Shown here in pieces: positions 1 through 64,000 of a stretch of DNA of 64,000 nucleotides. The notes beneath the pieces were generated by a model. It saw nothing but the letters and a program-made list of their open reading frames with translations. It searched no databases and was not told the origin of the DNA. The stretch's first letter is position 1. Each line of letters starts with the position of its first letter. The stretch comes from Clostridiaceae bacterium (GTDB lineage Bacteria; Bacillota; Clostridia; Lachnospirales; Lachnospiraceae): NCBI GenBank assembly GCA_902362865.1, contig CABIYE010000018.1, positions 1 to 64,000 on the forward strand. Reading direction: 5' to 3'. The translations under genes were made by a program, and so were the position numbers.

Positions 1-312
1 CTGAAGCGGAAACGCGTTCAGTTACATCCGGAAAGACTGATCAGCTCTTAGCGGAATGCGTGGTCAGATGAGCCGGAATTTGCATCCATAACTTCTTTCC
101 TCCCACAAATTCCGATTTCTCTATTTCTTTAACATATATTCTACTATGTTATTCTTATATTCTCAACTAGATTGTGGGAATGCGTAGCACGGAACCCTAA
201 AGGACTAGCTACGCGTCGCAATCTGCAAACATCATTATATTATGCCGTTAATCTATTTTTGGCCGTCATTTTGACGTTATAGTGATGTTATATTTTCAAG
301 GAGGTTAAATCT
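1..312. other. Gene-free left edge with an imperfect hairpin
   Basis: I see no complete gene here. Short open frames at the very start stop by about position 74 and could be the end of a plus-strand gene lying outside the window, but I cannot assign it. Bases 170-223 form an imperfect hairpin with arms TGCGTAGC (181-188) and GCTACGCG (208-215), extended by GATTG and CAATC. No T-run follows, so it is not a clear terminator. A strong ribosome site, AAGGAGG, closes the region in front of the broken Arc-type gene. Confidence 0.4.
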
Positions 313-462
313 ATGCCGACTGGCACAGTAAAATTCACATTAAGAACCGAGTTGGAACTTTTAAAAAAGTTTCATATGTCGCTGAATATAACGCCCGTTC
401 CGCTAATCGTGAACTGGAAGTGTTAATGAAAAAGCGCATTGCAGAATTTGACCGGAATATTT
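313..462 (+). pseudogene. Broken Arc-family DNA-binding protein
   Basis: An ATG behind a strong AAGGAGG site opens a frame that begins MPTGTVKFTLRTELELLKKF and then runs into a stop at 424-426. The neighbouring frame continues as VAEYNARSANRELEVLMKKR, which is the typical second half of the small ribbon-helix-helix (Arc-like) repressors common in Clostridia. Joining the two needs one extra base near 377-380, so a one-base deletion has split the gene. The C-terminus also degenerates after about position 462. A normal member is about 50-60 residues and binds DNA as a dimer. This copy is probably not functional unless the shift is a sequencing error. Confidence 0.65.
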
Positions 463-481
463 TTATCCCGGTTTTTAACAG

Positions 482-519
482 AAAAAAATCCCCTGCACGG
501 CATCAACCACACAGAGGAC
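482..519 (-). terminator. Terminator of rubredoxin gene
   Basis: On the minus strand an 8-bp stem (GTCCTCTG with CAGGGGAT, two G-T pairs) is followed by seven T residues. It lies just downstream of the rubredoxin stop codon. Confidence 0.65.
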
Positions 520-545
520 TTCTATTTTCTCCTATAATCAGAAAA

Positions 546-701
546 TTACTCTTCTACAAACTGGTCTTTTCCAACAGAGCACAATGGACACTCAAAATCT
601 TCCGGTACATCCTCCCATTTGGTTCCCGGAGCAATCCCTCCGTCAGGATATCCGGCTTCTTCGTCATATACCCATCCGCAAACTTCACATACATATTTCA
701 T
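546..701 (-). CDS. Rubredoxin
   Basis: A 51-residue small electron carrier that holds one iron in four cysteines. Both CxxC loops are present: CEVCG at residues 5-9 and CPLCS at 38-42. The conserved core GYPDGGIAPGTKWEDVP between them is typical of classical rubredoxins. The length matches the family (50-54 residues). The start is supported by AAAGGAG nine bases upstream, and a promoter and a terminator bracket the gene, so it is probably transcribed alone. In anaerobes such proteins usually feed electrons to oxygen or peroxide detoxification; the specific partner cannot be seen here. Confidence 0.93.
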   Translation of the reverse strand: MKYVCEVCGWVYDEEAGYPDGGIAPGTKWEDVPEDFECPLCSVGKDQFVEE

Positions 702-738
702 AATCAAATTCTCCTTTCATGCTTACTGTACTGGAGTC

Positions 739-767
739 ATTATAATTCAATACACTCCAAAAAACAA
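739..767 (-). promoter_or_regulatory. Promoter of rubredoxin gene
   Basis: On the minus strand TTGTTT (762-767) and a perfect TATAAT (739-744) are separated by 17 bases, 38 bases upstream of the rubredoxin ATG. The -10 matches the sigma-A consensus; the -35 is weak. Confidence 0.6.
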
Positions 768-775
768 GTTTTTAT

Positions 776-1678
776 TTACTTTACAATTCCTACCATGTCG
801 GCAACTGTCTCAAAACCATATTTTTTCATATAGGCTTCAATCCCGTCTACGATTTTCGCAGTCACGGCCGGGTCATGAAAATTCGCCGTTCCTACGGACA
901 CAGCGCTTGCTCCTGCAAGGAGCATTTCTATCGCGTCTTCTGAACTTGCAATTCCTCCCATACCAATAACCGGAACTTTCACGGCATTCGCCGCCTGATA
1001 TACCATGCGGACCGCAATCGGATGAATCGCCGGGCCGGACACACCTCCGGTTTTATTTGCCAGGGAAAATGTCCTTCTGTTAATATCAATCTTCATTCCC
1101 GTCAATGTGTTAATTAAGGATACCGCATCGGCTCCTCCTGCTTCCACAGCTCTTGCCATCTCCGCAATATCTGTTACATTGGGACTCAGTTTCATAATAA
1201 CAGGCTGCTTCGCGTATTTCTTCACTGCCTTTGTGATATCTTCCGCTGCTTTCGGATTCTGCCCAAAGGCAATGCCGCCTTCCTTTACATTCGGACAGGA
1301 AATATTAATCTCCAGCATGTCCACGTCTTCATCTGCAAGCCGTTCTACCACTTCACAGTAGTCTTCCGTAGATCTGCCGCACACATTTACGATAATTTTG
1401 GTATCATACTGTCTCAGGAACGGAATATCCCGCTTACAAAACAGGTCAATTCCAGGATTCTGAAGTCCGATGGCGTTCATCATGCCGCCATAAGTCTCCG
1501 CAACCCTCGGGGTCGGATTTCCCTCCCACGGGACATTGGCAACCCCTTTTGTCGTCACTGCTCCCAGCTTGTTAAGATCAACAAACTCCGCAAATTCTTC
1601 CCCGGAACCAAAGGTTCCCGATGCCACCGTTACCGGATTCTTCCATTCTACTCCCGCGATGTTTACTTTCATATTCAT
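776..1678 (-). CDS. pyrD: Dihydroorotate dehydrogenase B, catalytic subunit
   Basis: A 300-residue FMN enzyme that oxidises dihydroorotate to orotate in pyrimidine synthesis. Type 1B (NAD-dependent) is indicated by its partner PyrK immediately upstream and by the motif NISCPNVKEGG, whose cysteine is the catalytic base in this class. The N-terminus KNPVTVASGTFGSGEEF is the usual opening of the TIM barrel, and GMGGIASSEDA near residue 240 is the phosphate-binding end. The ATG overlaps the pyrK stop (ATGA), so the two are translationally coupled. It is the last gene of the pyrC-F-K-D operon. Confidence 0.96.
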   Translation of the reverse strand: MNMKVNIAGVEWKNPVTVASGTFGSGEEFAEFVDLNKLGAVTTKGVANVPWEGNPTPRVAETYGGMMNAIGLQNPGIDLFCKRDIPFLRQYDTKIIVNVCGRSTEDYCEVVERLADEDVDMLEINISCPNVKEGGIAFGQNPKAAEDITKAVKKYAKQPVIMKLSPNVTDIAEMARAVEAGGADAVSLINTLTGMKIDINRRTFSLANKTGGVSGPAIHPIAVRMVYQAANAVKVPVIGMGGIASSEDAIEMLLAGASAVSVGTANFHDPAVTAKIVDGIEAYMKKYGFETVADMVGIVK

Positions 1679-2460
1679 TAGATTTCCACCTCCGTAGACA
1701 AGAATACCGGACCATCCTTACAGATTCTCTTATTCTTTACATTGCTGTGATGATCTTTTTCCTTTGACTGACACACACATCCCAGACAGGCACCGATTCC
1801 GCATGCCATCCGCTCTTCCAGTGAAATATAACACTCGATCCCTTTTTCTTCGGCGTACGTTTTAATCGCCCGAAGCATAGGTGTCGGGCCACAGGCATAG
1901 ATGATATCCGCCTCCAGTCCGTTTTCCCGGATGGCATCCATAACATTACCCTTCGTTCCCACGCTTCCGTCTTCTGTGGAAATATAAAGCTCTCCATTCT
2001 GTTCAAATTCTTCTCTCAAAAATGTATGCGCATCCCGATACCCTGCTACAATCTGTTTTTTTCTGCATTGCACCTGCTTTGCCAGCTCCAGAATAGGCGG
2101 AATGCCAATGCCGCCGCCCATGAGAAAGACATTTTTGCCTTCCGCTTTCTCTAACGGGAATCCATTTCCCAATGGTCCGATAATCGAAAGCGTATCCCCG
2201 GACTGCATTCTGGAAAACTGCTCTGTGCCGGTATTCTCACCTGTCACACGGTATACCACACGAAGCCGCCCCTTCACACTGTCAATTTCACAGATGCTGA
2301 TAGGTCTCGGAAGCAGCTTGCTCCCGTCATTTGTGTACATAGAGATAAACTGCCCCGGTTTCGCCGTATGAGAGGCTTCGGTCTTAAGCCACATACTGAA
2401 AATCCCGTCTGCCAGCATCACCTGAGAGATGATTTCAGCCTGTTCCTTCCTTCTATCCAT
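1678..2460 (-). CDS. pyrK: Dihydroorotate dehydrogenase B, electron transfer subunit
   Basis: A 260-residue FAD/[2Fe-2S] ferredoxin-reductase-type subunit that passes electrons from PyrD to NAD. Visible features in order are an FAD-binding barrel with the RPISIC motif (about residues 52-57), a nucleotide-binding fold with GGGIGIPP near residue 115, and the C-terminal cysteine cluster CGIGACLGCVC that holds the iron-sulfur centre. It lies two bases downstream of pyrF and overlaps pyrD, as expected for subunits made in equal amounts. Confidence 0.96.
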   Translation of the reverse strand: MDRRKEQAEIISQVMLADGIFSMWLKTEASHTAKPGQFISMYTNDGSKLLPRPISICEIDSVKGRLRVVYRVTGENTGTEQFSRMQSGDTLSIIGPLGNGFPLEKAEGKNVFLMGGGIGIPPILELAKQVQCRKKQIVAGYRDAHTFLREEFEQNGELYISTEDGSVGTKGNVMDAIRENGLEADIIYACGPTPMLRAIKTYAEEKGIECYISLEERMACGIGACLGCVCQSKEKDHHSNVKNKRICKDGPVFLSTEVEI

Positions 2461-2462
2461 TT

Positions 2463-3398
2463 CTACTCCTTCCGGCTACCATTCAGCGCGCCTTCAATGT
2501 CTGCCACCATATCTTCCACGGCCGCCCTGGACGCATCTCCAAAGGCTTCTTCGCCATATTTTGCATATTTTTCCTGCTTATATGCAGCAATAATTCCACG
2601 GGAAGAATTGACAATTGCACCAAGTCCATCCTCATTGAAGAAATGTACCAGGTCTTTTCCTTTGCCGCCCTGTGCGCCGTAGCCCGGCACTAGGATATAG
2701 GTCTTCGGCATAATCTTGCGAAGAGCTTTTCCCATCTCCGGGTAAGTCGCCCCCACCACGGCTCCAATATAACTATATTCGTCGCCCATACAGTCCGCAC
2801 CCCATGCTGCAACCTTCTCGCCTACCAGCTCATAGAGCGGCCTGCCATCTATCAGCTGATCCTGAAATTCTCCACTGGAAGGATTCGAAGTTTTTACCAA
2901 GATAAATAATCCCTTTTTCTCCTCCTTGCAGACATCAATAAACGGATTCACTCCATCAGAACCAAGATAAGGATTCACCGTCGCAAAGTCCTCGTCAAAC
3001 GGTACATAGGACTTACTTCCCACTTGTACTCTTCCCAGATGCCCCGCCGCATAGGCTGCAGAAGTAGAGCCAATATCGCCCCTCTTAATATCTCCGATGA
3101 CTACCAGCCCTTTCTCTTTGCAATAATCTACCGTCTTCTTAAATGCCGTAAGCCCCGGAATTCCAAATTGCTCATACATAGCGATCTGCGGCTTTACTGC
3201 CGGAATCAAATCATAAGTCTTATCTACAATTTCCTTATTAAACTGCCAAATTGCCTCCGCAGCTCCTTCTAAGGTCTCCCCGTATTCTGCAAATGCCTTC
3301 TCCTGCACATGCTTCGGAATGTAATTCAGCATCGGGTCGAGCCCTACCACGATAGGCGCTCCCGTCTTCTTAATATTTTCTACCAGTTTATTAATCAA
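2463..3398 (-). CDS. pyrF: Orotidine 5'-phosphate decarboxylase
   Basis: Converts OMP to UMP, the last step of UMP synthesis. At about 311 residues it belongs to the longer group-2 family. The catalytic region GLVVIGDIKRGDIGSTSAAY (Asp/Lys/Asp) and the phosphate loop VPGYGAQGGKGKD are both present. I place the start at the TTG (LINKLVENIKK) because GGAGG sits eight bases before it. The frame is open further upstream, but that part lies inside pyrC and has no ribosome site. It overlaps the end of pyrC by eight bases, so translation is probably coupled. Confidence 0.93.
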   Translation of the reverse strand: MINKLVENIKKTGAPIVVGLDPMLNYIPKHVQEKAFAEYGETLEGAAEAIWQFNKEIVDKTYDLIPAVKPQIAMYEQFGIPGLTAFKKTVDYCKEKGLVVIGDIKRGDIGSTSAAYAAGHLGRVQVGSKSYVPFDEDFATVNPYLGSDGVNPFIDVCKEEKKGLFILVKTSNPSSGEFQDQLIDGRPLYELVGEKVAAWGADCMGDEYSYIGAVVGATYPEMGKALRKIMPKTYILVPGYGAQGGKGKDLVHFFNEDGLGAIVNSSRGIIAAYKQEKYAKYGEEAFGDASRAAVEDMVADIEGALNGSRKE

Positions 3399-4683
3399 TG
3401 ACTTTTCCTCCTTCGTACACGATTTTACCACCCACAATGGTACAATTTACATCGCCTTTTACCTTTCGTCCGTCAAACGGAGTATTCTTCCCCTTTGAAA
3501 CAAAAGTCTCTTTCCTGATGATATATTCCTTTGACGGATCAAAAATCACAACATCTGCAATCATCCCCTCGGACACAGAGCCTTTCTCTGCAAGTCCCAG
3601 AATCCTTGCCGGATTATAGCTCATCTTCTCTGCCATCTGCATAGGCGTCAGAATCCCCGGCTCCACAAGCTCTGTATAAGTCAGCGCTGCGGACGTCTCC
3701 AATCCCACAATTCCAAACGGCGCCATCTTCATGGTCCGGTTCTTCTCTGCGGAGCCGTGCGGCGCATGATCCGTAGAGATTACATCCATGATATCATTCT
3801 TAAGCCCTTCCCGCAGAGCCTCCACATCCTCTCTGCTACGCAAAGGAGGATTCATCTTAAAATTGCCGTCATCTTCCTTGATATCTTCATCGGTCAGAAT
3901 GAAATGATGCGGGCATACTTCTCCGGTCACAGGAAGCCCTTCTTCCTTAGCAAGTGCAATCATCTTCACACTATCCTTCGTAGAGCAATGGCAGAGATGA
4001 AGCTGCACTCCCGTCTCCTTCGCAAGCAGAATATCCCGCGCTGCAATCACATCTTCCACTGCATTGGAAATTCCCTTCATCCCCAGCTTCTTAGCCTGAG
4101 CGCCTGCGTTCATAACGCCGCCCTCCACCATAGTAATATCTTCACAATGGGCAAATACCGCAATTCCCGCTTCTTTCGCAATCTGCATCGCTCTGCGGTA
4201 CAGGGAGGCGTTCATCACTGACTTTCCATCCTCGCTGATTGCATGGCAGCCCTCCGCAGCCATCCCCCGGATATCGGCAAGTTCCTTTCCTTCCTGGCCG
4301 ATAGTAACAGCGCCGATCTGAATCACATTTGTCAAAGATTCTACTCTCGCCCTCCGGTGTATCATCGCCACTTTCACACTGTTGTCCGTTACCGGTTTCG
4401 TATTCGGCATGGCACAAACGGTCGTCACACCGCCTTTAACCGCCGCCCGTCCTCCGGTTGTCAGCGTCTCTTTATATTCCAGTCCCGGATCTCGAAAATG
4501 CACATGCAGATCAATAAATCCCGGCATAACGTAACAGCCGGAAGCATCAATCACTTTATCTGCCGGAACCGTAATATTTTCTTCCGTCTTCGTAATTCTG
4601 TCTCCGTCAATCAACACATCACAGATTCCGTTCCTTCTTGTCTTCGGATCCAGGACATGTCCGTTTTTAATCAGAATCGTCAT
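3391..4683 (-). CDS. pyrC: Dihydroorotase
   Basis: A 430-residue amidohydrolase that cyclises carbamoyl-aspartate to dihydroorotate. The metal site is visible: PGFIDLHVHFRDPGLEYKE (HxH) near residue 55, further histidines in HLCHCSTKDS and CPHHFILTD, and the late aspartate in ISTDHAPH. The layout is that of the class I bacterial enzymes. It is the first gene of the pyrimidine operon and has a promoter about 75 bases upstream. carA, carB, pyrB and pyrE are not in this window. Confidence 0.96.
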   Translation of the reverse strand: MTILIKNGHVLDPKTRRNGICDVLIDGDRITKTEENITVPADKVIDASGCYVMPGFIDLHVHFRDPGLEYKETLTTGGRAAVKGGVTTVCAMPNTKPVTDNSVKVAMIHRRARVESLTNVIQIGAVTIGQEGKELADIRGMAAEGCHAISEDGKSVMNASLYRRAMQIAKEAGIAVFAHCEDITMVEGGVMNAGAQAKKLGMKGISNAVEDVIAARDILLAKETGVQLHLCHCSTKDSVKMIALAKEEGLPVTGEVCPHHFILTDEDIKEDDGNFKMNPPLRSREDVEALREGLKNDIMDVISTDHAPHGSAEKNRTMKMAPFGIVGLETSAALTYTELVEPGILTPMQMAEKMSYNPARILGLAEKGSVSEGMIADVVIFDPSKEYIIRKETFVSKGKNTPFDGRKVKGDVNCTIVGGKIVYEGGKVID

Positions 4684-4722
4684 AGAATTAAGTCCTTTCT
4701 GTTAATTAGCGTTTTTGCTATT

Positions 4723-4788
4723 GCAGCCCGCGGCTGCATGCCTTGAACACCTGATTTTATTTTAACATATACCAATACTTGTTGACAA
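4723..4788 (-). promoter_or_regulatory. Promoter and leader hairpin of the pyr operon
   Basis: On the minus strand TTGTCA (4783-4788) and TAAAAT (4759-4764) are 18 bases apart. The leader contains a GC-rich palindrome, GCAGCC-CGC-GGCTGC (4723-4737), 40 bases before the pyrC ATG. I do not see a PyrR-type binding loop or a full attenuator, so any regulatory role for the hairpin is a guess. Confidence 0.5.
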
Positions 4789-4789
4789 G

Positions 4790-4815
4790 AAAAGAGATTG
4801 CGCCACAGCACAATC
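4790..4815 (-). terminator. Terminator after ctpA
   Basis: On the minus strand GATTGTGC-TGTG-GCGCAATC (8-bp stem, one G-T pair, 4-base loop) is followed by TCTTTT. It separates the cell-wall operon from the pyr operon. Confidence 0.75.
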
Positions 4816-4837
4816 CCCTTCAAAATCAGCAGGCTCC

Positions 4838-6028
4838 CTACTGACAAACCACCTCTATCGCTTTATCAAGCTGGTTGTCTGCCTCCGGGTTCGCCTCGTC
4901 ATATTCATATTCCACTTCCACATCGGGGGTAATCCCTTCCCCGTTAATATTCCGGCCATTCGGAGTAAAATATTCCGCAATCGTAAGTTTCAGGCTCGTT
5001 CCGTCTTTCAGGTCAAAAATCTGCTGAACTACGCCCTTGCCATAAGACTGCGTGCCGACAATCTGTCCGGTTCCATAATCCTGCACGGCTCCGGCGAAAA
5101 TCTCTGATGCGCTGGCACTGTATCCATTCATCATAACAACCAGCGGTTTCGTAAACTGATTCTCTTCGTCCGAAGTAAATTCATTTTTCTCACCATTCTT
5201 ATCTTCCGTATAAACAATCGTTCCTTCCGGAAGCATCAGATCCAGAATATCACACACCGTAACCAGATTACCTCCCGGATTACTTCTCAAATCCACAATC
5301 AACGACTGCATGCCGTTCGCTTCCAGATCTTCCAATGCAGTTTTATACTGCTCATAGGTCACAGAATCAAATTCGGAAATCCGGATATACCCCACTCCAT
5401 TCTCCTTCATCTCGTGGGACACCGTCTGCGCCTCAATCGTCCTTCTCACAGCCGTCACCGTCACCTCTTCCGCATTGTCTCCACGCAGCACGGTAAGCTC
5501 AACCTCTGTACCTTCTTCACCTTTTATCTTCCGTACAACCTCCGTAAGATCCAGCCCGGACAGTTCTTCGCCGTCAACCTTATATAAAATGTCTCCATCC
5601 TTTATGCCCGCTTCCTGAGCCGGAGAATCCTCATATACCTGTAAAACCGTAATGATCTCTGTGTCTTTGTCCTGACTGACAACAAATCCCACTCCCTGGT
5701 ATTCTCCGGAAGTTGTCTCATTCATCTCCCTCGTCTCTTCCTCGTCATAATAGACGGAATAAGGATCTTCCAGACCATCTATATATCCTTTATAAATACC
5801 TTCCGTCAATTTCTCTTCATCAATGTCTTCAATAAAATACTCATCGATGAGCGCTTTCAGATATTGAAGCTTCGTCTCTGCCTCGGCCGTATTATCCGCA
5901 CTCTGTCCGGCGCTTTGCGCTTCCTGTCTTTTATCTGCTATAATCCCGCAGGAGACAAGCCCCACTATTAACAATGCAGTAAGGGCGCCGCAAAGCGCCC
6001 CCTTTAAAAATCCACTTTTCTGCTTCAT
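4838..6028 (-). CDS. C-terminal processing protease, S41 family (CtpA-like)
   Basis: About 396 residues. An N-terminal membrane anchor (GALCGALTALLIVGLVSCGII) is followed by a PDZ domain (GVGFVVSQDK...SPAQEAGIKDGD) and an S41 protease domain. The catalytic serine is in NGYSASASEIFAG and the lysine in GTQSYGKGVVQQ, as in CtpA/Prc enzymes. The protein should act outside the membrane and trim exported proteins. It follows the M23 hydrolase and FtsEX, so it may process the cell-wall hydrolysis machinery. The exact start is uncertain because no strong ribosome site stands before either nearby ATG; I chose MKQKSGF. Confidence 0.9.
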   Translation of the reverse strand: MKQKSGFLKGALCGALTALLIVGLVSCGIIADKRQEAQSAGQSADNTAEAETKLQYLKALIDEYFIEDIDEEKLTEGIYKGYIDGLEDPYSVYYDEEETREMNETTSGEYQGVGFVVSQDKDTEIITVLQVYEDSPAQEAGIKDGDILYKVDGEELSGLDLTEVVRKIKGEEGTEVELTVLRGDNAEEVTVTAVRRTIEAQTVSHEMKENGVGYIRISEFDSVTYEQYKTALEDLEANGMQSLIVDLRSNPGGNLVTVCDILDLMLPEGTIVYTEDKNGEKNEFTSDEENQFTKPLVVMMNGYSASASEIFAGAVQDYGTGQIVGTQSYGKGVVQQIFDLKDGTSLKLTIAEYFTPNGRNINGEGITPDVEVEYEYDEANPEADNQLDKAIEVVCQ

Positions 6029-6048
6029 TATGATTTCCATCCCATATT

Positions 6049-7245
6049 CTACAAATAATTACGGGGATCTACCGGCACCCCATTCACATGTACTTCAAAA
6101 TGCAGATGCGGACCTGTGGATGCCCCTGTCGAACCAACTGCAGCAATATTCTCTCCTTGGCTCACAGACTGTCCCTGCGCCACATAAATTGCACTGCAGT
6201 GCTGATACAGCGTAGCAAGCCCATCCCCGTGATTAATCACCAGATAATTGCCGCGGGCGCTGTTATATCCGACAGTTGTCACCGTTCCGGATGCCGCCGC
6301 GTAAATCGGTGATCCGGATGCCGCTGCATAGTCTCTTCCTTTGTGGTTCGTGCTTCCGATTCCTCCCGGTGATGAACGTCCGCCAAATTCACTGCTTATG
6401 TATGCCGATGGGCACGGGTTACTCAAAACCCCGCTGCCCGCTGAAGGCGTATAAGACTCTCCTTTTCCTGTTGAAACACCGGATGCGGAAGATGAACTGC
6501 CGCTGCCATTGCTACTACTGCCGCTGTTCTTCGCCGCCTCGGCCGCCGCTGCTGCCGCTGCCGCAGCCGCTGCTGCTTCCTGCTGCTTTCTCGCCGCCTC
6601 AGCCGCTGCCTGTTCCAGCTCCTGTAAAATCCGGGCATTCTCCCCAATCTGTGCTTCCAGGCTGCTGATCTCAATATTCTTATCCTGAAGCATAGCAGAA
6701 ACGCTGTTCTGTTTCTCAATCAGCTGGTTCTGCAGATCTTCAAGCTCCACTCTTTCCTGCTCCAGAACTGCCTGCTGCTGCCTGATGCTCTCCACAATCT
6801 CCTGGAACCGTGTCAGCATATCTCTGTCATACTCAGAAATCTGTGTAATGTACTCTGCATTATTAAGAAAATCTCCGATACTCTTCGATTCAAATAGAAT
6901 CTCAATAAACTGTGTATTTCCATTCTCATACATATATTTGATGCGCTTTTTCATGCTTTCATACTGGTTATTCGCATCAATCTGAGCATACATCAGCTCA
7001 TCCTCTTTTTCCACAATCTCGTCCTGTTTCGTCTCAATATCCGACTGTGTCTGCTGCATTTCCGAAAGAACGGTATTCAATTGTTCAGAAAGCTGGTTGG
7101 CATCTTCCTGCGCCTGACTCTTTTGCGATTCCAGCTCATTTGCCTTCTGCTGTCTCTCTTCAATACTGTCTGCCCTGACCGGCATAACTGTTCCAAGTGC
7201 CAGTGTTCCCGCCAGAAGCACACTTAATAATCTTCTCCCACGCAT
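6049..7245 (-). CDS. Secreted coiled-coil M23 peptidoglycan hydrolase/activator
   Basis: A 398-residue exported protein. It has a signal peptide (RRLLSVLLAGTLALGTVMPVRADS) and about 190 residues of coiled coil very rich in Q and E. A linker with a run of more than ten alanines and a Ser/Gly stretch follows. The C-terminal M23 LytM domain has its zinc ligands visible in NHKGRDYA and GPHLHFEV, so it looks catalytically intact. Architecture and position directly downstream of ftsEX match the CwlO/PcsB/EnvC type of cell-wall hydrolase controlled by FtsEX through its coiled coil. Expected role: opening septal or side-wall peptidoglycan during growth. Confidence 0.92.
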   Translation of the reverse strand: MRGRRLLSVLLAGTLALGTVMPVRADSIEERQQKANELESQKSQAQEDANQLSEQLNTVLSEMQQTQSDIETKQDEIVEKEDELMYAQIDANNQYESMKKRIKYMYENGNTQFIEILFESKSIGDFLNNAEYITQISEYDRDMLTRFQEIVESIRQQQAVLEQERVELEDLQNQLIEKQNSVSAMLQDKNIEISSLEAQIGENARILQELEQAAAEAARKQQEAAAAAAAAAAAAEAAKNSGSSSNGSGSSSSASGVSTGKGESYTPSAGSGVLSNPCPSAYISSEFGGRSSPGGIGSTNHKGRDYAAASGSPIYAAASGTVTTVGYNSARGNYLVINHGDGLATLYQHCSAIYVAQGQSVSQGENIAAVGSTGASTGPHLHFEVHVNGVPVDPRNYL

Positions 7246-7286
7246 CTTAATATTTCTCCCTTATTAAACCTGTCTGCAATTCTTAA

Positions 7287-8195
7287 CTACACTCTTAAAT
7301 GTTTTCTGATCGTTACAAGACTTCCAAGAAAGCCTATGCCAACTCCCAGTGCCAGCCCTACCGGAAGCAAAGTGCGGTAAACTTGTGTAACCGGCAGAAA
7401 TTCTACAATATTGCTCAACAGGCTGAATCTCGTCATTACATATGTAACCGCCTTGCCATACAGAAAATACAGCAAAATCAATGGAATTACTGCTCCGATC
7501 AGGCCAATTACAATTCCTTCAATCACAAACGGCGCCCGGACAAAACCATCTGTCGCGCCAATGTATTTCATAATTGCTATCTCTTCGTGTCTTACCGTCA
7601 CGCCCATCGTAACCGTATTGCTGATAAGGAACACAGACACAACAAGCAGAATGATAATAATTGCAACCGACACATAACCAATCAGCCGATTCACGCTGGT
7701 AAGCGTCTTTGCAACCACATCGGACTTATTCACCTTTCGTACGCCTTCCAGACCCTCGGCAAATGCAACAACATCCTTCTGCTTCTCCACGTCATCCATA
7801 TAGACTTCATAATTGTCAGATGTCTGCAGCGGATTATCATCCTTAAATCCTTCTGCCAGCTCTTTTGCCTCGCCAAAATAGTCATCCTGGAAAGATTCCC
7901 ATGCATCATCAGCAGATACATAATTCACTTCCCGCACGCCATCATACGCCTTCAGCTCTTCTCCTATATTATCAATCTCACTCTGCGTCGCATTTTCATC
8001 AAAAAACACAGTAATTGCGACGCCTTCTTCCGCCTTTTTCACAATATAGTTAAAGTTTGTCACAATTGCGAAAAACAGCCCAAACAGGAAAATACATGCC
8101 GCCATCGTAGCAATAGACGCAAAGGAAAACATCTTATTCCTTCCAATGTTCTTAAATCCCTGTCTTGTTGAATATCCAATTGTTCTAATTTTCAT
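7287..8195 (-). CDS. ftsX: Cell-division ABC transporter permease FtsX
   Basis: About 302 residues with one N-terminal membrane helix (MFSFASIATMAACIFLFGLFFAIV), an extracellular domain of about 120 residues, and three C-terminal helices, the standard FtsX layout. The chosen ATG (MKIRTIGYSTRQG) has AAGGTGGG about eight bases upstream and overlaps the end of ftsE by 11 bases, so the two are coupled. FtsX does not move a substrate. It passes ATP-driven changes from FtsE to an external hydrolase, here probably the M23 protein encoded next. Confidence 0.95.
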   Translation of the reverse strand: MKIRTIGYSTRQGFKNIGRNKMFSFASIATMAACIFLFGLFFAIVTNFNYIVKKAEEGVAITVFFDENATQSEIDNIGEELKAYDGVREVNYVSADDAWESFQDDYFGEAKELAEGFKDDNPLQTSDNYEVYMDDVEKQKDVVAFAEGLEGVRKVNKSDVVAKTLTSVNRLIGYVSVAIIIILLVVSVFLISNTVTMGVTVRHEEIAIMKYIGATDGFVRAPFVIEGIVIGLIGAVIPLILLYFLYGKAVTYVMTRFSLLSNIVEFLPVTQVYRTLLPVGLALGVGIGFLGSLVTIRKHLRV

Positions 8196-8871
8196 GATTA
8201 TACCCACCTTTTTGCTCGTCGCTGACAATGACCCCCTTATTCATTGTAACAACTCGTTTTTGCATCGCGTTGACAATTTCCTGATTATGTGTAACAACCA
8301 GAACGGTCGTTCCACGCTCATTCGCTTCCTCCAATAACTTCATAATCTCCCATGAATTTGTCGGATCCAGGTTACCTGTCGGCTCATCGGCTAAAAGGAT
8401 CGCCGGTTCATTCACAATCGCCCTTGCAATCGCCACACGCTGCTGCTCACCGCCGGACAGCTCCTGTGGAAAGGACTTATATTTCTGCGCCAGGCCCACA
8501 AGGGACAGCGCTGCCGGAACCTTCTGCTTAATCACACGTACCGGCTGTTCCACAACACGCTGGGCAAATGCTATGTTGTCATATATGTTTCTATCTTTTA
8601 AAAGTCTGAAATCCTGATATACAACACCAAGACATCTCCGATACTTTGGAATCTTCCTATGCCGTAATCTTCCCAGGTTCTGACCATTTACCACAATCGT
8701 TCCGGAAGTAGGCTCCAGCTCCTTCATGAGCAGACGGATCAGCGTCGATTTTCCGGAACCACTGTCTCCTACAATAAAAACGAATTCGCCCTGATCGATC
8801 TTCAAATTGACCCCGTTCAGGGCGGCAACCCCTTTTGAGTATTCTTTGGTAACTTCTGTTAATTCAATCAT
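8185..8871 (-). CDS. ftsE: Cell-division ABC ATPase FtsE
   Basis: A 228-residue ABC ATPase with Walker A GDSGSGKST, signature LSGGEQQRVAIARAI and Walker B ILLADEPTGNLD, a string typical of FtsE and of the related LolD/MacB group. The start MIELTEVTKEYSKG is standard. Pairing and overlap with ftsX decide the assignment. It works on the inner face of the membrane as the energy source for FtsX. Confidence 0.95.
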   Translation of the reverse strand: MIELTEVTKEYSKGVAALNGVNLKIDQGEFVFIVGDSGSGKSTLIRLLMKELEPTSGTIVVNGQNLGRLRHRKIPKYRRCLGVVYQDFRLLKDRNIYDNIAFAQRVVEQPVRVIKQKVPAALSLVGLAQKYKSFPQELSGGEQQRVAIARAIVNEPAILLADEPTGNLDPTNSWEIMKLLEEANERGTTVLVVTHNQEIVNAMQKRVVTMNKGVIVSDEQKGGYNHEN

Positions 8872-8887
8872 ATTCTCCTCCTGATTA

Positions 8888-9976
8888 TTAATACTCCAGT
8901 GTCTCCATATACTTCATGTACTTCACTACCATTAAAGCAATCTTAAAAGTAATGGCATCCTCAAAAACACGCAAGTCAAGCCCCGTGCTCTTCTGCAGCT
9001 TATCCAGCCGGTAAACCAGCGTATTCCTGTGGATATAAAGCTGCCTGGAAGTCTCCGATACGTTGAGACTGTTTTCAAAGAATTTGTTGATAGTAGCCAG
9101 AGTCTCCTCATCAAATTCATCCGGAGATTTCCCCTCAAAAATCTCCTTTATAAACATCTTGCAGAGCGGAAGCGGAAGCTGGTAAATCAGTCTCCCTATT
9201 CCCAATGTATTGTAAGCTGCAATATTCTTATCATCAAAGAATATCTTTCCCACATCCAATGCCAGCTTAGCCTCTTTATATGACTTGGATACTTCTTTGA
9301 TATCATTGACAATAGTCCCGTACGCAATCCTTACATTCTCTTCTCCGTCTGCCTGAATCATCGCCAGCAATTCTTCTGCATCCTTCTGAAGCTCCGGATA
9401 TCCTTCATTCGCTCCAAGCTCTTTGACGATAATAATATCTTCTTCATCAACTGCCGTAATAAAGTCCTTTACCCTGTTTCCCAGCAGAGCACGCATATTG
9501 TCCAGCATATTACTATCCTTCTCCCGCGCACTCTCTACTATAAAGATAACACGTCTCACTTCCGTGTCAATATGTAATTTCTTGGCACGGTTATAGATAT
9601 CTACCAACAACAGGTTATCCAACAAAAGATTCTTAAAAAAATTATCCTTATCAAATCTCTCCTTATATGCGATCAAAAGGCTCTGTATCTGGAATGCCGC
9701 CATCCTGCCTACCATATATACGTCGTCGCTTTCTCCATTGGCAAGCAAGATATACTCCAGCTGATGTTCATCAAATATCTTAAAGAACTGATATCCCTGC
9801 ACCGCCTGGCTATCTGCCGGTGACTTCACAAAAGCAGCCACTGCTTCCTCATAATTGTTCTGCTCAGGAAAAGTGCTTGCAAACAGCTTACCATCCGTAT
9901 CTACCACACACATATCAATACGCGTAATCGCCTTCAAACCATCAATTGTATTTTGAAGTATCTGATTAGATATCAT
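8888..9976 (-). CDS. PucR/CdaR-like transcription regulator
   Basis: A 362-residue protein ending in the PucR-type C-terminal helix-turn-helix (ETSRQLYIHRNTLVYRLDKL), which is diagnostic for the CdaR/PucR family. The N-terminus (about residues 1-60, with DMCVVDTDGKLFAS) resembles the sensor half of carbohydrate-diacid regulators, and a GGDEF-like middle domain lies between. Its target and ligand are not evident. It is only 16 bases upstream of ftsE on the same strand, so it may be cotranscribed with the division genes, a neighbourhood I have seen in Lachnospiraceae but cannot interpret. Confidence 0.8.
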   Translation of the reverse strand: MISNQILQNTIDGLKAITRIDMCVVDTDGKLFASTFPEQNNYEEAVAAFVKSPADSQAVQGYQFFKIFDEHQLEYILLANGESDDVYMVGRMAAFQIQSLLIAYKERFDKDNFFKNLLLDNLLLVDIYNRAKKLHIDTEVRRVIFIVESAREKDSNMLDNMRALLGNRVKDFITAVDEEDIIIVKELGANEGYPELQKDAEELLAMIQADGEENVRIAYGTIVNDIKEVSKSYKEAKLALDVGKIFFDDKNIAAYNTLGIGRLIYQLPLPLCKMFIKEIFEGKSPDEFDEETLATINKFFENSLNVSETSRQLYIHRNTLVYRLDKLQKSTGLDLRVFEDAITFKIALMVVKYMKYMETLEY

Positions 9977-10091
9977 ATTCCATCTCCTCCACTTATTTCA
10001 ATATGCATTTTTCACAATATATTATACACATTTTTACATACCAATACACTCTGTTATTAGTTATCTTAATATAAATAGACAAAAAAATAAA

Positions 10092-10122
10092 GAGGAAATC
10101 TCTTTTTTTCGTTGATTTCCTC
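10092..10122 (-). terminator. Terminator after the WecG/TagA gene
   Basis: On the minus strand GAGGAAATC and GATTTCCTC (9-bp perfect stem, 13-base loop) are followed by TTTATTTTTTT. The position is about 90 bases past the stop of the glycosyltransferase gene. Confidence 0.7.
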
Positions 10123-10211
10123 AATCTTTCTTTGAAAAACAGGGTTTTTCCACCTTATACATTGTGTACAAAAGCATTTTAATCAAAGAAGGGATTTTTT
10201 ATCAGCTCCTA

Positions 10212-10883
10212 TCATTCTTTCCGGTTTTTCTGAATCTCCCTCTTAAAAAAACGATGAGTCATGAATCTGACAAACCGCATCTTACGACTTCCATCCTGCC
10301 GGGTCATCTTCAGCATCTTCCCTACGCCAAGCCACACTCTTGCGTTCAGAAGATGCTTATTATTTTCTGCAAATTCTTCCCGGATGGGTGCTGAAAGAGC
10401 TGCAATCACACAATCCACCTCGTCACCGTTCACCGCATTCACCACCAGTTCGTCTCCTTTATCTTCCGCAGAAACCTTCGCCATTCCCGTAATCTGTATT
10501 CCGGCATAGGATTCATTCAGGAATTTGTAAAACGCCTGCGCCTCTTCATCCGTCTCCACCAGCAAAAATACACGGCAGTGGTTTTTATGAAGGTATCGGA
10601 AAAACATTCTAAGATAGGTCTGTTCCTCCACCTCCTGCAGCCGACGCCGATCCGTAATACCGGCTCCTTCCAGTATCTCCTTCTCCCCCGGAAGAACCAT
10701 GTCCAGTTGTGACATACTCTCCCGCAGCTCCGGCTCTTCTTTGGCATACATCAGCGTGTCCACCGTTACCATCTCTATGATATTCAAGGGCTCTGTGTGC
10801 ATATAATCCACAGTCTCCTTCATTGCTTTCTTTGCCGTATAGCCATTAATCGCAACATCTAATACGCTAATTTTTTCATTCAT
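10212..10883 (-). CDS. WecG/TagA/CpsF-family glycosyltransferase-like protein
   Basis: A 223-residue protein with the family's N-terminal block (VLDVAINGYTAKKAM, MVTVDTLMYAKEEPELRE) and C-terminal block (LNARVWLGVGKMLKM...RFVRFMTHRF). Family members add N-acetylmannosamine or similar sugars to lipid-linked carriers during wall or capsule polymer synthesis. This copy is not next to other polymer genes, and several core motifs are weak (for example VLPGEKEILEGAGI for the usual DG-x-G stretch). It may therefore be a divergent member. It has its own promoter and terminator and stands alone. Confidence 0.7.
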   Translation of the reverse strand: MNEKISVLDVAINGYTAKKAMKETVDYMHTEPLNIIEMVTVDTLMYAKEEPELRESMSQLDMVLPGEKEILEGAGITDRRRLQEVEEQTYLRMFFRYLHKNHCRVFLLVETDEEAQAFYKFLNESYAGIQITGMAKVSAEDKGDELVVNAVNGDEVDCVIAALSAPIREEFAENNKHLLNARVWLGVGKMLKMTRQDGSRKMRFVRFMTHRFFKREIQKNRKE

Positions 10884-10925
10884 CGTATATCACCTGCTAT
10901 ATAATATATAAATATTAGCTGTTCG

Positions 10926-10954
10926 ATTATAGCAAACCATATTTTCTTTTTCAA
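10926..10954 (-). promoter_or_regulatory. Promoter of the WecG/TagA gene
   Basis: On the minus strand TTGAAA (10949-10954), a 17-base spacer and a perfect TATAAT (10926-10931) lie about 43 bases before the ATG. Confidence 0.7.
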
Positions 10955-11001
10955 CCTTTGACATAGAATCGTCACAGTAATTAATATTCGTAATAATTTT
11001 G

Positions 11002-11190
11002 TTATTTTTTCTCCTGCTCTCGCTTTTTCCGGGCAATCAGACCTCCAATCCGCCCGGTTTCCTTCGCCGACAGACTTCTCCATCCCTCTGAAAGTACTTT
11101 GTCCAAAAGCCCCAGTTCTTCTGCAATCTCGTATTTTAATTTTTCCTCCTGGGTGATTTCATCTAAATTAATCGGTTTATTCTTCGCCAT
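11002..11190 (-). CDS. Small acid-soluble spore protein, alpha/beta type
   Basis: A 62-residue protein. The core KYEIAEELGLLDKVLSEGW with SLSAKETGRIGGLIARKKRE matches the DNA-binding signature of alpha/beta SASPs, which coat and protect the chromosome in spores. AAAGGGG precedes the ATG. The leader contains a small perfect hairpin (ATAACCC-GGAA-GGGTTAT, 11211-11228). I could not identify a convincing sigma-G promoter. Its presence argues that the host forms endospores. Confidence 0.88.
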   Translation of the reverse strand: MAKNKPINLDEITQEEKLKYEIAEELGLLDKVLSEGWRSLSAKETGRIGGLIARKKREQEKK

Positions 11191-11289
11191 TCTCGCACCC
11201 CTTTCCTTCCATAACCCGGAAGGGTTATCACAAACAGAAAATTTATTTATCGTTCACTATAAGTATGTACATTTTCAAAGGGGTTATAC

Positions 11290-11335
11290 AAAAAAAGATT
11301 GCGCCTCGCGTAATCCGCCACGCTGCGCAATCTTT
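11290..11335 (-). terminator. Terminator of the PadR-PspC module
   Basis: On the minus strand an 11-bp stem (AAAGATTGCGC 11294-11304 against GCGCAATCTTT 11325-11335) ends in a T-run. It follows the PspC gene. Confidence 0.75.
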
Positions 11336-11356
11336 CTTATATTTCTTTCGCTGTAT

Positions 11357-11542
11357 TTACAATTCGTCCGGTATGATTACAGCCGCAACAAAATATGCCA
11401 GAATTCCTGTCCCTGTAAATCCAAACAATACCATTGCCAACCGGATCAAAGTCGGGTCAATATTAAAATATTCTGCCACACCTCCGCATACACCACATAT
11501 CATACGCTGTCTTCTTGAACGATACAATCTTTTCGGTTCCAT
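11357..11542 (-). CDS. PspC-domain small membrane protein
   Basis: A 61-residue protein that is essentially one PspC domain: RLYRSRRQRMICGVCGGVAEYF with IDPTLIRLAMVLFGF, then one hydrophobic helix. PspC proteins sense or relay membrane stress. It is the last gene downstream of PadR, DUF1700 and DUF4097 genes, a combination common in Firmicutes that points to an envelope-stress role. A 31-base gap separates it from the DUF4097 gene and the module's terminator follows it. Confidence 0.88.
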   Translation of the reverse strand: MEPKRLYRSRRQRMICGVCGGVAEYFNIDPTLIRLAMVLFGFTGTGILAYFVAAVIIPDEL

Positions 11543-11573
11543 AATCCTTCCTCCTTTTTCTTTCTATTCCATC

Positions 11574-12404
11574 TTAGGAATCTCCAAATGCTATCTTCAC
11601 TTCTCCGATACCACAGTCAATATTCACCTCCCGGTGTGCATGATGATTCATATCCTTTTCTTCTGAGATCCCGGAATAAGAAGAATCACCCACTGTTATC
11701 TCTCCAATCCCACACTGCAGCTCATAATTGTACAGGCTTTCCACACCATCAAGTGTCACATCTACATTGCCGATTCCACAATCCACATCCAATTCTCTCT
11801 CAATTGTGCCGCTCGCAGTAATACTTCCCGCTCCGCAATCCAAATCCGCTTCCGACGCACTGAACTGTTCAATCGTACCTTCTCCGGCTCCAATATCGAC
11901 AGACAGTTGCCTCGCCTGAAGCATATCAGCATATAATTCTCCCGCTTCCAGCGAAATATCTATTTCTTCCATCATATATTTGGGAAGATATAAAGTAATC
12001 TGTCCATAAGAACCGTTATTGATTCTCCATATCACGCTGTTTCTCGTCTCGATCTTTAATTCATCGCCCTCCTGATAATAGCGGAGCTTCAGTCTGGAAT
12101 CCACTGCGGAAGTCTCCAGCCTCACTTCAGAATTGCTGTCAGATTCGGCAATTTCTACGTATATTCCCGATACCTCCATGTCTATTTTCTGAATCCCCGA
12201 AAAGACTTCCGCTGCATCTGCATCTACTGTACCGGAGCCAGACTCTGCGTATCCTCCTCTGCCCACGATACCGATACCATAAGGAAATCTTGCATTTATT
12301 GCTTCAAAAGTAGCGCCCATGCCAATTCCCACGCAGCATAAGGCCAGCCCTACGCCTGCCGTAACACCGCAGGCAATCCAGAAATTCTTCCATCCCTTTT
12401 TCAT
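11574..12404 (-). CDS. DUF4097-family membrane-anchored protein
   Basis: A 276-residue protein with an N-terminal membrane helix (WIACGVTAGVGLALCCVGIGMG) and a C-terminal beta-helix-like domain built of repeated strands. Repeats with the theme DCGIGEV or DCGAGSI recur at least five times, a hallmark of DUF4097 proteins that probably scaffold at the outer face of the membrane. The start overlaps the DUF1700 stop by one base. The molecular function of the family is not established. Confidence 0.85.
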   Translation of the reverse strand: MKKGWKNFWIACGVTAGVGLALCCVGIGMGATFEAINARFPYGIGIVGRGGYAESGSGTVDADAAEVFSGIQKIDMEVSGIYVEIAESDSNSEVRLETSAVDSRLKLRYYQEGDELKIETRNSVIWRINNGSYGQITLYLPKYMMEEIDISLEAGELYADMLQARQLSVDIGAGEGTIEQFSASEADLDCGAGSITASGTIERELDVDCGIGNVDVTLDGVESLYNYELQCGIGEITVGDSSYSGISEEKDMNHHAHREVNIDCGIGEVKIAFGDS

Positions 12405-13123
12405 TATGCCACCGCCTTTCTGTGCTGGAACGGCTTACGGCAAAGCCACACAAGCCCTCTGAATATCCCAGGCACTGCAACGCTACAAAGCTTCACGGAA
12501 AATACGGTCAGAATCATGCCCAGCACCGCAAGCACCATTCCGCTCCCCATCAAAGTCAGACCAACGGCAACCTCGGAAATAAGCACTGTGATTCCTGCCA
12601 CGAACAACGCAGCTCCTGTTATCACCAAACATATAGCGGCAATCACAAAGCATACGAACGGCATGACAATCCCAATTGCAGCTCCGAAGACACAACATAC
12701 TATCACTGCCGCCACTGGAAGCACGAACGGACACAGTACAATAGCAATCAGAATGATAAGGATCCACTTCAGCAGTTTACTGGTACGCGGCGGTGTCTGT
12801 TCCGGGCTTTGGCTGCCAAAATCCTCTGCCTGCGTATTTCCTCTTCCATAAGTATACGCCGGAGACTCTTTCCGTTCAAAACGGGGATCCGTATATCCGG
12901 TCTCACGGAACTCTCCCGATGCACCACTCTGCCCTTTCAGTCCTTCTTTCAATTCAGCAGCTATCCTGACAGGGCTTCCCAATTCTTCTATAATCTTCTG
13001 TTCATTCTCTTCGCCTGCGTCATCAAAATAATCATTGTAATACTGCATCGCGGATGTGCGCTCTTCCACTGATATATCCTGCAGCAAGGAAGCCAGTTCT
13101 GTCATAAATTCTATACGGTTCAT
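12404..13123 (-). CDS. DUF1700-family membrane protein
   Basis: A 239-residue protein. Residues 1-60 form the DUF1700 N-terminal helical domain (MNRIEFMTELASLLQDISVEERTS...EELGSP), followed by a polar linker and a C-terminal hydrophobic block of about four membrane helices. It lies between padR (4-base overlap) and the DUF4097 gene (1-base overlap), so all three are translationally coupled. The function is unknown; the context suggests a membrane sensor or scaffold controlled by PadR. Confidence 0.85.
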   Translation of the reverse strand: MNRIEFMTELASLLQDISVEERTSAMQYYNDYFDDAGEENEQKIIEELGSPVRIAAELKEGLKGQSGASGEFRETGYTDPRFERKESPAYTYGRGNTQAEDFGSQSPEQTPPRTSKLLKWILIILIAIVLCPFVLPVAAVIVCCVFGAAIGIVMPFVCFVIAAICLVITGAALFVAGITVLISEVAVGLTLMGSGMVLAVLGMILTVFSVKLCSVAVPGIFRGLVWLCRKPFQHRKAVA

Positions 13124-13443
13124 TCAGTGGCACCTCCCTCAAACAATTCATTAATCTTACCGGAATATCTCTTCCACTCAGTCATGTATAAATTAAGCTG
13201 AGTCATTCCTTTGTCCGTCACCTTATAATAACGGCGGTTTCTGCCGTCAAATTGTCTGTCATAGACCTCCAGGCATTCATCCTTCTGCAGTCTTCTGAGA
13301 ACCGGATAAAGTGTTGACTCCGATACTTCTATCGCTTTCCTTACATCCTGAGTGATCTTATATCCGTAAGTCCCTTCACTTTCCCTTGACACAACCGCAA
13401 GGACAATCGCATCAAGCAAAGCGGCTCCGGTGTTAAATACCAT
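13120..13443 (-). CDS. PadR-family transcription repressor
   Basis: A 107-residue winged-helix protein. The region ESEGTYGYKITQDVRKAIEVSESTLYPVLRRLQKDECLEVY matches the PadR DNA-binding domain (GYxI...STLYPxLxRLE), with the short C-terminal helix used to dimerise. It is the first gene of the envelope module. AT-rich inverted repeats just upstream are its likely operator, so it probably represses its own operon. Confidence 0.9.
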   Translation of the reverse strand: MVFNTGAALLDAIVLAVVSRESEGTYGYKITQDVRKAIEVSESTLYPVLRRLQKDECLEVYDRQFDGRNRRYYKVTDKGMTQLNLYMTEWKRYSGKINELFEGGATE

Positions 13444-13462
13444 AACATCACTCCTTCACCAC

Positions 13463-13487
13463 AATATTATACGCACCGTGTAATATT
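13463..13487. promoter_or_regulatory. Candidate PadR operator
   Basis: Inverted repeat AATATTATAC-gcacc-GTGTAATATT (one mismatch) starts 19 bases upstream of padR. Related half-sites TATAATATTA recur downstream to about 13540, overlapping where a promoter should lie. The assignment as PadR operator is inferred from position and symmetry. Confidence 0.5.
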
Positions 13488-13526
13488 ATTTTCATATTTA
13501 TATTATATGACGTATAATATTATTTG

Positions 13527-16500
13527 TCAATACAATATTATTTCTTTTTGAAGTTCAAAGGAGTAAATCATTTTTTCCTTTACATGTTTTCCGGTAATCT
13601 GCGAGAGCGCCCTGGCATAATAATCCAACTGCATATGGTATTTTTCCACAAGCTGCTCTTCCTTTGTTACTTTATCTGTTTTATAATCCAACACGACGAG
13701 TCCATCCTCTTCTTCAAAAAAAGCATCTATGATTCCCTGCACGACTATCATCTCTTCTCCCTCTGCATCAGGATAGACATCTCCCATATCAACCCCCAGC
13801 ACAAAGGGCTGCTCCTTCCACAGAAGATTTTTTCCGGCAGCACGCTGCATTCTTCTGCCACACGGACATTCCAGGAATCCCAGGATGTCCGCTGTTCGGA
13901 CACATTCTGCCATTTCCCCGGAAATTCTTCCTTTTTCTGCCATGTCGGCAACTGCCTCTTTCAATTCTCCACTGCTGTACTCTCTGGTAAAATCAAGAAG
14001 TTCCATCACCCTGTGATAGGCGCTTCCTCTTGATGCTCCCGTCAGCTCATGACTCTCCTGCATAAACTGCGGAATCAGAGGAACCACTTCCGGCTCTCTG
14101 TACAAAAGTTCCCCCGGCTCTTCAGCCAGATAAGCACGTTTTTTAAGCTCTGACACGGTGAATTTCATCTTTCTTCCTTCAACCTGCTCATAAGGATATT
14201 GATAACCGAACTGTTCTGCAAGCTCCTGATGCATTTTCTCATCATAGACAGATTCTGTATTCCATTCCTCCAACATTTTCCGGGTTAATACCCCTGTCAA
14301 TTCCTCTTCTATCTCTCCTGCCGCCAGTTCTTCATCACCGATAATCCGGAGTATTATAGGCTGTTTTTCCGTCTTCCTGGCCAGCGCAGGCAGCAGCCAA
14401 TCCCAGTATGTTGTAACATGGGACAGTCTTCCAAAAGAAAGTTCCTTTTCCTTCTGTCTGCGCACCATGTCATACTCTTCCAGCTTCTGCGCTGCTCCTT
14501 TTAACATCCCGGTGATAATTAGCTTTTCCTTCGCCCTCGTAAATGCCACATACAGTACACGAAGTTCCTCCCCCAGACTCTCCAGCACTTCTTCTCTCTG
14601 GATTACTCTTTTTAATAAGGAAGGAATCTTTGTCCTTCTTTCCAAATCAACCGCCTCAAGCCCCGCACCAAGAGATGCGTGTATCAGGACATTCCTCCGT
14701 GCGTCCTGCTGGTTGAACCGTTTTCCCATTCCCGCCACAATGACAATCGGGAACTCCAATCCCTTGCTTTTATGAATACTCATAATCCTGACCGTATCAG
14801 ACTGCTCATCCTCCAGACTCGCCTCGCCATAATCCACCTGATATTTCTGAAGCTGTTCTATATACCTGATAAAATGAAAAAGCCCTTTATAACTGGTACT
14901 CTCAAACGCTCTTGCCTTTTCCACCAACATATCTACGTTCGCTTTCCTCTGTTCACCTCCCGGCAGTGCCGCCACATAATCTCCATACCCGGTATCGTTC
15001 AAAATCTGGAGCAGCAAATCATGGAGCGCAGTATAAGGAATCTTTTCGCAAAACCAGTCCATTTGTTCAAAGCATACTCGAAGCTTCTCTTTTATAGTCT
15101 CATTCTCCCCTTCTGAAAGATACTGTGTCACTCCGCGCCAGAAAGGCTCTTGCGGATACGCGCTTCTAATCACTGCCAGTTCTTCGCAGGTTACTCCTCC
15201 AAAGAAGGAAGAGAGGACTGCCGTCAGAGGAATATCCTGCTGCCGGTTATTTAACACGCGCAGATAATCCAGCAGCACGCCTATCTCCCGCGTCTCAAAA
15301 TACCCTTCTGTGGAACCTGCATACACCGGAATTCCTTCTTCCGTAAGTACCGACGCAAATACATCGCCCCACCCTTTCATACTTCTAGTCAGTATCACAA
15401 TATCCGAATACTTCACAGGACGCAGCACGCCTGTTTTTTTATCAGTTACCTGCTTCGTGCACATCAAGTCTTTCACACGTCTTGCCACAGCCCTCGCTTC
15501 TGCATGTTCCATCTCCGCATCCACAAGAAGTACTTCCGTCTCATTTTCCGCAGATGTTTCATAATCGGCTCCCACATACAGAGCCGCTTTCTCATCGTAG
15601 GTAATTCCCCCCAAAGGCTTTGTCATCAACTGCTCAAACAGAAAATTTACACTATCCAGCACTTCACTCCGGCTTCGGAAATTCTTGTGCAGATCGATTC
15701 TCTGCTTTTTACCGTCTTCCCTGTCATAAGTGTCGAATTTCTCCATAAAAAGTTCCGGCCTCGAAAGGCGGAACCGATAGATGCTCTGTTTCACATCGCC
15801 TACCATGAAAATGTTATAGCGCCCACGGGAAATTCCTGACACACTGGTAAGAATCGCTTCCTGAATCAGATTACTGTCCTGGTACTCATCAATCATAATT
15901 TCCCGGAATTGCTCCTGATATTCCGCTGCAGCTTTGGACGGCACAAGATTCCCTTCCTCGTCCTTCTCAGTAAGTATTCTAAGCGCGTACTGCTCCATAT
16001 CGTCAAAATCTATCATATTCTGCGATTTTTTCTTTTCTTCAAATGCCTCTGAAAATTCGTCCACAAGCAAAGCAAGAATTTCCATCATTGGACGGCAAAG
16101 CCGCAAATCTTCCAATACATTTTCCACATCCTGCGTAAAATACTGTTCTTTCACATCCTTTACAATATCCTTTAGCTCTTCACGGATCCTTTTCACAAAG
16201 GAAGCTTTCTCCTCGGATGCCGTCTTACTGCGGTTCGCCGCCAGCCTCATCCATTCTGTCTTTTCCGCCGCCAGATAATAGTCTGTATACCCTTCTGCTT
16301 CAAGATATCTTTGGATTATCTGCTTATCATTCATCAATGCTTCTTCATACATATATGGTCCGTCCGCCTCGCGGCAGACCGCAAGTCCCTGCTCAGCCAA
16401 ACGCATCGCGTCCTCCATATAGCGCCTTACATTCCGCCTGATTACTTGAAACATCTCACTTGCATTCAATTCCTGCTCCGTCTCCGGCTGATAATTGTCC

Positions 16501-17087
16501 ACACATTTTTGCAGCCATCTTCTGTAATCCGGATGACTGCGGGAAAATTCATACAGGTTCAAAATCAGCTCTTCCAGCTTTTTATCGTCCCTTCCCCCGG
16601 CATAAGAATCTACAAAATCAAGAAATTCTTTCCCGCCTTCGCTGTAATGCGACTCCAGGACCTCCCCCAGAACATCATGTTTTAACAATTTAAGCTCTCC
16701 CTCTTCTCCGACACGGAAGGCAGGGTCAAGTTCAATGGTATGGAAATGCTCTTTTATCACAGACAGGCAAAAGCTGTGAATCGTCGTAATCCGAGCGCTG
16801 TGAATCAATGTTGCCTGCAGTAACAGATGTTCATCCCCCGGACATTCTGCAAGCTTTTTCTCTATCGCATCCCGGATACGCTCCTTCATCTCTGCCGCCG
16901 CTGCTTCTGTAAAAGTCACAATCAAAAGCTCATCCACCGACACCGGATCATCGCTTCGTGTCAGCATGGTGATAATACGTTCCACCAGCACGGCCGTCTT
17001 GCCGGATCCCGCCGCCGCAGACACCAGAATATTTCTTTCCCGCAGGTCTATAACTTTCTGCTGTTCCTCCGTCCATCTGACACTCAC
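13527..17087 (-). CDS. addA: ATP-dependent helicase/nuclease subunit A
   Basis: A 1186-residue UvrD-like helicase-nuclease. Walker A is in ILVSAAAGSGKTAVLVERI, followed by helicase motifs VGDVKQSIYRFR and RIMSIHKSKGLEFPIVIVAG. The C-terminal PD-(D/E)XK nuclease is seen in GIIDAFFEEEDGLVVLDYKTDKV. Length and motif order match Firmicutes AddA. It acts with AddB to process double-strand breaks for recombination. It overlaps addB by four bases; the stop lies close to the padR promoter region and I see no clear terminator. Confidence 0.96.
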   Translation of the reverse strand: MSVRWTEEQQKVIDLRERNILVSAAAGSGKTAVLVERIITMLTRSDDPVSVDELLIVTFTEAAAAEMKERIRDAIEKKLAECPGDEHLLLQATLIHSARITTIHSFCLSVIKEHFHTIELDPAFRVGEEGELKLLKHDVLGEVLESHYSEGGKEFLDFVDSYAGGRDDKKLEELILNLYEFSRSHPDYRRWLQKCVDNYQPETEQELNASEMFQVIRRNVRRYMEDAMRLAEQGLAVCREADGPYMYEEALMNDKQIIQRYLEAEGYTDYYLAAEKTEWMRLAANRSKTASEEKASFVKRIREELKDIVKDVKEQYFTQDVENVLEDLRLCRPMMEILALLVDEFSEAFEEKKKSQNMIDFDDMEQYALRILTEKDEEGNLVPSKAAAEYQEQFREIMIDEYQDSNLIQEAILTSVSGISRGRYNIFMVGDVKQSIYRFRLSRPELFMEKFDTYDREDGKKQRIDLHKNFRSRSEVLDSVNFLFEQLMTKPLGGITYDEKAALYVGADYETSAENETEVLLVDAEMEHAEARAVARRVKDLMCTKQVTDKKTGVLRPVKYSDIVILTRSMKGWGDVFASVLTEEGIPVYAGSTEGYFETREIGVLLDYLRVLNNRQQDIPLTAVLSSFFGGVTCEELAVIRSAYPQEPFWRGVTQYLSEGENETIKEKLRVCFEQMDWFCEKIPYTALHDLLLQILNDTGYGDYVAALPGGEQRKANVDMLVEKARAFESTSYKGLFHFIRYIEQLQKYQVDYGEASLEDEQSDTVRIMSIHKSKGLEFPIVIVAGMGKRFNQQDARRNVLIHASLGAGLEAVDLERRTKIPSLLKRVIQREEVLESLGEELRVLYVAFTRAKEKLIITGMLKGAAQKLEEYDMVRRQKEKELSFGRLSHVTTYWDWLLPALARKTEKQPIILRIIGDEELAAGEIEEELTGVLTRKMLEEWNTESVYDEKMHQELAEQFGYQYPYEQVEGRKMKFTVSELKKRAYLAEEPGELLYREPEVVPLIPQFMQESHELTGASRGSAYHRVMELLDFTREYSSGELKEAVADMAEKGRISGEMAECVRTADILGFLECPCGRRMQRAAGKNLLWKEQPFVLGVDMGDVYPDAEGEEMIVVQGIIDAFFEEEDGLVVLDYKTDKVTKEEQLVEKYHMQLDYYARALSQITGKHVKEKMIYSFELQKEIILY

Positions 17088-20000
17088 TCCTGATCCTCTC
17101 CTTTCTGTGCTTTCATCTTCGCAAGCGCTTCCTCTTTGCCGAGCTTTTCTATATCCCGATAATTATATCCCGGAATCGTCTCATCAAATCCGCAGACATG
17201 CTTATACGGGCAATAATCACACCCGGTTTTTTTTCCTTGCCGCCAGGGTTTCACATCAACCTCCCCGGTTAATATCCTTTCATGCAGTCCCGCTACTTTT
17301 CGTCCCGCATATTCTGTCATCGTACGGAATTCTTCCCCTGACACTGTCTTAGAAGCCTTCGCAAGGCTCTTATTTTTATTAAATTTTATCGGTGCCGCCA
17401 AAGATTCACCCTCAAAACTATGATCCAAATGCAAAAGCGAATTTTTCTCCAGGCTGACAATCCCATCCGGACGCAATTCCCTCAGAAGCCGCTCGTCCAG
17501 CTCCTTCCTATCCCTTGTCTTATCCACAAGAGGATCCTGGATCCGGTAATAGAAAACACCAGAAGGAATAACCTCTTTCTGCGGATACTTTTTCCTCGTA
17601 AGCTCCACGGCAGCGTCCATATAGACCATCAGCTGCAACTGCAAACCATAATACAGAGCCGATATATCAAATGCCGTCATTCCGGTTTTATAATCCACGA
17701 TTTTTACATAGACCTCATCCTTATCCACACAGGTATCTACCCGGTCAATCTTTCCATTGCCAAACCGCAGCTCATAGGATTCCGGCACGAAATCTCCCTG
17801 CTCCAGTTGTCTGGTAAGCGCCCACACCGTCCGATTCAGCATTTTCGTCATCCGGATAATCATATATTCATTCCTCGCCGAACTGTAGAGTACAGAATTG
17901 CCATAACCGGCAACCGCCTCCTCCACACTCTCGGCCACCAGCTGTTCCTGCTCTTTCTTTGCAAGTCCCGTCCAGCCTCTGCCGCTTGCCTGTACCTTCT
18001 TCGAATACCTCTCAATGGCACTGTGAAATATATTTCCCATGTCCAGCGCCTGAAACTCATATTCCTGTCGTTCACGCAAGCGCAGCCCATAAGTCAGAAA
18101 ATGTGCAAACGCACAAGCCGAGAATTTCTCCATTCTTGTAATACTGTCCTCAAAATGCTCTCCGTACAGGGTTCTTGCGGCCCTCTGACTGATTGCATCT
18201 TTCGGCCGCCTGTAAAACGCCGCCTCTAAAAGTGCAGCCAGCTTATCCGCCCACTCCTGCCGGCTCTTATACCAGTTGTAAAGCTCCAGCCATGCACTCC
18301 CGGCCGTCTCACTTTTCATCCGTAAACCGTCAATCAAGTCCGCAGCCGCTGTCCGTTCCGTCATTTCCCGCTCTCTCAGCGTCTTCTCCTCTTCTTCTAC
18401 GATTTTAAGCCCCGGATATAGACTGCACATTTCCTGCACCAAATAAGAAGGACGGATACTCTTCCCGTCGGCAGACATTTTACTATAGTAAATGTATAGC
18501 CTCTCCGATGGTTTCGTCAGATTCAGGTACAAATAGAATTTCTGAACATACGCCTGCTCCCTGCCACCCGGCGTCAGATGCAGTTTCTCCTTCTCAAACT
18601 GCTCTCTGTCACGTTCTGTCAGAAGCCCTGTACGCATGAGCGCCCCTGGAAGATAGGTATCATTGGCGCCAAGAAAAAACAGGGCCTTCACATCTTTCAA
18701 TCTGGTACGCTCCATATCTCCCACAAGCACCTGATCCAATCCCGGCGGGATTACGCCCACCTTCGCCTCTGCAAGCCCGGCATCCAGAAGTTTCTCATAT
18801 TCCTCCAAGGAAACCTTCTCGTCTCCCAGAAGCCCCACAAATTTGTCAAATAAATCCATCACGATCCCATACACCTGAGCATATTCTCTGGCAAGCGCCA
18901 ATTCTCCCCTCTCCTGAAATTTCTCTTCTTGCAGTTTTAATACTTCCTGCATCTTTTCCCCTGCAATAAACTCATAGAGCGCTGTCGTGATATCTTCTAC
19001 TGTCTTACTTCTCTGCCGCAGGACATATGCCAGCCCGTCAATTTTCTCAACAAATACCACTCTCAAATGATTCAGGCGTTCAAGTTCTTCCTCTTTCATT
19101 CCCTTTGTCCTGCGCACAAAACGCTCCTGCCATCTTTTATAGCCTTTCACTCCAATTCCCACCACATAGTTCTCCAGGGCATCGATTTCTTCATTGGTAA
19201 ACGGCGCATAGCCTGTCCGAAGGAAACGGAATACACTGTCGTAGGTAAAGTTCTGCTCTATCATAGCCAACAGGCTGCGAATGTATTCTACAAAAGAATT
19301 TAACAGAATATTTCTTTTTTTATCCATAAATACCGGTATGTCATATGCGCGGAAAGCCTGCTCCAGATAATCTCCATACGCTTCCATATCCGTCACAATC
19401 ACTCCTACCTCCCGGTATCTGTACTGTTTCTTCCGGATCAGACGGCGAATTTCTCCCACAGCCGCCAGCGCCTCCCGCCCAGGGTCTCTTGCTGTATGGA
19501 TTTCGATTTCTTCCGGTTCTGTGCCATAATCCTCCCGGAAAGAACGGAACAAAGATTTCTCCAGAAACTCCAGCCCGGGAGCCTTCCGGAATCGAAAAAA
19601 CGGCCTCTGCTTCAGACAGACCGGCTCCTTCACTTCCACATTTGCCAACTTCGCAATATCCATAAGCGTACTGACCGTATGCTTACTCATCGCAAACAAC
19701 TGGTAGGGATGCTTATATGCATAAGGGTTTTCCCTTTCATCGATGGTAACTGTAATAATCACATCCCTGCATATCTTCAGTAACTTTTCCAGCAGCCTGT
19801 TCTGCACCGGCGTAAAACCGGTAAATCCATCCAGCACTACCGTGCTCTTTTTTAACAGCTCCGACTCTTCCGCTACCCGGCAGAGAACATCCAGAAGCTC
19901 TTCCTTCGTAATGTATTTATTCTGCAGATATTTTTGAAAACGCTCATATAAAAGCGCCATATCCTTCAGCTTATAATAGAGTGAAGACTCTGTTCCTACC

Positions 20001-20434
20001 GACTCCATCACACGCTCCAGCTCTTCGATTCCAATATCATACTGGGTAAATTCAGAAATGACCGATTTCACTTCACTGATATAGCCAAGCTTCTTTATGT
20101 TCCCTTTCAGCATACAAAGCTCCAAAGAAGAATCTCCCGCAATCTTACGCAGCACCAGATTCTTGCCCTCATCGTCCAGAATCGGAATCTGTCCTTTCCC
20201 GGTTTCTTCAAAAATACGGTGAGAAAGACGCACAAAGCTCAACACGTCAATATTCATAATTCCATGCTTTCTGCTCATGAAAACAAGGTCCTTCTGCGTC
20301 TGCATGGTAAACTGCTCCGGCACAAGGACCATATAATTCAAGTCGGGATGTTTCTCCGCCTCGTTGGTTATTTTATTGTACAGATATGTGGATTTTCCGG
20401 AGCCGGAACCTCCAAATATAAATTGCAATGCCAT
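17084..20434 (-). CDS. addB: ATP-dependent helicase/nuclease subunit B
   Basis: A 1116-residue partner of AddA. The N-terminal Walker A FGGSGSGKSTYLYNKI starts at residue 8, and the C-terminal nuclease motif is VKIVDYKTGMTAFDIS. Cysteines for the iron-sulfur staple are visible in CAFAHFLTYGLRL and in CDYCPYKHVCGFD near the C-terminus, as in other AddB proteins. It is six bases downstream of hflX, so the three genes may share one transcript. Confidence 0.96.
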   Translation of the reverse strand: MALQFIFGGSGSGKSTYLYNKITNEAEKHPDLNYMVLVPEQFTMQTQKDLVFMSRKHGIMNIDVLSFVRLSHRIFEETGKGQIPILDDEGKNLVLRKIAGDSSLELCMLKGNIKKLGYISEVKSVISEFTQYDIGIEELERVMESVGTESSLYYKLKDMALLYERFQKYLQNKYITKEELLDVLCRVAEESELLKKSTVVLDGFTGFTPVQNRLLEKLLKICRDVIITVTIDERENPYAYKHPYQLFAMSKHTVSTLMDIAKLANVEVKEPVCLKQRPFFRFRKAPGLEFLEKSLFRSFREDYGTEPEEIEIHTARDPGREALAAVGEIRRLIRKKQYRYREVGVIVTDMEAYGDYLEQAFRAYDIPVFMDKKRNILLNSFVEYIRSLLAMIEQNFTYDSVFRFLRTGYAPFTNEEIDALENYVVGIGVKGYKRWQERFVRRTKGMKEEELERLNHLRVVFVEKIDGLAYVLRQRSKTVEDITTALYEFIAGEKMQEVLKLQEEKFQERGELALAREYAQVYGIVMDLFDKFVGLLGDEKVSLEEYEKLLDAGLAEAKVGVIPPGLDQVLVGDMERTRLKDVKALFFLGANDTYLPGALMRTGLLTERDREQFEKEKLHLTPGGREQAYVQKFYLYLNLTKPSERLYIYYSKMSADGKSIRPSYLVQEMCSLYPGLKIVEEEEKTLREREMTERTAAADLIDGLRMKSETAGSAWLELYNWYKSRQEWADKLAALLEAAFYRRPKDAISQRAARTLYGEHFEDSITRMEKFSACAFAHFLTYGLRLRERQEYEFQALDMGNIFHSAIERYSKKVQASGRGWTGLAKKEQEQLVAESVEEAVAGYGNSVLYSSARNEYMIIRMTKMLNRTVWALTRQLEQGDFVPESYELRFGNGKIDRVDTCVDKDEVYVKIVDYKTGMTAFDISALYYGLQLQLMVYMDAAVELTRKKYPQKEVIPSGVFYYRIQDPLVDKTRDRKELDERLLRELRPDGIVSLEKNSLLHLDHSFEGESLAAPIKFNKNKSLAKASKTVSGEEFRTMTEYAGRKVAGLHERILTGEVDVKPWRQGKKTGCDYCPYKHVCGFDETIPGYNYRDIEKLGKEEALAKMKAQKGEDQE

Positions 20435-20439
20435 ACAGG

Positions 20440-21684
20440 TTACACGCTCCTTACTTTGTCATAAATTGTCACGGGCACATATGCCTTTACAAGAATCCCT
20501 TCCTCCAGATATTCTTCTTCAATCAGCTCCCCGTATTTCCGGATTAGCTGAATCTTCCCCGCTTCTCTGTAGGAATACATCTGTTCTATGGCAACCTTCT
20601 GCTGCCGCAGCACATTTTCCAGCTTTTCCTGCAAAACATAAAGCCCTTCCCCCGTCCTTGCAGAAATCTTTACTGTGTCATCGGCCTTGAAATCCCTTAC
20701 CGTAAATGTCTCTTCCAGCCTATCCTGCTTATTAAATGCAGTAATAATCGGCTTTTCCTGCACCCCCAATTGATAAAGGGTTTCATATACCGTGTACATC
20801 TGCCGTTCCATCTGTGGGTTCGATGCATCTACTACATGTAAAATCATATCCGCATATTTTGCTTCTTCCAGGGTACTCCGGAACGCCTCTATTAAATGAT
20901 GGGGAAGCTTTCTTATGAATCCTACCGTATCCGTCAGAAGAATTTCCTGTCCGCTGGGAAGCTTTAAACCTCTGGTCGTAGGATCCAGCGTAGCAAAAAG
21001 CTTATCCTCCGCCAGAATACCGGCTCCCGTCAGCTTGTTTAAAAGGGTGGATTTCCCCGCATTGGTATATCCCACCACCGCCACTACCGGAACGTGATTT
21101 CTGCTCCTCTGCTCCCTGGTTACTTCTCGGTGGCGCTTCACATCCTTCAGCTCCCGATTAAGCTGGGCAATCCGGCTCTTAATCAGCCGCCGGTCCATCT
21201 CCAGCTTCTTCTCACCGGGTCCCCGGGTACCGATTCCGCCTCCCAGTCTGGACAGAGAGGTTCCATATCCTGTTAATCTGGACTGACGGTACTTTAACTG
21301 AGCAAGCTCTACCTGAATCTTTCCTTCTCTGGTAGAAGCCCTGGACGCAAAAATATCCAATATCACCAGCGTCCGATCCATCACCTTCGTGTTCAGCTCA
21401 TCTCTGAGATTCCCAAGCTGCGCCGGGGTAAGCTCATCATCACAAATAATTCCATCCGCTTCCGTCTCCCACAAAAGGTCTTTAATCTCTTCTAATTTCC
21501 CTTTCCCCACGTAGGTTCCCGGGTGAATCTGCTCCCGATTCTGAATCACTCTTCCCACTGTCTCTGCTCCCGCAGTCAGCGCAAGCTCCGCCAGCTCGTC
21601 CAGCGATTCCTCCGTATCATCTCCATCGTCCACACTAACACCCACCAGAAGAACCCGTTCCTTTTCCTGTTCTAACTCAAACAT
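20440..21684 (-). CDS. hflX: GTPase HflX
   Basis: A 414-residue ribosome-associated GTPase. The HflX N-terminal domain (IHPGTYVGKGKLEEIKDLL, ELTPAQLGNLRDEL) and the glycine-rich GGGIGTRGPGEKKLEMDRR linker precede the G domain. That domain has G1 VVGYTNAGKSTLL, G3 LTDTVGFI and G4 TAFNKQD. HflX splits stalled or stressed ribosomes in characterised bacteria. It is well conserved and appears complete. Confidence 0.95.
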   Translation of the reverse strand: MFELEQEKERVLLVGVSVDDGDDTEESLDELAELALTAGAETVGRVIQNREQIHPGTYVGKGKLEEIKDLLWETEADGIICDDELTPAQLGNLRDELNTKVMDRTLVILDIFASRASTREGKIQVELAQLKYRQSRLTGYGTSLSRLGGGIGTRGPGEKKLEMDRRLIKSRIAQLNRELKDVKRHREVTREQRSRNHVPVVAVVGYTNAGKSTLLNKLTGAGILAEDKLFATLDPTTRGLKLPSGQEILLTDTVGFIRKLPHHLIEAFRSTLEEAKYADMILHVVDASNPQMERQMYTVYETLYQLGVQEKPIITAFNKQDRLEETFTVRDFKADDTVKISARTGEGLYVLQEKLENVLRQQKVAIEQMYSYREAGKIQLIRKYGELIEEEYLEEGILVKAYVPVTIYDKVRSV

Positions 21685-21716
21685 CCTGCTCCTCTTTCAC
21701 TTCATTCAAATTTAGG

Positions 21717-22310
21717 TTATCTTGTTTCAAGAAACTCTGCTTCCTTCGCCGCTTTCTCGTCATCCGGGTATTTTTCTGTGTACGCTTCCAATTTCACCTT
21801 GGCACTTTCATAATCTCCCAGCTTCTCATAAGCCGCAATCTCGTTAAACAGCATCTCCTGCATCATATCATCGCTGCAATCCTCCGACGCAATCCCCTTT
21901 TCATAATATTGAATCGCTTCTTCCCAGTTGCCTAATTCGGATTCACAATTCCCCAGGAAATTATAAATGGTTCCTGTAGGCTCTGCATCATTCTCAAGAG
22001 CATTAAAAAAAGCATCCTTTGCCCCTTCGTAATCCTGCTGTTCCCATAGAGCCATTCCAAGCCCCCGGTAAGCTTCATCCGGGCTCTTATCCTTTTCAAT
22101 TGCCTCCAGAAATTTCGCTTCTGCCTGCTCATAATTTCCCTGAGACAAAAACTCCACACCTTCTTCCACCTGCCGGGAGCTGTTCATCCACAGAACAACA
22201 GCAATTACGACAGCCAGTAAAAAAATGACCGCCACAACCAGTCTTCGGATTATCTTCTTACGTCTTTTCTTTCGTCTTCTGCGGTTTGCCCTGCTTCTAT
22301 TCTCTTCCAT
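21717..22310 (-). CDS. Membrane-anchored TPR protein
   Basis: A 197-residue protein. Its strongly basic N-terminus (RANRRRRKKRRKKIIRRLV) precedes one membrane helix (VAVIFLLAVVIAVVLWM). Three to four tetratricopeptide repeats follow, for example NYEQAEAKFLEAIEKDKSPDE and NWEEAIQYYEKGIA. The repeats should face outside as a protein-binding scaffold. No catalytic residues are visible. It sits 30 bases from the downstream ArsR-type gene. The function is unknown. Confidence 0.75.
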   Translation of the reverse strand: MEENRSRANRRRRKKRRKKIIRRLVVAVIFLLAVVIAVVLWMNSSRQVEEGVEFLSQGNYEQAEAKFLEAIEKDKSPDEAYRGLGMALWEQQDYEGAKDAFFNALENDAEPTGTIYNFLGNCESELGNWEEAIQYYEKGIASEDCSDDMMQEMLFNEIAAYEKLGDYESAKVKLEAYTEKYPDDEKAAKEAEFLETR

Positions 22311-22340
22311 AATCTCTGATTTATAACCTCCATCTTATTT

Positions 22341-22700
22341 TTACTCTGCAATATGCTCCATGCCCTGACTGATAATTGTCTGAATATGTCCGTCTGCCAG
22401 AGAATAGTATACCGTCTTTCCTTCCCTTCTGTTCTTCACCAGCTTCATCTGTTTTAATACACGCAATTGATGAGAAATAGCGGACTGCGTCATATCCAGA
22501 AGCTCCGCCAGATCGCAGACACACACTTCCGCCTCCAAAAGCACGCACAATATCCGTATCCGGGTAGCATCTCCGAACACCTTATAGAACTCCGCCAGCT
22601 CTTTTAACGTATCCTCTGCAGGCATATTTTCCTTTACCTTCTGTATCGTACACTCATGTGTCATCACCGTATCGCAGCATTCTACTTCTAATTTTTCCAT
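22341..22700 (-). CDS. ArsR/SmtB-family metal-sensing repressor (CadC-like)
   Basis: A 119-residue winged-helix protein. DNA-binding segment: LLDMTQSAISHQLRVLKQMKLVK. Two possible metal sites are visible. One is a CadC-type thiolate site built from EVCVCDLAELL plus N-terminal cysteines (VECCDTV, HECTI). The other is a CzrA/SmtB-type alpha-5 site, ADGHIQTIISQGMEHIAE. The protein probably senses Zn, Cd or Pb and derepresses the neighbouring exporter. It lies downstream of the ATPase but has its own promoter after a strong terminator. Confidence 0.92.
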   Translation of the reverse strand: MEKLEVECCDTVMTHECTIQKVKENMPAEDTLKELAEFYKVFGDATRIRILCVLLEAEVCVCDLAELLDMTQSAISHQLRVLKQMKLVKNRREGKTVYYSLADGHIQTIISQGMEHIAE

Positions 22701-22716
22701 ATTATCGCCCTTTCAT

Positions 22717-22767
22717 ATGAGTACATGCTCATGGGTTCATTATGCCAAATGCGCCTTTGCATTTCAA
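22717..22767 (-). promoter_or_regulatory. Promoter and operator of the metal repressor gene
   Basis: On the minus strand TTGAAA (22762-22767), a 17-base spacer and CATAAT (22739-22744). An inverted repeat, ATGAG-tacatg-CTCAT (22717-22732), lies between the -10 and the start. Its half-sites resemble the ATGAACA sites at the ATPase promoter, so shared control is likely. Confidence 0.65.
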
Positions 22768-22777
22768 CCATTTCCCA

Positions 22778-22808
22778 AAAAAAGTGCGCCTGCGGGGCGC
22801 ACTTTTTT
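22778..22808. terminator. Bidirectional terminator after the metal ATPase
   Basis: A perfect 13-bp stem, AAAAAAGTGCGCC with GGCGCACTTTTTT, around a 5-base loop. It would terminate on either strand and separates the ATPase gene from the repressor gene. Confidence 0.9.
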
Positions 22809-22824
22809 ACATATCCGCAATCTG

Positions 22825-25179
22825 TTATTCTATTTTTGTATACAGAATCCGTATGGAATTCAGTACACAGAGCATGGCAACTCCTGTATCTGCGAAAACC
22901 GCCATCCACATATTTGCAAATCCCAAAAATCCCAGGATCATAACCAGCGCCTTAATCACCAGCGCTCCCACTACATTCTGCATCGCAATCCGCCCCGTCA
23001 CTCTTGCAATCCGGACAGACTGCGAAATTGCGTTGACACTGGAAGTCATATAAACCACATCCGCTGCTTCAATCGCCGCGTCTGCACCGCTTCCCATGGC
23101 TGCTCCCACATCTGCTCCTGCCAGCACAGGAGCGTCATTAATCCCATCTCCTACAAACAGAACTGCCCCGTGAGTCCTTCGGATCTTCTGCAATTCCTCC
23201 AATTTATCCTGCGGAAGCAATTCCGCATGTACTTCATCAATTCCCACTTCAGCCGCCACTGCCTCAGCGCTTTCCTTTGCATCGCCGGTCAGCATGGCAG
23301 TTACCAGATTCTGTCCTTTCATCGTCTTAATAGAAGAAGCTGCATCATTTTTTATCGTATCTGAAATAATCAGACAGCCAATAAGCTTTCCATTCCACGC
23401 AACAAGCACTTCCGTTCCATATTTCTGATTGTGATAATCATAAGTTTCTACCTTATATGCTTCCATCAAACTCCTGTTTCCGCACAAGACTTCTCCCTCC
23501 GGCACCTTTGCCCGGATTCCTTTTCCTGAAATCTCCGTAACTTCCTCCGGTCTCACAAGAGACAGCTCTCTCTCCTTCGCGGCACGGACAATACTGCTGC
23601 CAATCGGATGCGTCGAATTCATCTCGCACTCAGCCGCCAGCAAAAGAATTTTGTCCATAGAAGTATTTCCAAATGGAATCACGCTCTGTACCTTAAATTC
23701 ACCTTTCGTAATGGTTCCCGTCTTATCCATCACAACTGCCCGGACATTTTTCAAAGCTTCAATGGAAACGCCGCCTTTGAATAAAATACCTTTCTTAGAA
23801 CCCGCCCCGATTCCTGAAAAGAATGCAAGCGGGACACTAAGTACTAACGCACATGGACAACTGATAACCAAAAACGTAATCGCCGTGTATATCCATTGTT
23901 TCCAGTCTCCGGTTACCAAAGACGGAATAATAGCCGTTGCAACAGCGGCAAACACTACGACCGGCGTGTAGACTGCCGCAAATCTGGTAATAAAACGATC
24001 CATCTTCGGCTTGCTTGCCGCAGCATTTTCCACCGAATTCAAAATCCTTGTTACCATCGATTCAGAAAGCGGCTTTTCTACCTGCATTTTTAAAAGTCCT
24101 TGCTCATTCACACAGCCGGAAATCAGTTCGGAACCTGCCTTTACAGACACAGGCACAGGTTCGCCCGTCACAGGTGATGTGTCCACCCTGCTTTCTCCTT
24201 CCAGCACTCTTCCATCCAGCGGAATCCTATCCCCCGGACGAACCAGCACAACATCGCCCGTCTTTATCTCTTCTGCCGGAACTACTTTCACATCATCCCC
24301 CACAACAAGATTCACAACCTCCGGGCGCATATCCACCGCATCCATAATCTGGGAGCGGCTTCTTGCTACTGCTACATCTTCGAAAAATTCTCCGACACGG
24401 TAAAACAGCATAACGCCTACTGCTTCAGCAAAATCTCCGATTGCAAATGCCGCCAGCGTCGCCACGCTCATCAAAAAATTCTCATCAAAAACTCTTCCTT
24501 TTACCAGATTCTTCGCCGCCGTCCACAGAATTTCTCTTCCAAGGAGAATGTAGGCAATCAAAAAAATCACTGCCGGAACAGCCGGATGTACCGCCAGATG
24601 TTCCAGAACCACTCCCGTAAGAAACAGAACAGCTCCTTCACCAATCTGCAGCGCTTCCTTTTTATTTTCTCCAAAAAATCCTGTCTTCGTCTTATCAGAC
24701 TTCTTCACACTGTCTTCTCTTGGAATCACCCGCACTTCACTCTCAATCGAACTGCAGATTTCCTGAAACTTGGGAAGCAGCTCTTCCTGATGATTCGCCG
24801 CCACCCTGAGCTGCTTCGTGGCATACGTGATTGTCGCCATCTCTACTCCCGGAAGCTCCTGAATCTTCTTCTCCATCTTCGCCGCACAATTGGCACACCC
24901 CAGATTCTCCAAAATGTAAATCTTCTGCTGTGTCCCCCGGCTCACGCCATCAAATTCCCTTCCGGTATGCACCACTTCCTCATGGTGATGTCCGTGCTCA
25001 TGCCCGCAGCAACAATCATGGTCGTGATGATGTTCGTGTTCATGGTGATGCTCATGTTCATGATGGTGCTCGTGTTCATGATGGTGCTCGTGTTCATGGT
25101 GATGCTCATGTTCATGGTGATGCTCATGTTCATGGTCGTGCCCACACTCACAGGTTGTTGTTCTCTCTTTCTCAGCCAT
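22825..25179 (-). CDS. Heavy-metal P1B-type ATPase with His-rich N-terminus
   Basis: About 784 residues. Order of features: a metal-binding tail with about 50 residues of H/E repeats and a CCCGH segment; a heavy-metal-associated domain with the GCANCAAK site; and membrane helices with the CPC ion motif (ISCPCALVLSVP). Then come phosphorylation site DKTGTITKG, HP locus NSTHPIGSS and hinge GDGINDAPVLAGADVG. CPC plus the C-terminal helices matches the Zn/Cd/Pb (CadA/ZntA) group rather than copper pumps. Start chosen at MAEKERTTTCEC because GAGGAGG lies six bases upstream. It exports metal from the cytoplasm and is paired with a CadC-like repressor. Confidence 0.95.
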   Translation of the reverse strand: MAEKERTTTCECGHDHEHEHHHEHEHHHEHEHHHEHEHHHEHEHHHEHEHHHDHDCCCGHEHGHHHEEVVHTGREFDGVSRGTQQKIYILENLGCANCAAKMEKKIQELPGVEMATITYATKQLRVAANHQEELLPKFQEICSSIESEVRVIPREDSVKKSDKTKTGFFGENKKEALQIGEGAVLFLTGVVLEHLAVHPAVPAVIFLIAYILLGREILWTAAKNLVKGRVFDENFLMSVATLAAFAIGDFAEAVGVMLFYRVGEFFEDVAVARSRSQIMDAVDMRPEVVNLVVGDDVKVVPAEEIKTGDVVLVRPGDRIPLDGRVLEGESRVDTSPVTGEPVPVSVKAGSELISGCVNEQGLLKMQVEKPLSESMVTRILNSVENAAASKPKMDRFITRFAAVYTPVVVFAAVATAIIPSLVTGDWKQWIYTAITFLVISCPCALVLSVPLAFFSGIGAGSKKGILFKGGVSIEALKNVRAVVMDKTGTITKGEFKVQSVIPFGNTSMDKILLLAAECEMNSTHPIGSSIVRAAKERELSLVRPEEVTEISGKGIRAKVPEGEVLCGNRSLMEAYKVETYDYHNQKYGTEVLVAWNGKLIGCLIISDTIKNDAASSIKTMKGQNLVTAMLTGDAKESAEAVAAEVGIDEVHAELLPQDKLEELQKIRRTHGAVLFVGDGINDAPVLAGADVGAAMGSGADAAIEAADVVYMTSSVNAISQSVRIARVTGRIAMQNVVGALVIKALVMILGFLGFANMWMAVFADTGVAMLCVLNSIRILYTKIE

Positions 25180-25217
25180 ATCTATCCTCCTCATAAACTA
25201 TGTAATTATTTACCTAT

Positions 25218-25279
25218 CATATGAACAATTGTTCATATGTTCATAATTCAATATAATCACAATCTATGGGAAATGTCAA
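25218..25279 (-). promoter_or_regulatory. Promoter and ArsR/SmtB operator of the metal ATPase
   Basis: A perfect 22-bp palindrome, CATATGAACAATTGTTCATATG (two 11-base halves, 25218-25239), lies downstream of a minus-strand promoter with TTGACA (25274-25279), an 18-base spacer and TATATT (25250-25255). The palindrome matches the 12-2-12 style of ArsR/SmtB operators. Repression by the adjacent regulator is inferred. Confidence 0.8.
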
Positions 25280-25368
25280 TACTTTTTGTGAATAAAGTGA
25301 ACAAAAAAATAACAGTTCGGCCCGCGCCATTCGCAAAACGCATCTACGATTCTTCTCTGTTACTAAAA

Positions 25369-25414
25369 AAACTCCGGTTACAACCTTCCCCCATAAAGGC
25401 TGCAGCCGGAGTTT
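25369..25414 (-). terminator. Terminator of the DUF6106-like gene
   Basis: On the minus strand AAACTCCGG (25406-25414 side) and CCGGAGTTT form a 9-bp stem around a 28-base loop, followed by a T-run. It sits 19 bases past the stop codon. Confidence 0.65.
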
Positions 25415-25432
25415 CTATTCCTTCTCTATCTC

Positions 25433-25981
25433 TTAATTTGCTTTGTTATTTGCTCTTTTCTTCTTAGCCAAGCATTCCATCAGTTCATTTTCACCCTCAA
25501 AAATACGGGAAATGCGAAATTTCTTCTGAATGGTATACACATTCTCTTCACTGAATACCTTTTCAAACATTTCCTTCGGATTCTGTACATGTTTCATGCC
25601 TTCGCGTTCTACCCCGTCAGATTTTACCGCTACCGTCCCGTCAAATACAATGGAACTTCCCTTAACAGTAGAATAAGTTACATCCAGGACTTTATAAAAA
25701 ATAAATTCATTACCGGCTCTGCTGCTGTAAGTCGGATAATAAATGTAAACATCATCCCCTACAAGAAATACACGATATGTAGAATTAATAAAAATATCAT
25801 AAAAAACAGACAGCATCATGATAAATATTGCAAATACACATACCGTAAAAATCGGAATACTGTGAACAAAATAATTGGAAACGATTCCTGCAAGCAGTAT
25901 TCCCGCCACGCTCACACCCAAAACCGTCATCAAAAAACCTCTGCGTACATCCATAATTGTCCTTGTTTGTTTTAATTCCAT
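25433..25981 (-). CDS. Small membrane protein, DUF6106-like
   Basis: A 182-residue protein with two adjacent membrane helices (residues about 17-60: FLMTVLGVSVAGILLAGIV and FTVCVFAIFIMMLSVFYDIF). A soluble domain of about 120 residues follows (YRVFLVGDDVYIYYPTYSS...) and a lysine-rich C-terminus. The fold looks like the small beta-rich membrane-attached domains of Lachnospiraceae DUF6106 proteins; I recall the family by pattern and it has no known function. A gene on its own transcript. Confidence 0.55.
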   Translation of the reverse strand: MELKQTRTIMDVRRGFLMTVLGVSVAGILLAGIVSNYFVHSIPIFTVCVFAIFIMMLSVFYDIFINSTYRVFLVGDDVYIYYPTYSSRAGNEFIFYKVLDVTYSTVKGSSIVFDGTVAVKSDGVEREGMKHVQNPKEMFEKVFSEENVYTIQKKFRISRIFEGENELMECLAKKKRANNKAN

Positions 25982-26047
25982 AAGCTTTCCCTCCTCCTTT
26001 TAGATACGTTCATTATACGCCTGCATTTTCTCAAAAACAACAAAAAA

Positions 26048-26716
26048 TTAATCAATCTGCCAATCTATAGGTTCCAACCCATTGGCTTTTAAAAATTCAT
26101 TTGTCTGACTAAAGGGTTTGCTCCCGAAAAATCCCCGGTATGCTGATAGGGGACTTGGGTGCGGCGCCTCCAGAATTAAATGCTTCGGATTATGAAGCAT
26201 CGCTTTTTTCCGCTGTGCAGGCGCTCCCCAAAGAATGAATACAATCGGTCTGTCCTGGCTGTTCAATGCCATAATCGCTGCATCCGTAAATTCCTCCCAT
26301 CCGATTCCTCTGTGAGAATTTGCCTGATGCGCCCGCACCGTAAGAACAGTGTTCAGCATAAGAACTCCCTGCTCAGCCCATTTCGTAAGACACCCATGAT
26401 TCGGGATCGTACATCCCAGGTCATCCTGCAGTTCTTTATAGATATTGACAAGCGAAGGCGGAATCTCTACCCCCTTTTTCACCGAAAAGCAAAGACCGTG
26501 CGCCTGCCCCACGTTATGATATGGATCCTGCCCCAGAATCACCACCTTTACATCCTTTAACGGCGTCAGATGAAAAGCATTGAAAATATCTTCTGCCGGT
26601 GGAAAAACCAGATGGGTACGGTATTCCTCATTCACTGTTTCAAATAATTTTCTATAATAAGGCTTCTTAAACTCGCCTTTCAGTGCATCCAGCCAGTCAT
26701 TATGAATTGCCGCCAT
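26048..26716 (-). CDS. ung: Uracil-DNA glycosylase, family 1
   Basis: About 222 residues. Removes uracil from DNA. Active-site motif VVILGQDPYHN (catalytic Asp) and the C-terminal HPSPLSAYRGFFGSKPFS loop are complete, as is FILWGAPAQRK. I chose MAAIHNDWLDALK because AAGGAGAG stands before it; a slightly longer form is possible. It follows hisF by 32 bases. Confidence 0.95.
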   Translation of the reverse strand: MAAIHNDWLDALKGEFKKPYYRKLFETVNEEYRTHLVFPPAEDIFNAFHLTPLKDVKVVILGQDPYHNVGQAHGLCFSVKKGVEIPPSLVNIYKELQDDLGCTIPNHGCLTKWAEQGVLMLNTVLTVRAHQANSHRGIGWEEFTDAAIMALNSQDRPIVFILWGAPAQRKKAMLHNPKHLILEAPHPSPLSAYRGFFGSKPFSQTNEFLKANGLEPIDWQID

Positions 26717-26748
26717 GCCTTCTCTCTCCTTCCTCATATTTATCCGTT

Positions 26749-27510
26749 TTAAAGACGTACAGAGACGCCTTCTTTTCGCAGATACTCTTTCACTTCCTTT
26801 ATCTCCAATTCCTTATAATGGAATAAAGACGCTGCAAGGGCTGCATCTGCCTTTCCGTCCGTCAGGGCCTCTTTAAAATGCTCCAGCGTTCCCGCCCCTC
26901 CCGAGGCAATGACCGGAATCGAAACATTCTCTGCAATGGCACGCGTAAGCTCCAGATCATATCCCGCTTTCGTTCCGTCACAATCCATGCTGGTGAGAAG
27001 GATTTCTCCCGCTCCCAGCTTTTCTACCTTCCTCGCCCACTCTATGGCATCAATCCCCACATCAATCCGCCCGCCGTTCTTATAAATATTCCAGCCGCTT
27101 CCATCTTCCCTGCGCTTGGCATCTATCGCCACAACCACGCACTGGCTTCCGAACTTCTCCGCCGCCTCTGCAATCAGCTCCGGCGTATTAATTGCAGAAG
27201 AATTAATGGAAATCTTGTCCGCCCCTTCTCTGAGAAGGGCTCTGAAATCATCTACCGTACGTATTCCTCCTCCTACTGTAAATGGAATAAAAACTGTCTC
27301 TGCAACCTTGCGCACCATATCCACCACAGTCTGCCTGGCATCAGACGATGCGGTAATATCCAAAAATACCAGCTCATCCGCTCCGGCTTTATCATAAGCC
27401 TTCCCAATCTCCACCGGATCCCCCGCATCTTTTAAATCTACAAAATTAACTCCCTTCACAACTCTGCCATTATGTACATCCAGACATGGAATAATTCTCT
27501 TCGTATGCAT
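26749..27510 (-). CDS. hisF: Imidazole glycerol phosphate synthase, cyclase subunit
   Basis: A 253-residue TIM barrel. The catalytic aspartates are visible in [15 protein letters not shown] (Asp-11 equivalent) and in [15 protein letters not shown]. Phosphate loops TVGGGIRT and IASGGAGT are intact. With HisH it makes IGP and AICAR in histidine synthesis. hisH lies 16 bases upstream; the rest of the histidine pathway is not in this window. Confidence 0.97.
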
Positions 27511-27526
27511 AATTTACCTCCTCCGG

Positions 27527-28132
27527 CTAAATTTCTACAAAATTCTTCAGTATCTGAATTCCTGTATCGCTGCTCTTTTCCGGGTGGAACTGGCAGGCAA
27601 AGACATTATCCTTTTCTACCGAAGCATGAATCAGAGTACTGTACTGCGTCACCGCCGTCACAATTTCTTCCTCTGCCGCTTTCAGATAATAAGAGTGCAC
27701 AAAATAAACATAAGGATTCTCCGGCAATCCCTGAAATAATCTGCCTTTCCTTGGGAACTCCAGGGAATTCCAACCCATATGCGGGATTTTAAGCCCTTCT
27801 TTATCCGGAATCCGAAGAATCTCTCCTTTAAGGATTCCTAGTCCCTCCACTCCCGGCGTCTCATCGCTGCGCTCGAACAACAGTTGAAGTCCAAGGCAGA
27901 TTCCAAGAAAGGGCGTTTTCTTTTCTACCACCTCATGAATTACGTCGTAAAGCCCATACTGACGAATCTTATCCATCGCATCGCCAAAGGCTCCGACTCC
28001 CGGAAGGATTACCTTATCCGCGCACAAAATCCGTTCCCTGTCTCTGGTGATTTCCACCTGCTGTCCCAAAAGAAGCATCGCTTTCTCCACACTCTTAATA
28101 TTTCCCGCATCATAATCAATAATCGCTATCAT
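27527..28132 (-). CDS. hisH: Imidazole glycerol phosphate synthase, glutaminase subunit
   Basis: A 201-residue class I glutamine amidotransferase. Nucleophile cysteine in PFLGICLGLQLLFERS, and the His/Glu pair in CQFHPEKSSDTG. Supplies ammonia to HisF. Opens the hisH-hisF-ung gene string and follows the histidine kinase gene by nine bases, so read-through from the two-component genes is possible. Confidence 0.97.
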   Translation of the reverse strand: MIAIIDYDAGNIKSVEKAMLLLGQQVEITRDRERILCADKVILPGVGAFGDAMDKIRQYGLYDVIHEVVEKKTPFLGICLGLQLLFERSDETPGVEGLGILKGEILRIPDKEGLKIPHMGWNSLEFPRKGRLFQGLPENPYVYFVHSYYLKAAEEEIVTAVTQYSTLIHASVEKDNVFACQFHPEKSSDTGIQILKNFVEI

Positions 28133-28141
28133 AATGTCTCC

Positions 28142-29608
28142 TTACCTCACATCCAGTTCAAACCAGAATTCTACTCCATTATCGTAATTTTTCACTCCAT
28201 ACTCCTGATGGAATGATTCCATAATCGCCTTCACAATTGACAGGCCGATTCCATTTCCTCCATACTCCCGGGTATGCGCCTTGTCCACTTTATAAAACTT
28301 CTCCCAGATATGGGAAACGTCTTCCTCCGGTATGGGGGTTCCTGTATTAAAAACAGTGACTTTTGCCTTTTCTTCACCTGTCCGGATCTTTATTTCTATC
28401 ACCCTATCTCCGGACACGTGGTTAAATGCATTACTCACATAATTTCTCACCACCTGCTCTACCTTCAGCTCATCTGCCCAAACAAAAACAGGTTCCTTCT
28501 GGCGAAAAATAACACGCGCTTCCTTCTGCTGTGCCAGAATCTCCATGCTCGCAATAACTCCCTTAATCAGCTCTGTCAGATTAAATCTTGTAAACTGTAC
28601 GTCCTCATCCCCGAATTCCAGTTGATTTAAAGTCAGTAGATTCTGAACCATCCGGTTCATCTTTGCCGCCTCATCCATAATAACATCACAGTAGAACTCC
28701 CGGCTCTCAGCATCATCATTTATTCCTTCTTTCAGACCTTCCGCATACCCCTGAATCAGGGCAATGGGAGTCTTCAGCTCATGAGATACATTTCCCAGGA
28801 ATTCGCTGCGCATCTTCTCTGCCTTTTCCTTCTTCTCAATATCTTTCTGAAGATGATAATTCGCATTTTTCAAGTCAGAAATAGCCTTCTCAAGTTTTTC
28901 AGACATAGAATTGAAATTCTCTCCCAGAATTCCAATTTCATTTTCTCCGCCGCTCTTATACTTCGCATCAAAATCCAAATCTGCCATCTTCACAGACAGA
29001 GCCGCCAGCTCCAGAATCGGATCCGTAAGCCATTTAGAAAAAAACCATACTAAAATACTTCCTACCAGAATGACCGTAATGCCCACATACATCAAAAACT
29101 GATTGGAAACCGATACGCTCTCCTGAATACTTGCCAGAGGGCTTCGTATTACAAAATAATATCCATCATCCAAATCTCCCCTCATTCTAAGATCATCCGT
29201 CTGCCCTCCACGCCGGTTCGTCTGGCTGATTTCATAATCATCTGTGGATTGCAATATCTTATCATTTTCAGAGGATTGATTCAACAAAAATTCATCAAGC
29301 TGCTGCCTTAATTCCATGGTATCCGGGGCATTAGAATATCCCTTCTTCTCAATGGGATTCACAATCAGAAAAAACATATTACTTTTTTCCGCCTGCTGAT
29401 ACAATTCATCAAATGTATCCTCGTCCTGCAGTTTTCCCTCCTGCATAGCTTCTTTTATCGCAGTATACATGGCAACAAATTGCTCTTCTTTATTCTTAAT
29501 ATAATATGGCTCCAAAAACCAGATATTTACCGCAAGAAGTCCAACCAGCATACAGATTAAAAGACCAATAAACAGACACAGCATCTGACGTCTTATTGAA
29601 TGTCTCAT
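28142..29608 (-). CDS. Sensor histidine kinase (PhoR-like)
   Basis: A 488-residue membrane kinase. First helix at residues 8-30, an extracellular domain of about 130 residues, second helix (FLMYVGITVILVGSILVWFF), HAMP linker, then the H-box FLGNVSHELKTPIALIQGYAEG. N-box VVRNYVSNAFNHV and G-boxes VFNTGTPIP and GGNGIGLSIVK complete the ATPase domain. It overlaps the response-regulator gene by four bases. The signal is unknown. Confidence 0.94.
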   Translation of the reverse strand: MRHSIRRQMLCLFIGLLICMLVGLLAVNIWFLEPYYIKNKEEQFVAMYTAIKEAMQEGKLQDEDTFDELYQQAEKSNMFFLIVNPIEKKGYSNAPDTMELRQQLDEFLLNQSSENDKILQSTDDYEISQTNRRGGQTDDLRMRGDLDDGYYFVIRSPLASIQESVSVSNQFLMYVGITVILVGSILVWFFSKWLTDPILELAALSVKMADLDFDAKYKSGGENEIGILGENFNSMSEKLEKAISDLKNANYHLQKDIEKKEKAEKMRSEFLGNVSHELKTPIALIQGYAEGLKEGINDDAESREFYCDVIMDEAAKMNRMVQNLLTLNQLEFGDEDVQFTRFNLTELIKGVIASMEILAQQKEARVIFRQKEPVFVWADELKVEQVVRNYVSNAFNHVSGDRVIEIKIRTGEEKAKVTVFNTGTPIPEEDVSHIWEKFYKVDKAHTREYGGNGIGLSIVKAIMESFHQEYGVKNYDNGVEFWFELDVR

Positions 29609-30285
29609 TCTGTCACCTCGAATTTATATCCCATACCCCATACAGTCTTGATATAGTCACCTTTGTCCCCCATTTTATTCCTTAACTTCTTCACATGGGT
29701 ATCAATCGTTCTCGCATCTCCAAAATAATCATAATTCCATACATTATTTAAAATCTTTTCTCTGGACAGGGCAATCCCCTGATTCTCTACGAAATAGGCA
29801 AGAAGCTCAAATTCCTTATAGCTTAACTCCACTGTCTGCCCATCAATCTTTACAATATGTGCCGCTTTATTTATCTCAATTCCGCCGGCGCTCATAGATT
29901 CTTCTGTACCAGTTCCATGAACCCTCCGCAAAATCGCCGACACCCTTGCCACCAGAATCTTCGGACTGAAGGGCTTGGAAATATACTCATCAACCCCAAG
30001 CTCAAATCCCTGCAATTCGTCCCTCTCTTCTGACCGGGCCGTCAGCATAATAATCGGAACCTTAGATGACTGACGGATCTCTCTGCACACCATCCATCCA
30101 TCCATCTTCGGCATCATAACATCCAGGATAACAAGTGCAATATCTTTATTTTCATAAAACTTATCCATCGCATCCAGCCCATCCTCTGCCTCCAGAACCA
30201 TAAACCCTTCCCGCTCCAGGAAATCCCGAACCAGCTTGCGCATCCTGCTCTCATCATCAACAACCAGTATCTGCAATTTATCCAT
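29605..30285 (-). CDS. OmpR/PhoB-type response regulator
   Basis: A 226-residue protein. The receiver domain has phosphate-accepting Asp in VILDVMMPKMDGW and Lys in YISKPFSPKIL. The C-terminal winged helix ends in DARTIDTHVKKLRNKMGDKG. It is encoded directly ahead of its kinase with a four-base overlap. Immediately upstream lies the 62-bp tandem repeat array, so its promoter must sit in the roughly 65 bases between. Confidence 0.95.
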   Translation of the reverse strand: MDKLQILVVDDESRMRKLVRDFLEREGFMVLEAEDGLDAMDKFYENKDIALVILDVMMPKMDGWMVCREIRQSSKVPIIMLTARSEERDELQGFELGVDEYISKPFSPKILVARVSAILRRVHGTGTEESMSAGGIEINKAAHIVKIDGQTVELSYKEFELLAYFVENQGIALSREKILNNVWNYDYFGDARTIDTHVKKLRNKMGDKGDYIKTVWGMGYKFEVTE

Positions 30286-30350
30286 ATCATCACCTCGCGT
30301 ATATCATAACACAAAATTTTGTAACTTTTGTGAAAATCTATAAATATTTA

Positions 30351-30722
30351 TACATTATCGTGCGAAGCACGCCCATGCGGAGCATCTGAATCACGGTATG
30401 CCCGAATGGGTATACATTATCGTGCGAAGCACGCCCATGCGGAGCATCTGAATTACGGTATGCCCGGATGGGTATACATTATCGTGCGAAGCACGCCCAT
30501 GCGGAGCATCTGAATCACGGTATGCCCGGATGGGTATACATTATCGTGCGAAGCACGCCCATGCGGAGCATCTGAATTACGGTATGCCCGGATGGGTATA
30601 CATTATCGTGCGAAGCACGCCCATGCGGAGCATCTGAATCACGGTATGCCCGGATGGGTGTACATTATCGTGCGAAGCACGCCCATGCGGAGCATCTGAA
30701 TTACGGTATGCCCGGATGGGTG
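30351..30722. repeat. Six-copy 62-bp tandem repeat
   Basis: Six full copies of a 62-bp unit start at 30351, 30413, 30475, 30537, 30599 and 30661, and a partial seventh begins at 30723. Copies are almost identical. A single C/T change (TCACGG or TTACGG) alternates strictly copy by copy, so the true unit is probably a 124-bp dimer present three times. Each unit carries the small palindrome CGTGC-gaa-GCACG. No open frame spans the array on either strand. Confidence 0.95.
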
Positions 30723-30817
30723 TACATTCTGCTTAAAATGTGGTAAACTGTACAAGAAGTCAATGAGCCGTGCAAATCACAAAAAGCAGCACGGAATACT
30801 ATTTTTGAGGTGACAAT

Positions 30818-31096
30818 ATGAAATGTCCATTATGTGATAATCCATTAAGAATCAGCAAGAAAGATTCCCGGTACGGGCTATGCGACAACTGCCGTGTCAA
30901 ATTCCGGCTGCCCAGAACCATCGTGAATCCTCACGATGAAGAAGAGCACTATCCCAAATACGCGAATATCCCTCCAAGGGAAGTACGGGAAAAGAGAGAA
31001 CGAGAGATGCGCCAGGCATATGATGAACTGCTTGCCATCGGCAAAGAACAGCGGGAGCATGAGAAAAAAAATAACTTTTTCAGACGTTCCAAATAA
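30818..31096 (+). CDS. Small zinc-ribbon protein
   Basis: A 92-residue protein. N-terminal zinc ribbon with CPLC at residues 3-6 and CDNC at 22-25, then a charged helical tail (REVREKREREMRQAYDELLAI). GAGGTGA lies nine bases before the ATG. Comparable small proteins are common in Clostridia and uncharacterised. It lies between the tandem repeats and the tRNA gene. Confidence 0.65.
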   Translation: MKCPLCDNPLRISKKDSRYGLCDNCRVKFRLPRTIVNPHDEEEHYPKYANIPPREVREKREREMRQAYDELLAIGKEQREHEKKNNFFRRSK

Positions 31097-31137
31097 CCAC
31101 TTCCATTTTCTCTTCTATTGTGCTACAATAGTGGTAT

Positions 31138-31210
31138 GGGGTATTAGCGCAGTTGGGAGCGCGCAACATTCGCATTGTTGAGGCCAGGGGTTCGAATCCC
31201 CTATACTCCA
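31138..31210 (+). tRNA. tRNA-Ala (CGC)
   Basis: A 73-base cloverleaf. Acceptor stem GGGGTAT with ATACTCC contains the G3-U70 pair that identifies tRNA-Ala. Anticodon loop TTCGCAT gives CGC, reading GCG. The T-loop GTTCGAATC is present. The CCA end is not encoded. A terminator follows. Confidence 0.95.
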
Positions 31211-31218
31211 TCTGACAG

Positions 31219-31256
31219 ACAATCCGAACACATTGCTGTGTTCGGATTGTTTTTGT
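31219..31256 (+). terminator. Terminator of tRNA-Ala
   Basis: A perfect 14-bp stem, ACAATCCGAACACA with TGTGTTCGGATTGT, around loop TTGC, then TTTTGTT. It starts nine bases after the tRNA. Confidence 0.93.
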
Positions 31257-31307
31257 TATATGATATAGGAAGTTCGAGACGGACTTGTCCCCTTTGTTCT
31301 ATGGCTC

Positions 31308-31901
31308 CTACCCCTTGAACTCCTCCTGCCCCTCCTGCAATTCTTCCAGATATTCTCTTCTCCATTCTTCCTGCTTATCCATCATCCGGCACACGTAGCT
31401 CCACCGCTCTTTCTTGTATGGAAATGCCAGGAAAAAATCTTTCTTTTTCTGATTCCTTTTCTCACGAACAACATTCGGATACCACACTCGTCGCTCATTG
31501 TTGTCCATCATTACAAATGCTTTCTTTTTCGGCATTTTTTTCCCCGAGATATAAATAAATTTAAAGCTTCTCTTTACAACGCCATAACCCCATACCTCTT
31601 CCCAACACAATGATTCCTCATAGAAAAAAGCCTTATTGGTAACACCTGTCTCATCCAAAGTTATTGTACTGCTCTCCATACATATATTACAAACAGCCCT
31701 ACATACTATCCACAGACTTACGATTATCATAATAAAACATGAGGGAATTCCCATATAAACTTCTCCCCTCTCATAAAGTTCTATATTCTGAATGGCATAA
31801 TACATAAGATATACTCCATATATGACTCCTACACTGTAAATAGACAAATTCAAAAACCATACTAACAAAGTCCCTTTTCTCGCTCCTATTTTCATTTTCA
31901 C
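31308..31901 (-). CDS. Tandem paralogue 1: two-helix membrane protein with conserved soluble tail
   Basis: A 197-residue protein, the last of four tandem copies downstream of the RHS gene. It has two membrane helices (about residues 10-35 and 50-70) and then a soluble domain that opens SSTITLDETGVTNK and contains FKFIYISGK. A basic block REKRNQKKKDFFLAF and a charged C-terminal helix follow. The tail resembles small bacterial PH-like or YcxB-like membrane-associated domains; this is a fold impression only. Start at GTG with GGAG six bases upstream, shared by the copies. The helices differ between copies while the tail is nearly constant. Confidence 0.6.
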   Translation of the reverse strand: MKMKIGARKGTLLVWFLNLSIYSVGVIYGVYLMYYAIQNIELYERGEVYMGIPSCFIMIIVSLWIVCRAVCNICMESSTITLDETGVTNKAFFYEESLCWEEVWGYGVVKRSFKFIYISGKKMPKKKAFVMMDNNERRVWYPNVVREKRNQKKKDFFLAFPYKKERWSYVCRMMDKQEEWRREYLEELQEGQEEFKG

Positions 31902-31928
31902 ACAATACTCCCTCCGTAAGCAGATTTC

Positions 31929-32522
31929 CTATTCCCGGAACTCCTCCTGCCCCTCCTGCAGTTCTTCCAGATATTTCCTTCTCCATTCTTCCTGCTTATC
32001 CATCATCCGGCACACGTAACTCCACCGCTCCTTCTTGTATGGAAATGCCAGGAAAAAATCTTTCTTTTTCTGATTCCTCTTCTCACGGACAACATTCGGA
32101 TACCACACTCGTCGTTCATGACGCTCCATCATAATCCAGGCTTTATCCTTCGATATTCTTTTCCCTGAAATATAAATAAACTTAAAAGACTTCTTTATAA
32201 CACCATGCTCTCTGACATCTTCCCACCGCAGCGATTCCTCATAGAAACGAGTCTTATTGGTAACACCCGTCTCATCCAAAGTTATTGTACTACTCTCCTC
32301 CCATATCGTACAAAAAGCCGTACCTACTCCCTTCAGTCCCAATATTATCATTAAAAAATGCGAGGGAATCACCAGACAAGCCATCCCTACACCATACAAT
32401 GTTGCATTCTGAAAGAGACGGGGAAGCAAATACATCAAAAATATTGTCCCTCCAACACAAAAAAACAAACCATAAAAATCTAATAATAAAAGCCCTTTTC
32501 TCGCTCCTATTTTCATTCTCAC
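31929..32522 (-). CDS. Tandem paralogue 2
   Basis: A 197-residue member of the same set, separated by 27 bases from copy 1. Its membrane part (GLFFCVGGTIFLMYLLPRLF, CLVIPSHFLMIILGLKGVG) is the most divergent of the four. The soluble tail, from SSTITLDETGV to the glutamate-rich end, is nearly the same as in the others. Residues in the middle (WEDVREHGVIKKSFKF, SKDKAWIMMERHERRVW) also differ, so it is not a simple recent duplicate. Confidence 0.6.
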   Translation of the reverse strand: MRMKIGARKGLLLLDFYGLFFCVGGTIFLMYLLPRLFQNATLYGVGMACLVIPSHFLMIILGLKGVGTAFCTIWEESSTITLDETGVTNKTRFYEESLRWEDVREHGVIKKSFKFIYISGKRISKDKAWIMMERHERRVWYPNVVREKRNQKKKDFFLAFPYKKERWSYVCRMMDKQEEWRRKYLEELQEGQEEFRE

Positions 32523-32549
32523 ACAATACTCCTTCCGTAAGCAGATTCC

Positions 32550-33130
32550 CTATTCCCCAAACTCCCCCTGCCCCTCCTGCAGTTCTTCCAGATATTCCCT
32601 TCTCCATTCTTCCTGCTTATCCACCATCCGGCACACGTAGCTCCACCGCTCCTTCTTGTATGGAAATGCCAGGAAAAAATCTTTCTTTTTCTGATTCCTC
32701 TTCTCACGGATAACATTCGGATACCACACTCGTCGCTCATTGTTGTCCATCATTACAAATGCTTTCTTTTTCGGCATTCTTTTCCCTGAGATATAAATAA
32801 ATTTAAAACTTCTCTTTACAACGCCATAACCCCATACGTCTTCCCAGCGCAACGATTCCTCATAGAAACGAGTTTTATTAGTAACACCTGTCTCATCTAG
32901 TGTTATTGTACTGCTCTCCATACATATCATACAAAAGAGCCTACATCCTCCCCATAAACATCCTATTATCAAAATAAAGCATGAAGGAATTCCCATATAA
33001 ACTTCTCCCCTCTCATAGAGTTCTATATTCCGAATGGCATAACAAATAAGATATGTGCCATATATGGCTCCTCCACCAGTAATAGCTAAAGCAATAAAAG
33101 ACCTTTTCTCGCTCCTATTTTCATTCTCAC
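32550..33130 (-). pseudogene. Tandem paralogue 3, frameshifted near the start
   Basis: Homologous to its neighbours over its whole length. The expected start (GTG, then MKIGARKGLLLL) runs into a TAG after about 14 codons. The paralogous sequence resumes in the next frame as ALAITGGGAIYGTYLICYAI. One missing base near 33105-33110 explains this. The downstream frame remains open and also extends upstream through the start region to about 33215, so a fused or alternatively started product is possible. Nearest relatives are copies 1 and 4 in the membrane region. Confidence 0.6.
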
Positions 33131-33157
33131 ACCATACTCCTTCCATAATCAGATTTC

Positions 33158-33751
33158 CTATTCCCTGAACTCTCCCTGCCCCTCCTGCAGTTCTTCCAGA
33201 TATTCTCTTCTCCATTCTTCCTGCTTATCCATCATCCGGCACACGTAGCTCCACCGCTCCTTCTTGTATGGAAATGCCAGGAAAAAATCTTTCTTTTTCT
33301 GATTCCTCTTCTCACGGACAACATTCGGATACCACACTCGTCGCTCATTGTTGTCCATCATTACAAATGCTTTCTTTTTCGACATTCTTTTCCCTGAGAT
33401 ATAAATAAATTTAAAACTTCTCTTTACAACACCATAACCCCATACCTCTTCCCAGCGCAACGATTCCTCATAGAAACGAGTCTTATTGGTAACACCTGTC
33501 TCATCCAAAGTTATTGTACTGCTCTCCCTACATATTGTACAAAAGGTCATACATACTCCCCACAGACATCCTATTATCATAATAAAACATGAAGGGAGTC
33601 CCATATAAACTTCTCCCTTCTCATAGAGTTCTATATTCCGAATGGCATAACAAATAAGATCTATACAATTTATCACCACCGCACTACCAATAACGAAACC
33701 ACTAAAAGCCAGCAGTAAAAGACCCTTTCTCGCTCCTATTTTCATTCTCAC
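33158..33751 (-). CDS. Tandem paralogue 4
   Basis: A 197-residue protein, the first of the four paralogues after the RHS gene, 112 bases from it. Two membrane segments (LLLLAFSGFVIGSAVVINCIDL; SCFIMIIGCLWGVCMTF) and the shared tail. The repeated placement downstream of a polymorphic-toxin-type gene suggests immunity proteins that protect the membrane. This is inference from position; no immunity family is recognised. Confidence 0.6.
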   Translation of the reverse strand: MRMKIGARKGLLLLAFSGFVIGSAVVINCIDLICYAIRNIELYEKGEVYMGLPSCFIMIIGCLWGVCMTFCTICRESSTITLDETGVTNKTRFYEESLRWEEVWGYGVVKRSFKFIYISGKRMSKKKAFVMMDNNERRVWYPNVVREKRNQKKKDFFLAFPYKKERWSYVCRMMDKQEEWRREYLEELQEGQGEFRE

Positions 33752-33863
33752 ACCATACTCCTTCCGTAATCAGATTCCTTCTTTCAATAGCTGTGTTCAC
33801 AACACAGGCTCAGTTATAAAAACATTCTTAAGCCGTGTCGTGAACACTCTTCTCTCTTTTTAT

Positions 33864-36800
33864 TTAATAATATCTAGGGTCATGGCTTTTTACCGACCAT
33901 GAAACTTCAGGATAATACCGCGGATCCTTCGACTGTGAAGACCAGGAAGTTTGGACAGAATAATATCTTCGATCCCTTGACTGCGTCGACCAGGACGTCG
34001 TTTTTTCCTCAGGCGCCGTCACAAGCATTTTCGTTCCCATGGATACTGTGCCCGTACCGAGGGTCACGATATTATCAAAAGTCAGTGTTTTCAGTAGCTT
34101 CTCTCCCTCTGAAAAAACTTCCATATATTTATCCGGAATCGCACATACAGAGCCCAGGAATCCAAAACCAGCGCCAATCAATATTTTCCTTATATTGATG
34201 TCCTTTTGGCTTACAGCCTCTGTAACTCCTCCTACCACTGCACTTCCCACTAGGCGTATCATCTTATACTTAGATAATCCCAGTATTCCAGAAGCGGCGC
34301 CGGAGATGCCCCCTATAACAAAGGCTTTCCCCACATTTTCTCCATTCGAATACGCTTCTAATGCACTAAGTCCTGCATTAATCACGGCACTGCAGATGAT
34401 ACCGGCTGCCATTACTGCAAACATTCCCTGGGAATCTTCATAGTTCACCGGATTATTCAGGCAATATGCATACAAATTATACTGATTTAGATTGCCCTGC
34501 CCTGCTTTCAGCACATCTACATCATCCGGGCTGACGAACCTTCCGATCACCGGATCATAGAATCTGCTGTCTAGGTGATACAGCCCTGTCTCTTCATCAT
34601 AGAGATATTCTCTATAACGGAACGGATTCTTGGTACCGATATCTGTGCCGGATGTATCCGTCATGGAAATTGGATTTCCCCACGTATCATACCGATAGCT
34701 TACCACCTGGGTTCCATTGCTGTCAATGAGACCGATAATATCATTCTGAAGATTGTGGATATAATAGTAAGTCGTTCCATTCAGCTCTATGGAAAAGAGA
34801 TGTCCGTCCTGATCATAGACAAAATGCATCAAATCGTTTTCATCCTGAATCGCAAGAATGTCTTCCCCATTCCAATAATACTTAATAATATTTTCCGCAT
34901 TATGTCCATTTACAATATGCTTTTCAATACGTTTTCCTTCGGAATCATAAGCAAAGTAATAGGTCTTATCTTTCGTCAGATGCGTCAGATATTTCCTATC
35001 GTACCATAACATCTTCATTCCATCTCTATAGGTCAGAGGATTTCCCATTGCATCATAAGTAATTGTCTGCCCATTATAGCTGGTAATCTGATCCTTCCAC
35101 CCGGTATTTCCATAACCATAGGAAATTGTCTTTTGCACTGTCCCCAGGGTTCCGGTTGTATAAGCATACTCCTTCTTTGCAAGGATATTTCCACCCGCAT
35201 CATAGCTATAGCAGATGGACTTATTCAGCCATTGATTATTTTCCCGGGCTAATCTGTTCAGTCCGTCATAGGTATAAGATACTTTTAAAATATTATTCTC
35301 ATAAATCTTCGCAATGTTACCCAACGCATCGTATGTATACTTTAACTTATTGCTTCCGTTAGTAATTCCCTCCGGCAGGATTGTAGTCTGCCAATTCTCC
35401 TTTCCCTGTACATAAGTATAGGTACTTCTGTAATACTTGCCCGTACCGACAGAGATTGCTTTTTCTTTCAATCTGGCCATCTGGTCGTAAGACAGGACGC
35501 ACTTTCTAAAACCGTCCACGCGTATCCCGTACACCAGTCCCGGCAGCTCTCCTCCGGAAGCATTTCCGTACATATAACCGGTCTTTTTCGTAATTCCGCC
35601 AACCTTGCTGACTACCGATTCTACCCGGTTTTTGTCATCATAGCTGACCTGTAGTTTCTGCAGAACCTCATTATTTGTACTCTTTCTCTTCTCCATTGCC
35701 GTCATCCGCCCAATCAGGTCGTAATCATACTGGCAGGTATTCTCACGGCATAAATCTTTGTGAATTACCAGATTATCATATCCGTCATAAGCATTTTCAT
35801 ATACTGTTCTCTCATCCCCATCTGACTCTTTATGTTTTTGGGCAATCAGGCGGAAGTCCTTATCGTATTCATTTGTAATAACTTTACCATTTGCATAGGT
35901 CAGCGTTTTCCGAGGACCGTTATAAGGCAGATAGGTATAGCTTTCCAGCGCCGTATTTCCTACCTTCACCTTCGTCGGATTGCCAAAGACATCATATTCA
36001 AAATTATAGGAAAATCCATTATGGCCAATACTGCTTAAACGATCCCCTTTATCATACGTATACGTATTGCTGGTCGTTTTTCCATCTACGGCGGCGCTTG
36101 CCTGCCTCAACTGGTCTGTATCGGAATCATAAGCATAATTCGTTACATTCCCCTTTGCATCCGTTGTTTTCGTCAACAAGCGCTGACTGGAATCATAGGT
36201 ATTCGTAGTAGTATATCCTCTGTTATCTGTTACAGAAGCCACCTGCTTTCCGTTGCTTGTATGTGCCATGGAAGCTCTGATCTGCTTTCCACGGTTTTCC
36301 AGCACAAATCTCTTGTTTGGCGAATAATTGGAAATCGCCTGGCTTCCGTCAGTCACAATCCTTGCTCCGCTTCCCCAGGAATTTCCCATAATTCCCAGTC
36401 CTTCATTGGAAGCTTCATTCCAGATGGCATAATCTGTCCCCACCTTTTTAAACTGGAATTTCTGAGCTGTATTCCCACTTGAGAAGGGCCGCAGGATGAT
36501 TGCCGCGCGGTTAATCTGCGCGTCGTTTGCAATTCTTGTAAGAGCCATGGCCGGGGCGCATATTGGTCTGAGATAATAATTACCATTGCTATCTGCTTTC
36601 TGCAGCCGGAAGCTCTGTCCATCCGTACCGTTATAATAATACTGCTGGAGTACCGTTCCTGAAGTGGAATATCCTCCCGGCACGTCCAGATACTGTCCAC
36701 TGTGCCTTGCACGGATTGCAAAGATGCTTCCATCCTCCGGTTCGTCTGAAACCGTCGCCAGATCTGCCGGTTCCAAACACCATTTCTGGCGGTCATAACT

Positions 36801-39800
36801 GTCATTCGCTCCCCAGATTGTAACAAGCGCGCCATCTGCGGTACTGTTCGCCGCATTCGTCAGAACTCTTTTATCCTTACTGCATTTCGCCGCAATCTGA
36901 TAATCTCCCTTCCACTGAGAAATCAATTTGAATTTCTGCGCATCTTTTTCGCTATCATAAACTGCAATATCTACCTTTGTATTATCACTATTGCTGCCAT
37001 TTTGCACATTCAGCGCTTTCGTCGGATCATGCAGCGGAAGAAACCGCAAATACCCGGCGCCTGCATCTTCTGCTTTCCACTTCTGGTTTGTACTTCCCTG
37101 GAAAGCATTTAATTGTACCGCAGTTCCCGCTGATGTGCTGCTTCCCGGCACCTCCAGATATTTTCCCGACACTTTTTCCCGAATATAATAACACCTGCCC
37201 ACAACCAAAGCTCGCCTGCGTCTCTCTCCATAAGCGGTAGTCTGAACCGGATTACCATAAGTGTCATATTGGAACTGATATATCACCTGCTCGGAGCTTG
37301 CCGCCCGCTTCAGGTTCTGTTTCTCATCATATCCGTACTCAAAAGCGGTTCCTGTAATGTCTGACATTCTGGTAAGATTTTTGTTTTTATCGTAGGAGAA
37401 GCTGGCATTTGCTGCCGCTGTCCTTGCAGAAATCAAATTGCCCTCTTCATCGTATACATAGCTCTTTCCATCATCCCGGATAATCTGAATCCCATCAAAA
37501 TAAGCGTCATTTGCCTGATTTCCATAGAAGATATGGAACAAGATGGCACGATATTTCCTGGATGTATTTCCATCCCCGGCATCTGCACTGATGGTCTGGT
37601 TCACAAACTGCCAGTCTTCTACATGAGGATTGAACGGAATGCTCTCATACTTCGTTTTATACTGCCCATTCGCATCTTTGTCTTCATACTCAATCCCTAT
37701 CACCATGCCAAATTCTTTGCCCGGAATTCCTTTTCCTTTTGCCCATCCGCTAATGGAAAATACATCCTTTGCCGAGCCTTCTATCGGAATTCGTTTCCAG
37801 AAACCTTTCCGTTTCCCCGGTTCGCCATAAATACGCAGGGCGCTGCTTCCATATTTTCGCTCCGAGCTGTTCACACCGTCTGCATACAATGCAGAATTGG
37901 TAAGAATACCTGTGAAACTGGCAGGTATGGTGGCAGACCCACTTTCCAGCCGCTCAAAGCTTCCATTTTCCATGAGATTGAACTTATTCGCTATTTCTCC
38001 TTCTTCCAGTTGGAAACAGGTCATATAACAGGTTCCTGTTCCATGAGACAAAATACTGCGGATACGGATTCTCTTACATTCAGAAGGCACCGTAAAGCTC
38101 ACACTTCTTCTCTGCCATCCATCATCAATGCTGCTGTCCGTAGGTTCTTTTATGACTGCCGAGACTCCCAGAAATGTTTCCGCTCCACTGTCTTTGAGTC
38201 CATTAACCGTAATATATACTTCACCCTGAGAAATGGACGTTACTTTATAATAAGCAGAGACCGTATACTTACCGGGACTTACCTCCACAATCTGCTGTAC
38301 ACCTGTTTCATCATAAGCAACGCTGTTTCTTATCACTCTTGCCGATTTCTTTCCAATATAGCCCGTTCCTAAAACAATCTGAACCCGGCTGCTGTTTGCC
38401 GGATATTTTTCCCAATGATTCCAGCCATCTTCGAAACGAGTATTCAGCAGATGGTTCTGAATGGTTCTCGCCGTGGATCCCGCTCTGCTTAATCGGTTAT
38501 TTTTCTTTCCTTCAGTATAATAACCATAACTTGTTCCTTTTCCATCCTGGTCATAGACACACACCGGACGTCCGCTGGTATCAAACTGATAGGTATAGTA
38601 CCGGTTATCTTCTTTCTTATTAATATTTCCATCCAGTCCCGGCTCTTCAAAGATAGTCACATTGCCGTCACAATAGGTAACATTCACTTCTTTCCCCATC
38701 TGGCTCCCCACATGTTCGGTCATTTGCTTTACACGCTTTGTACCTCCATCATCCACATAACCATAATACATCTCATAAAGTTCCGGTGCCTTTACATACA
38801 TGAGAAGATGTGTATAATCACTCACTCCATATCCATAGCGGCTTTCCTTTCCATCCGGATAAGTAATGGACTTTAAATCATCTCCTTCATAAAAAAAGTT
38901 TGTTATCCGGTTAATTTCATCTTTGAGCATATAGAGCTTTCCGTCTGTATTATAAAAAAGCTTCAGATATGCCCCGGACGGATCCTTAATTCTGGACAGA
39001 TAACTGCCATACTTATCGCTTTCATAGAGATATTCAATTGTATTACCATTTGGGTCAATTTCTTTGCTGAGGTAACCGTCTTTTCGGAATATCATCTGTA
39101 CCTTTCCTTTTGTCTCCACTTTCCTGTAAGCAGTCTCATCCGAAGAAGATTCCTGTGTAATGATAAGGCCCAATCCGTCTTCATCTTTTAACCTGCTGCT
39201 ATCTTCCCTGTCTCTGTAGAAATAATGGTTTGTTCCATCTTCATCCGTATATACGTAAGGATAATCTGCAATCCCGGACGCACGTAATTCTTTCTGGGCA
39301 CTCAGTCTCCAACCGCATCCATATCGGCTATATCTGCCATTCGCTTCCTTTTTCTCTCTGTCCGCTGCATTATACACATGGGACAGACTGACCGGGAACC
39401 GATTCCCGCTTGTGACTGTATCCGGATGTACCACTACCAGATTTCCATTAAAATCATTGACATAACAGGTTCCGGCTCTTCCTACCCTCTGCTCATGATA
39501 GCTATAATAATCCTCCAGCCCTTTTGCATCACGGTAATAAAACATACAGAATGGATACATGTCTGTTGTAATACCGCCGCTTACCGGATGGTCGCTCGCA
39601 ACAAATCCTGCAGCTGCACTAACACTCTCATCATGCATTTTAAGACAGATTCCTAAATTATTTCCCTTATACCACTTGCGTACCTGCTTTGTGATATTAA
39701 AGGTTTTCGGCGCAGCATAGGTCACGCCCCCACTTACCACGCTTTTCACCTCTGCCCTATCCAGCACTCTGCTGTCATAAGACGGCTGATTATTCCACGT

Positions 39801-40940
39801 AGCAGAATTATCACTCCAGCTGCCGGTTACTTCATGCGCATTTACATAAAAACTATTTACTGTTCCCGGGAAAAACTGATACTGGTACATACACAGTTTT
39901 GCATCGTAAATAATCGCTCCTGCCGGAATCTGCGGAAGTGTATTTAGCACAATAAAGGAACGGCATCTGCCATACTCAGCGTTATTCCCCACTACAAAGG
40001 AACCATAGCCGCCGGTAACACTGCTGTTGGGATACTTTTCTCTTACAAAAGTGTCCCTGATATTTGCCGTCTGCCGTATTGTCTCCACATTCGGATCAAT
40101 CACAACCGGATATTGGCGCTCCTTTGCCTTCAGCCATTCCTGATCTACCCGGATAGTAAGGATGGTTTCTCCTTCCTTCACCGTTTCCATCTCATAAGAT
40201 ACGGCTGCGCTGTAACTTCCCGCCGCATCATACATACACGGTGCCTTCAGACGGAAGATTTCCTCATCTTCACCCTTTTTTGCAGCACGGAAGATTAATT
40301 CTCCGTTTTCCTCTTTGGATAGCGTAAGTCCTTTATGGTTTAAGCAGAACCGTAACGGTTCTTCTGCCGCCGACGCCTCTTTCAGGATTACATTTTCTTT
40401 CACCGTCTCTCCCTGAATCAGGTATTCCAGATCCACACCTTCACGGATATTTTCATAGATACCACCGCTTACCGTCCCTGCCAGATGCATCTGCTTCCGG
40501 TTCCATGCAGAAGCATTAATCCTTTCTTCTGCTTCCGGTATCTCTCCGGCGATGTCTGCGGATTCATTCTGTCTTTCATAAATGCGGAAGACTGTTTTCT
40601 TTTTCTTTTCTTTTTCATCTGCCTGCACATTCTCCAATCCCCAGGAAAGCTTATGGCTTCCTTTCTTCAAAGTAACCATTTTAGGGGAATCCCCATGCTT
40701 TGCAAACTTTACTTTCACACAAGCCGCTTTATTTTCATAACCTTCTTCTCCCGTATTTTCTTCCCTGAGCGAGTTATCTATCTCTTTCCACTCTCCATTT
40801 TCCTCATAGTGAACCGGGTACGGATAGACTGCGGCAATTCCACCATGATTTTCTGTCAGGAAATATTTCGTATTCCTGTCTCTTTTCTCTTTCTGTTCCG
40901 CAAGAATCTTTGATTCTGCTGCTTTCTTTATTTCATTCAT
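33864..40940 (-). CDS. Giant RHS-repeat protein with lectin domains
   Basis: About 2358 residues. Order: N-terminal region without an obvious signal peptide; DNRLRE-type domain at about 285-470 (DTFVREKYPNSS...); YD/RHS repeats; two carbohydrate-binding-like sandwiches at about 830-960 and 985-1150; two ricin-type lectin domains at about 1245-1555 (QNQKW-like repeats); more RHS repeats. The RHS core is near 2105-2165 (YDEETGLYHLDSRFYDP, GRFVSPDDVD), then a short hydrophobic C-terminus. The final 45 residues carry three repeats ending in D-x-R-Y-Y. The RHS shell usually encloses a C-terminal toxin, but here the tail after the core is about 200 residues, glycine/alanine-rich and unrecognised. 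Start MNEIKKAAES follows AAAGG by 12 bases; an ATG four codons earlier is possible. Confidence 0.88.
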   Translation of the reverse strand: MNEIKKAAESKILAEQKEKRDRNTKYFLTENHGGIAAVYPYPVHYEENGEWKEIDNSLREENTGEEGYENKAACVKVKFAKHGDSPKMVTLKKGSHKLSWGLENVQADEKEKKKKTVFRIYERQNESADIAGEIPEAEERINASAWNRKQMHLAGTVSGGIYENIREGVDLEYLIQGETVKENVILKEASAAEEPLRFCLNHKGLTLSKEENGELIFRAAKKGEDEEIFRLKAPCMYDAAGSYSAAVSYEMETVKEGETILTIRVDQEWLKAKERQYPVVIDPNVETIRQTANIRDTFVREKYPNSSVTGGYGSFVVGNNAEYGRCRSFIVLNTLPQIPAGAIIYDAKLCMYQYQFFPGTVNSFYVNAHEVTGSWSDNSATWNNQPSYDSRVLDRAEVKSVVSGGVTYAAPKTFNITKQVRKWYKGNNLGICLKMHDESVSAAAGFVASDHPVSGGITTDMYPFCMFYYRDAKGLEDYYSYHEQRVGRAGTCYVNDFNGNLVVVHPDTVTSGNRFPVSLSHVYNAADREKKEANGRYSRYGCGWRLSAQKELRASGIADYPYVYTDEDGTNHYFYRDREDSSRLKDEDGLGLIITQESSSDETAYRKVETKGKVQMIFRKDGYLSKEIDPNGNTIEYLYESDKYGSYLSRIKDPSGAYLKLFYNTDGKLYMLKDEINRITNFFYEGDDLKSITYPDGKESRYGYGVSDYTHLLMYVKAPELYEMYYGYVDDGGTKRVKQMTEHVGSQMGKEVNVTYCDGNVTIFEEPGLDGNINKKEDNRYYTYQFDTSGRPVCVYDQDGKGTSYGYYTEGKKNNRLSRAGSTARTIQNHLLNTRFEDGWNHWEKYPANSSRVQIVLGTGYIGKKSARVIRNSVAYDETGVQQIVEVSPGKYTVSAYYKVTSISQGEVYITVNGLKDSGAETFLGVSAVIKEPTDSSIDDGWQRRSVSFTVPSECKRIRIRSILSHGTGTCYMTCFQLEEGEIANKFNLMENGSFERLESGSATIPASFTGILTNSALYADGVNSSERKYGSSALRIYGEPGKRKGFWKRIPIEGSAKDVFSISGWAKGKGIPGKEFGMVIGIEYEDKDANGQYKTKYESIPFNPHVEDWQFVNQTISADAGDGNTSRKYRAILFHIFYGNQANDAYFDGIQIIRDDGKSYVYDEEGNLISARTAAANASFSYDKNKNLTRMSDITGTAFEYGYDEKQNLKRAASSEQVIYQFQYDTYGNPVQTTAYGERRRRALVVGRCYYIREKVSGKYLEVPGSSTSAGTAVQLNAFQGSTNQKWKAEDAGAGYLRFLPLHDPTKALNVQNGSNSDNTKVDIAVYDSEKDAQKFKLISQWKGDYQIAAKCSKDKRVLTNAANSTADGALVTIWGANDSYDRQKWCLEPADLATVSDEPEDGSIFAIRARHSGQYLDVPGGYSTSGTVLQQYYYNGTDGQSFRLQKADSNGNYYLRPICAPAMALTRIANDAQINRAAIILRPFSSGNTAQKFQFKKVGTDYAIWNEASNEGLGIMGNSWGSGARIVTDGSQAISNYSPNKRFVLENRGKQIRASMAHTSNGKQVASVTDNRGYTTTNTYDSSQRLLTKTTDAKGNVTNYAYDSDTDQLRQASAAVDGKTTSNTYTYDKGDRLSSIGHNGFSYNFEYDVFGNPTKVKVGNTALESYTYLPYNGPRKTLTYANGKVITNEYDKDFRLIAQKHKESDGDERTVYENAYDGYDNLVIHKDLCRENTCQYDYDLIGRMTAMEKRKSTNNEVLQKLQVSYDDKNRVESVVSKVGGITKKTGYMYGNASGGELPGLVYGIRVDGFRKCVLSYDQMARLKEKAISVGTGKYYRSTYTYVQGKENWQTTILPEGITNGSNKLKYTYDALGNIAKIYENNILKVSYTYDGLNRLARENNQWLNKSICYSYDAGGNILAKKEYAYTTGTLGTVQKTISYGYGNTGWKDQITSYNGQTITYDAMGNPLTYRDGMKMLWYDRKYLTHLTKDKTYYFAYDSEGKRIEKHIVNGHNAENIIKYYWNGEDILAIQDENDLMHFVYDQDGHLFSIELNGTTYYYIHNLQNDIIGLIDSNGTQVVSYRYDTWGNPISMTDTSGTDIGTKNPFRYREYLYDEETGLYHLDSRFYDPVIGRFVSPDDVDVLKAGQGNLNQYNLYAYCLNNPVNYEDSQGMFAVMAAGIICSAVINAGLSALEAYSNGENVGKAFVIGGISGAASGILGLSKYKMIRLVGSAVVGGVTEAVSQKDINIRKILIGAGFGFLGSVCAIPDKYMEVFSEGEKLLKTLTFDNIVTLGTGTVSMGTKMLVTAPEEKTTSWSTQSRDRRYYSVQTSWSSQSKDPRYYPEVSWSVKSHDPRYY

Positions 40941-40969
40941 TATCTTATTCATCCTTTCTTTTTTAATTG

Positions 40970-41002
40970 GGGACGTAGTAAAGTGTAAAAGTACTACGTC
41001 CC
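40970..41002. repeat. Inverted repeat in the RHS leader
   Basis: A perfect 11-bp inverted repeat, GGGACGTAGTA and TACTACGTCCC, with an 11-base loop, lies 30 bases upstream of the RHS start codon. There is no T-run, so it is not a terminator. It could be an operator or an RNA hairpin in the leader. Confidence 0.7.
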
Positions 41003-41330
41003 TCGTTAATATTTTCACAATTCTTCCGGAAGTTTTTGTTGTGGAATTACGTAGATATTACAGTTTTGTTATCCTCACGGCCGTTGAAGACAAAGCCACA
41101 CTTGACAACCCTTCCATAGCATGTTATCGTATGCACAGAACAAATGTTTCTTTACTGTTTTCCGCAACTCTTAACTATACACTACACGGAAATTCGTATA
41201 TTGTCAAGCTTTAATTTGCGAATTTCCGTATTTTTTTATTTTCCTTTTTTAGTTGACAAATTCCACCATTTGATATATTGTATATTTAGTTGAACAAGTC
41301 CACTAAAATAGAAAAGGAGAAAATTGGATT
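41003..41330. promoter_or_regulatory. Divergent promoter region between RHS and MarR genes
   Basis: Minus strand: TTGACA (41202-41207), 17-base spacer and TAGTGT (41179-41184), a promoter for the RHS gene. This promoter is partly covered by a long-loop inverted repeat, ACGGAAATTCG (41186-41196) with CGAATTTCCGT (41219-41229), followed on the plus strand by a run of seven T. Plus strand: TTGACA (41253-41258), 17 bases and TATTGT (41276-41281), then a MarR-like site TAGTTGA...TCCACTA (41287-41305) just before the marR gene. The last site suggests autorepression. Nothing else is seen between 41003 and 41150. Confidence 0.6.
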
Positions 41331-41774
41331 ATGAGCCATATGGAAAGTGTAGAAAAAGTAAGAGCTTTTAACCGGTTTTATATGCCTTCCATGAATTTGC
41401 TTGGAAATCATTACCTTGGTTCAGAGTATTCCATAACAGAAGCACGTGTTTTCTTTGAAATATATGAAAACGAGGGCTGTAATGCAGCCCACATTGCTCA
41501 GATTATGAATATTGATAAAAGTTATTTAAGCCGTATTATCAAAGCCCATGAAAAAAAGGGGTACATTCTCCGGAAACCTTCCGGTACGGACGGACGCTCC
41601 TATTCGCTGTATTTAACAGAAGCCGGGAAGAAAAGAGCTGAAGACTTTATAAACACATCTAACAGAGATATAGAGACTATCCTTCAGAATCTGTCTGACG
41701 AGGATGAACAATGCTTAATCAATGCAATCGATACAATTATAAATTTACTGAGCAAAAAGAAAGGCAGGGATTGA
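41331..41774 (+). CDS. MarR-family transcription regulator
   Basis: A 147-residue winged-helix protein. The segment ITEARVFFEIYENEGCNAAHIAQIMNIDKSYLSRIIKAHEKKGYI matches MarR DNA-binding domains, with the wing RKPSGTDGRSYSLYLTEAGK. AAAGGAG precedes the ATG. It lies five bases ahead of a GNAT acetyltransferase gene, an arrangement in which MarR usually controls both genes. A candidate operator lies in its promoter. Confidence 0.93.
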   Translation: MSHMESVEKVRAFNRFYMPSMNLLGNHYLGSEYSITEARVFFEIYENEGCNAAHIAQIMNIDKSYLSRIIKAHEKKGYILRKPSGTDGRSYSLYLTEAGKKRAEDFINTSNRDIETILQNLSDEDEQCLINAIDTIINLLSKKKGRD

Positions 41775-41779
41775 TAAGA

Positions 41780-42244
41780 ATGAAAATCGTACCATATGAT
41801 TCCAAATACAAAGAAGATTTTATCGAAATGAACAAAGCATGGATTGAGGATATGTTTGCTCTTGAAGACGAGGATTTACGGGAGATGGGAAACATAGAAC
41901 CCTGTATTGAAAAAGGCGGTCAGATTTTCTTCGCATTAGATGACGCCGGACAGGCAATGGCATGCTGCATGATCGCGCCGCGGGAAGACGGCGACTGGGA
42001 GATTATGAAATTTGCAGCAAGAGGAATGTACACCGGAACGGGCGCCGGCAGCGCCTGCCTGAAAGCCTGCATTGATTACGCAAAAGAACTGGATTTAGAA
42101 AAAATTATCATTGTATCTAACAGAAGGTGTACACATGCCGTACACCTGTACCGCAAATTTGGATTCACCGAAATTCCCGTTGATAAAGAAAAATTTCCGT
42201 TTGAAAGAGCCGATATCGCATTTGAATTGTATCTAAACAAATAA
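41780..42244 (+). CDS. GNAT-family N-acetyltransferase
   Basis: A 154-residue protein. Acetyl-CoA loop in KFAARGMYTGTGAGSACLKACIDYAKE (pattern Q/RxxGxG/A) and the late SNRRCTHAVHLYRKFGF segment typical of GNAT enzymes. The start ATG is placed after the marR stop rather than at the earlier in-frame ATG that lies inside marR. The substrate is unknown; MarR-GNAT pairs often modify small metabolites or drugs. A strong terminator follows. Confidence 0.88.
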   Translation: MKIVPYDSKYKEDFIEMNKAWIEDMFALEDEDLREMGNIEPCIEKGGQIFFALDDAGQAMACCMIAPREDGDWEIMKFAARGMYTGTGAGSACLKACIDYAKELDLEKIIIVSNRRCTHAVHLYRKFGFTEIPVDKEKFPFERADIAFELYLNK

Positions 42245-42272
42245 AAAAGCACCGCAGCTGCGGCGCTTTTTT
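42243..42272 (+). terminator. Terminator of the marR-GNAT operon
   Basis: AAAAAAGC-a-CCGCAG/CTGCGG-c-GCTTTTTT forms a long stem with one mismatch and ends in six T. It also marks the right edge of the region that looks like core chromosome. Confidence 0.88.
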
Positions 42273-42274
42273 AA

Positions 42275-42736
42275 GTGGGACTATCGGAAATCAACTCGAA
42301 GAATTATAAGATAATCCTAGAAAAAGTCAAATACGCCCTGCCGACCCCTGTTATTGATAGTTCTGAGTCTGCAGATTTCGCTACTGCATATAATATCAAA
42401 ACTGAGATAAAACAGCAACAAAAACATTTATCGGACGAAGAACTCGAACTAATAGCTCAGAAATATCTTGCCGGAGTATCCACATATGACCTAGCTCAGG
42501 AATTTGGGTGCCATAGATACACCATCAGCAACAATCTAAAAAGAATGGGAATTGATGTTTCTGGCCACGTCGAAGGGCGGAAGTATAAGACCGAAGAAGT
42601 CATCCGGCTATATACTGAAGAGCGGAAGTCCGTTAAGCAAATTGCTAAGATGTTCGGAGTATGCGATGGAACTATATATAAATGCTTGAGGAGAAACAAT
42701 ATATCAACCAATCGGACGAGATGGGATTATGAGTAA
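42275..42736 (+). CDS. Double helix-turn-helix protein, possible recombinase remnant
   Basis: The 153-residue frame begins at a GTG without a ribosome site directly behind a terminator. This suggests the tail of a longer gene. Two helix-turn-helix units are clear: IAQKYLAGVSTYDLAQEFGC (about residues 68-95) and VIRLYTEERKSVKQIAKMFG (about 115-140). Tandem resolvase-type HTHs like these are found at the C-terminus of some site-specific recombinases, but no catalytic domain remains here. It may be the scar of an earlier insertion event. Confidence 0.5.
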   Translation: MGLSEINSKNYKIILEKVKYALPTPVIDSSESADFATAYNIKTEIKQQQKHLSDEELELIAQKYLAGVSTYDLAQEFGCHRYTISNNLKRMGIDVSGHVEGRKYKTEEVIRLYTEERKSVKQIAKMFGVCDGTIYKCLRRNNISTNRTRWDYE

Positions 42737-42832
42737 TACGATATCTTCGATGACAATATTCATCCCATTCTGAAGTATAGTCTATTTAAGATAGGGGGCT
42801 CGCCATAAAATAGCGAGTCCATATTGTTATTA

Positions 42833-43015
42833 CTACTTCATTACCTTATTAAGTAATGCGTCATAGCTGTCTACGACATCGTAAACTACGTTTTCAGAGC
42901 TAATTGCCTTGAAATGCTCACGAGCGCAGTGAATCTTGGATTCTTCTACTAAACGGAGCTGCATCGAAGGCATTGAGTCCTTAGTTTCTGCTACGAAGTA
43001 GATATTCTCGCCCAA
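42833..43015 (-). pseudogene. C-terminal remnant of a type III restriction subunit
   Basis: Sixty residues that match the extreme C-terminus of Res-type endonuclease subunits. YFVAETKDSMPSMQLR contains the ETK of the PD-(D/E)XK nuclease, and EESKIHCAREHFKAIS with YDVVDSYDALLNKV follows. The rest of the gene is missing on its 5' side. It is not part of the complete type III system at 50-54 kb, whose C-terminus is different. So a second restriction system was once at this site. Confidence 0.65.
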
Positions 43016-43355
43016 ACCTCACGATGTGAACCTTGTGGGTCGCTATGGAAGTTCACCGGCAACTGCGCCCCTTGTGGATTTTCATCACAGATTGACGGCG
43101 TACCCGTCATACATAAAAATCCTCGTCACTGCTGCGGGCGTCGAGGATTTCTCTTGGAGAGGTTTCTTGCTTTTATTGCTATGTCAGCGGATCGGATTCG
43201 TGGATGATTACATCAGAAAAAAGAACAATGCGGACATATTTTTATTTTTTTCAAAAAACTACCTGATTGTGTGTGGCGCTTTCCTTTTGAGAGTGTTACT
43301 ATGAAGTAGCTTTAATAGGCTTTTATCTTATATGTGCGAAAAGGAGGAATTTTTA
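43016..43355. other. Intergenic stretch without a recognisable gene
   Basis: A 92-codon open frame on the plus strand (43026-43304) has no ribosome site, and I do not recognise its product. A hairpin, AAATCCTCG (43117-43125) with CGAGGATTT (43142-43150), is followed on the minus strand by TTTTTAT and looks like a minus-strand terminator without an obvious gene in front of it. AAAGGAGG at the right end belongs to the surface-protein gene. Confidence 0.45.
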
Positions 43356-45194
43356 ATGAAACTAAAAAAATGGGGAGCACTCTTACTTGCATTATGCATG
43401 ATATTCACGATGCTCCCAACAGTAGCCCTAGCGGCATCAGGGCCAGATGCGGAAAAGGAGGTTATCGAGAACGATTTAATCGTTCAGCTCCCTTCGCTTG
43501 ATAAACTGGTCGATACTCCGGCTTATGATTGGTTGGCTGTTAAGGCGGAACCAACGTGGGACGACGGTACTATTCTTGATGTTGTCAAAGTCACTCAGGA
43601 ATTTTACGACAGTACAGGCGAAAAAATGGCGGATACGGATACGTTCCAGAATAATAGTCGATACACGATGAAAATGACGTTCCAATCTTTTGCTTCTTAT
43701 TCTGGGGACTATTATTATGTACTGTCCGGAACAAACAACGTTTATGTAACCGTAAATGGCCAACGCGATTCTATGGATGTTACGGTAGGCGAGGACGCGA
43801 ATGGCAATCCGGTAATCACTGCCACTTATAATTTCTCAATTGGTACGCCTCAGGAAGTGGAGCCTGCGAAGATTGAATTAGACACCGTTTACAACATATC
43901 CGATCAGGCCGGACAATATTTATATTATCTGTATCAGCCGCCAAAAGACCAGACAGGCAATTACATTGGATACAGACTTTGGGTAGAGAATGCCTCCGGA
44001 CAAGTTAAAGGCTCAATTCTCGGAAACCATCCTACCTACTATACAACAGACAGCGATCCCATTTCGTTTTATGTACAGCCAGCCTCAGACAATGCTCGTT
44101 TTGAACTTGTGAAAATAAAGCGCATAAAAAACATGGAGCTTTTGTCGGTTCCTGACAGCGTCATCAAAGATATACAGGAAAACGGATCTGCCGCAACTTT
44201 AAAGGGATTAGAATTCAAAGTCACATATACAGAAGGTGGCACACAAACTTATTTATATGACGGGGAAGGAATTAAATGGACACCGGACGGACGTTCATAT
44301 TCATGTTTTTATGATGAAGAAACAAATGAAATAGAGATTTACTCATTTGATGATGTCGATTCCTTGTATACTGAAAGCTTTAAAGTATCTGAACAAGCAG
44401 AGAACAAAGTCAACATTACCGAAGGTCTCAGCGAAGTGACCGGTGATCTGAGCAATACGGAATACGATACCGTTGAAAAGATCGAAAGCAAGCTGACGGA
44501 AACCATCCTTTCCAACGAAGGGTATTCGGCGGATAATACCGTACTGTACGATATTGAGTTTGTAACCAGTGAGGATGGCGGTGAAACCTGGATTCCGGTC
44601 ACTGCCGAGAACTTCCCGGCAGAAGGCATTGAGGTAACACTTCCTTATCCGGAGGGAACCAATGGCACGGAATATGATTTTACCGTTGTCCATATGTTTG
44701 ATGAAGATGTGAACGGACACAAGGCCGGCGAAGTGGAGACCCCTGAAGTAACAGAGAGCGCGAACGGCATCTCCTTCCGCCTGACAGGCACCTCTCCTGT
44801 TATGCTCGGGTACAAGCCTCATACACATTCTTATGGCGGATGGACAGACTGCAAGGATGGCAGCAATCACCAGCGTACCTGCTCCTGCGGACATGTCCAG
44901 AAAGAAGCTCACGTTTGGGATGAAGGAAAAGTCACAAAGGAAGCCGCCAAAGATGCGGAAGGTATCAAAACGTATACCTGTAAGACCTGTGGCGCGACAA
45001 GAACGGAAAGCATCCCTAAATTGACTTCCGGCACAACGCCATCTACGCCTGGCGATTCTGCAAATCCGAACACGGATACAACATCACCAAAGACCGGAGA
45101 TTCAGCGAACATTGCTTTGTGGATAATCGTTATGCTCGTATCTGCGGCTGGATTAAGCTGTACTTATTTTGTAAGACGAAAAAACAAAATCTAA
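43356..45194 (+). CDS. Sortase-anchored surface protein
   Basis: About 612 residues. Signal peptide MKLKKWGALLLALCMIFTML ending at ALAAS, then a large extracellular region without catalytic motifs that I recognise. A cysteine-bearing repeat common in Clostridia surface proteins follows (HSYGGWTDCKDGSNHQRTCSCG...YTCKTCGATRTE). The C-terminus has SPKTGDS, a hydrophobic helix and a basic tail (RRKNK), a sortase signal of the (S/P)PxTG type used by clostridial sortases. AAAGGAGG stands before the chosen ATG. Adhesion or sensing outside the cell is likely but unproven. Confidence 0.8.
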   Translation: MKLKKWGALLLALCMIFTMLPTVALAASGPDAEKEVIENDLIVQLPSLDKLVDTPAYDWLAVKAEPTWDDGTILDVVKVTQEFYDSTGEKMADTDTFQNNSRYTMKMTFQSFASYSGDYYYVLSGTNNVYVTVNGQRDSMDVTVGEDANGNPVITATYNFSIGTPQEVEPAKIELDTVYNISDQAGQYLYYLYQPPKDQTGNYIGYRLWVENASGQVKGSILGNHPTYYTTDSDPISFYVQPASDNARFELVKIKRIKNMELLSVPDSVIKDIQENGSAATLKGLEFKVTYTEGGTQTYLYDGEGIKWTPDGRSYSCFYDEETNEIEIYSFDDVDSLYTESFKVSEQAENKVNITEGLSEVTGDLSNTEYDTVEKIESKLTETILSNEGYSADNTVLYDIEFVTSEDGGETWIPVTAENFPAEGIEVTLPYPEGTNGTEYDFTVVHMFDEDVNGHKAGEVETPEVTESANGISFRLTGTSPVMLGYKPHTHSYGGWTDCKDGSNHQRTCSCGHVQKEAHVWDEGKVTKEAAKDAEGIKTYTCKTCGATRTESIPKLTSGTTPSTPGDSANPNTDTTSPKTGDSANIALWIIVMLVSAAGLSCTYFVRRKNKI

Positions 45195-45211
45195 TCATTA
45201 ATCAATGATAA

Positions 45212-45261
45212 CATGCCCACAAGCGAAAGGATATTTCCTATGTCCCGCGATTGTGGGCATG
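45212..45261 (+). terminator. Terminator of the surface-protein gene
   Basis: Perfect 11-bp stem, CATGCCCACAA with TTGTGGGCATG, with a 28-base loop, followed by ATTTTTTAT. Confidence 0.7.
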
Positions 45262-45329
45262 ATTTTTTATTCGTTACTCCTATTCCAAGAAACTACCCTT
45301 TTGTGTAGGGCGGATTTGACCTTTCATGC

Positions 45330-45335
45330 TATAAT
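45330..45335 (+). promoter_or_regulatory. Extended -10 promoter of the kinase operon
   Basis: TGCTATAAT, an extended -10 with perfect TATAAT, lies 60 bases before the first kinase-operon gene. No good -35 is present, which fits an extended -10 promoter. Confidence 0.55.
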
Positions 45336-45395
45336 ATTCTTATCGTTATCTAACTGCGCAGATTGGTTAGAATCATTTTTCTAAGGGGGGATAAA

Positions 45396-47036
45396 ATGAG
45401 CGAGCGTAAAAAATCCATTGTCCGGCTTTTTGCAGCGGCAGTGCTACTGTTTGTAGTCTCCGCATACCGGCAACTCAGTATGCGATACTTACCGGAGGAT
45501 TTTCTGCGTCCATATCTTGTCTGGGCGGTTTATATGTTCCTGCTTTTTAGCTGGCAGCATACAATTACGACGAAAATCACACAGAAAACCATGCGCAACC
45601 ACCTGACTGCCCAAAATATCGTCAGTATCCTGTATTTAACGGTCCGCTTCGTTCAGGATGCTTTCCTCTATGTCAATATTCCATGGATGCGCTTTACCGG
45701 ATACTTTATCAATATCGCGGCTGTCTTCATACCACTGTTCGGGTTTTACAGCGCATTCTATCTCGGCAAGCCGGAGGATTACCAGATCAGCAAAAAGTGG
45801 TATCTGCTCCTAATCCCGGCATATTTTCTGAGCATGCTGGCACTAACCAACGATTTGCATCACTTTTTCTATTACATTGTGCCGGAGGAACCCCAGCCAA
45901 ATTTGTATTTTCATCCATACATCGGCACATATATCATCTATCTGTGGGGATTGTGGATGATCGGGCATCAGGTATATGTGATTTATCAGCGAAATGATAC
46001 GACAAAGTCAGACCCGCTTTACCGAAAGTTGATTCCCTTCTACGAGCCGATCCTACTGTTTCTATTTAGTATTCCTTATGCTGCTACGGCCTACGTGGTG
46101 CGGTTTGAGCTTGTGGAATATTCGGCGGGATTGATTTTCATCATCGTGCTTTGTTGGCAGCTCTATATTTTGACGGGGCTGATTCCCGTCAACACGCAGT
46201 ACGAGGAAGTATTCCGGCGGTCTACGGTGGCAATGCAAATTCTTTCATCGAACGATGAGCGGATTGCAGTATCGGAAAATGCGGCGGAAATCACGCCTGC
46301 TATGCTGGAAGCTCTAAAGCAAAATCAGCATTTTTCTGCTACGGAAGATATTACCATGAACCTGCACCAAATCCCGGGCGGGTATATGGTCTGGCAAACC
46401 GATCTCTCGCAGATCAATCAGGCTTTACGAGAGCTTCAGAGTCTAAATGCAGAATTGGAAGAAAAGAGAGATCTTCTGGCGCAGGAAATCCGCATTCAAT
46501 CGGATGAGACAAGTATTCAGGCACGCAATGATATTTACGACAGTCTGTCCGCGGAGGTGACCGGGCAGCTTGCTTCGCTGACAACGCTTTTATCGAAAGA
46601 ATCCCTTACGGCGGATGACTGGAACCGCATCTGCCTCATCGGCACCTATATCAAACGCTTCTGCAACCTACAGCTCACTTATCAGGAACAGCAGATGATT
46701 CCGATGGGTGATTTAGCAATCAGCTTACAGGATATGGCGAAAGGTATGAAGAATCTTGGGATTCAGACAAGCTTGGATTTTTGCCCCACGTCGAATTTGG
46801 AACCGGAGTTGATTCTCCTCATTATGAAAACTTTGGAAGAGATTTTAGAGAAGGCAGATTTTCGTTTGTCTTCTGTGGTAATCCAAATCAGCGACAAGGT
46901 TTGCTTTGAGATTACCGGTACAGATCGCGAGTTTGTTCCTCGCTTTTTAGAGGGAGGATATCGTCTTCAGACAGTAAAGGTTCCGACAGGCTATCGGCTT
47001 CTGCTCTTGCAGGAGGGAGAGGGGGTGCAGTCATGA
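45396..47036 (+). CDS. Seven-helix membrane protein with degenerate kinase domain
   Basis: A 546-residue protein. About seven to eight membrane helices occupy residues 8-270, resembling the 7TM histidine-kinase sensor domain. A coiled stretch (LRELQSLNAELEEKRDLLAQEI) follows, then a region aligned in position with a dimerisation and kinase domain. Where active relatives carry H-D-x-L-G-H this one has ARNDIYDSLS, and I find no N- or G-box, so it probably cannot phosphorylate. AGGGGGG supports the start. It overlaps the next kinase gene by four bases and likely acts as its membrane sensor. Confidence 0.75.
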   Translation: MSERKKSIVRLFAAAVLLFVVSAYRQLSMRYLPEDFLRPYLVWAVYMFLLFSWQHTITTKITQKTMRNHLTAQNIVSILYLTVRFVQDAFLYVNIPWMRFTGYFINIAAVFIPLFGFYSAFYLGKPEDYQISKKWYLLLIPAYFLSMLALTNDLHHFFYYIVPEEPQPNLYFHPYIGTYIIYLWGLWMIGHQVYVIYQRNDTTKSDPLYRKLIPFYEPILLFLFSIPYAATAYVVRFELVEYSAGLIFIIVLCWQLYILTGLIPVNTQYEEVFRRSTVAMQILSSNDERIAVSENAAEITPAMLEALKQNQHFSATEDITMNLHQIPGGYMVWQTDLSQINQALRELQSLNAELEEKRDLLAQEIRIQSDETSIQARNDIYDSLSAEVTGQLASLTTLLSKESLTADDWNRICLIGTYIKRFCNLQLTYQEQQMIPMGDLAISLQDMAKGMKNLGIQTSLDFCPTSNLEPELILLIMKTLEEILEKADFRLSSVVIQISDKVCFEITGTDREFVPRFLEGGYRLQTVKVPTGYRLLLLQEGEGVQS

Positions 47037-48064
47037 AAAAGAAACCATCGGCGAAAATGATCAAAAAGGCAATCGACTCTTATCCCGGCGGAATCTGTTT
47101 TTCCGCGCTGGATGGCCGGGTCATTCTCGTCAATGAGAAGATGAACAAGCTGGTATTGGAACTGACCGGACACACGATTCTGAACGCAAAGGTAGCGTGG
47201 GATGAACTCGCAAGCTTTTCCAGTAACGGCAAGGCGGAAAAGCTGACCCAATCCTGGCTACCGAAAGAGCCGGACAATGGAAACGGGAACACCCACCAAC
47301 AGTTGTTCTTCTGCTTCTCCGACAGCTCGGTCTGGCATTTTGAACTGAGATTTCTTGATCCCAATACCGTTCAGATTGAGGCGGCGGAAATTACCGGGCT
47401 CTACCGGCTCAGCGAAGAACTGTACGAGAATACCATTCGACTGCAGGAGATGCAAAAGCGGCAGAAAGCCTTGCTGGAAAGCATCGTGGAAGTCAATTTG
47501 AATAAAGAGATTCTTGCCGCGAAAATGCATATCCATGATGAGCTGGGGCATTGTTTGCTGGCCACCACTAAGGCGATTACGGAAGACCGTCTGGCTGAGA
47601 ATGCCGACACACTGCGGAAAAGCTGGAACAGTACCATTCAGGATTTTTCCAATATTTCTACCGTGTGGACGGTTCCCGATTCCTCTCTGCAGTCTGAACT
47701 GATGCAGGTTGCGGAGCTGATTGGCTGTAAGGTTACCTTCCTTGGAGAACAGCCCAAAAGCCGCAAGGCATTGCAATTACTATATGCCGCCGTTCGAGAG
47801 GCACTCACCAATGCGGTACGCCATGCGGATGCTACGGAACTGACGGTAAAAATCGAGCAGGACGAGAAAAGTTATCATATAGAGATATCCGACAACGGCG
47901 GCGTATCTGTTTCAAGTATTACCGAGGGCAATGGCCTCAGCGCATTGCGTCAGCGGCTGGAGCAGGAAGGAGCTACCCTGAAGGTACTCTGCGACAACAG
48001 TGTTTCCCTGCTTGTGGATATTCCCTTTGATTTTGACGAAGCTCAGAAAGGAGGACGAAAATGA
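47033..48064 (+). CDS. Soluble histidine kinase (NarL-system type)
   Basis: A 343-residue protein without membrane helices. N-terminal PAS-like part (SYPGGICFSALDGRVILVNEKM), then the phosphoacceptor motif MHIHDELGHCLLA near residue 165, N-box REALTNAVRHADATEL and G-box DNGGVSVSS...GNGLSALRQRL. This is the HisKA_3 type that pairs with NarL/LuxR regulators, and such a regulator follows with a four-base overlap. With the membrane pseudokinase it forms a three-gene signalling unit. Confidence 0.88.
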   Translation: MKKKPSAKMIKKAIDSYPGGICFSALDGRVILVNEKMNKLVLELTGHTILNAKVAWDELASFSSNGKAEKLTQSWLPKEPDNGNGNTHQQLFFCFSDSSVWHFELRFLDPNTVQIEAAEITGLYRLSEELYENTIRLQEMQKRQKALLESIVEVNLNKEILAAKMHIHDELGHCLLATTKAITEDRLAENADTLRKSWNSTIQDFSNISTVWTVPDSSLQSELMQVAELIGCKVTFLGEQPKSRKALQLLYAAVREALTNAVRHADATELTVKIEQDEKSYHIEISDNGGVSVSSITEGNGLSALRQRLEQEGATLKVLCDNSVSLLVDIPFDFDEAQKGGRK

Positions 48065-48684
48065 TACAGGTTTTAGTAGTAGAAGATTCCAGGATTACCC
48101 AGGACGCCATTGAAAGTCAGATTGCCAAATCAGAAAGATATGTCCTGTACGCCTCCATAGAAAATGCAGCGAATGCAGAAATTGCCTGTCTGCGCGGGTG
48201 TGTCGATTTAATCCTGATGGATGTCTGTACGGCTGATGAAGAATCCGGTCTCAAAGCTGCGTCAAAAATCAAACAGTACAACCCTAAAATTAAAATTATT
48301 ATTATGACCTCCATGCCGGAACATTCCTTTATCCAAAAGGCAAAAGCTTGCGGCTGTAACGGCTTTTGGTACAAGGAATATGGCAGTACCACTTTGCTGG
48401 AGGTTTGTGACCGGGTGATGAATGGCGAATATGTTTACCCCGAGGGCACACCGATGATTCGTATCGGGTACAGCAACAGCACTGAGTTTACCAATCGGGA
48501 ATTTGATATTATCCGGGAGCTTGCACAAGGCAGGAAATACGAAGAAATCGCGGCAGATCTGGATATTACGCAAAATACCGTCAAGTATCACATCAAGAAC
48601 ATTTTACAGAAAACAGGCTACCAGAACACCCTGCAGTTGGTAGCCGAGGTGGTAGAAAAACGGTTGATTTTACCGAAGTATTAA
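48061..48684 (+). CDS. NarL/LuxR-type response regulator
   Basis: A 207-residue protein. The receiver has Asp in VDLILMDVCTADEES and Lys in GFWYKEYGS. The C-terminal LuxR HTH reads TNREFDIIRELAQGRKYEEI with TQNTVKYHIKNILQKTGYQN. It is the last gene of the signalling operon. The final 274 bases recur as a separate fragment 694 bases downstream. Confidence 0.93.
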   Translation: MIQVLVVEDSRITQDAIESQIAKSERYVLYASIENAANAEIACLRGCVDLILMDVCTADEESGLKAASKIKQYNPKIKIIIMTSMPEHSFIQKAKACGCNGFWYKEYGSTTLLEVCDRVMNGEYVYPEGTPMIRIGYSNSTEFTNREFDIIRELAQGRKYEEIAADLDITQNTVKYHIKNILQKTGYQNTLQLVAEVVEKRLILPKY

Positions 48685-48695
48685 GGAGGATAAAA

Positions 48696-49364
48696 ATGGG
48701 AAATTTAACAGAACATTATAATAAATTGAAGTCTGACGAACAGGAACGAAAGAATAGGAATGATTACTACAGAGATGTCATGAATAAAACGCCGTATTTG
48801 ATTGAAATGCACAAACATAATTCAAATAGTGAAGGGTATCTGCTTGACTATGAGAAATCTCTGGCCTTGCAGATCACTTTGGAGCAGCAGCGGTTATTTG
48901 AGGAAGCGATCTCACTAATCAGTGATGACAAGTGGGTAACACCCCCTGTTCCAACGATAGATGACATTGACATAGTAAACATTAACAACTCTTGCAAAAA
49001 AGCTCAGTTCGATTACTGTGCTTCCGGAAAATTTCGCTGGGCAGACGGAAGCATACATCATACTCCTTGTGGCTGCCGTTTTGAAAAGCGTTATGATGTC
49101 AAAAGCGGTTTTATTGGCTCTCTGGGGAACGAGAAGAGACGAAATAAAGCACGAATGGAATGTTTTTCCGAAGTGCAAGAGTATTATCATCTTCTTCAAG
49201 AGGCGGCTTCTGGTTCGCAAGAGTATGTTCGGTTAAGCTTTAACGGCAACCGTGACACCGCGTATTTATATAAAGACGGGTCAATCTTTGCAAGAAACAA
49301 ATATATCATCGAAGAAATGTCTATAGAAGATTTGGAGCAATGGCTTGCTCGAGCATTGCCTTAG
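48696..49364 (+). CDS. Unrecognised 222-residue protein between direct repeats
   Basis: Soluble and charged, with AAGGAGG eight bases before the ATG. The N-terminal half is helical (YNKLKSDEQERKNRNDYYRD...). The middle holds FDYCASGKFRWADGSIHHTPCGCRFEKRYD, with cysteines and histidines that could bind a metal. I recognise no family. Its ribosome site begins right after the response-regulator stop, so it may have joined that transcript when it arrived. Confidence 0.6.
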   Translation: MGNLTEHYNKLKSDEQERKNRNDYYRDVMNKTPYLIEMHKHNSNSEGYLLDYEKSLALQITLEQQRLFEEAISLISDDKWVTPPVPTIDDIDIVNINNSCKKAQFDYCASGKFRWADGSIHHTPCGCRFEKRYDVKSGFIGSLGNEKRRNKARMECFSEVQEYYHLLQEAASGSQEYVRLSFNGNRDTAYLYKDGSIFARNKYIIEEMSIEDLEQWLARALP

Positions 49365-49378
49365 TGGAGGGTCTGCAG

Positions 49379-49652
49379 CCGGGTGATGAACGGCGAATAC
49401 ATTTACCCCGAGGACGCGCCAATGATTCGTATCGGGTACAGCAACAGCACTGAGTTTACCAATCGGGAATTTGATATTATCCGGGAGCTTGCACAAGGCA
49501 GGAAATACGAAGAAATCGCGGCAGATCTGGATATTACGCAAAATACCGTCAAGTATCACATCAAGAACATTTTACAGAAAACAGGCTACCAGAACACCCT
49601 GCAGTTGGTAGCCGAGGTGGTAGAAAAGCGGCTGATTCTGCCAAAATATTAA
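49379..49652 (+). pseudogene. Duplicated DNA-binding tail of the response regulator
   Basis: Encodes only the last 90 or so residues of the LuxR-type regulator, including the complete HTH, without a receiver domain. An open frame starts at a GTG-ATG pair inside the repeat but no good ribosome site precedes it. If it were translated it could act as an unregulated DNA-binding fragment. More likely it is a by-product of the duplication. Confidence 0.7.
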
Positions 49653-49723
49653 TTAAGAATCCACTGGACTTCCTGCCCAATATGCCGTAAGCTATACTTC
49701 TAAAAAGGAAAGGTGGGGTTATT

Positions 49724-50125
49724 ATGGTTTGTACTTATGAAGAATATTTAAAGCAGCCAAAAGCGATTACATTTGAAAAAATGCAAACGATCCATGCGGA
49801 AATGCTCGCCGAGATTGGCGCAGATGTGGAAGCGCTGGAGTTATATGATGAGTTAATGAAGGTTGCAACTCGCTATGCTATAATCCGAGCAAATTGGCTA
49901 CTGCTTAGCCGCGAAGAGAAAAATGAGCAAGACTCCGGCAGAACTTCCTGCCACAACTCCGTGATCACGCATTTTAATATGCTGGCGCGCTATTTAAAAC
50001 AGCAAGGCAAAGCCGCCGCATGGCGTGACGAACTTGGCTATGAAGAGGATAATCCATATAACCGCAAAGCCATCGGAGACTTCGCCTGCTATTTAGCTTT
50101 CGTGAATGGAATAAATGCAAGATAA
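49724..50125 (+). CDS. Unrecognised 133-residue helical protein
   Basis: A soluble, mostly helical protein (FEKMQTIHAEMLAEIGADVE; LELYDELMKVATRYAIIRAN). An AAAGGAAAGGTGGGG region precedes the ATG and a clear terminator follows, so it is a complete expressed gene. Pattern memory suggests it is found in other Firmicutes as a small hypothetical protein. I see no catalytic motif. Confidence 0.6.
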   Translation: MVCTYEEYLKQPKAITFEKMQTIHAEMLAEIGADVEALELYDELMKVATRYAIIRANWLLLSREEKNEQDSGRTSCHNSVITHFNMLARYLKQQGKAAAWRDELGYEEDNPYNRKAIGDFACYLAFVNGINAR

Positions 50126-50132
50126 TTTTTAA

Positions 50133-50160
50133 ACCGCCGAGTTAAACTCGGCGGTATTTT
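50133..50160 (+). terminator. Terminator at the border of the restriction region
   Basis: A perfect 10-bp stem, ACCGCCGAGT with ACTCGGCGGT, around TAA, then ATTTTAC. Just beyond it base composition and codon choice change. Confidence 0.8.
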
Positions 50161-50251
50161 ACTCGCATGGACATTGTCTGCATTTTATTTCATGAATGGC
50201 ATTATTCCCGTAGTGTCGGATTAGCGGAGCTTCTTGTATCGTTACTTTAGC

Positions 50252-52849
50252 TTATTGAATATTCTCTAATCTCGCAATAAATTCCGCTCTTTTTTCTTCG
50301 TTATAGAAAGGCATGCCAATAATTCTTGTATCTTCATTCTCAAAGAAAATATGGGAGTCGCTTTTTTCGGTAATCTCAAGCAAAAAATCCTCTTTCCATT
50401 TATCTCTTTCGAGGAGTTGGCCACCCTTTGGCTCGATAAATATTTGCCACGATACATTTCCAGTTTTCCTGTCATTAGCAAATAGCAAGAAGTCCGGCTC
50501 AAATGCTCGTCCGTCGTCAAATGAATATATCGTAACAGCCTTTTCGTTGCGCAAGAGATAGATGTCGCTCCATTTTTCAGAAAGATTCTCTATCATGCTA
50601 TCTAGTGTTACAACAAGTGATTTTTCTTCGCTAGTTCCGTAATTTTCCTTATATGCGTACCAGTCTTTTTGTGCAAGATTTAACCTGTATTTTGGATTTT
50701 GCGCAATGAATTGAGGTATGCCATATTCCTTATCACTTCCAGCATCTACGGTATGATACTTACGTCTTATTGAATCTTTGAACAGCTGCGATATCGGTTT
50801 AGCAATAAACTGCTCGGTTCCTATATATCGTTCGTCATTCTGGTCAATTTGAGCTTCTATGACTGAAAGAACATATTCAGCTATATATAGCTTTTGTCGA
50901 GAAGTTAGGCTATTCTTGGTATTTTTTGAGCCCGTGACAATTATTTTTACTTTGCCAACCATAGTCATAAACTCTTCAATACTATTTAAAGCGAATATCT
51001 TTTTAGATATCCGGTTGAATCGAAACGCCTTATTCTTTGCGATAGCATGGCGGAGTATATTAGCCGGGATTAATCTACCAAAATCAAATTCAAGATTTAC
51101 TATCTCGTCTGCACTATAATGCTCATTTTGGACTTCATCAAAAACCGACGTTATATGCCCAATGTTTGTAGGAAGAGATATTTCGACAATCTTCGGAAAA
51201 TCAAAACCATATAGAGTAGCCTTGCGAATATCTTTAATAGATGCTTCGGTTCGCGATACGCGCTCATTTATATACACAACGCCATCGGTATAGGTTCGCG
51301 TCTTCTTAAAGGATTCTTTTAATTCTAATGTCCTTTCGACGTAATTCTCATCCATTAATCCAGACGTGACTAATGCTTGTCGAATTTCTTGAATATATTT
51401 TGGATTACTTGCCGAGTGATAATGAAGTTGCTCTATGAGCCGAAGTTCTTCATTTTCGTTGTTGTCGAACTTCCGGACATATTTCTGCTCAGGGTTATCT
51501 ACTACGAATGGATAGTAGCGTGCTCCACGACCAATAAGCTGCGCTTCTCTAATCGTTGTCTTTCCCGGAGCGCCATTCCTTGCATCGCGAGTATCATATA
51601 ACCGAACGATATCAAAAAGATTTAAGACATCCCATCCCTCATTTAGCATATCTACGGCGAAAATTGCACGAATTTCATTGTCCTTATCTTCGAGAGAATT
51701 CAGCCTAATCTGCTTGTCTGAATCAATATTATTGCCATCTATGAGGAGTAGCCGTTCCGACATAAAATCGTTCTTTAATTCCTCAACAATATCAGTCAAT
51801 TCTAGGTTAATCTTTTTAAAAGCGTCTGCCAATATATTTGAAGCACCGGATTTCTGCTCTATTAAGTCATTTACTGACAAAGAAGTTATTAGTTCCCTAA
51901 ACATTCGAAAATTAGCTTTGTTTTCTGCGATGGTTTTCGATTTAAATAAAACAACTGGCTTTAGCCAAATACCATGCCTGAGAGCAACTTTCTTTCGGTA
52001 TTGCGAAATAATAATCGCTTGAAGCATACGGCTCCTAAGATCAGAGTCGACATCGTAGATGAAGACATCCTTGCTGTAGCCATCTTGACGAAAGTTTTTT
52101 AGGTCATATCTGTAGATAATACGGTCGAAATATTTATAGTAAATATTTGGATCTTCTAAATCAATTGTTGCTGTAAATTCAAGGAGGATGGGATCTTTCG
52201 CAATATCCATAATATTAGAAATAGTCGACTCCCAACTACGGTTATCTTCTAAATCATCTTTTGACAGAAGCGTAGAGGAATTATTATGATGCGCTTCATC
52301 GCCGATTAATACAATTTTCTTATTATCGAACTCTTCATATGAAAGCTTATTTTCGCGAGGAATATTCAGATCTGTATGTAATCCTTGAATGGTCGTGAAA
52401 ATAATATTAATTGCATTATTATCTGTCTCAGAAAAATTCTCAACCTCGCAAATCTCAACTTTCTCGCCATCAATTTGAATATTATTCGAAAACAAATATT
52501 TGCTACTTCCGGGATTGGAGAAGTTATCTCGCGTCTTCTCGATGATATTCTTGCTGTTTACAAAGTAGATAAAATTCCGATAGCCTCGCTTATACAGATC
52601 AAGTATAAGGCTCGCCATAATTAAAGTCTTACCAGAACCAGTTGCCATATTAAATAACAACTGAATTGGAACTTTTTTGTTTACCGAATCATTATCTATA
52701 TAGTGCATCCATCTGCCAATGGCTTGTTCTTGGTATGGACGTAATTTATGGGAGAGGTTCTCACGAATATGCTTAGGCGTCGACGGGAAAGATATTCCCG
52801 ATGCCGTCACCATGTTATATTTCTCGTATAGTGGTTTATCTGGAGTCAT
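50252..52849 (-). CDS. Type III restriction enzyme, Res subunit
   Basis: An 865-residue helicase-nuclease. Walker A ATGSGKT at 69-75, DEAH box (GDEAHHNN) at 184-187, the late helicase motif AVDMLNEGWDVLNLFD, and ARYYPF after QLIGRG. The C-terminal PD-(D/E)XK nuclease is seen in FEPDFLLFAN and FIEPKGG (about 783-809). It cuts DNA when paired unmethylated sites are met, using ATP for movement. Starts two bases after the mod gene, so the two are made together. Confidence 0.9.
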   Translation of the reverse strand: MTPDKPLYEKYNMVTASGISFPSTPKHIRENLSHKLRPYQEQAIGRWMHYIDNDSVNKKVPIQLLFNMATGSGKTLIMASLILDLYKRGYRNFIYFVNSKNIIEKTRDNFSNPGSSKYLFSNNIQIDGEKVEICEVENFSETDNNAINIIFTTIQGLHTDLNIPRENKLSYEEFDNKKIVLIGDEAHHNNSSTLLSKDDLEDNRSWESTISNIMDIAKDPILLEFTATIDLEDPNIYYKYFDRIIYRYDLKNFRQDGYSKDVFIYDVDSDLRSRMLQAIIISQYRKKVALRHGIWLKPVVLFKSKTIAENKANFRMFRELITSLSVNDLIEQKSGASNILADAFKKINLELTDIVEELKNDFMSERLLLIDGNNIDSDKQIRLNSLEDKDNEIRAIFAVDMLNEGWDVLNLFDIVRLYDTRDARNGAPGKTTIREAQLIGRGARYYPFVVDNPEQKYVRKFDNNENEELRLIEQLHYHSASNPKYIQEIRQALVTSGLMDENYVERTLELKESFKKTRTYTDGVVYINERVSRTEASIKDIRKATLYGFDFPKIVEISLPTNIGHITSVFDEVQNEHYSADEIVNLEFDFGRLIPANILRHAIAKNKAFRFNRISKKIFALNSIEEFMTMVGKVKIIVTGSKNTKNSLTSRQKLYIAEYVLSVIEAQIDQNDERYIGTEQFIAKPISQLFKDSIRRKYHTVDAGSDKEYGIPQFIAQNPKYRLNLAQKDWYAYKENYGTSEEKSLVVTLDSMIENLSEKWSDIYLLRNEKAVTIYSFDDGRAFEPDFLLFANDRKTGNVSWQIFIEPKGGQLLERDKWKEDFLLEITEKSDSHIFFENEDTRIIGMPFYNEEKRAEFIARLENIQ

Positions 52850-52851
52850 TT

Positions 52852-54585
52852 TTATGCTCCGTAGAATTCTTTGTTATGTTTTTTGTCTGCTTCAGAAATA
52901 TTGTAGGTTTTATCTTCAATCTCGGAATAATTCAAGTAGAGCGTGTTGTTATCTATGAGATCAAGAAGGATATGCTTTTTATCCGCTAATGATAATTTTT
53001 CGAACTCATCCGCATTAACTTTCTTCGGATCTACGCGATAGGATAAGAATGATGAATGAAGAACTTCATCGAGCAACTCCGACATATTGTCTCCGTTGCT
53101 CATTTTTATGCGCTCACGGAATTTATTTGCGTCATTCTTGATATTGCAATAAACGAATGAGCCGCCACCGGTCCAATTAACGGATTTCGATATGCCGCCC
53201 TTATGGCCGCCAATAACGTCCTTAAGGCGCTTTATGGAAATATCTTCAATGTAATGCATCTGTTCAATACCAATGTACTGGCGCCCCATCTTGTGTGCTA
53301 CGGCGGCAGTCGTTCCGGAACCAAGGTGATAATCTAGGACAATATCACCAGGATCGGTAACGGATCCAATAATCCTCTGCAGTAACGCCTCTGGTTTTTG
53401 GCCACCAGAAAATTTCGTCCTTTCCGAAAGGTTTTTAGGATCAAGAGCAATAATGTCCTCCCAGACATCATCAATAATATACCCATTCACTTGATATATC
53501 ACCTCACCTTCATCCGGTTGGCCATACTGCTTTATATATTTCCTTAAGTATGCAGCAAATCTGCTATCTGTGGTAGGATGATTACCATATCTTATTTTAT
53601 TTCCATCCACGATAAATTTACCCCACCTCTTATAATCCACGGTCTCCTCGATGTTGTCTTCGTAAATTAGATTAAACTTTGGTCTATTATGTTTCTTGTA
53701 CCAGAATATGGTGTCGTGTTTTTTGGGAAAATAATCTTTTACTTGGCCGACATATGTTCGATAGCGCCAAATTATCTCATTCATGAGATTATCCTCACCG
53801 AAGATTTCGTCGCAAAGCACGCGTAAATAACCATCTTGATTTTCGTCACAATGAATAAAGATAGAGCCATCGTCTGAAAGTAATTCCTTTGCCACCTGCA
53901 ACCGGTTCTTTATAAATGTAAGCCAAGTTGAACGAGTAAATCTATCGTTATACATAAAGCTATCGTTGTCGGTATTGAACGGCGGATCAATATAGATAAG
54001 CTTAACCTTGCCAGCAAAGCGTTTCTTGAGCGAATGAAGGACAATGAGGTTATTGCCTTCTATAATAAGATTATCGTCTGGTTTTAGCTCATCTAATTCA
54101 TGCTCGCCGTCTTTGTCGTAGCGTTTCCAGTTAGTAAAGACTTTGTCATCGAGAATGGTGGTTATTTGATCCGGAGCGAGAACTTCATTAAAAAAGACTT
54201 CGTCGCGCTTTTGATCCTCTTTAGTCTGACCGCCTTCTAGAACACAATCTTTATACGGCCAGTTTAGTACGACCCGGTTATCGTCGGATATAAAATTATC
54301 ACCGGAAGCCAAGCCGATCTTTGAAGAGAATCGCGTGTATGAGTCCGGCAAGAATTCCTTTTGCGAAATAAACTGAAGAAATACATCTTTCTTGAAAATT
54401 AATCCAGCTTCAGTCTCTGTGAAAAATAATTCCTTAATAATGTTATCGCTTAACAATAAGCTAAACAATCCGGCGTCATATTTTCTTGCCAGTTCGGCAA
54501 GCATATTTTTATTCAACTTCTCATCAATTACAAATTCGCTATTGCTTTTTAATAGCTCAGCTAATCTATCATAGTATTTTTGCAT
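52852..54585 (-). CDS. Type III DNA methyltransferase, Mod subunit
   Basis: A 577-residue N6-adenine methylase of the beta class. Catalytic motif IDPPFN at 199-204 comes before the AdoMet motif LDYHLGSGTT at 417-426. The target-recognition region lies between them (about 270-400). It reads and methylates the site for the Res subunit. GGAG five bases before the ATG supports the start. It is the first gene of the pair. Confidence 0.92.
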   Translation of the reverse strand: MQKYYDRLAELLKSNSEFVIDEKLNKNMLAELARKYDAGLFSLLLSDNIIKELFFTETEAGLIFKKDVFLQFISQKEFLPDSYTRFSSKIGLASGDNFISDDNRVVLNWPYKDCVLEGGQTKEDQKRDEVFFNEVLAPDQITTILDDKVFTNWKRYDKDGEHELDELKPDDNLIIEGNNLIVLHSLKKRFAGKVKLIYIDPPFNTDNDSFMYNDRFTRSTWLTFIKNRLQVAKELLSDDGSIFIHCDENQDGYLRVLCDEIFGEDNLMNEIIWRYRTYVGQVKDYFPKKHDTIFWYKKHNRPKFNLIYEDNIEETVDYKRWGKFIVDGNKIRYGNHPTTDSRFAAYLRKYIKQYGQPDEGEVIYQVNGYIIDDVWEDIIALDPKNLSERTKFSGGQKPEALLQRIIGSVTDPGDIVLDYHLGSGTTAAVAHKMGRQYIGIEQMHYIEDISIKRLKDVIGGHKGGISKSVNWTGGGSFVYCNIKNDANKFRERIKMSNGDNMSELLDEVLHSSFLSYRVDPKKVNADEFEKLSLADKKHILLDLIDNNTLYLNYSEIEDKTYNISEADKKHNKEFYGA

Positions 54586-54732
54586 TTTTGCTCCATATTA
54601 CTCTATTTATAGATTAGCATATCTTTGAAAAATAATACTGGACGCCTAATCGAAATGTGAAGTAAGCTAATTCTAGAGAGAAGTTATTTCCTGGAGAGGT
54701 GCGAGTATTATGAAGGATTTAAATGATAAGAG

Positions 54733-54977
54733 CTATTCGTATCCCTTGAATGGCAGTTCTCCAGAATTATGCTTTTGATATTCAATTACTGCTTGCGCAA
54801 ATCTATCTATATCATTTCTGCGCTGAGTATTTCTTTGGCTGCGCTGCAGAGCCGGTAATGCAATGAAGACCATCAAAAAGATAAGCCCACCGATAGCCAG
54901 AACTAGAACAACTTCGATGATAGTAAAGCCTTTTTAGCTTCGTTATCCTTTAGTTTCCCCCTAAGAAATTTTGACAT
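54733..54977 (-). pseudogene. Frameshifted, truncated type IV pilin
   Basis: From an ATG with GGAG eight bases upstream, the frame reads MSKFLRGKLKDNEAKK and then goes out of phase at AAAAA. Restoring one A gives KGFTIIEVVLVLAIGG, the classic prepilin cleavage site and hydrophobic helix, followed by IALPALQRSQRNTQRRNDID. A stop follows about 30 residues later, so only about 81 residues remain of a normal pilin. The PALQRSQR-x-TQRR motif is one I associate with Saccharibacteria/Patescibacteria pilins, not with Lachnospiraceae. The lost A in a homopolymer could also be a sequencing error. Confidence 0.75.
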
Positions 54978-55186
54978 GTTTTTCTCCAGTGTTTTATTGT
55001 TCTTATGCTATTTTAGTGTACTATACTCAGACTGTTGTAGGTTGGTTCTATTGCAGAAAATGCAAAGCATTTGGAGATTATTGTATTTCGTTTTTCTTCC
55101 TTTAACCAAGAAAGATAAATTAAAAGGATGTAATTTCGCTACCTCTGCCGAGTTCTTGGTTTTGTGCATATTGCATTAAAATACTA

Positions 55187-55475
55187 TTGACATTTTTGCT
55201 ATTTTATGATATTTTACCAACAAGAATGTACATTTAGATCATTAACATCCTGAATCAGAGCATTATCTTCTATGGGTAGGTCGTGGGAATTGAAAGAATT
55301 GAAAAGAACTTAGAATGGAAGAAATATAGATTTTAGGCAATAAAACAAATGACTGCGAGCCTGTAGCGGAATGGCGAAGAGGTGAGCAGTGCGGCCTAAA
55401 AACAGCACAGGATGTATAGATAAAAACCTAAAAGTAATCCGCCAAGATGCGTAAGAAGTCTTGGCTGATTTTTTG
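55187..55475 (+). ncRNA. Candidate structured small RNA
   Basis: A self-contained transcription unit without an open frame. It has TTGACA (55187-55192), a 17-base spacer and TATTTT (55210-55215), then about 255 bases ending in a terminator, AATC-c-GCCAAGA with TCTTGGC-t-GATT and six T (55436-55472). Inside are nested stems TTTTAGGC (55331-55338) with GCCTAAAA (55394-55401) and ACTGC with GCAGT. I compared it by eye with RNase P RNA, SRP RNA, tmRNA and 6S RNA and did not find their signatures. Confidence 0.5.
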
Positions 55476-55476
55476 T

Positions 55477-56670
55477 CTACATTAACTTATTTTTATCAAA
55501 TCCAGGAGTTTCTATCCAAAATTCAGGAGCTTTATCGTCATTGACAACTCCCGCCGTAGATAGATTCTCTTTAGAGAGATAAATAGCGGGCTCCCCATCA
55601 TTCTCGGAACTTGTTTGCCGTTTATAAATATACTTATATCCTTCTCTTTTTTTCTGTTCCAGAAATTCATCCATATCATCGAAATTAACAACTTCTTTCG
55701 ATATCAGGCGCGGCAGCTTGGCTTCGAATTGGAGTATTCGCCCCGATAATATGTGCTCATCTATGGGAATCACAAACATCGATTCTTTAGGTATTTCATA
55801 TTTTTCAAAAACATGTTTAATTCCCTCTATTGAAGATGTTTTTAGTTGCTTTATCTCTAATATGGCAGAAAAGAAGCACAGAATCCTCAAGCCATAGAGC
55901 TCATCTTCAGCCATTTTGTCTCTACATTTTAGAATTGCTAACGCGAAATACTTGTAGTCATCATCTGTGAATCTAGAGTCGTTAACTTGTTTGAGGGCCG
56001 CATTCTTATGTTCGTCTATAGTGCCATCCAGCGCAGCTCTACACATTTCGCGAAATATTTCCCCCGCTTGATAACTCACTGTATTATTTTCTAATTCCCG
56101 AATAGCCTTTTCAACGTCCCGGCTTAAATGTGGGATATATTTTACATAATCTTCACGCAATATAGCGACTTCTAATGCATGCGCAAGAAATAAACAAGAC
56201 TCCTCTAGATTGTCATCTTTTAATGCGGATACTGCTTCTGAATACTCTTGGTTAAATTGTTCTCGTATTTCCGCAGGAATAGAAAGATCATCTTGAGTAA
56301 GATTCCAAATTTCTTTTAAAAGATTATAGTGGTCATACTTAGAGATTGCGCTAGGAAATATTCTCTGAAAATGTTGCTGTATTAATTTAAGGGAATCTTT
56401 TCTCCGAAAAGTGTTCTGAATATCGTCTGCGATTTTGCGACCACCCTTCCTATATCTTGAAAGCGTTGCTGCATCGATGGAACTATCGCCTTCTCCAATT
56501 AAATTCTGCTTTTCAGATTCATTCATGGCAGCACACAGTAGAATATATTTATCTACGTTATCGGCGTTAGCTTTAATAAATCTGATAGATTCTATTTCTG
56601 GATTAAAAGTACCCCTGCAATATTCTCTAAATATTTTTTCATAATTCATATAATTTAAATTTTTTTCCAT
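55477..56670 (-). CDS. Unrecognised 397-residue protein with an N-terminal HTH-like motif
   Basis: Soluble and mostly helical. Near residue 65 the segment SSIDAATLSRYRKGGRKIADDI reads like the recognition helix and turn of a Cro/XRE-type DNA-binding domain. The middle is TPR-like (LKDDNLEESCLFLAHALEVAI). The C-terminal third (YKYIYKRQTSSENDGEPAIY) is unrecognised. Start at MEKNLNY, with GAGGG eight bases upstream. It is divergent from the 56.8-60.3 kb operon and faces it across about 200 bases that hold three TTGACAT repeats, so it is a candidate regulator. A defence effector is an alternative. Confidence 0.5.
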   Translation of the reverse strand: MEKNLNYMNYEKIFREYCRGTFNPEIESIRFIKANADNVDKYILLCAAMNESEKQNLIGEGDSSIDAATLSRYRKGGRKIADDIQNTFRRKDSLKLIQQHFQRIFPSAISKYDHYNLLKEIWNLTQDDLSIPAEIREQFNQEYSEAVSALKDDNLEESCLFLAHALEVAILREDYVKYIPHLSRDVEKAIRELENNTVSYQAGEIFREMCRAALDGTIDEHKNAALKQVNDSRFTDDDYKYFALAILKCRDKMAEDELYGLRILCFFSAILEIKQLKTSSIEGIKHVFEKYEIPKESMFVIPIDEHILSGRILQFEAKLPRLISKEVVNFDDMDEFLEQKKREGYKYIYKRQTSSENDGEPAIYLSKENLSTAGVVNDDKAPEFWIETPGFDKNKLM

Positions 56671-56686
56671 AATAATATCCCTCTTC

Positions 56687-56716
56687 ATGTCAACAAAAAT
56701 GTCAACTCAATGTCAA
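56687..56716. repeat. Three TTGACAT direct repeats
   Basis: ATGTCAA occurs at 56687-56693, 56699-56705 and 56710-56716 (TTGACAT on the minus strand), spaced 12 and 11 bases, about one helical turn each. They lie 17-46 bases upstream of the 397-residue gene's start. They could be regulator-binding sites or stacked -35 elements. Confidence 0.65.
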
Positions 56717-56866
56717 TTGGTCTTTCATATATTCTTGCTTCGGTTCGTAATACAATAGCATCAAGAAAAGCGGGAGGTTCCAAAAGTAGAATCTGAATAC
56801 TTTAAACTACTTGTATTATAACATTTTTCTCGCTTTTTTCAATCCATCGTAAAGGAGGTGAGATCT

Positions 56867-57004
56867 ATGATGGAATCTCTGAAACTGAGAAGCGATATCG
56901 TCTCTATGGCTGATATCGGTCCTAAAGACGGCAGTAGTGTAGGTCAGGATACTGATTTTACGCGTTCTCTTCCGCCAGGAACCTTTAGATCTAAAAGTTT
57001 CTAA
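56867..57004 (+). CDS. 45-residue peptide opening the JAB-E1 operon
   Basis: The ATG follows AAAGGAGGTGAGATCT, the best ribosome site in the area, so it is probably expressed strongly. The 45-residue product (starts MMESLKLRSDIVSMADIGPK, ends LPPGTFRSKSF) has no signal peptide, membrane helix or cysteine. It is too short for a beta-grasp ubiquitin-like fold and lacks a di-glycine end. It could be a peptide substrate for the adenylating enzyme downstream, a leader peptide controlling the operon, or a precursor trimmed by the JAB protease. A perfect hairpin follows its stop. Confidence 0.5.
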   Translation: MMESLKLRSDIVSMADIGPKDGSSVGQDTDFTRSLPPGTFRSKSF

Positions 57005-57016
57005 TTTTACATCTTT

Positions 57017-57044
57017 TTGCGAAGAGTCTACTGGCTCTTCGCAA
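57017..57044 (+). promoter_or_regulatory. Intercistronic hairpin
   Basis: A perfect 10-bp stem, TTGCGAAGAG with CTCTTCGCAA, around loop TCTACTGG. No T-run follows. It separates the 45-residue gene from the next ribosome site and may tune relative expression or mRNA stability. Confidence 0.65.
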
Positions 57045-57070
57045 TCTTCTACAGAAAGAAGGTGCAAAGA

Positions 57071-57400
57071 ATGTACGGAGAACACGTAAGATTGCTCTAC
57101 CGAGATATAGATGACTGCATGACATTTGATTTTGTATTCTTTGATCTTGGTCTTCGAACGGAATCTTGGCGCATCTATATCATTAAAAATATCGATTACG
57201 GTAATCGACCAAGTGATGGGCACAGTACGCACAGACTGAAGGACGAAGATGAAACCTATGAATATATCTGCTGGGATGGCGAATTGATGAGTCTCGAGGA
57301 CGCAAAGCAAGTTGCGGCTGTTTGGGCGGATTGCACATCTAGATATATTAGAGGACTACGAAGTTTCGACTCATATGTTTCGCGGCTCACCGGAAGTTAA
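57071..57400 (+). CDS. 109-residue protein, candidate E2-like
   Basis: A small soluble protein with its own site (AGAAGG). The N-terminal half looks like alternating strands (FDFVFFDLG, SWRIYIIKN). The C-terminal half holds THRLKDEDETYEYICWDGEL followed by SLEDAKQVAAVWADCTSRYI. Histidine followed by ...YICW-D-G resembles the histidine/active-cysteine arrangement (Cys-67) of bacterial E2-like proteins encoded with JAB and E1 genes. That reading is mine from motif spacing and context, not from a family match. It could instead be the ubiquitin-like partner. It sits 43 bases before the JAB-E1 gene. Confidence 0.5.
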   Translation: MYGEHVRLLYRDIDDCMTFDFVFFDLGLRTESWRIYIIKNIDYGNRPSDGHSTHRLKDEDETYEYICWDGELMSLEDAKQVAAVWADCTSRYIRGLRSFDSYVSRLTGS

Positions 57401-57443
57401 TGTAGGCATATCTAATACACAAATAAACACGGAGGATAAAAAT

Positions 57444-58793
57444 ATGTTTTTAAAGAAAATTAAAGAAGGCTTAAAACCCACACCAGACACGCTTAAAGAC
57501 TTGCAGAAATCACTCGCATATCAAACCCCTGAGCAGCTTGCCATGCTTGGATCGTCGGACGGAAAAGAGGTAGATGTCACGTTCTATATTAGTAAATCAA
57601 AGTCTACGCAAATTAGTTGCGAGCCGGATGTTGAAATTTGCAACAAAGTTATTCAGGAGTGGCATAGAAAAGGCATTGAATTTTGCGGATTTGCGCATTC
57701 GCATCCGGGCGCCTATTCACGACTGTCCGTTTCAGATATAGAATATGGCGGCAAAATCATGGATACCTTAGACATGGATAGCATCGAATTGCCGATCGTC
57801 ATATTAGACCCGCGACTTGACGGTGGCTGTACTGTTTTCTGGTATACGCTCTATCATGACAGAAGCTTCATTGGCAATCCTCGTGAAGTCTATACATTGC
57901 CTGGAGATCAACCCGAGATGCCAGAAAATTTTCATTCAAGAATTAGTAAGACGCTTCCGATTGAGATACTGAAAGATTCCACTATCATTCAGATTGGCTG
58001 TGGCGGTTCGGTCGGAGCTACAGAGGCTTTAGCAAGATGTGGAATCGGCAGGTTTATACTTATAGACCCGGATATTTGCAATCCACATAATATCCTAACG
58101 CAGAGATCATATTTGGCTGAATCGGGCCAAGCAAAAGTGAAAGCTCTCGCAAATAAGATTCTCAATGTTAATCCAAAAGCAAAAGTAGATATTTATTGGA
58201 AGGCTATTACTGACGATACTACGATCGAAGAATTTACGAACATGCTTCCAAAGGATATCTTAGAAGACTTTGGCAAGGTATTAGTAGTGGCGAGCACGGA
58301 TAATTTTCATGCGCAGGATGCGATTCTTAATATTGCATTAAAATTAGGTGTCCCGTTCATGGCGCCTCAGATGTATGAAGGTGGATTAGCTTCGGAAATT
58401 GTGTTTTATTACCCTGGCGTCACTAAGACTTGTCCTAAATGTATTTTACATAGTCGATATGAAGCATATAAAAAAGGCTACAAGAACACGGTAACTTCAG
58501 AAGGGACTATTTATCCATCAGTATTGCAGACGAATGCTATCGAGGTGCAAGTCGCATTAATGTTGCTACTATATCACAAAGGCGACTATAGATATTCAGG
58601 TATGCTGGATCGTGTTGCGGACCGCAATCTTGTACTTTTAAGATTGGCGCCGAACGCCGGCGAAGCATATGGCTTAAATTTTCTCGATACTGCAATGGAT
58701 GAGAGATTCTCTTTCTTCGGTGAAGCATTATGGGTTCCTGTAAAACCGATGGAAAATTGTCCTATCTGTAACTGTAATGAAGTAGTTGCATAG
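57444..58793 (+). CDS. JAB deubiquitinase-like/ThiF-E1 fusion protein
   Basis: A 449-residue fusion. Residues about 40-150 are a JAB/MPN metalloprotease with the complete JAMM motif: His-85, His-87, Ser-95 and Asp-98 (AHSHPG...SVSD). Residues about 178-445 are an E1/ThiF adenylating domain: nucleotide loop IGCGGSVG (184-191), LIDPD (207-211), the R-x(9)-K pair of QRSYLAESGQAK, and DN at 286-287. Two CxxC pairs (330/333 and 439/442) should bind zinc. There is no obvious thioester cysteine outside these pairs. Combining activation and removal in one chain is typical of bacterial ubiquitin-like pathways. CGGAGG supports the start. Confidence 0.88.
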   Translation: MFLKKIKEGLKPTPDTLKDLQKSLAYQTPEQLAMLGSSDGKEVDVTFYISKSKSTQISCEPDVEICNKVIQEWHRKGIEFCGFAHSHPGAYSRLSVSDIEYGGKIMDTLDMDSIELPIVILDPRLDGGCTVFWYTLYHDRSFIGNPREVYTLPGDQPEMPENFHSRISKTLPIEILKDSTIIQIGCGGSVGATEALARCGIGRFILIDPDICNPHNILTQRSYLAESGQAKVKALANKILNVNPKAKVDIYWKAITDDTTIEEFTNMLPKDILEDFGKVLVVASTDNFHAQDAILNIALKLGVPFMAPQMYEGGLASEIVFYYPGVTKTCPKCILHSRYEAYKKGYKNTVTSEGTIYPSVLQTNAIEVQVALMLLLYHKGDYRYSGMLDRVADRNLVLLRLAPNAGEAYGLNFLDTAMDERFSFFGEALWVPVKPMENCPICNCNEVVA

Positions 58794-58809
58794 CTTGGAG
58801 GTGATTCTA

Positions 58810-60300
58810 TTGTTGGATTACGAAGTATTTAAAATGGCAGATTTATCGGAACTTAAAGATGCGATGGATACGCTGGATGATAAGCCTATTGGCGCTACTT
58901 ATGATTACGAATGTCGCCTTACGGAATCTTGCATACCGAGAGAGCTGACTGTTAAGTTTTGGAAACCAAGTCCTAATACATATGGACTGTTTACAGATCC
59001 GCACTTTGCGTATTCGGGAGGTAACTTGTTAATTAAAATGCTTTCCGATGTTCATGCACTCAAATTTGATTGCTGGAATACTTTTGAGCAGGGACTGCGG
59101 TTAATCGGCGAGGGGGATAATGTATCCCCCGCTCCTTCACTAAACACTCCATCTGTGGGGCAAACTCCGCAATTAGAGTCAGATGAAGGCATGATGCCAC
59201 GGACAGACGTCTCTACTATTACGGACTGGGATTTAATTTCAATGCCAGAAAGCAATACCGCTGTTCGCACCGTAGATTATCTCGACATTCTCAGCAAATT
59301 GAGCCAGAGCATCATGGGACAAGAAGATCAGCTTAAAACTATTTCTTTTATTACCGCTCAGCATGTCAACAAGCTGAAGCCTAATAAGCCAGTATCTTTT
59401 ATGTTCTCTGGGCCGCCTGGTGTTGGAAAATCTGAGACTGCGAAGGTCTTAGCATCTGCTCTCACAGAGCTTACGGGACATCACTATTCTGAATTGAAAA
59501 TAGATTTTAATACTTTCACTGAAGCTCATACTGTGCATAGACTGACTGGAGCGCCTGCGGGATATATAGGATATGACGACGAGCCGCTTTTTGAAACAAT
59601 AGCGAAAAATGAGAGGACAGTCGTGGTGGCTGACGAAATCGACAAAGCGCATCCAGAGGTATTGAAGATATTTATGTCCATATTGGATGCGGGCGAATGT
59701 ATTGCCAATAAACCTAGACCTGATGGTTCTCGGGAATATAACTTTAAAAACTGTATCTTTATTTTTACTTCAAACTACAACCTTGCATCAGGCGATAGTT
59801 CAGTGTTCGATAAGCAGCGTATTGGATTTATCGTACGTGATTTCGCCGAATCTTCGGACACATCTGATGAAGGCGTAACTGTAGATTATGAAAACGCCGA
59901 GCAAAAAGAAATCGCAAAAACTCTGCCTATGCAGATATATGAGAAAAATGAACAAGCTCGTAAGAACTTTGTGAAAGTCGGAACTTTGAGAGAAATCGCA
60001 TCAAGATTCCAATGTTTTGTTAACTTTGATCCATTATCCAAACAGGCAAAGTGCAAGATTTTGGCGAAGCAAATTGTGGAATCAGGACTTGAATACTCCC
60101 ACTCCATCTCATACATAGCGCCGGGTATTATGCAAGGAATTATCGATGCGGCAATGTCGGGAGACAGCTTGACCGTCCGATCCTTCCGAGCCATTATTGA
60201 GGGTTATCTTGCCCCGCTTTTTGCTAGCACGGAAATACTGGAAAACCAAACTTATCGTCTTGAAGGCACCTTGGATGCTCCTCGAATGATACCGCAATAG
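58810..60300 (+). CDS. Single-ring AAA+ unfoldase (ClpB-D2-like) with a novel N-domain
   Basis: About 496 residues. The start is a TTG with GGAGGTG five to six bases upstream; the next ATG has none. Residues 1-90 form an unrecognised domain (YDYECRLTESCIPRELTVKF) and 95-165 a polar linker. The AAA+ module follows: Walker A FSGPPGVGKSETAK (about 201), pore loop GYIGYD (about 250), Walker B VVVADEIDKAHPE (about 272), sensor 1 FIFTSN and a C-terminal small domain. The pore loop and DEIDKAHPEV are characteristic of the second ring of ClpA/ClpB. No ClpP-docking loop is evident. It lies 16 bases after the JAB-E1 gene. Confidence 0.85.
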   Translation: MLDYEVFKMADLSELKDAMDTLDDKPIGATYDYECRLTESCIPRELTVKFWKPSPNTYGLFTDPHFAYSGGNLLIKMLSDVHALKFDCWNTFEQGLRLIGEGDNVSPAPSLNTPSVGQTPQLESDEGMMPRTDVSTITDWDLISMPESNTAVRTVDYLDILSKLSQSIMGQEDQLKTISFITAQHVNKLKPNKPVSFMFSGPPGVGKSETAKVLASALTELTGHHYSELKIDFNTFTEAHTVHRLTGAPAGYIGYDDEPLFETIAKNERTVVVADEIDKAHPEVLKIFMSILDAGECIANKPRPDGSREYNFKNCIFIFTSNYNLASGDSSVFDKQRIGFIVRDFAESSDTSDEGVTVDYENAEQKEIAKTLPMQIYEKNEQARKNFVKVGTLREIASRFQCFVNFDPLSKQAKCKILAKQIVESGLEYSHSISYIAPGIMQGIIDAAMSGDSLTVRSFRAIIEGYLAPLFASTEILENQTYRLEGTLDAPRMIPQ

Positions 60301-60305
60301 GAAGC

Positions 60306-60370
60306 ATGTTTTTCTGAAAAACATAAACTGTTGTAAAAAATACAACAGCGTAAAAACTGTTATTTTTTAC
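60306..60370. repeat. Three consecutive AT-rich hairpins
   Basis: ATGTTTTT/AAAAACAT (60306-60324), CTGTTGTA/TACAACAG (60328-60348) and GTAAAAA/TTTTTAC (60350-60370), all perfect, follow the AAA+ stop codon. They may act as a terminator cluster for the operon or as binding sites. The remaining sequence up to the MT-A70 gene holds no gene, but a GGGCG/CGCCC hairpin (60497-60518) lies just before the next ribosome site. Confidence 0.6.
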
Positions 60371-60533
60371 ACTTTTGACCCCTGTTAAGGAGTGACGAAT
60401 CGCTTAAATAGCCAGAAAAAATCATTATATTTTTTGCTTACAGTACATGTTTTACTCAACTCAAAGGCAGCAAGCCTTAGAACATTAAAATGCATTGGGC
60501 GCACCAAGTGAGTCGCCCGGAAAGGAGGCACCT

Positions 60534-61193
60534 ATGCCAGATCAAAGACACCCTACAACCGAACCTCTCATCTCTACGACCGAATTCACTGCTCCTTCGA
60601 CAAAGTTAGTGTGGCCGGAACCTCGTAAAAAGTTCAGCGTTATAGTCGCAGATCCGCCTTGGGATAAAGATCAAAAAGGCAGACATGGTGCAGGAAGACA
60701 TTACAATCTCATGACTCTTGACTCCATCATGAATATGCCAGTTGAAGATTTGGCTGAAGAAAATGCACATCTTTGGCTATGGGTAACGAACAGTACATCG
60801 CATGATGCATTTCATGTGATGGAAAAATGGGGCTTCACCTTCCGTAGGATGTTCCACTGGGATAAACCAGTGATGGGACTTGGAAATTATGGCAGAACTG
60901 CAAGTGAGGCAGTTTATCTAGGAACACGAGGTAAAGCACCAGTTAAATTCCGCTCGCAACCCGACTGGTTCTTTAGTCCGCGCCAAGATCATTCACATAA
61001 GCCTGAAGAATTCTTCGCAATCGTTGAGAGGCTTTATGACGGACCTTATCTCGAGTTATTTGCCCGTAGACATCCAAGCAGTAATAAAGATTGGAGTGTT
61101 TGGGGTAACGAGATTGAATCAGATATATTTATCCCCGGCTATCCGGTTCCTAAGTATAGTGCGAAGGCCATTCTGCCGAAGGAGGAGGCGTAA
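60534..61193 (+). CDS. MT-A70-family adenine methyltransferase
   Basis: A 219-residue protein. The catalytic motif VIVADPPWDK (DPPW at 40-43) and the segment HLWLWVTNSTSHDAFHVMEKWGF are typical of bacterial MT-A70 N6-adenine methylases. ARRHPSSNKDWSVWGNE is the usual C-terminal signature. AAAGGAGG sits before the chosen ATG. There is no restriction partner next to it, so it is probably an orphan DNA methylase of the mobile element, possibly protecting it from host restriction. Confidence 0.9.
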   Translation: MPDQRHPTTEPLISTTEFTAPSTKLVWPEPRKKFSVIVADPPWDKDQKGRHGAGRHYNLMTLDSIMNMPVEDLAEENAHLWLWVTNSTSHDAFHVMEKWGFTFRRMFHWDKPVMGLGNYGRTASEAVYLGTRGKAPVKFRSQPDWFFSPRQDHSHKPEEFFAIVERLYDGPYLELFARRHPSSNKDWSVWGNEIESDIFIPGYPVPKYSAKAILPKEEA

Positions 61194-61199
61194 TGAATA

Positions 61200-61394
61200 A
61201 TGAACTCTCCAGAAAGCCTGATTTCAAGAATCCTGAAGATAGCAGTCTCACTCGTCATCTCGGCTTATCTTATCAAGATGAGTGTCTGTATTATAGCGAG
61301 CGTTTGGAAAATCATTGCACTCATCGCTGTCATTGGCATTGGCCTCTACATCGCCATTCGTATCTGGCGGAACCGGCATGGCGGGCAATGGTAG
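61200..61394 (+). CDS. Two-helix mini membrane protein
   Basis: A 64-residue protein with two hydrophobic helices (LKIAVSLVISAYLIKMSVCI and VWKIIALIAVIGIGLYIAI) and a basic end. An overlapping frame starting at 61193 is also open, but its product is irregular and Cys/His-rich without pattern, so I prefer this one. It begins seven bases after the methylase stop and lies directly before the coupling ATPase, which itself lacks membrane helices. Confidence 0.55.
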   Translation: MNSPESLISRILKIAVSLVISAYLIKMSVCIIASVWKIIALIAVIGIGLYIAIRIWRNRHGGQW

Positions 61395-61406
61395 GAGGAC
61401 CGCATT

Positions 61407-63566
61407 ATGGCTAGAAGCGAACTCACGGATATTACTTGGAAAGAAGTAATCTGGCACCGACCATTTAAGCTAGAACAGGTAATAGACATGCTAAACCATC
61501 TTGCTGCTCTGAAGAATCGGGGTGCTATCATCTGGGAAACTCGAGCCAGCAATGGCAAGATTATTCACCTCATAGGTACACAGACCCGATTCTGGAATAG
61601 AGTTGCCGAGACTATAAAAGTACATGGAGATATTGAATTCTATAGCTTTGAAAAGGAGCACCGGGCGGTAATCACGACCGCCCGGAAGCTCAAGATATCA
61701 CACTCGAATCTGTCGCTCAGAACAGATATAACGGAGTCGACAATTCGAGCAGGACTTGCAGCCTTAGCTGCTACAGCTCCAAACGAAGAAGCTGTACTTC
61801 AGATTATACTAGGAAAAGCTTTTTCTCCAAATGTTCTCCCTAAGAACATATCTGATCCTTCCATGACTTGGCTGGATGCTGCCCTCGGGCATGCCACGCA
61901 AGCAAGCGCAGAAACCAGAAAATCTATGAAGGAGAAAGCTGAACAGTATAATTTCGAGTCGGTTATTCGTATAGGCGTTACGAATAAGGCGGCTAGTAGT
62001 CGCATTGGCAACATCGCATGCGCATTTCGAGTCTTAGAATCGGTTGGAGTCAGGATTACTGAAGAAAAGGAAAAGGCAGAAAATCTTAATCTCGCACATA
62101 TTCCTTGGCAATTTCCATTAAAGCTCTCCATTAAAGAGCTAGCCAGTTTTCTACTCCTGCCTTTTGGTATCGATGAACTACCGGGTACGCTCGGTCTGCA
62201 TCCACGCATGGTGCATCCACCAGAATGGTATGCGAATCCACGCCATATGAGCCAGGACAGAACTTTTGCTGAATCTCTTAATCCGTCAAACGCGCAGAAA
62301 CTGAGTATTTCGCCAGAGGCTGCTCTGGAACACACTATCATCCTCGGTCCGACCGGATCCGGTAAGTCTACTGCGATGCTGAACCTCATCCTTGCAGATA
62401 TTAATGCCGGACGTAGTGTTTTAGTACTCGATCCCAAAGCTGATCTCGTTACTAATATTTTGGAGCGTATCCCGATGGATCGAGCTGATGATGTAGTGGT
62501 TATAAATCCCGCAGATGATCAGCCAGTTGGTTTTAATCCCCTATCTCTACCCGGAGATTCTACATTAATAGCCGATGCAATTCTCGCAGTATTCAAAGAG
62601 ATATTCTCAGACAATTGGGGGATAAGAACTCAGGATGTGCTTAGTGCCGCTCTCATGACCCTATGTGCTACCAAGGATGTAACACTCCTTTGGCTTCCAG
62701 CTCTTCTCATGGACGAAAACTTCCGCGAGAAAATCACTAAGGATATTAAAGATAAAATTGCACTCAAACCTTTCTGGGATACTTTTAGTAACCTCAGACC
62801 AGCCGAACGTGAGCAATGGGTAGCTCCAGTACTTAATAAGGTTAGGCAGTTTTTGTTCAGGCCAGGACTGCGAGGCATTTTAGGACAAAGCAATCCAAAG
62901 TTTCAACTGACCGATTTATTTTACCAGCGCAAGATAGTCCTAGTCCCCCTTAATAAGGGCGTAATCGGGGCAGAAAGCGCCAAACTCCTTGGTAGCCTAA
63001 TCGTAGGCCTAAGCTGGACGTTAGCCCTTTCTCGGGCGAATATTCCGCCGGAGAAGCGGCACCTGGTCTCCTTATATATAGACGAGCTACAAGATTATCT
63101 GAGTTTGCCAACCGATCTTTCTGATGCATTAGCACAGGCTCGTGGACTTGGTGTTGGTATTACGATGGCTCATCAATATCGCGCACAGCTCCCACGGGAG
63201 ATTCAGGCAGGCGTTGATGCGAATGCGAGGAATAAGATCGTATTTGGACTTAATGCAAGCGATGCTCGAGACATAGCAGCGATGGCTCCAGATCTAACCA
63301 TGCTGGATTTTATGAGCCTACCAAGATACCACGTCTACACTAACTTCATGTACTACGGTAGACCGACTGGCTGGGTTCAAGGCAAGACCTGTCCACCGAC
63401 GCACATGCTGCATACTGCCGCTGACATTAGTGCCAGAAGTCAGATACGCTATGGCCGCCCAAGAGATGAAGTTGAGTCGGATTTTATCAAGCTTATGGAG
63501 TCAAATGAAGAAAGCCCCAACGGCGAAACCGATGAAAGTATTATCGGAAGGCGCAGAATCATCTGA
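61407..63566 (+). CDS. TraG/VirD4-like coupling ATPase of a conjugative element
   Basis: A 719-residue protein. Walker A ILGPTGSGKSTAML at about 313-325, VLDPKADLVTNI, then VVINPADDQPVGFNPL, a stretch characteristic of TraG/VirD4 coupling proteins. Walker B SLYIDELQDYL is near 556 and the late motif ARGLGVGITMAHQY follows. The N-terminal 200 residues are soluble; no membrane helices are visible. It should load DNA into a type IV secretion channel. GGTAGGAGG stands before the ATG. Replication-relaxation proteins often follow such genes in Gram-positive elements, as here. Confidence 0.88.
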   Translation: MARSELTDITWKEVIWHRPFKLEQVIDMLNHLAALKNRGAIIWETRASNGKIIHLIGTQTRFWNRVAETIKVHGDIEFYSFEKEHRAVITTARKLKISHSNLSLRTDITESTIRAGLAALAATAPNEEAVLQIILGKAFSPNVLPKNISDPSMTWLDAALGHATQASAETRKSMKEKAEQYNFESVIRIGVTNKAASSRIGNIACAFRVLESVGVRITEEKEKAENLNLAHIPWQFPLKLSIKELASFLLLPFGIDELPGTLGLHPRMVHPPEWYANPRHMSQDRTFAESLNPSNAQKLSISPEAALEHTIILGPTGSGKSTAMLNLILADINAGRSVLVLDPKADLVTNILERIPMDRADDVVVINPADDQPVGFNPLSLPGDSTLIADAILAVFKEIFSDNWGIRTQDVLSAALMTLCATKDVTLLWLPALLMDENFREKITKDIKDKIALKPFWDTFSNLRPAEREQWVAPVLNKVRQFLFRPGLRGILGQSNPKFQLTDLFYQRKIVLVPLNKGVIGAESAKLLGSLIVGLSWTLALSRANIPPEKRHLVSLYIDELQDYLSLPTDLSDALAQARGLGVGITMAHQYRAQLPREIQAGVDANARNKIVFGLNASDARDIAAMAPDLTMLDFMSLPRYHVYTNFMYYGRPTGWVQGKTCPPTHMLHTAADISARSQIRYGRPRDEVESDFIKLMESNEESPNGETDESIIGRRRII

Positions 63567-63650
63567 CCTTCCGCTAGACCTTTCGCGCCCCTAAGAACTT
63601 TAAAATAAGCGGCAAGCTTCGCCGACATAAGCATTTTCTGGGAAGCGACT

Positions 63651-63670
63651 GTTAGCTCTACCGAGCTAAC
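63651..63670 (+). promoter_or_regulatory. Hairpin before the replication-relaxation gene
   Basis: Perfect 8-bp stem, GTTAGCTC with GAGCTAAC, around loop TACC, 25 bases before the next ATG. No T-run, so not a terminator. Confidence 0.6.
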
Positions 63671-63695
63671 TTCGCCCGCCCCCGAGGAGGACTCT

Positions 63696-64000
63696 ATGAC
63701 GAAAACTGTAACCGACCGAATGTTGCGGATATATGCACAACGTCTAAGCGACCGAGATATTGCGATCCTCAAATCACTGGCAAAATGTACCTTTATGCTG
63801 ACCGGGCAAATCCAACGTCTCCATAACACCGATGCTTCAACTCAGACGGCAGCTCTTCGAGCTACAGCTCGTGAAATGAAAAAACTCAAAGAATATGGTC
63901 TCGTCAAAAATCTAGACCGAAGAATTGGTGGCGTCAGAGGTGGCTCATCGTCTCTGGTCTGGCACTTAAGTGAAGCCGGATATAGATTGCTGAAACTTGA
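63696..64000 (+). CDS. Replication-relaxation-family protein (partial, runs off the window)
   Basis: The first 101 residues are visible. A winged-helix start (DRDIAILKSLAKCTFMLTGQIQRLH) is followed by REMKKLKEYGLVKNLDRRIGG and GSSSLVWHLSEAGYRLLKL. This matches the opening of replication-relaxation proteins of Gram-positive plasmids and integrative elements, where they lie beside TraG-like genes. GAGGAGG precedes the ATG. The gene continues beyond the right edge. Confidence 0.7.
   Translation, partial: MTKTVTDRMLRIYAQRLSDRDIAILKSLAKCTFMLTGQIQRLHNTDASTQTAALRATAREMKKLKEYGLVKNLDRRIGGVRGGSSSLVWHLSEAGYRLLKL

Follow-up and report, generated by a model that had tools for sequence, protein, structure and literature searches.

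A four-gene operon with a short peptide, a JAMM-E1 fusion and a Clp-type unfoldase: a possible peptide-tagging and degradation system

Results

Organization of the locus

We analyzed a 64,000-nucleotide stretch of DNA, hereafter the window, in which four genes lie on the + strand at positions 56867-60300 (Table 1). The gene calls bore out the initial annotation, which had described four genes with ribosome sites in this order: a peptide gene, an E2-like candidate (E2L), a JAMM-E1 fusion and an AAA+ unfoldase. A divergently oriented gene precedes them. Its 403-aa product has no Pfam family above cut-off, and relatives were found at the equivalent place in three other loci (L002, L005, and L006; phmmer 1e-10 to 2e-41). 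The region between the peptide and E2L genes (57005-57070) has a folding z of -5.23, and a hairpin with z <= -2 was detected at the equivalent place in 8 of the 12 loci folded.

Table 1 Features of the locus in the window
Feature	Position	Strand	Remarks
Divergent protein, possible regulator, 403 aa	55477..56688	-	Context gene; recognized in some relatives only
ATGTCAA x3, direct repeats, operator-like	56687, 56699, 56709 (56687..56716)		Between the divergent genes; candidate operator by sequence
Peptide precursor, 45 aa	56867-57004 (ATG)	+	Ribosome site AAAGGAGGT upstream; no Pfam match
Hairpin, perfect 10-bp inverted repeat	57017..57044	+	Between the peptide and E2L genes
E2L, E2-like candidate, 109 aa	57071-57400 (ATG)	+	H54 and C67, candidate catalytic pair
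JAMM (N-terminal)-E1/ThiF (C-terminal) fusion, 449 aa	57444-58793 (ATG)	+	Complete JAMM motif; E1 adenylation residues present; two CxxC pairs
Single-ring Clp/Hsp100-type AAA+	58810 (TTG, or nearby start) to 60300	+	Ribosome site GGAGGTGA upstream
AAA+ family-specific N-domain	58810-59121	+	Model pLDDT 90.5
RIGF, ClpP-docking-type loop of AAA+	59818..59829	+	Alignment column of the Clp [ILV]GF loop

Conservation of the module

A retrieval based on JAMM-E1 only yielded 20 further modules. E2L adjoins JAMM-E1 in 21/21 modules (window counted), and the AAA+ gene adjoins in all 20 modules that are not cut by a contig end, as is L018 before its AAA+ gene. In the 19/19 modules with upstream sequence (L001 and L010 have none upstream of E2L), the peptide is encoded either ahead of the enzymes or within the JAMM-E1 chain. 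JAMM-E1 was the sole query used to retrieve the loci, and the same neighbors nevertheless recur; this linkage, which the initial annotation had proposed to look for with the 109-residue gene and the AAA+ gene, is far beyond chance. Nor did E2L show the independent occurrence that the initial annotation had named as counter-evidence: in 17 genomes, all picked for holding JAMM-E1, the 27/27 E2L-family matches lay <=3 kb from a JAMM-E1 gene.

These counts leave out L003 and L004, which are repeats of L001 and L002, and treat as one module the two contigs of G019 (L021 and L045), each of which holds a piece of JAMM-E1. By our grouping, the modules represent about 13 lineages, with near relatives among L013-L015; L017, L018, and L021; L005 and L006; and L001, L009, and L025. 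Modules with their own peptide were found in contigs titled Clostridia and Kiritimatiellae. Massiliimalia massiliensis carries two modules, whose peptides differ. L013, titled Bacteroidales, is nearly identical to L014 and is probably misbinned.

The JAMM-E1, E2L and AAA+ proteins

The joining of a JAMM isopeptidase and an E1-like domain in one chain was confirmed. The E1 half matched ThiF in Pfam (2.4e-16); the JAB half had no Pfam match and was recognized by the PADLOC JAB profile (4.9e-5), while its family profile matched solved JAMM1 and BubCD chains. In an alignment of the window protein with 23 of the 83 homologs listed, the JAMM motif is complete, with E30, H85, H87, and D98 in 24/24 sequences and S95 in 23 (Thr in one), and the E1 adenylation residues (GxGG, D210, N216, Q220, K231, and D286) are likewise present in 24/24. 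The family has two CxxC pairs (C330, C333, C439, and C442) and no other conserved cysteine. The E1 domain has MccB (7.5e-16) and PaaA among its solved relatives, both of which act on peptides.

Cys67 of E2L is found in 121/121 sequences and His54 in 120/121 (the window protein plus 120 listed homologs of 174 found); a second alignment, A4, combined 17 locus and window sequences with 55 of the 120 homologs listed. In the predicted fold, a strand meander precedes the His, a short strand separates it from the Cys, and a long helix follows. In a second-look structural ranking, 46 of the 50 rows were E2 entries, whereas the AAA+ N-domain model, treated alike, gave 3 such entries in 47 rows. The earlier proposal of an E2-like candidate draws on the near-invariant His/Cys pair and the E2-dominated ranking; no single match to E2s was significant, by Foldseek or by sequence, and the likeness of the predicted fold to E2 enzymes is weak. 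The lack of a significant match would suit a small binding or scaffold protein, with transfer performed by the E1 chain or not at all, a view compatible with every other reading considered here. Given the residue order and the ranking, we regard it as rather unlikely.

The AAA+ protein matched AAA_2 in Pfam (7.9e-28), a domain that it has in common with ClpC, ClpE, and ClpX; it differs from them as a single ring with a family-specific N-domain of 104 residues, for which structural comparison gave no fold assignment. An [ILMF]GF loop, RIGF in the window, occurs in 18 of the 20 AAA+ proteins of the modules. It shares an alignment column with the [ILV]GF loop that 7 Clp proteins other than ClpB carry in relative genomes and is absent from the one ClpB above the NCBIfam cut-off; an out-of-frame translation of L052 was left out of this comparison. 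We correct the initial description of the unfoldase as ClpB-D2-type: among solved chains, those of ClpC and ClpE are nearest to it, and this ClpB lacks the ClpP-docking-type loop that the unfoldase has. ClpP genes were found in 17/17 relative genomes searched (by a partial match in G016), and we infer from the loop sequence that the AAA+ protein could dock on ClpP.

The peptide and its units

The peptide gene had been little used in the initial annotation. A short peptide, mostly of the form GG...[LV]xxG[TV][FW][HRC], with one group ending in GWH, is encoded in all 19 modules with upstream sequence. Eight modules encode a tandem array of 11-15-residue units, and unit-versus-unit comparison in these arrays (738 codon comparisons) gave 230 synonymous and 5 amino-acid differences. 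The unit is fused to JAMM-E1 in L016 and to E2L in P0179. A DNA pattern of the unit had 30 matches in 17 genomes, 28 of them at the module, as compared with 2 matches for the reversed control. The window peptide is homologous to those of L005 (9e-13) and L006 (2e-13); we propose that its modifier unit spans approximately residues 21-41, ends with ...SLPPGTFR, and is followed by SKSF.

The operon had been described as containing no ubiquitin-like protein. Indeed, no beta-grasp ubiquitin-like gene was recognized in it, the only further gene being that of the 45-aa peptide, and a Pfam scan of the peptides of five relatives gave no match near a cut-off. The recurrent short peptide is the candidate modifier.

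Discussion

A tag, untag, and unfold machine, as first suggested, is still the best reading that we found, with two amendments: the modifier would be a peptide, and, because the unfoldase has a ClpP-docking-type loop, proteolysis is a likelier outcome than extraction of the Cdc48 kind. We give about even chances to a mobile-element-borne pathway of peptide tagging and ClpP degradation in which the peptide takes the place of ubiquitin. Somewhat more tentative is its full form, in which a conjugated modifier, too small at ~11-21 residues to have its own fold, is handled by an E1, a miniature E2-like protein, JAMM, and a dedicated ClpP-coupled unfoldase encoded in the same operon, so that one mobile element carries the whole tag-and-degrade pathway.

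In such a pathway, the first gene would supply a very short modifier peptide, with units of 11-15 residues in most relatives and ~21 in the window, arranged in tandem in some. The JAMM domain, or a host protease, would cut the peptide from its precursor after His, Arg, or Cys. The E1 domain would then adenylate the freed C-terminus; as this domain has no thioester cysteine that is conserved, the peptide would next pass to E2L, on its Cys67. From there it would be joined by E2L to target proteins, from which the JAMM domain could remove it again, and the AAA+ protein would read the tag, probably through its own N-domain, unfold the target, and thread it into ClpP. We infer each of these chemical steps, as well as conjugation, docking on ClpP, and the targets. 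The most likely use would be the removal of specific host or competitor proteins to the benefit of the element, in defence or counter-defence.

In the E1-E2 pathways known to us, what is passed along is a folded beta-grasp protein. Were about a dozen residues able to replace it, modifier and fold would be separable, and a four-gene system would make it possible to test how ubiquitin-like signaling arose. With a link to ClpP, bacteria would have a conjugated signal for degradation that depends on neither Pup nor tmRNA, and a tag this small would be a handy tool for protein engineering in laboratory strains. The logic is like that of pupylation (Pup, PafA, Mpa, and the proteasome), where an AAA+ unfoldase recognizes a small unstructured tag and delivers to a protease. 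Pup, however, has ~64 residues, and PafA attaches it in place of an E1/E2 pair; no PafA-type ligase is among the Pfam matches of the operon, and the window AAA+ has a ClpP-type loop.

The operon could instead direct the biosynthesis of a RiPP, the E1-like domain modifying or closing the peptide, the JAMM domain trimming the leader or spacer of a secreted product, and the AAA+ protein serving in maturation or self-protection. Tandem core units inside a small precursor, the hairpin that follows its gene, and the peptide-acting relatives MccB and PaaA all fit this scheme. MccB of microcin C7 likewise has the E1 fold and activates a very short peptide at its C-terminus; microcin C7 involves a single precursor and an antibiotic product, and we know of no JAMM, E2-like, or ClpP-type partner of MccB. 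RiPP precursors usually have a conserved leader and a variable core, whereas among the 57 peptide homologs listed, from a search seeded with the unit, it is the unit that recurs, amid variable leaders and tails. Two of those listed, P0137 and P0138, seem to be unrelated sequences. The partnership with E2L and a ClpP-type unfoldase is, moreover, constant, and no dedicated exporter or immunity gene was noticed in the neighbor lists scanned by eye. A term search of a 2025 review of ThiF-type RiPP enzymes found no mention of a JAB domain, JAMM, AAA, or E2-like protein. We consider RiPP biosynthesis unlikely.

Peptide tagging, our preferred reading, also has to be set against the known ubiquitin-like operons. 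CBASS type II (Cap2/Cap3) and Bil differ from the window operon, which has no nucleotidyltransferase and no recognized ubiquitin-like protein, and which has a separate E2L, an AAA+ protein, and a peptide. In the Bub operons (BubCD, PDB 9ea4) and type 6e, JAMM is likewise N-terminal to E1/ThiF in one chain; the BubCD profile match covers parts of both JAMM-E1 domains (E 2e-8). Type 6e (Iyer et al. 2006) encodes an E2/RWD-like protein together with beta-grasp domains, one to three in number and 70-75 residues long; the window operon differs in its short peptide, in its small protein, which is another one, and in having a Clp-type AAA+. The shared JAMM-E1 architecture, with beta-grasp modifiers in 6e, would fit a beta-grasp modifier encoded elsewhere in the host, the peptide then acting toward the enzymes as an adaptor, inhibitor, or docking tag, and the fusions of the unit to JAMM-E1 or E2L also fit a docking tag. 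Such an arrangement seems distinctly improbable to us: the operon holds no recognized beta-grasp gene, the module keeps its own peptide in both Clostridia and Kiritimatiellae contigs, and tandem multiplication suits a released unit better than a docking tag.

Least likely of all is a processed unit that signals as a pheromone or within the cell, with the divergent regulator-like protein as its reader and the enzymes tuning its level, as that protein's gene and the operator-like repeats beside the peptide gene might suggest: a signal needs no E1, E2L, or unfoldase, and the divergent gene was recognized by phmmer only in three relatives and the window, whereas the peptide and the three enzymes are constant.

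Genomic context of the module

The initial annotation had described four plus-strand genes, all of which we found in the order it gave (see table). After this module come two genes, one MT-A70 methyltransferase-like and one type IV coupling-protein-like, because of which the operon is probably located in a mobile element. Locus L005, from a relative, has the same layout, then a Replic_Relax gene. The restriction slot upstream of the module is swapped: type III restriction-modification genes occupy it in the window, while type I restriction genes are found instead in L002, L005, and L006. These genes hint at a purpose for the module, with defence, counter-defence, and exclusion as candidates. 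Elsewhere in the window, four tandem paralogous genes, each of ~200 aa, lie next to a YD-repeat gene.

Coordinates of the genes discussed in the window and in related loci
Feature	Sequence	Position	Strand
YD-repeat protein, 2384 aa (RHS-like, by reading)	window	31308-41018	-
Type III restriction-modification genes	window	50252-54585	
Module, four genes	window	56867-60300	+
Peptide, 45 aa	window	56867-57004	+
E2-like candidate (E2L), 109 aa	window	57071-57400	+
JAMM-E1 fusion	window	57444-58793	+
Clp-type AAA+	window	58810-60300	+
Hydrophobic protein, 64 aa	window	61200-61394	
Reading frame, 57 aa	L011	259-429	
E2L copies	L012	8893-9938	
E2L copies	L020	13190-14100	
ClpP	L014	5684-6262	
ClpP	L015	5687-6265	
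ClpP	L062	8014-8616	

Linkage across relatives

Relatives were retrieved with the JAMM-E1 protein only. Together with that of the window, this gave 21 modules, of which 2 are on viral-collection contigs, 17 on genome contigs, and one, L025, is an additional copy from the same genome as L006. When the neighbours of the JAMM-E1 homologues were tabulated, E2L was adjacent or at most 3 kb away in 21/21 modules (in L021, the E2L gene is on a different contig, L045, next to a second piece of JAMM-E1), and the AAA+ gene was adjacent in 20/20, L018 being cut and so outside the count. E2L was also tested for independent occurrence, and all 27 E2L-family matches in the 17 relative genomes, which had been selected for carrying JAMM-E1, were within 3 kb of JAMM-E1. 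The association proposed in the initial annotation is real and recurrent.

The coupling-protein and methyltransferase genes of the window have homologues in L001, L002, L005, L006, L008, and L009. Such homologues were not found in at least 6 kb downstream of the module in L012, L014, L015, L016, and L019, and the remaining loci end too early downstream to judge. As the module occurs with and without these genes, it is the four-gene module that is conserved, not one element type. L012 and L014 encode other coupling proteins, upstream. The 64-aa hydrophobic protein, encoded between the methyltransferase and coupling-protein genes of the window, has the same place in L001, L002, L005, L006, L008, and L009. 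The JAMM-E1 gene seems to be an integration target of other mobile elements: in database proteins P0009 and P0014 it is broken after ...YPGVTKT and continues into the C-terminal part of a serine recombinase (PF13408 listed), and in P0080 it is cut elsewhere and continues into a recombinase-like part.

A peptide with a recurring unit

A short peptide is encoded in 19/19 modules with upstream sequence (L001 and L010 excluded), and all of these peptides share a recurring unit. Tandem arrays are found in 8 of these 19, such as four copies of GGRQGDLDGGTWH in L012, five of GGESVPSGTFR in L020, and five (L014) or six (L013) of GGRQGDLNEQGDGWH. The unit is GGREGQELPSGVFC in L009 and L025, the peptides of the window, L005, and L006 carry ...SLPPGTFR near their end, and the 22-aa peptide of L017 and L018 has one unit at its end. 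In 10/19 modules, the final residue of the unit is also that of the peptide. In L016, the front of JAMM-E1 is fused in frame to three units, and in database protein P0179 the unit GGDEIPAGTFH precedes a hydrophobic stretch and then an E2L domain. L006 and L025 belong to one genome, Massiliimalia massiliensis, the two modules of which have different peptides (...SLPPGTFRNS versus ...GGREGQELPSGVFC). A 57-aa reading frame between the peptide gene and E2L in L011 contains GARQGDLEDD, which is similar to the peptide unit, then a hydrophobic segment.

When the L012 peptide was used as a protein query, 57 proteins were listed at E values of up to 10, including 40 with E < 1e-3; each homologue listed has a GG[RHE]Q-type unit with varying leaders and tails, but the search was seeded by the unit, and two of the proteins, P0137 and P0138, seem to be unrelated. 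At the DNA level, the pattern for GG[RS]QG[DE] gave 30 matches in 12/17 genomes, 28 at the module and 2 elsewhere in G007, versus 2 for the reversed control. Unit-to-unit comparison in the eight arrays revealed 230 synonymous and 5 replacement differences over 738 codon comparisons, which are not independent within an array. A hairpin 3' of the peptide gene had z <= -2 in 8 of the 12 loci folded (-5.7 in L017, -5.2 in the window) and would suit a higher output of peptide than of enzymes.

Relation to published systems

By its enzymes, the module is a new variant of the bacterial E1-E2-JAMM systems. A search of the operon for the beta-grasp modifier that defines these systems found none, and the module was therefore not assigned to Bub or Bil. 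The initial annotation treated the system as lacking a ubiquitin-like protein, but a modifier candidate is present, namely the peptide, which makes the module more unusual than first described. If conjugation were shown, it would merit its own class.

Iyer et al. 2006 (PMC1779556) describe type 6e, in which a JAB-E1 fusion is accompanied by beta-grasp modifiers and E2/RWD proteins; the word "unfoldase" is absent there and "peptide" appears twice. Passages of a 2020 survey (PMC7159879) associate FtsH and ClpN domains with ubiquitin-like systems and do not mention E1- and E2-dependent conjugation of a short-peptide modifier. Hundreds of Bub operons, by the same account not shown to be phage-protective, are reported in PMC13373217 (2026), and the terms JAB domain, JAMM, AAA, and E2-like are all absent from a ThiF-RiPP review (PMC12250964). 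No paper on the module was recognised in searches of the open-access literature, subscription papers and preprint servers being mostly outside the scope.

Predicted mechanism

Among solved chains, ClpC and ClpE are those nearest to the AAA+ domain. In NCBIfam it best matches ClpA, and its PADLOC matches are PDC-M37B and DolB. An [ILV]GF-type loop docks ClpP in ClpA, ClpC, and ClpX. The RIGF of the window protein (residues 337-340) shares a column with the LGF/VGF/IGF of seven Clp proteins of the relative genomes, all below the NCBIfam ClpB cut-off; an eighth, over this cut-off, has no loop there. An [ILMF]GF loop is found in 18/20 module AAA+ proteins (absent in L010 and L020) and may likewise dock ClpP. 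All 17 relative genomes contain ClpP genes (G016 by a partial match), and G012 and G013 each have an additional one at a distance of 4 kb from the module. In L014, L015, and L062, a ClpP gene overlaps and directly precedes a VirD4-like coupling-protein gene.

The peptide is very probably a substrate of JAMM-E1, and the AAA+ protein likely works with ClpP. Somewhat less securely, E2L would carry the peptide on Cys67, its candidate catalytic residue, and we lean, to the same degree, towards the peptide ending up on proteins. Since these steps are correlated, the chances that all four hold jointly are about even.

Two to three E2L copies per module are found in L012, L013, L014, L015, and L020. 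Some E2L proteins of these loci have a hydrophobic N-terminus, which suggests an action at the membrane. In L012-L015, an 80-aa hydrophobic protein is encoded between the E2L copies.
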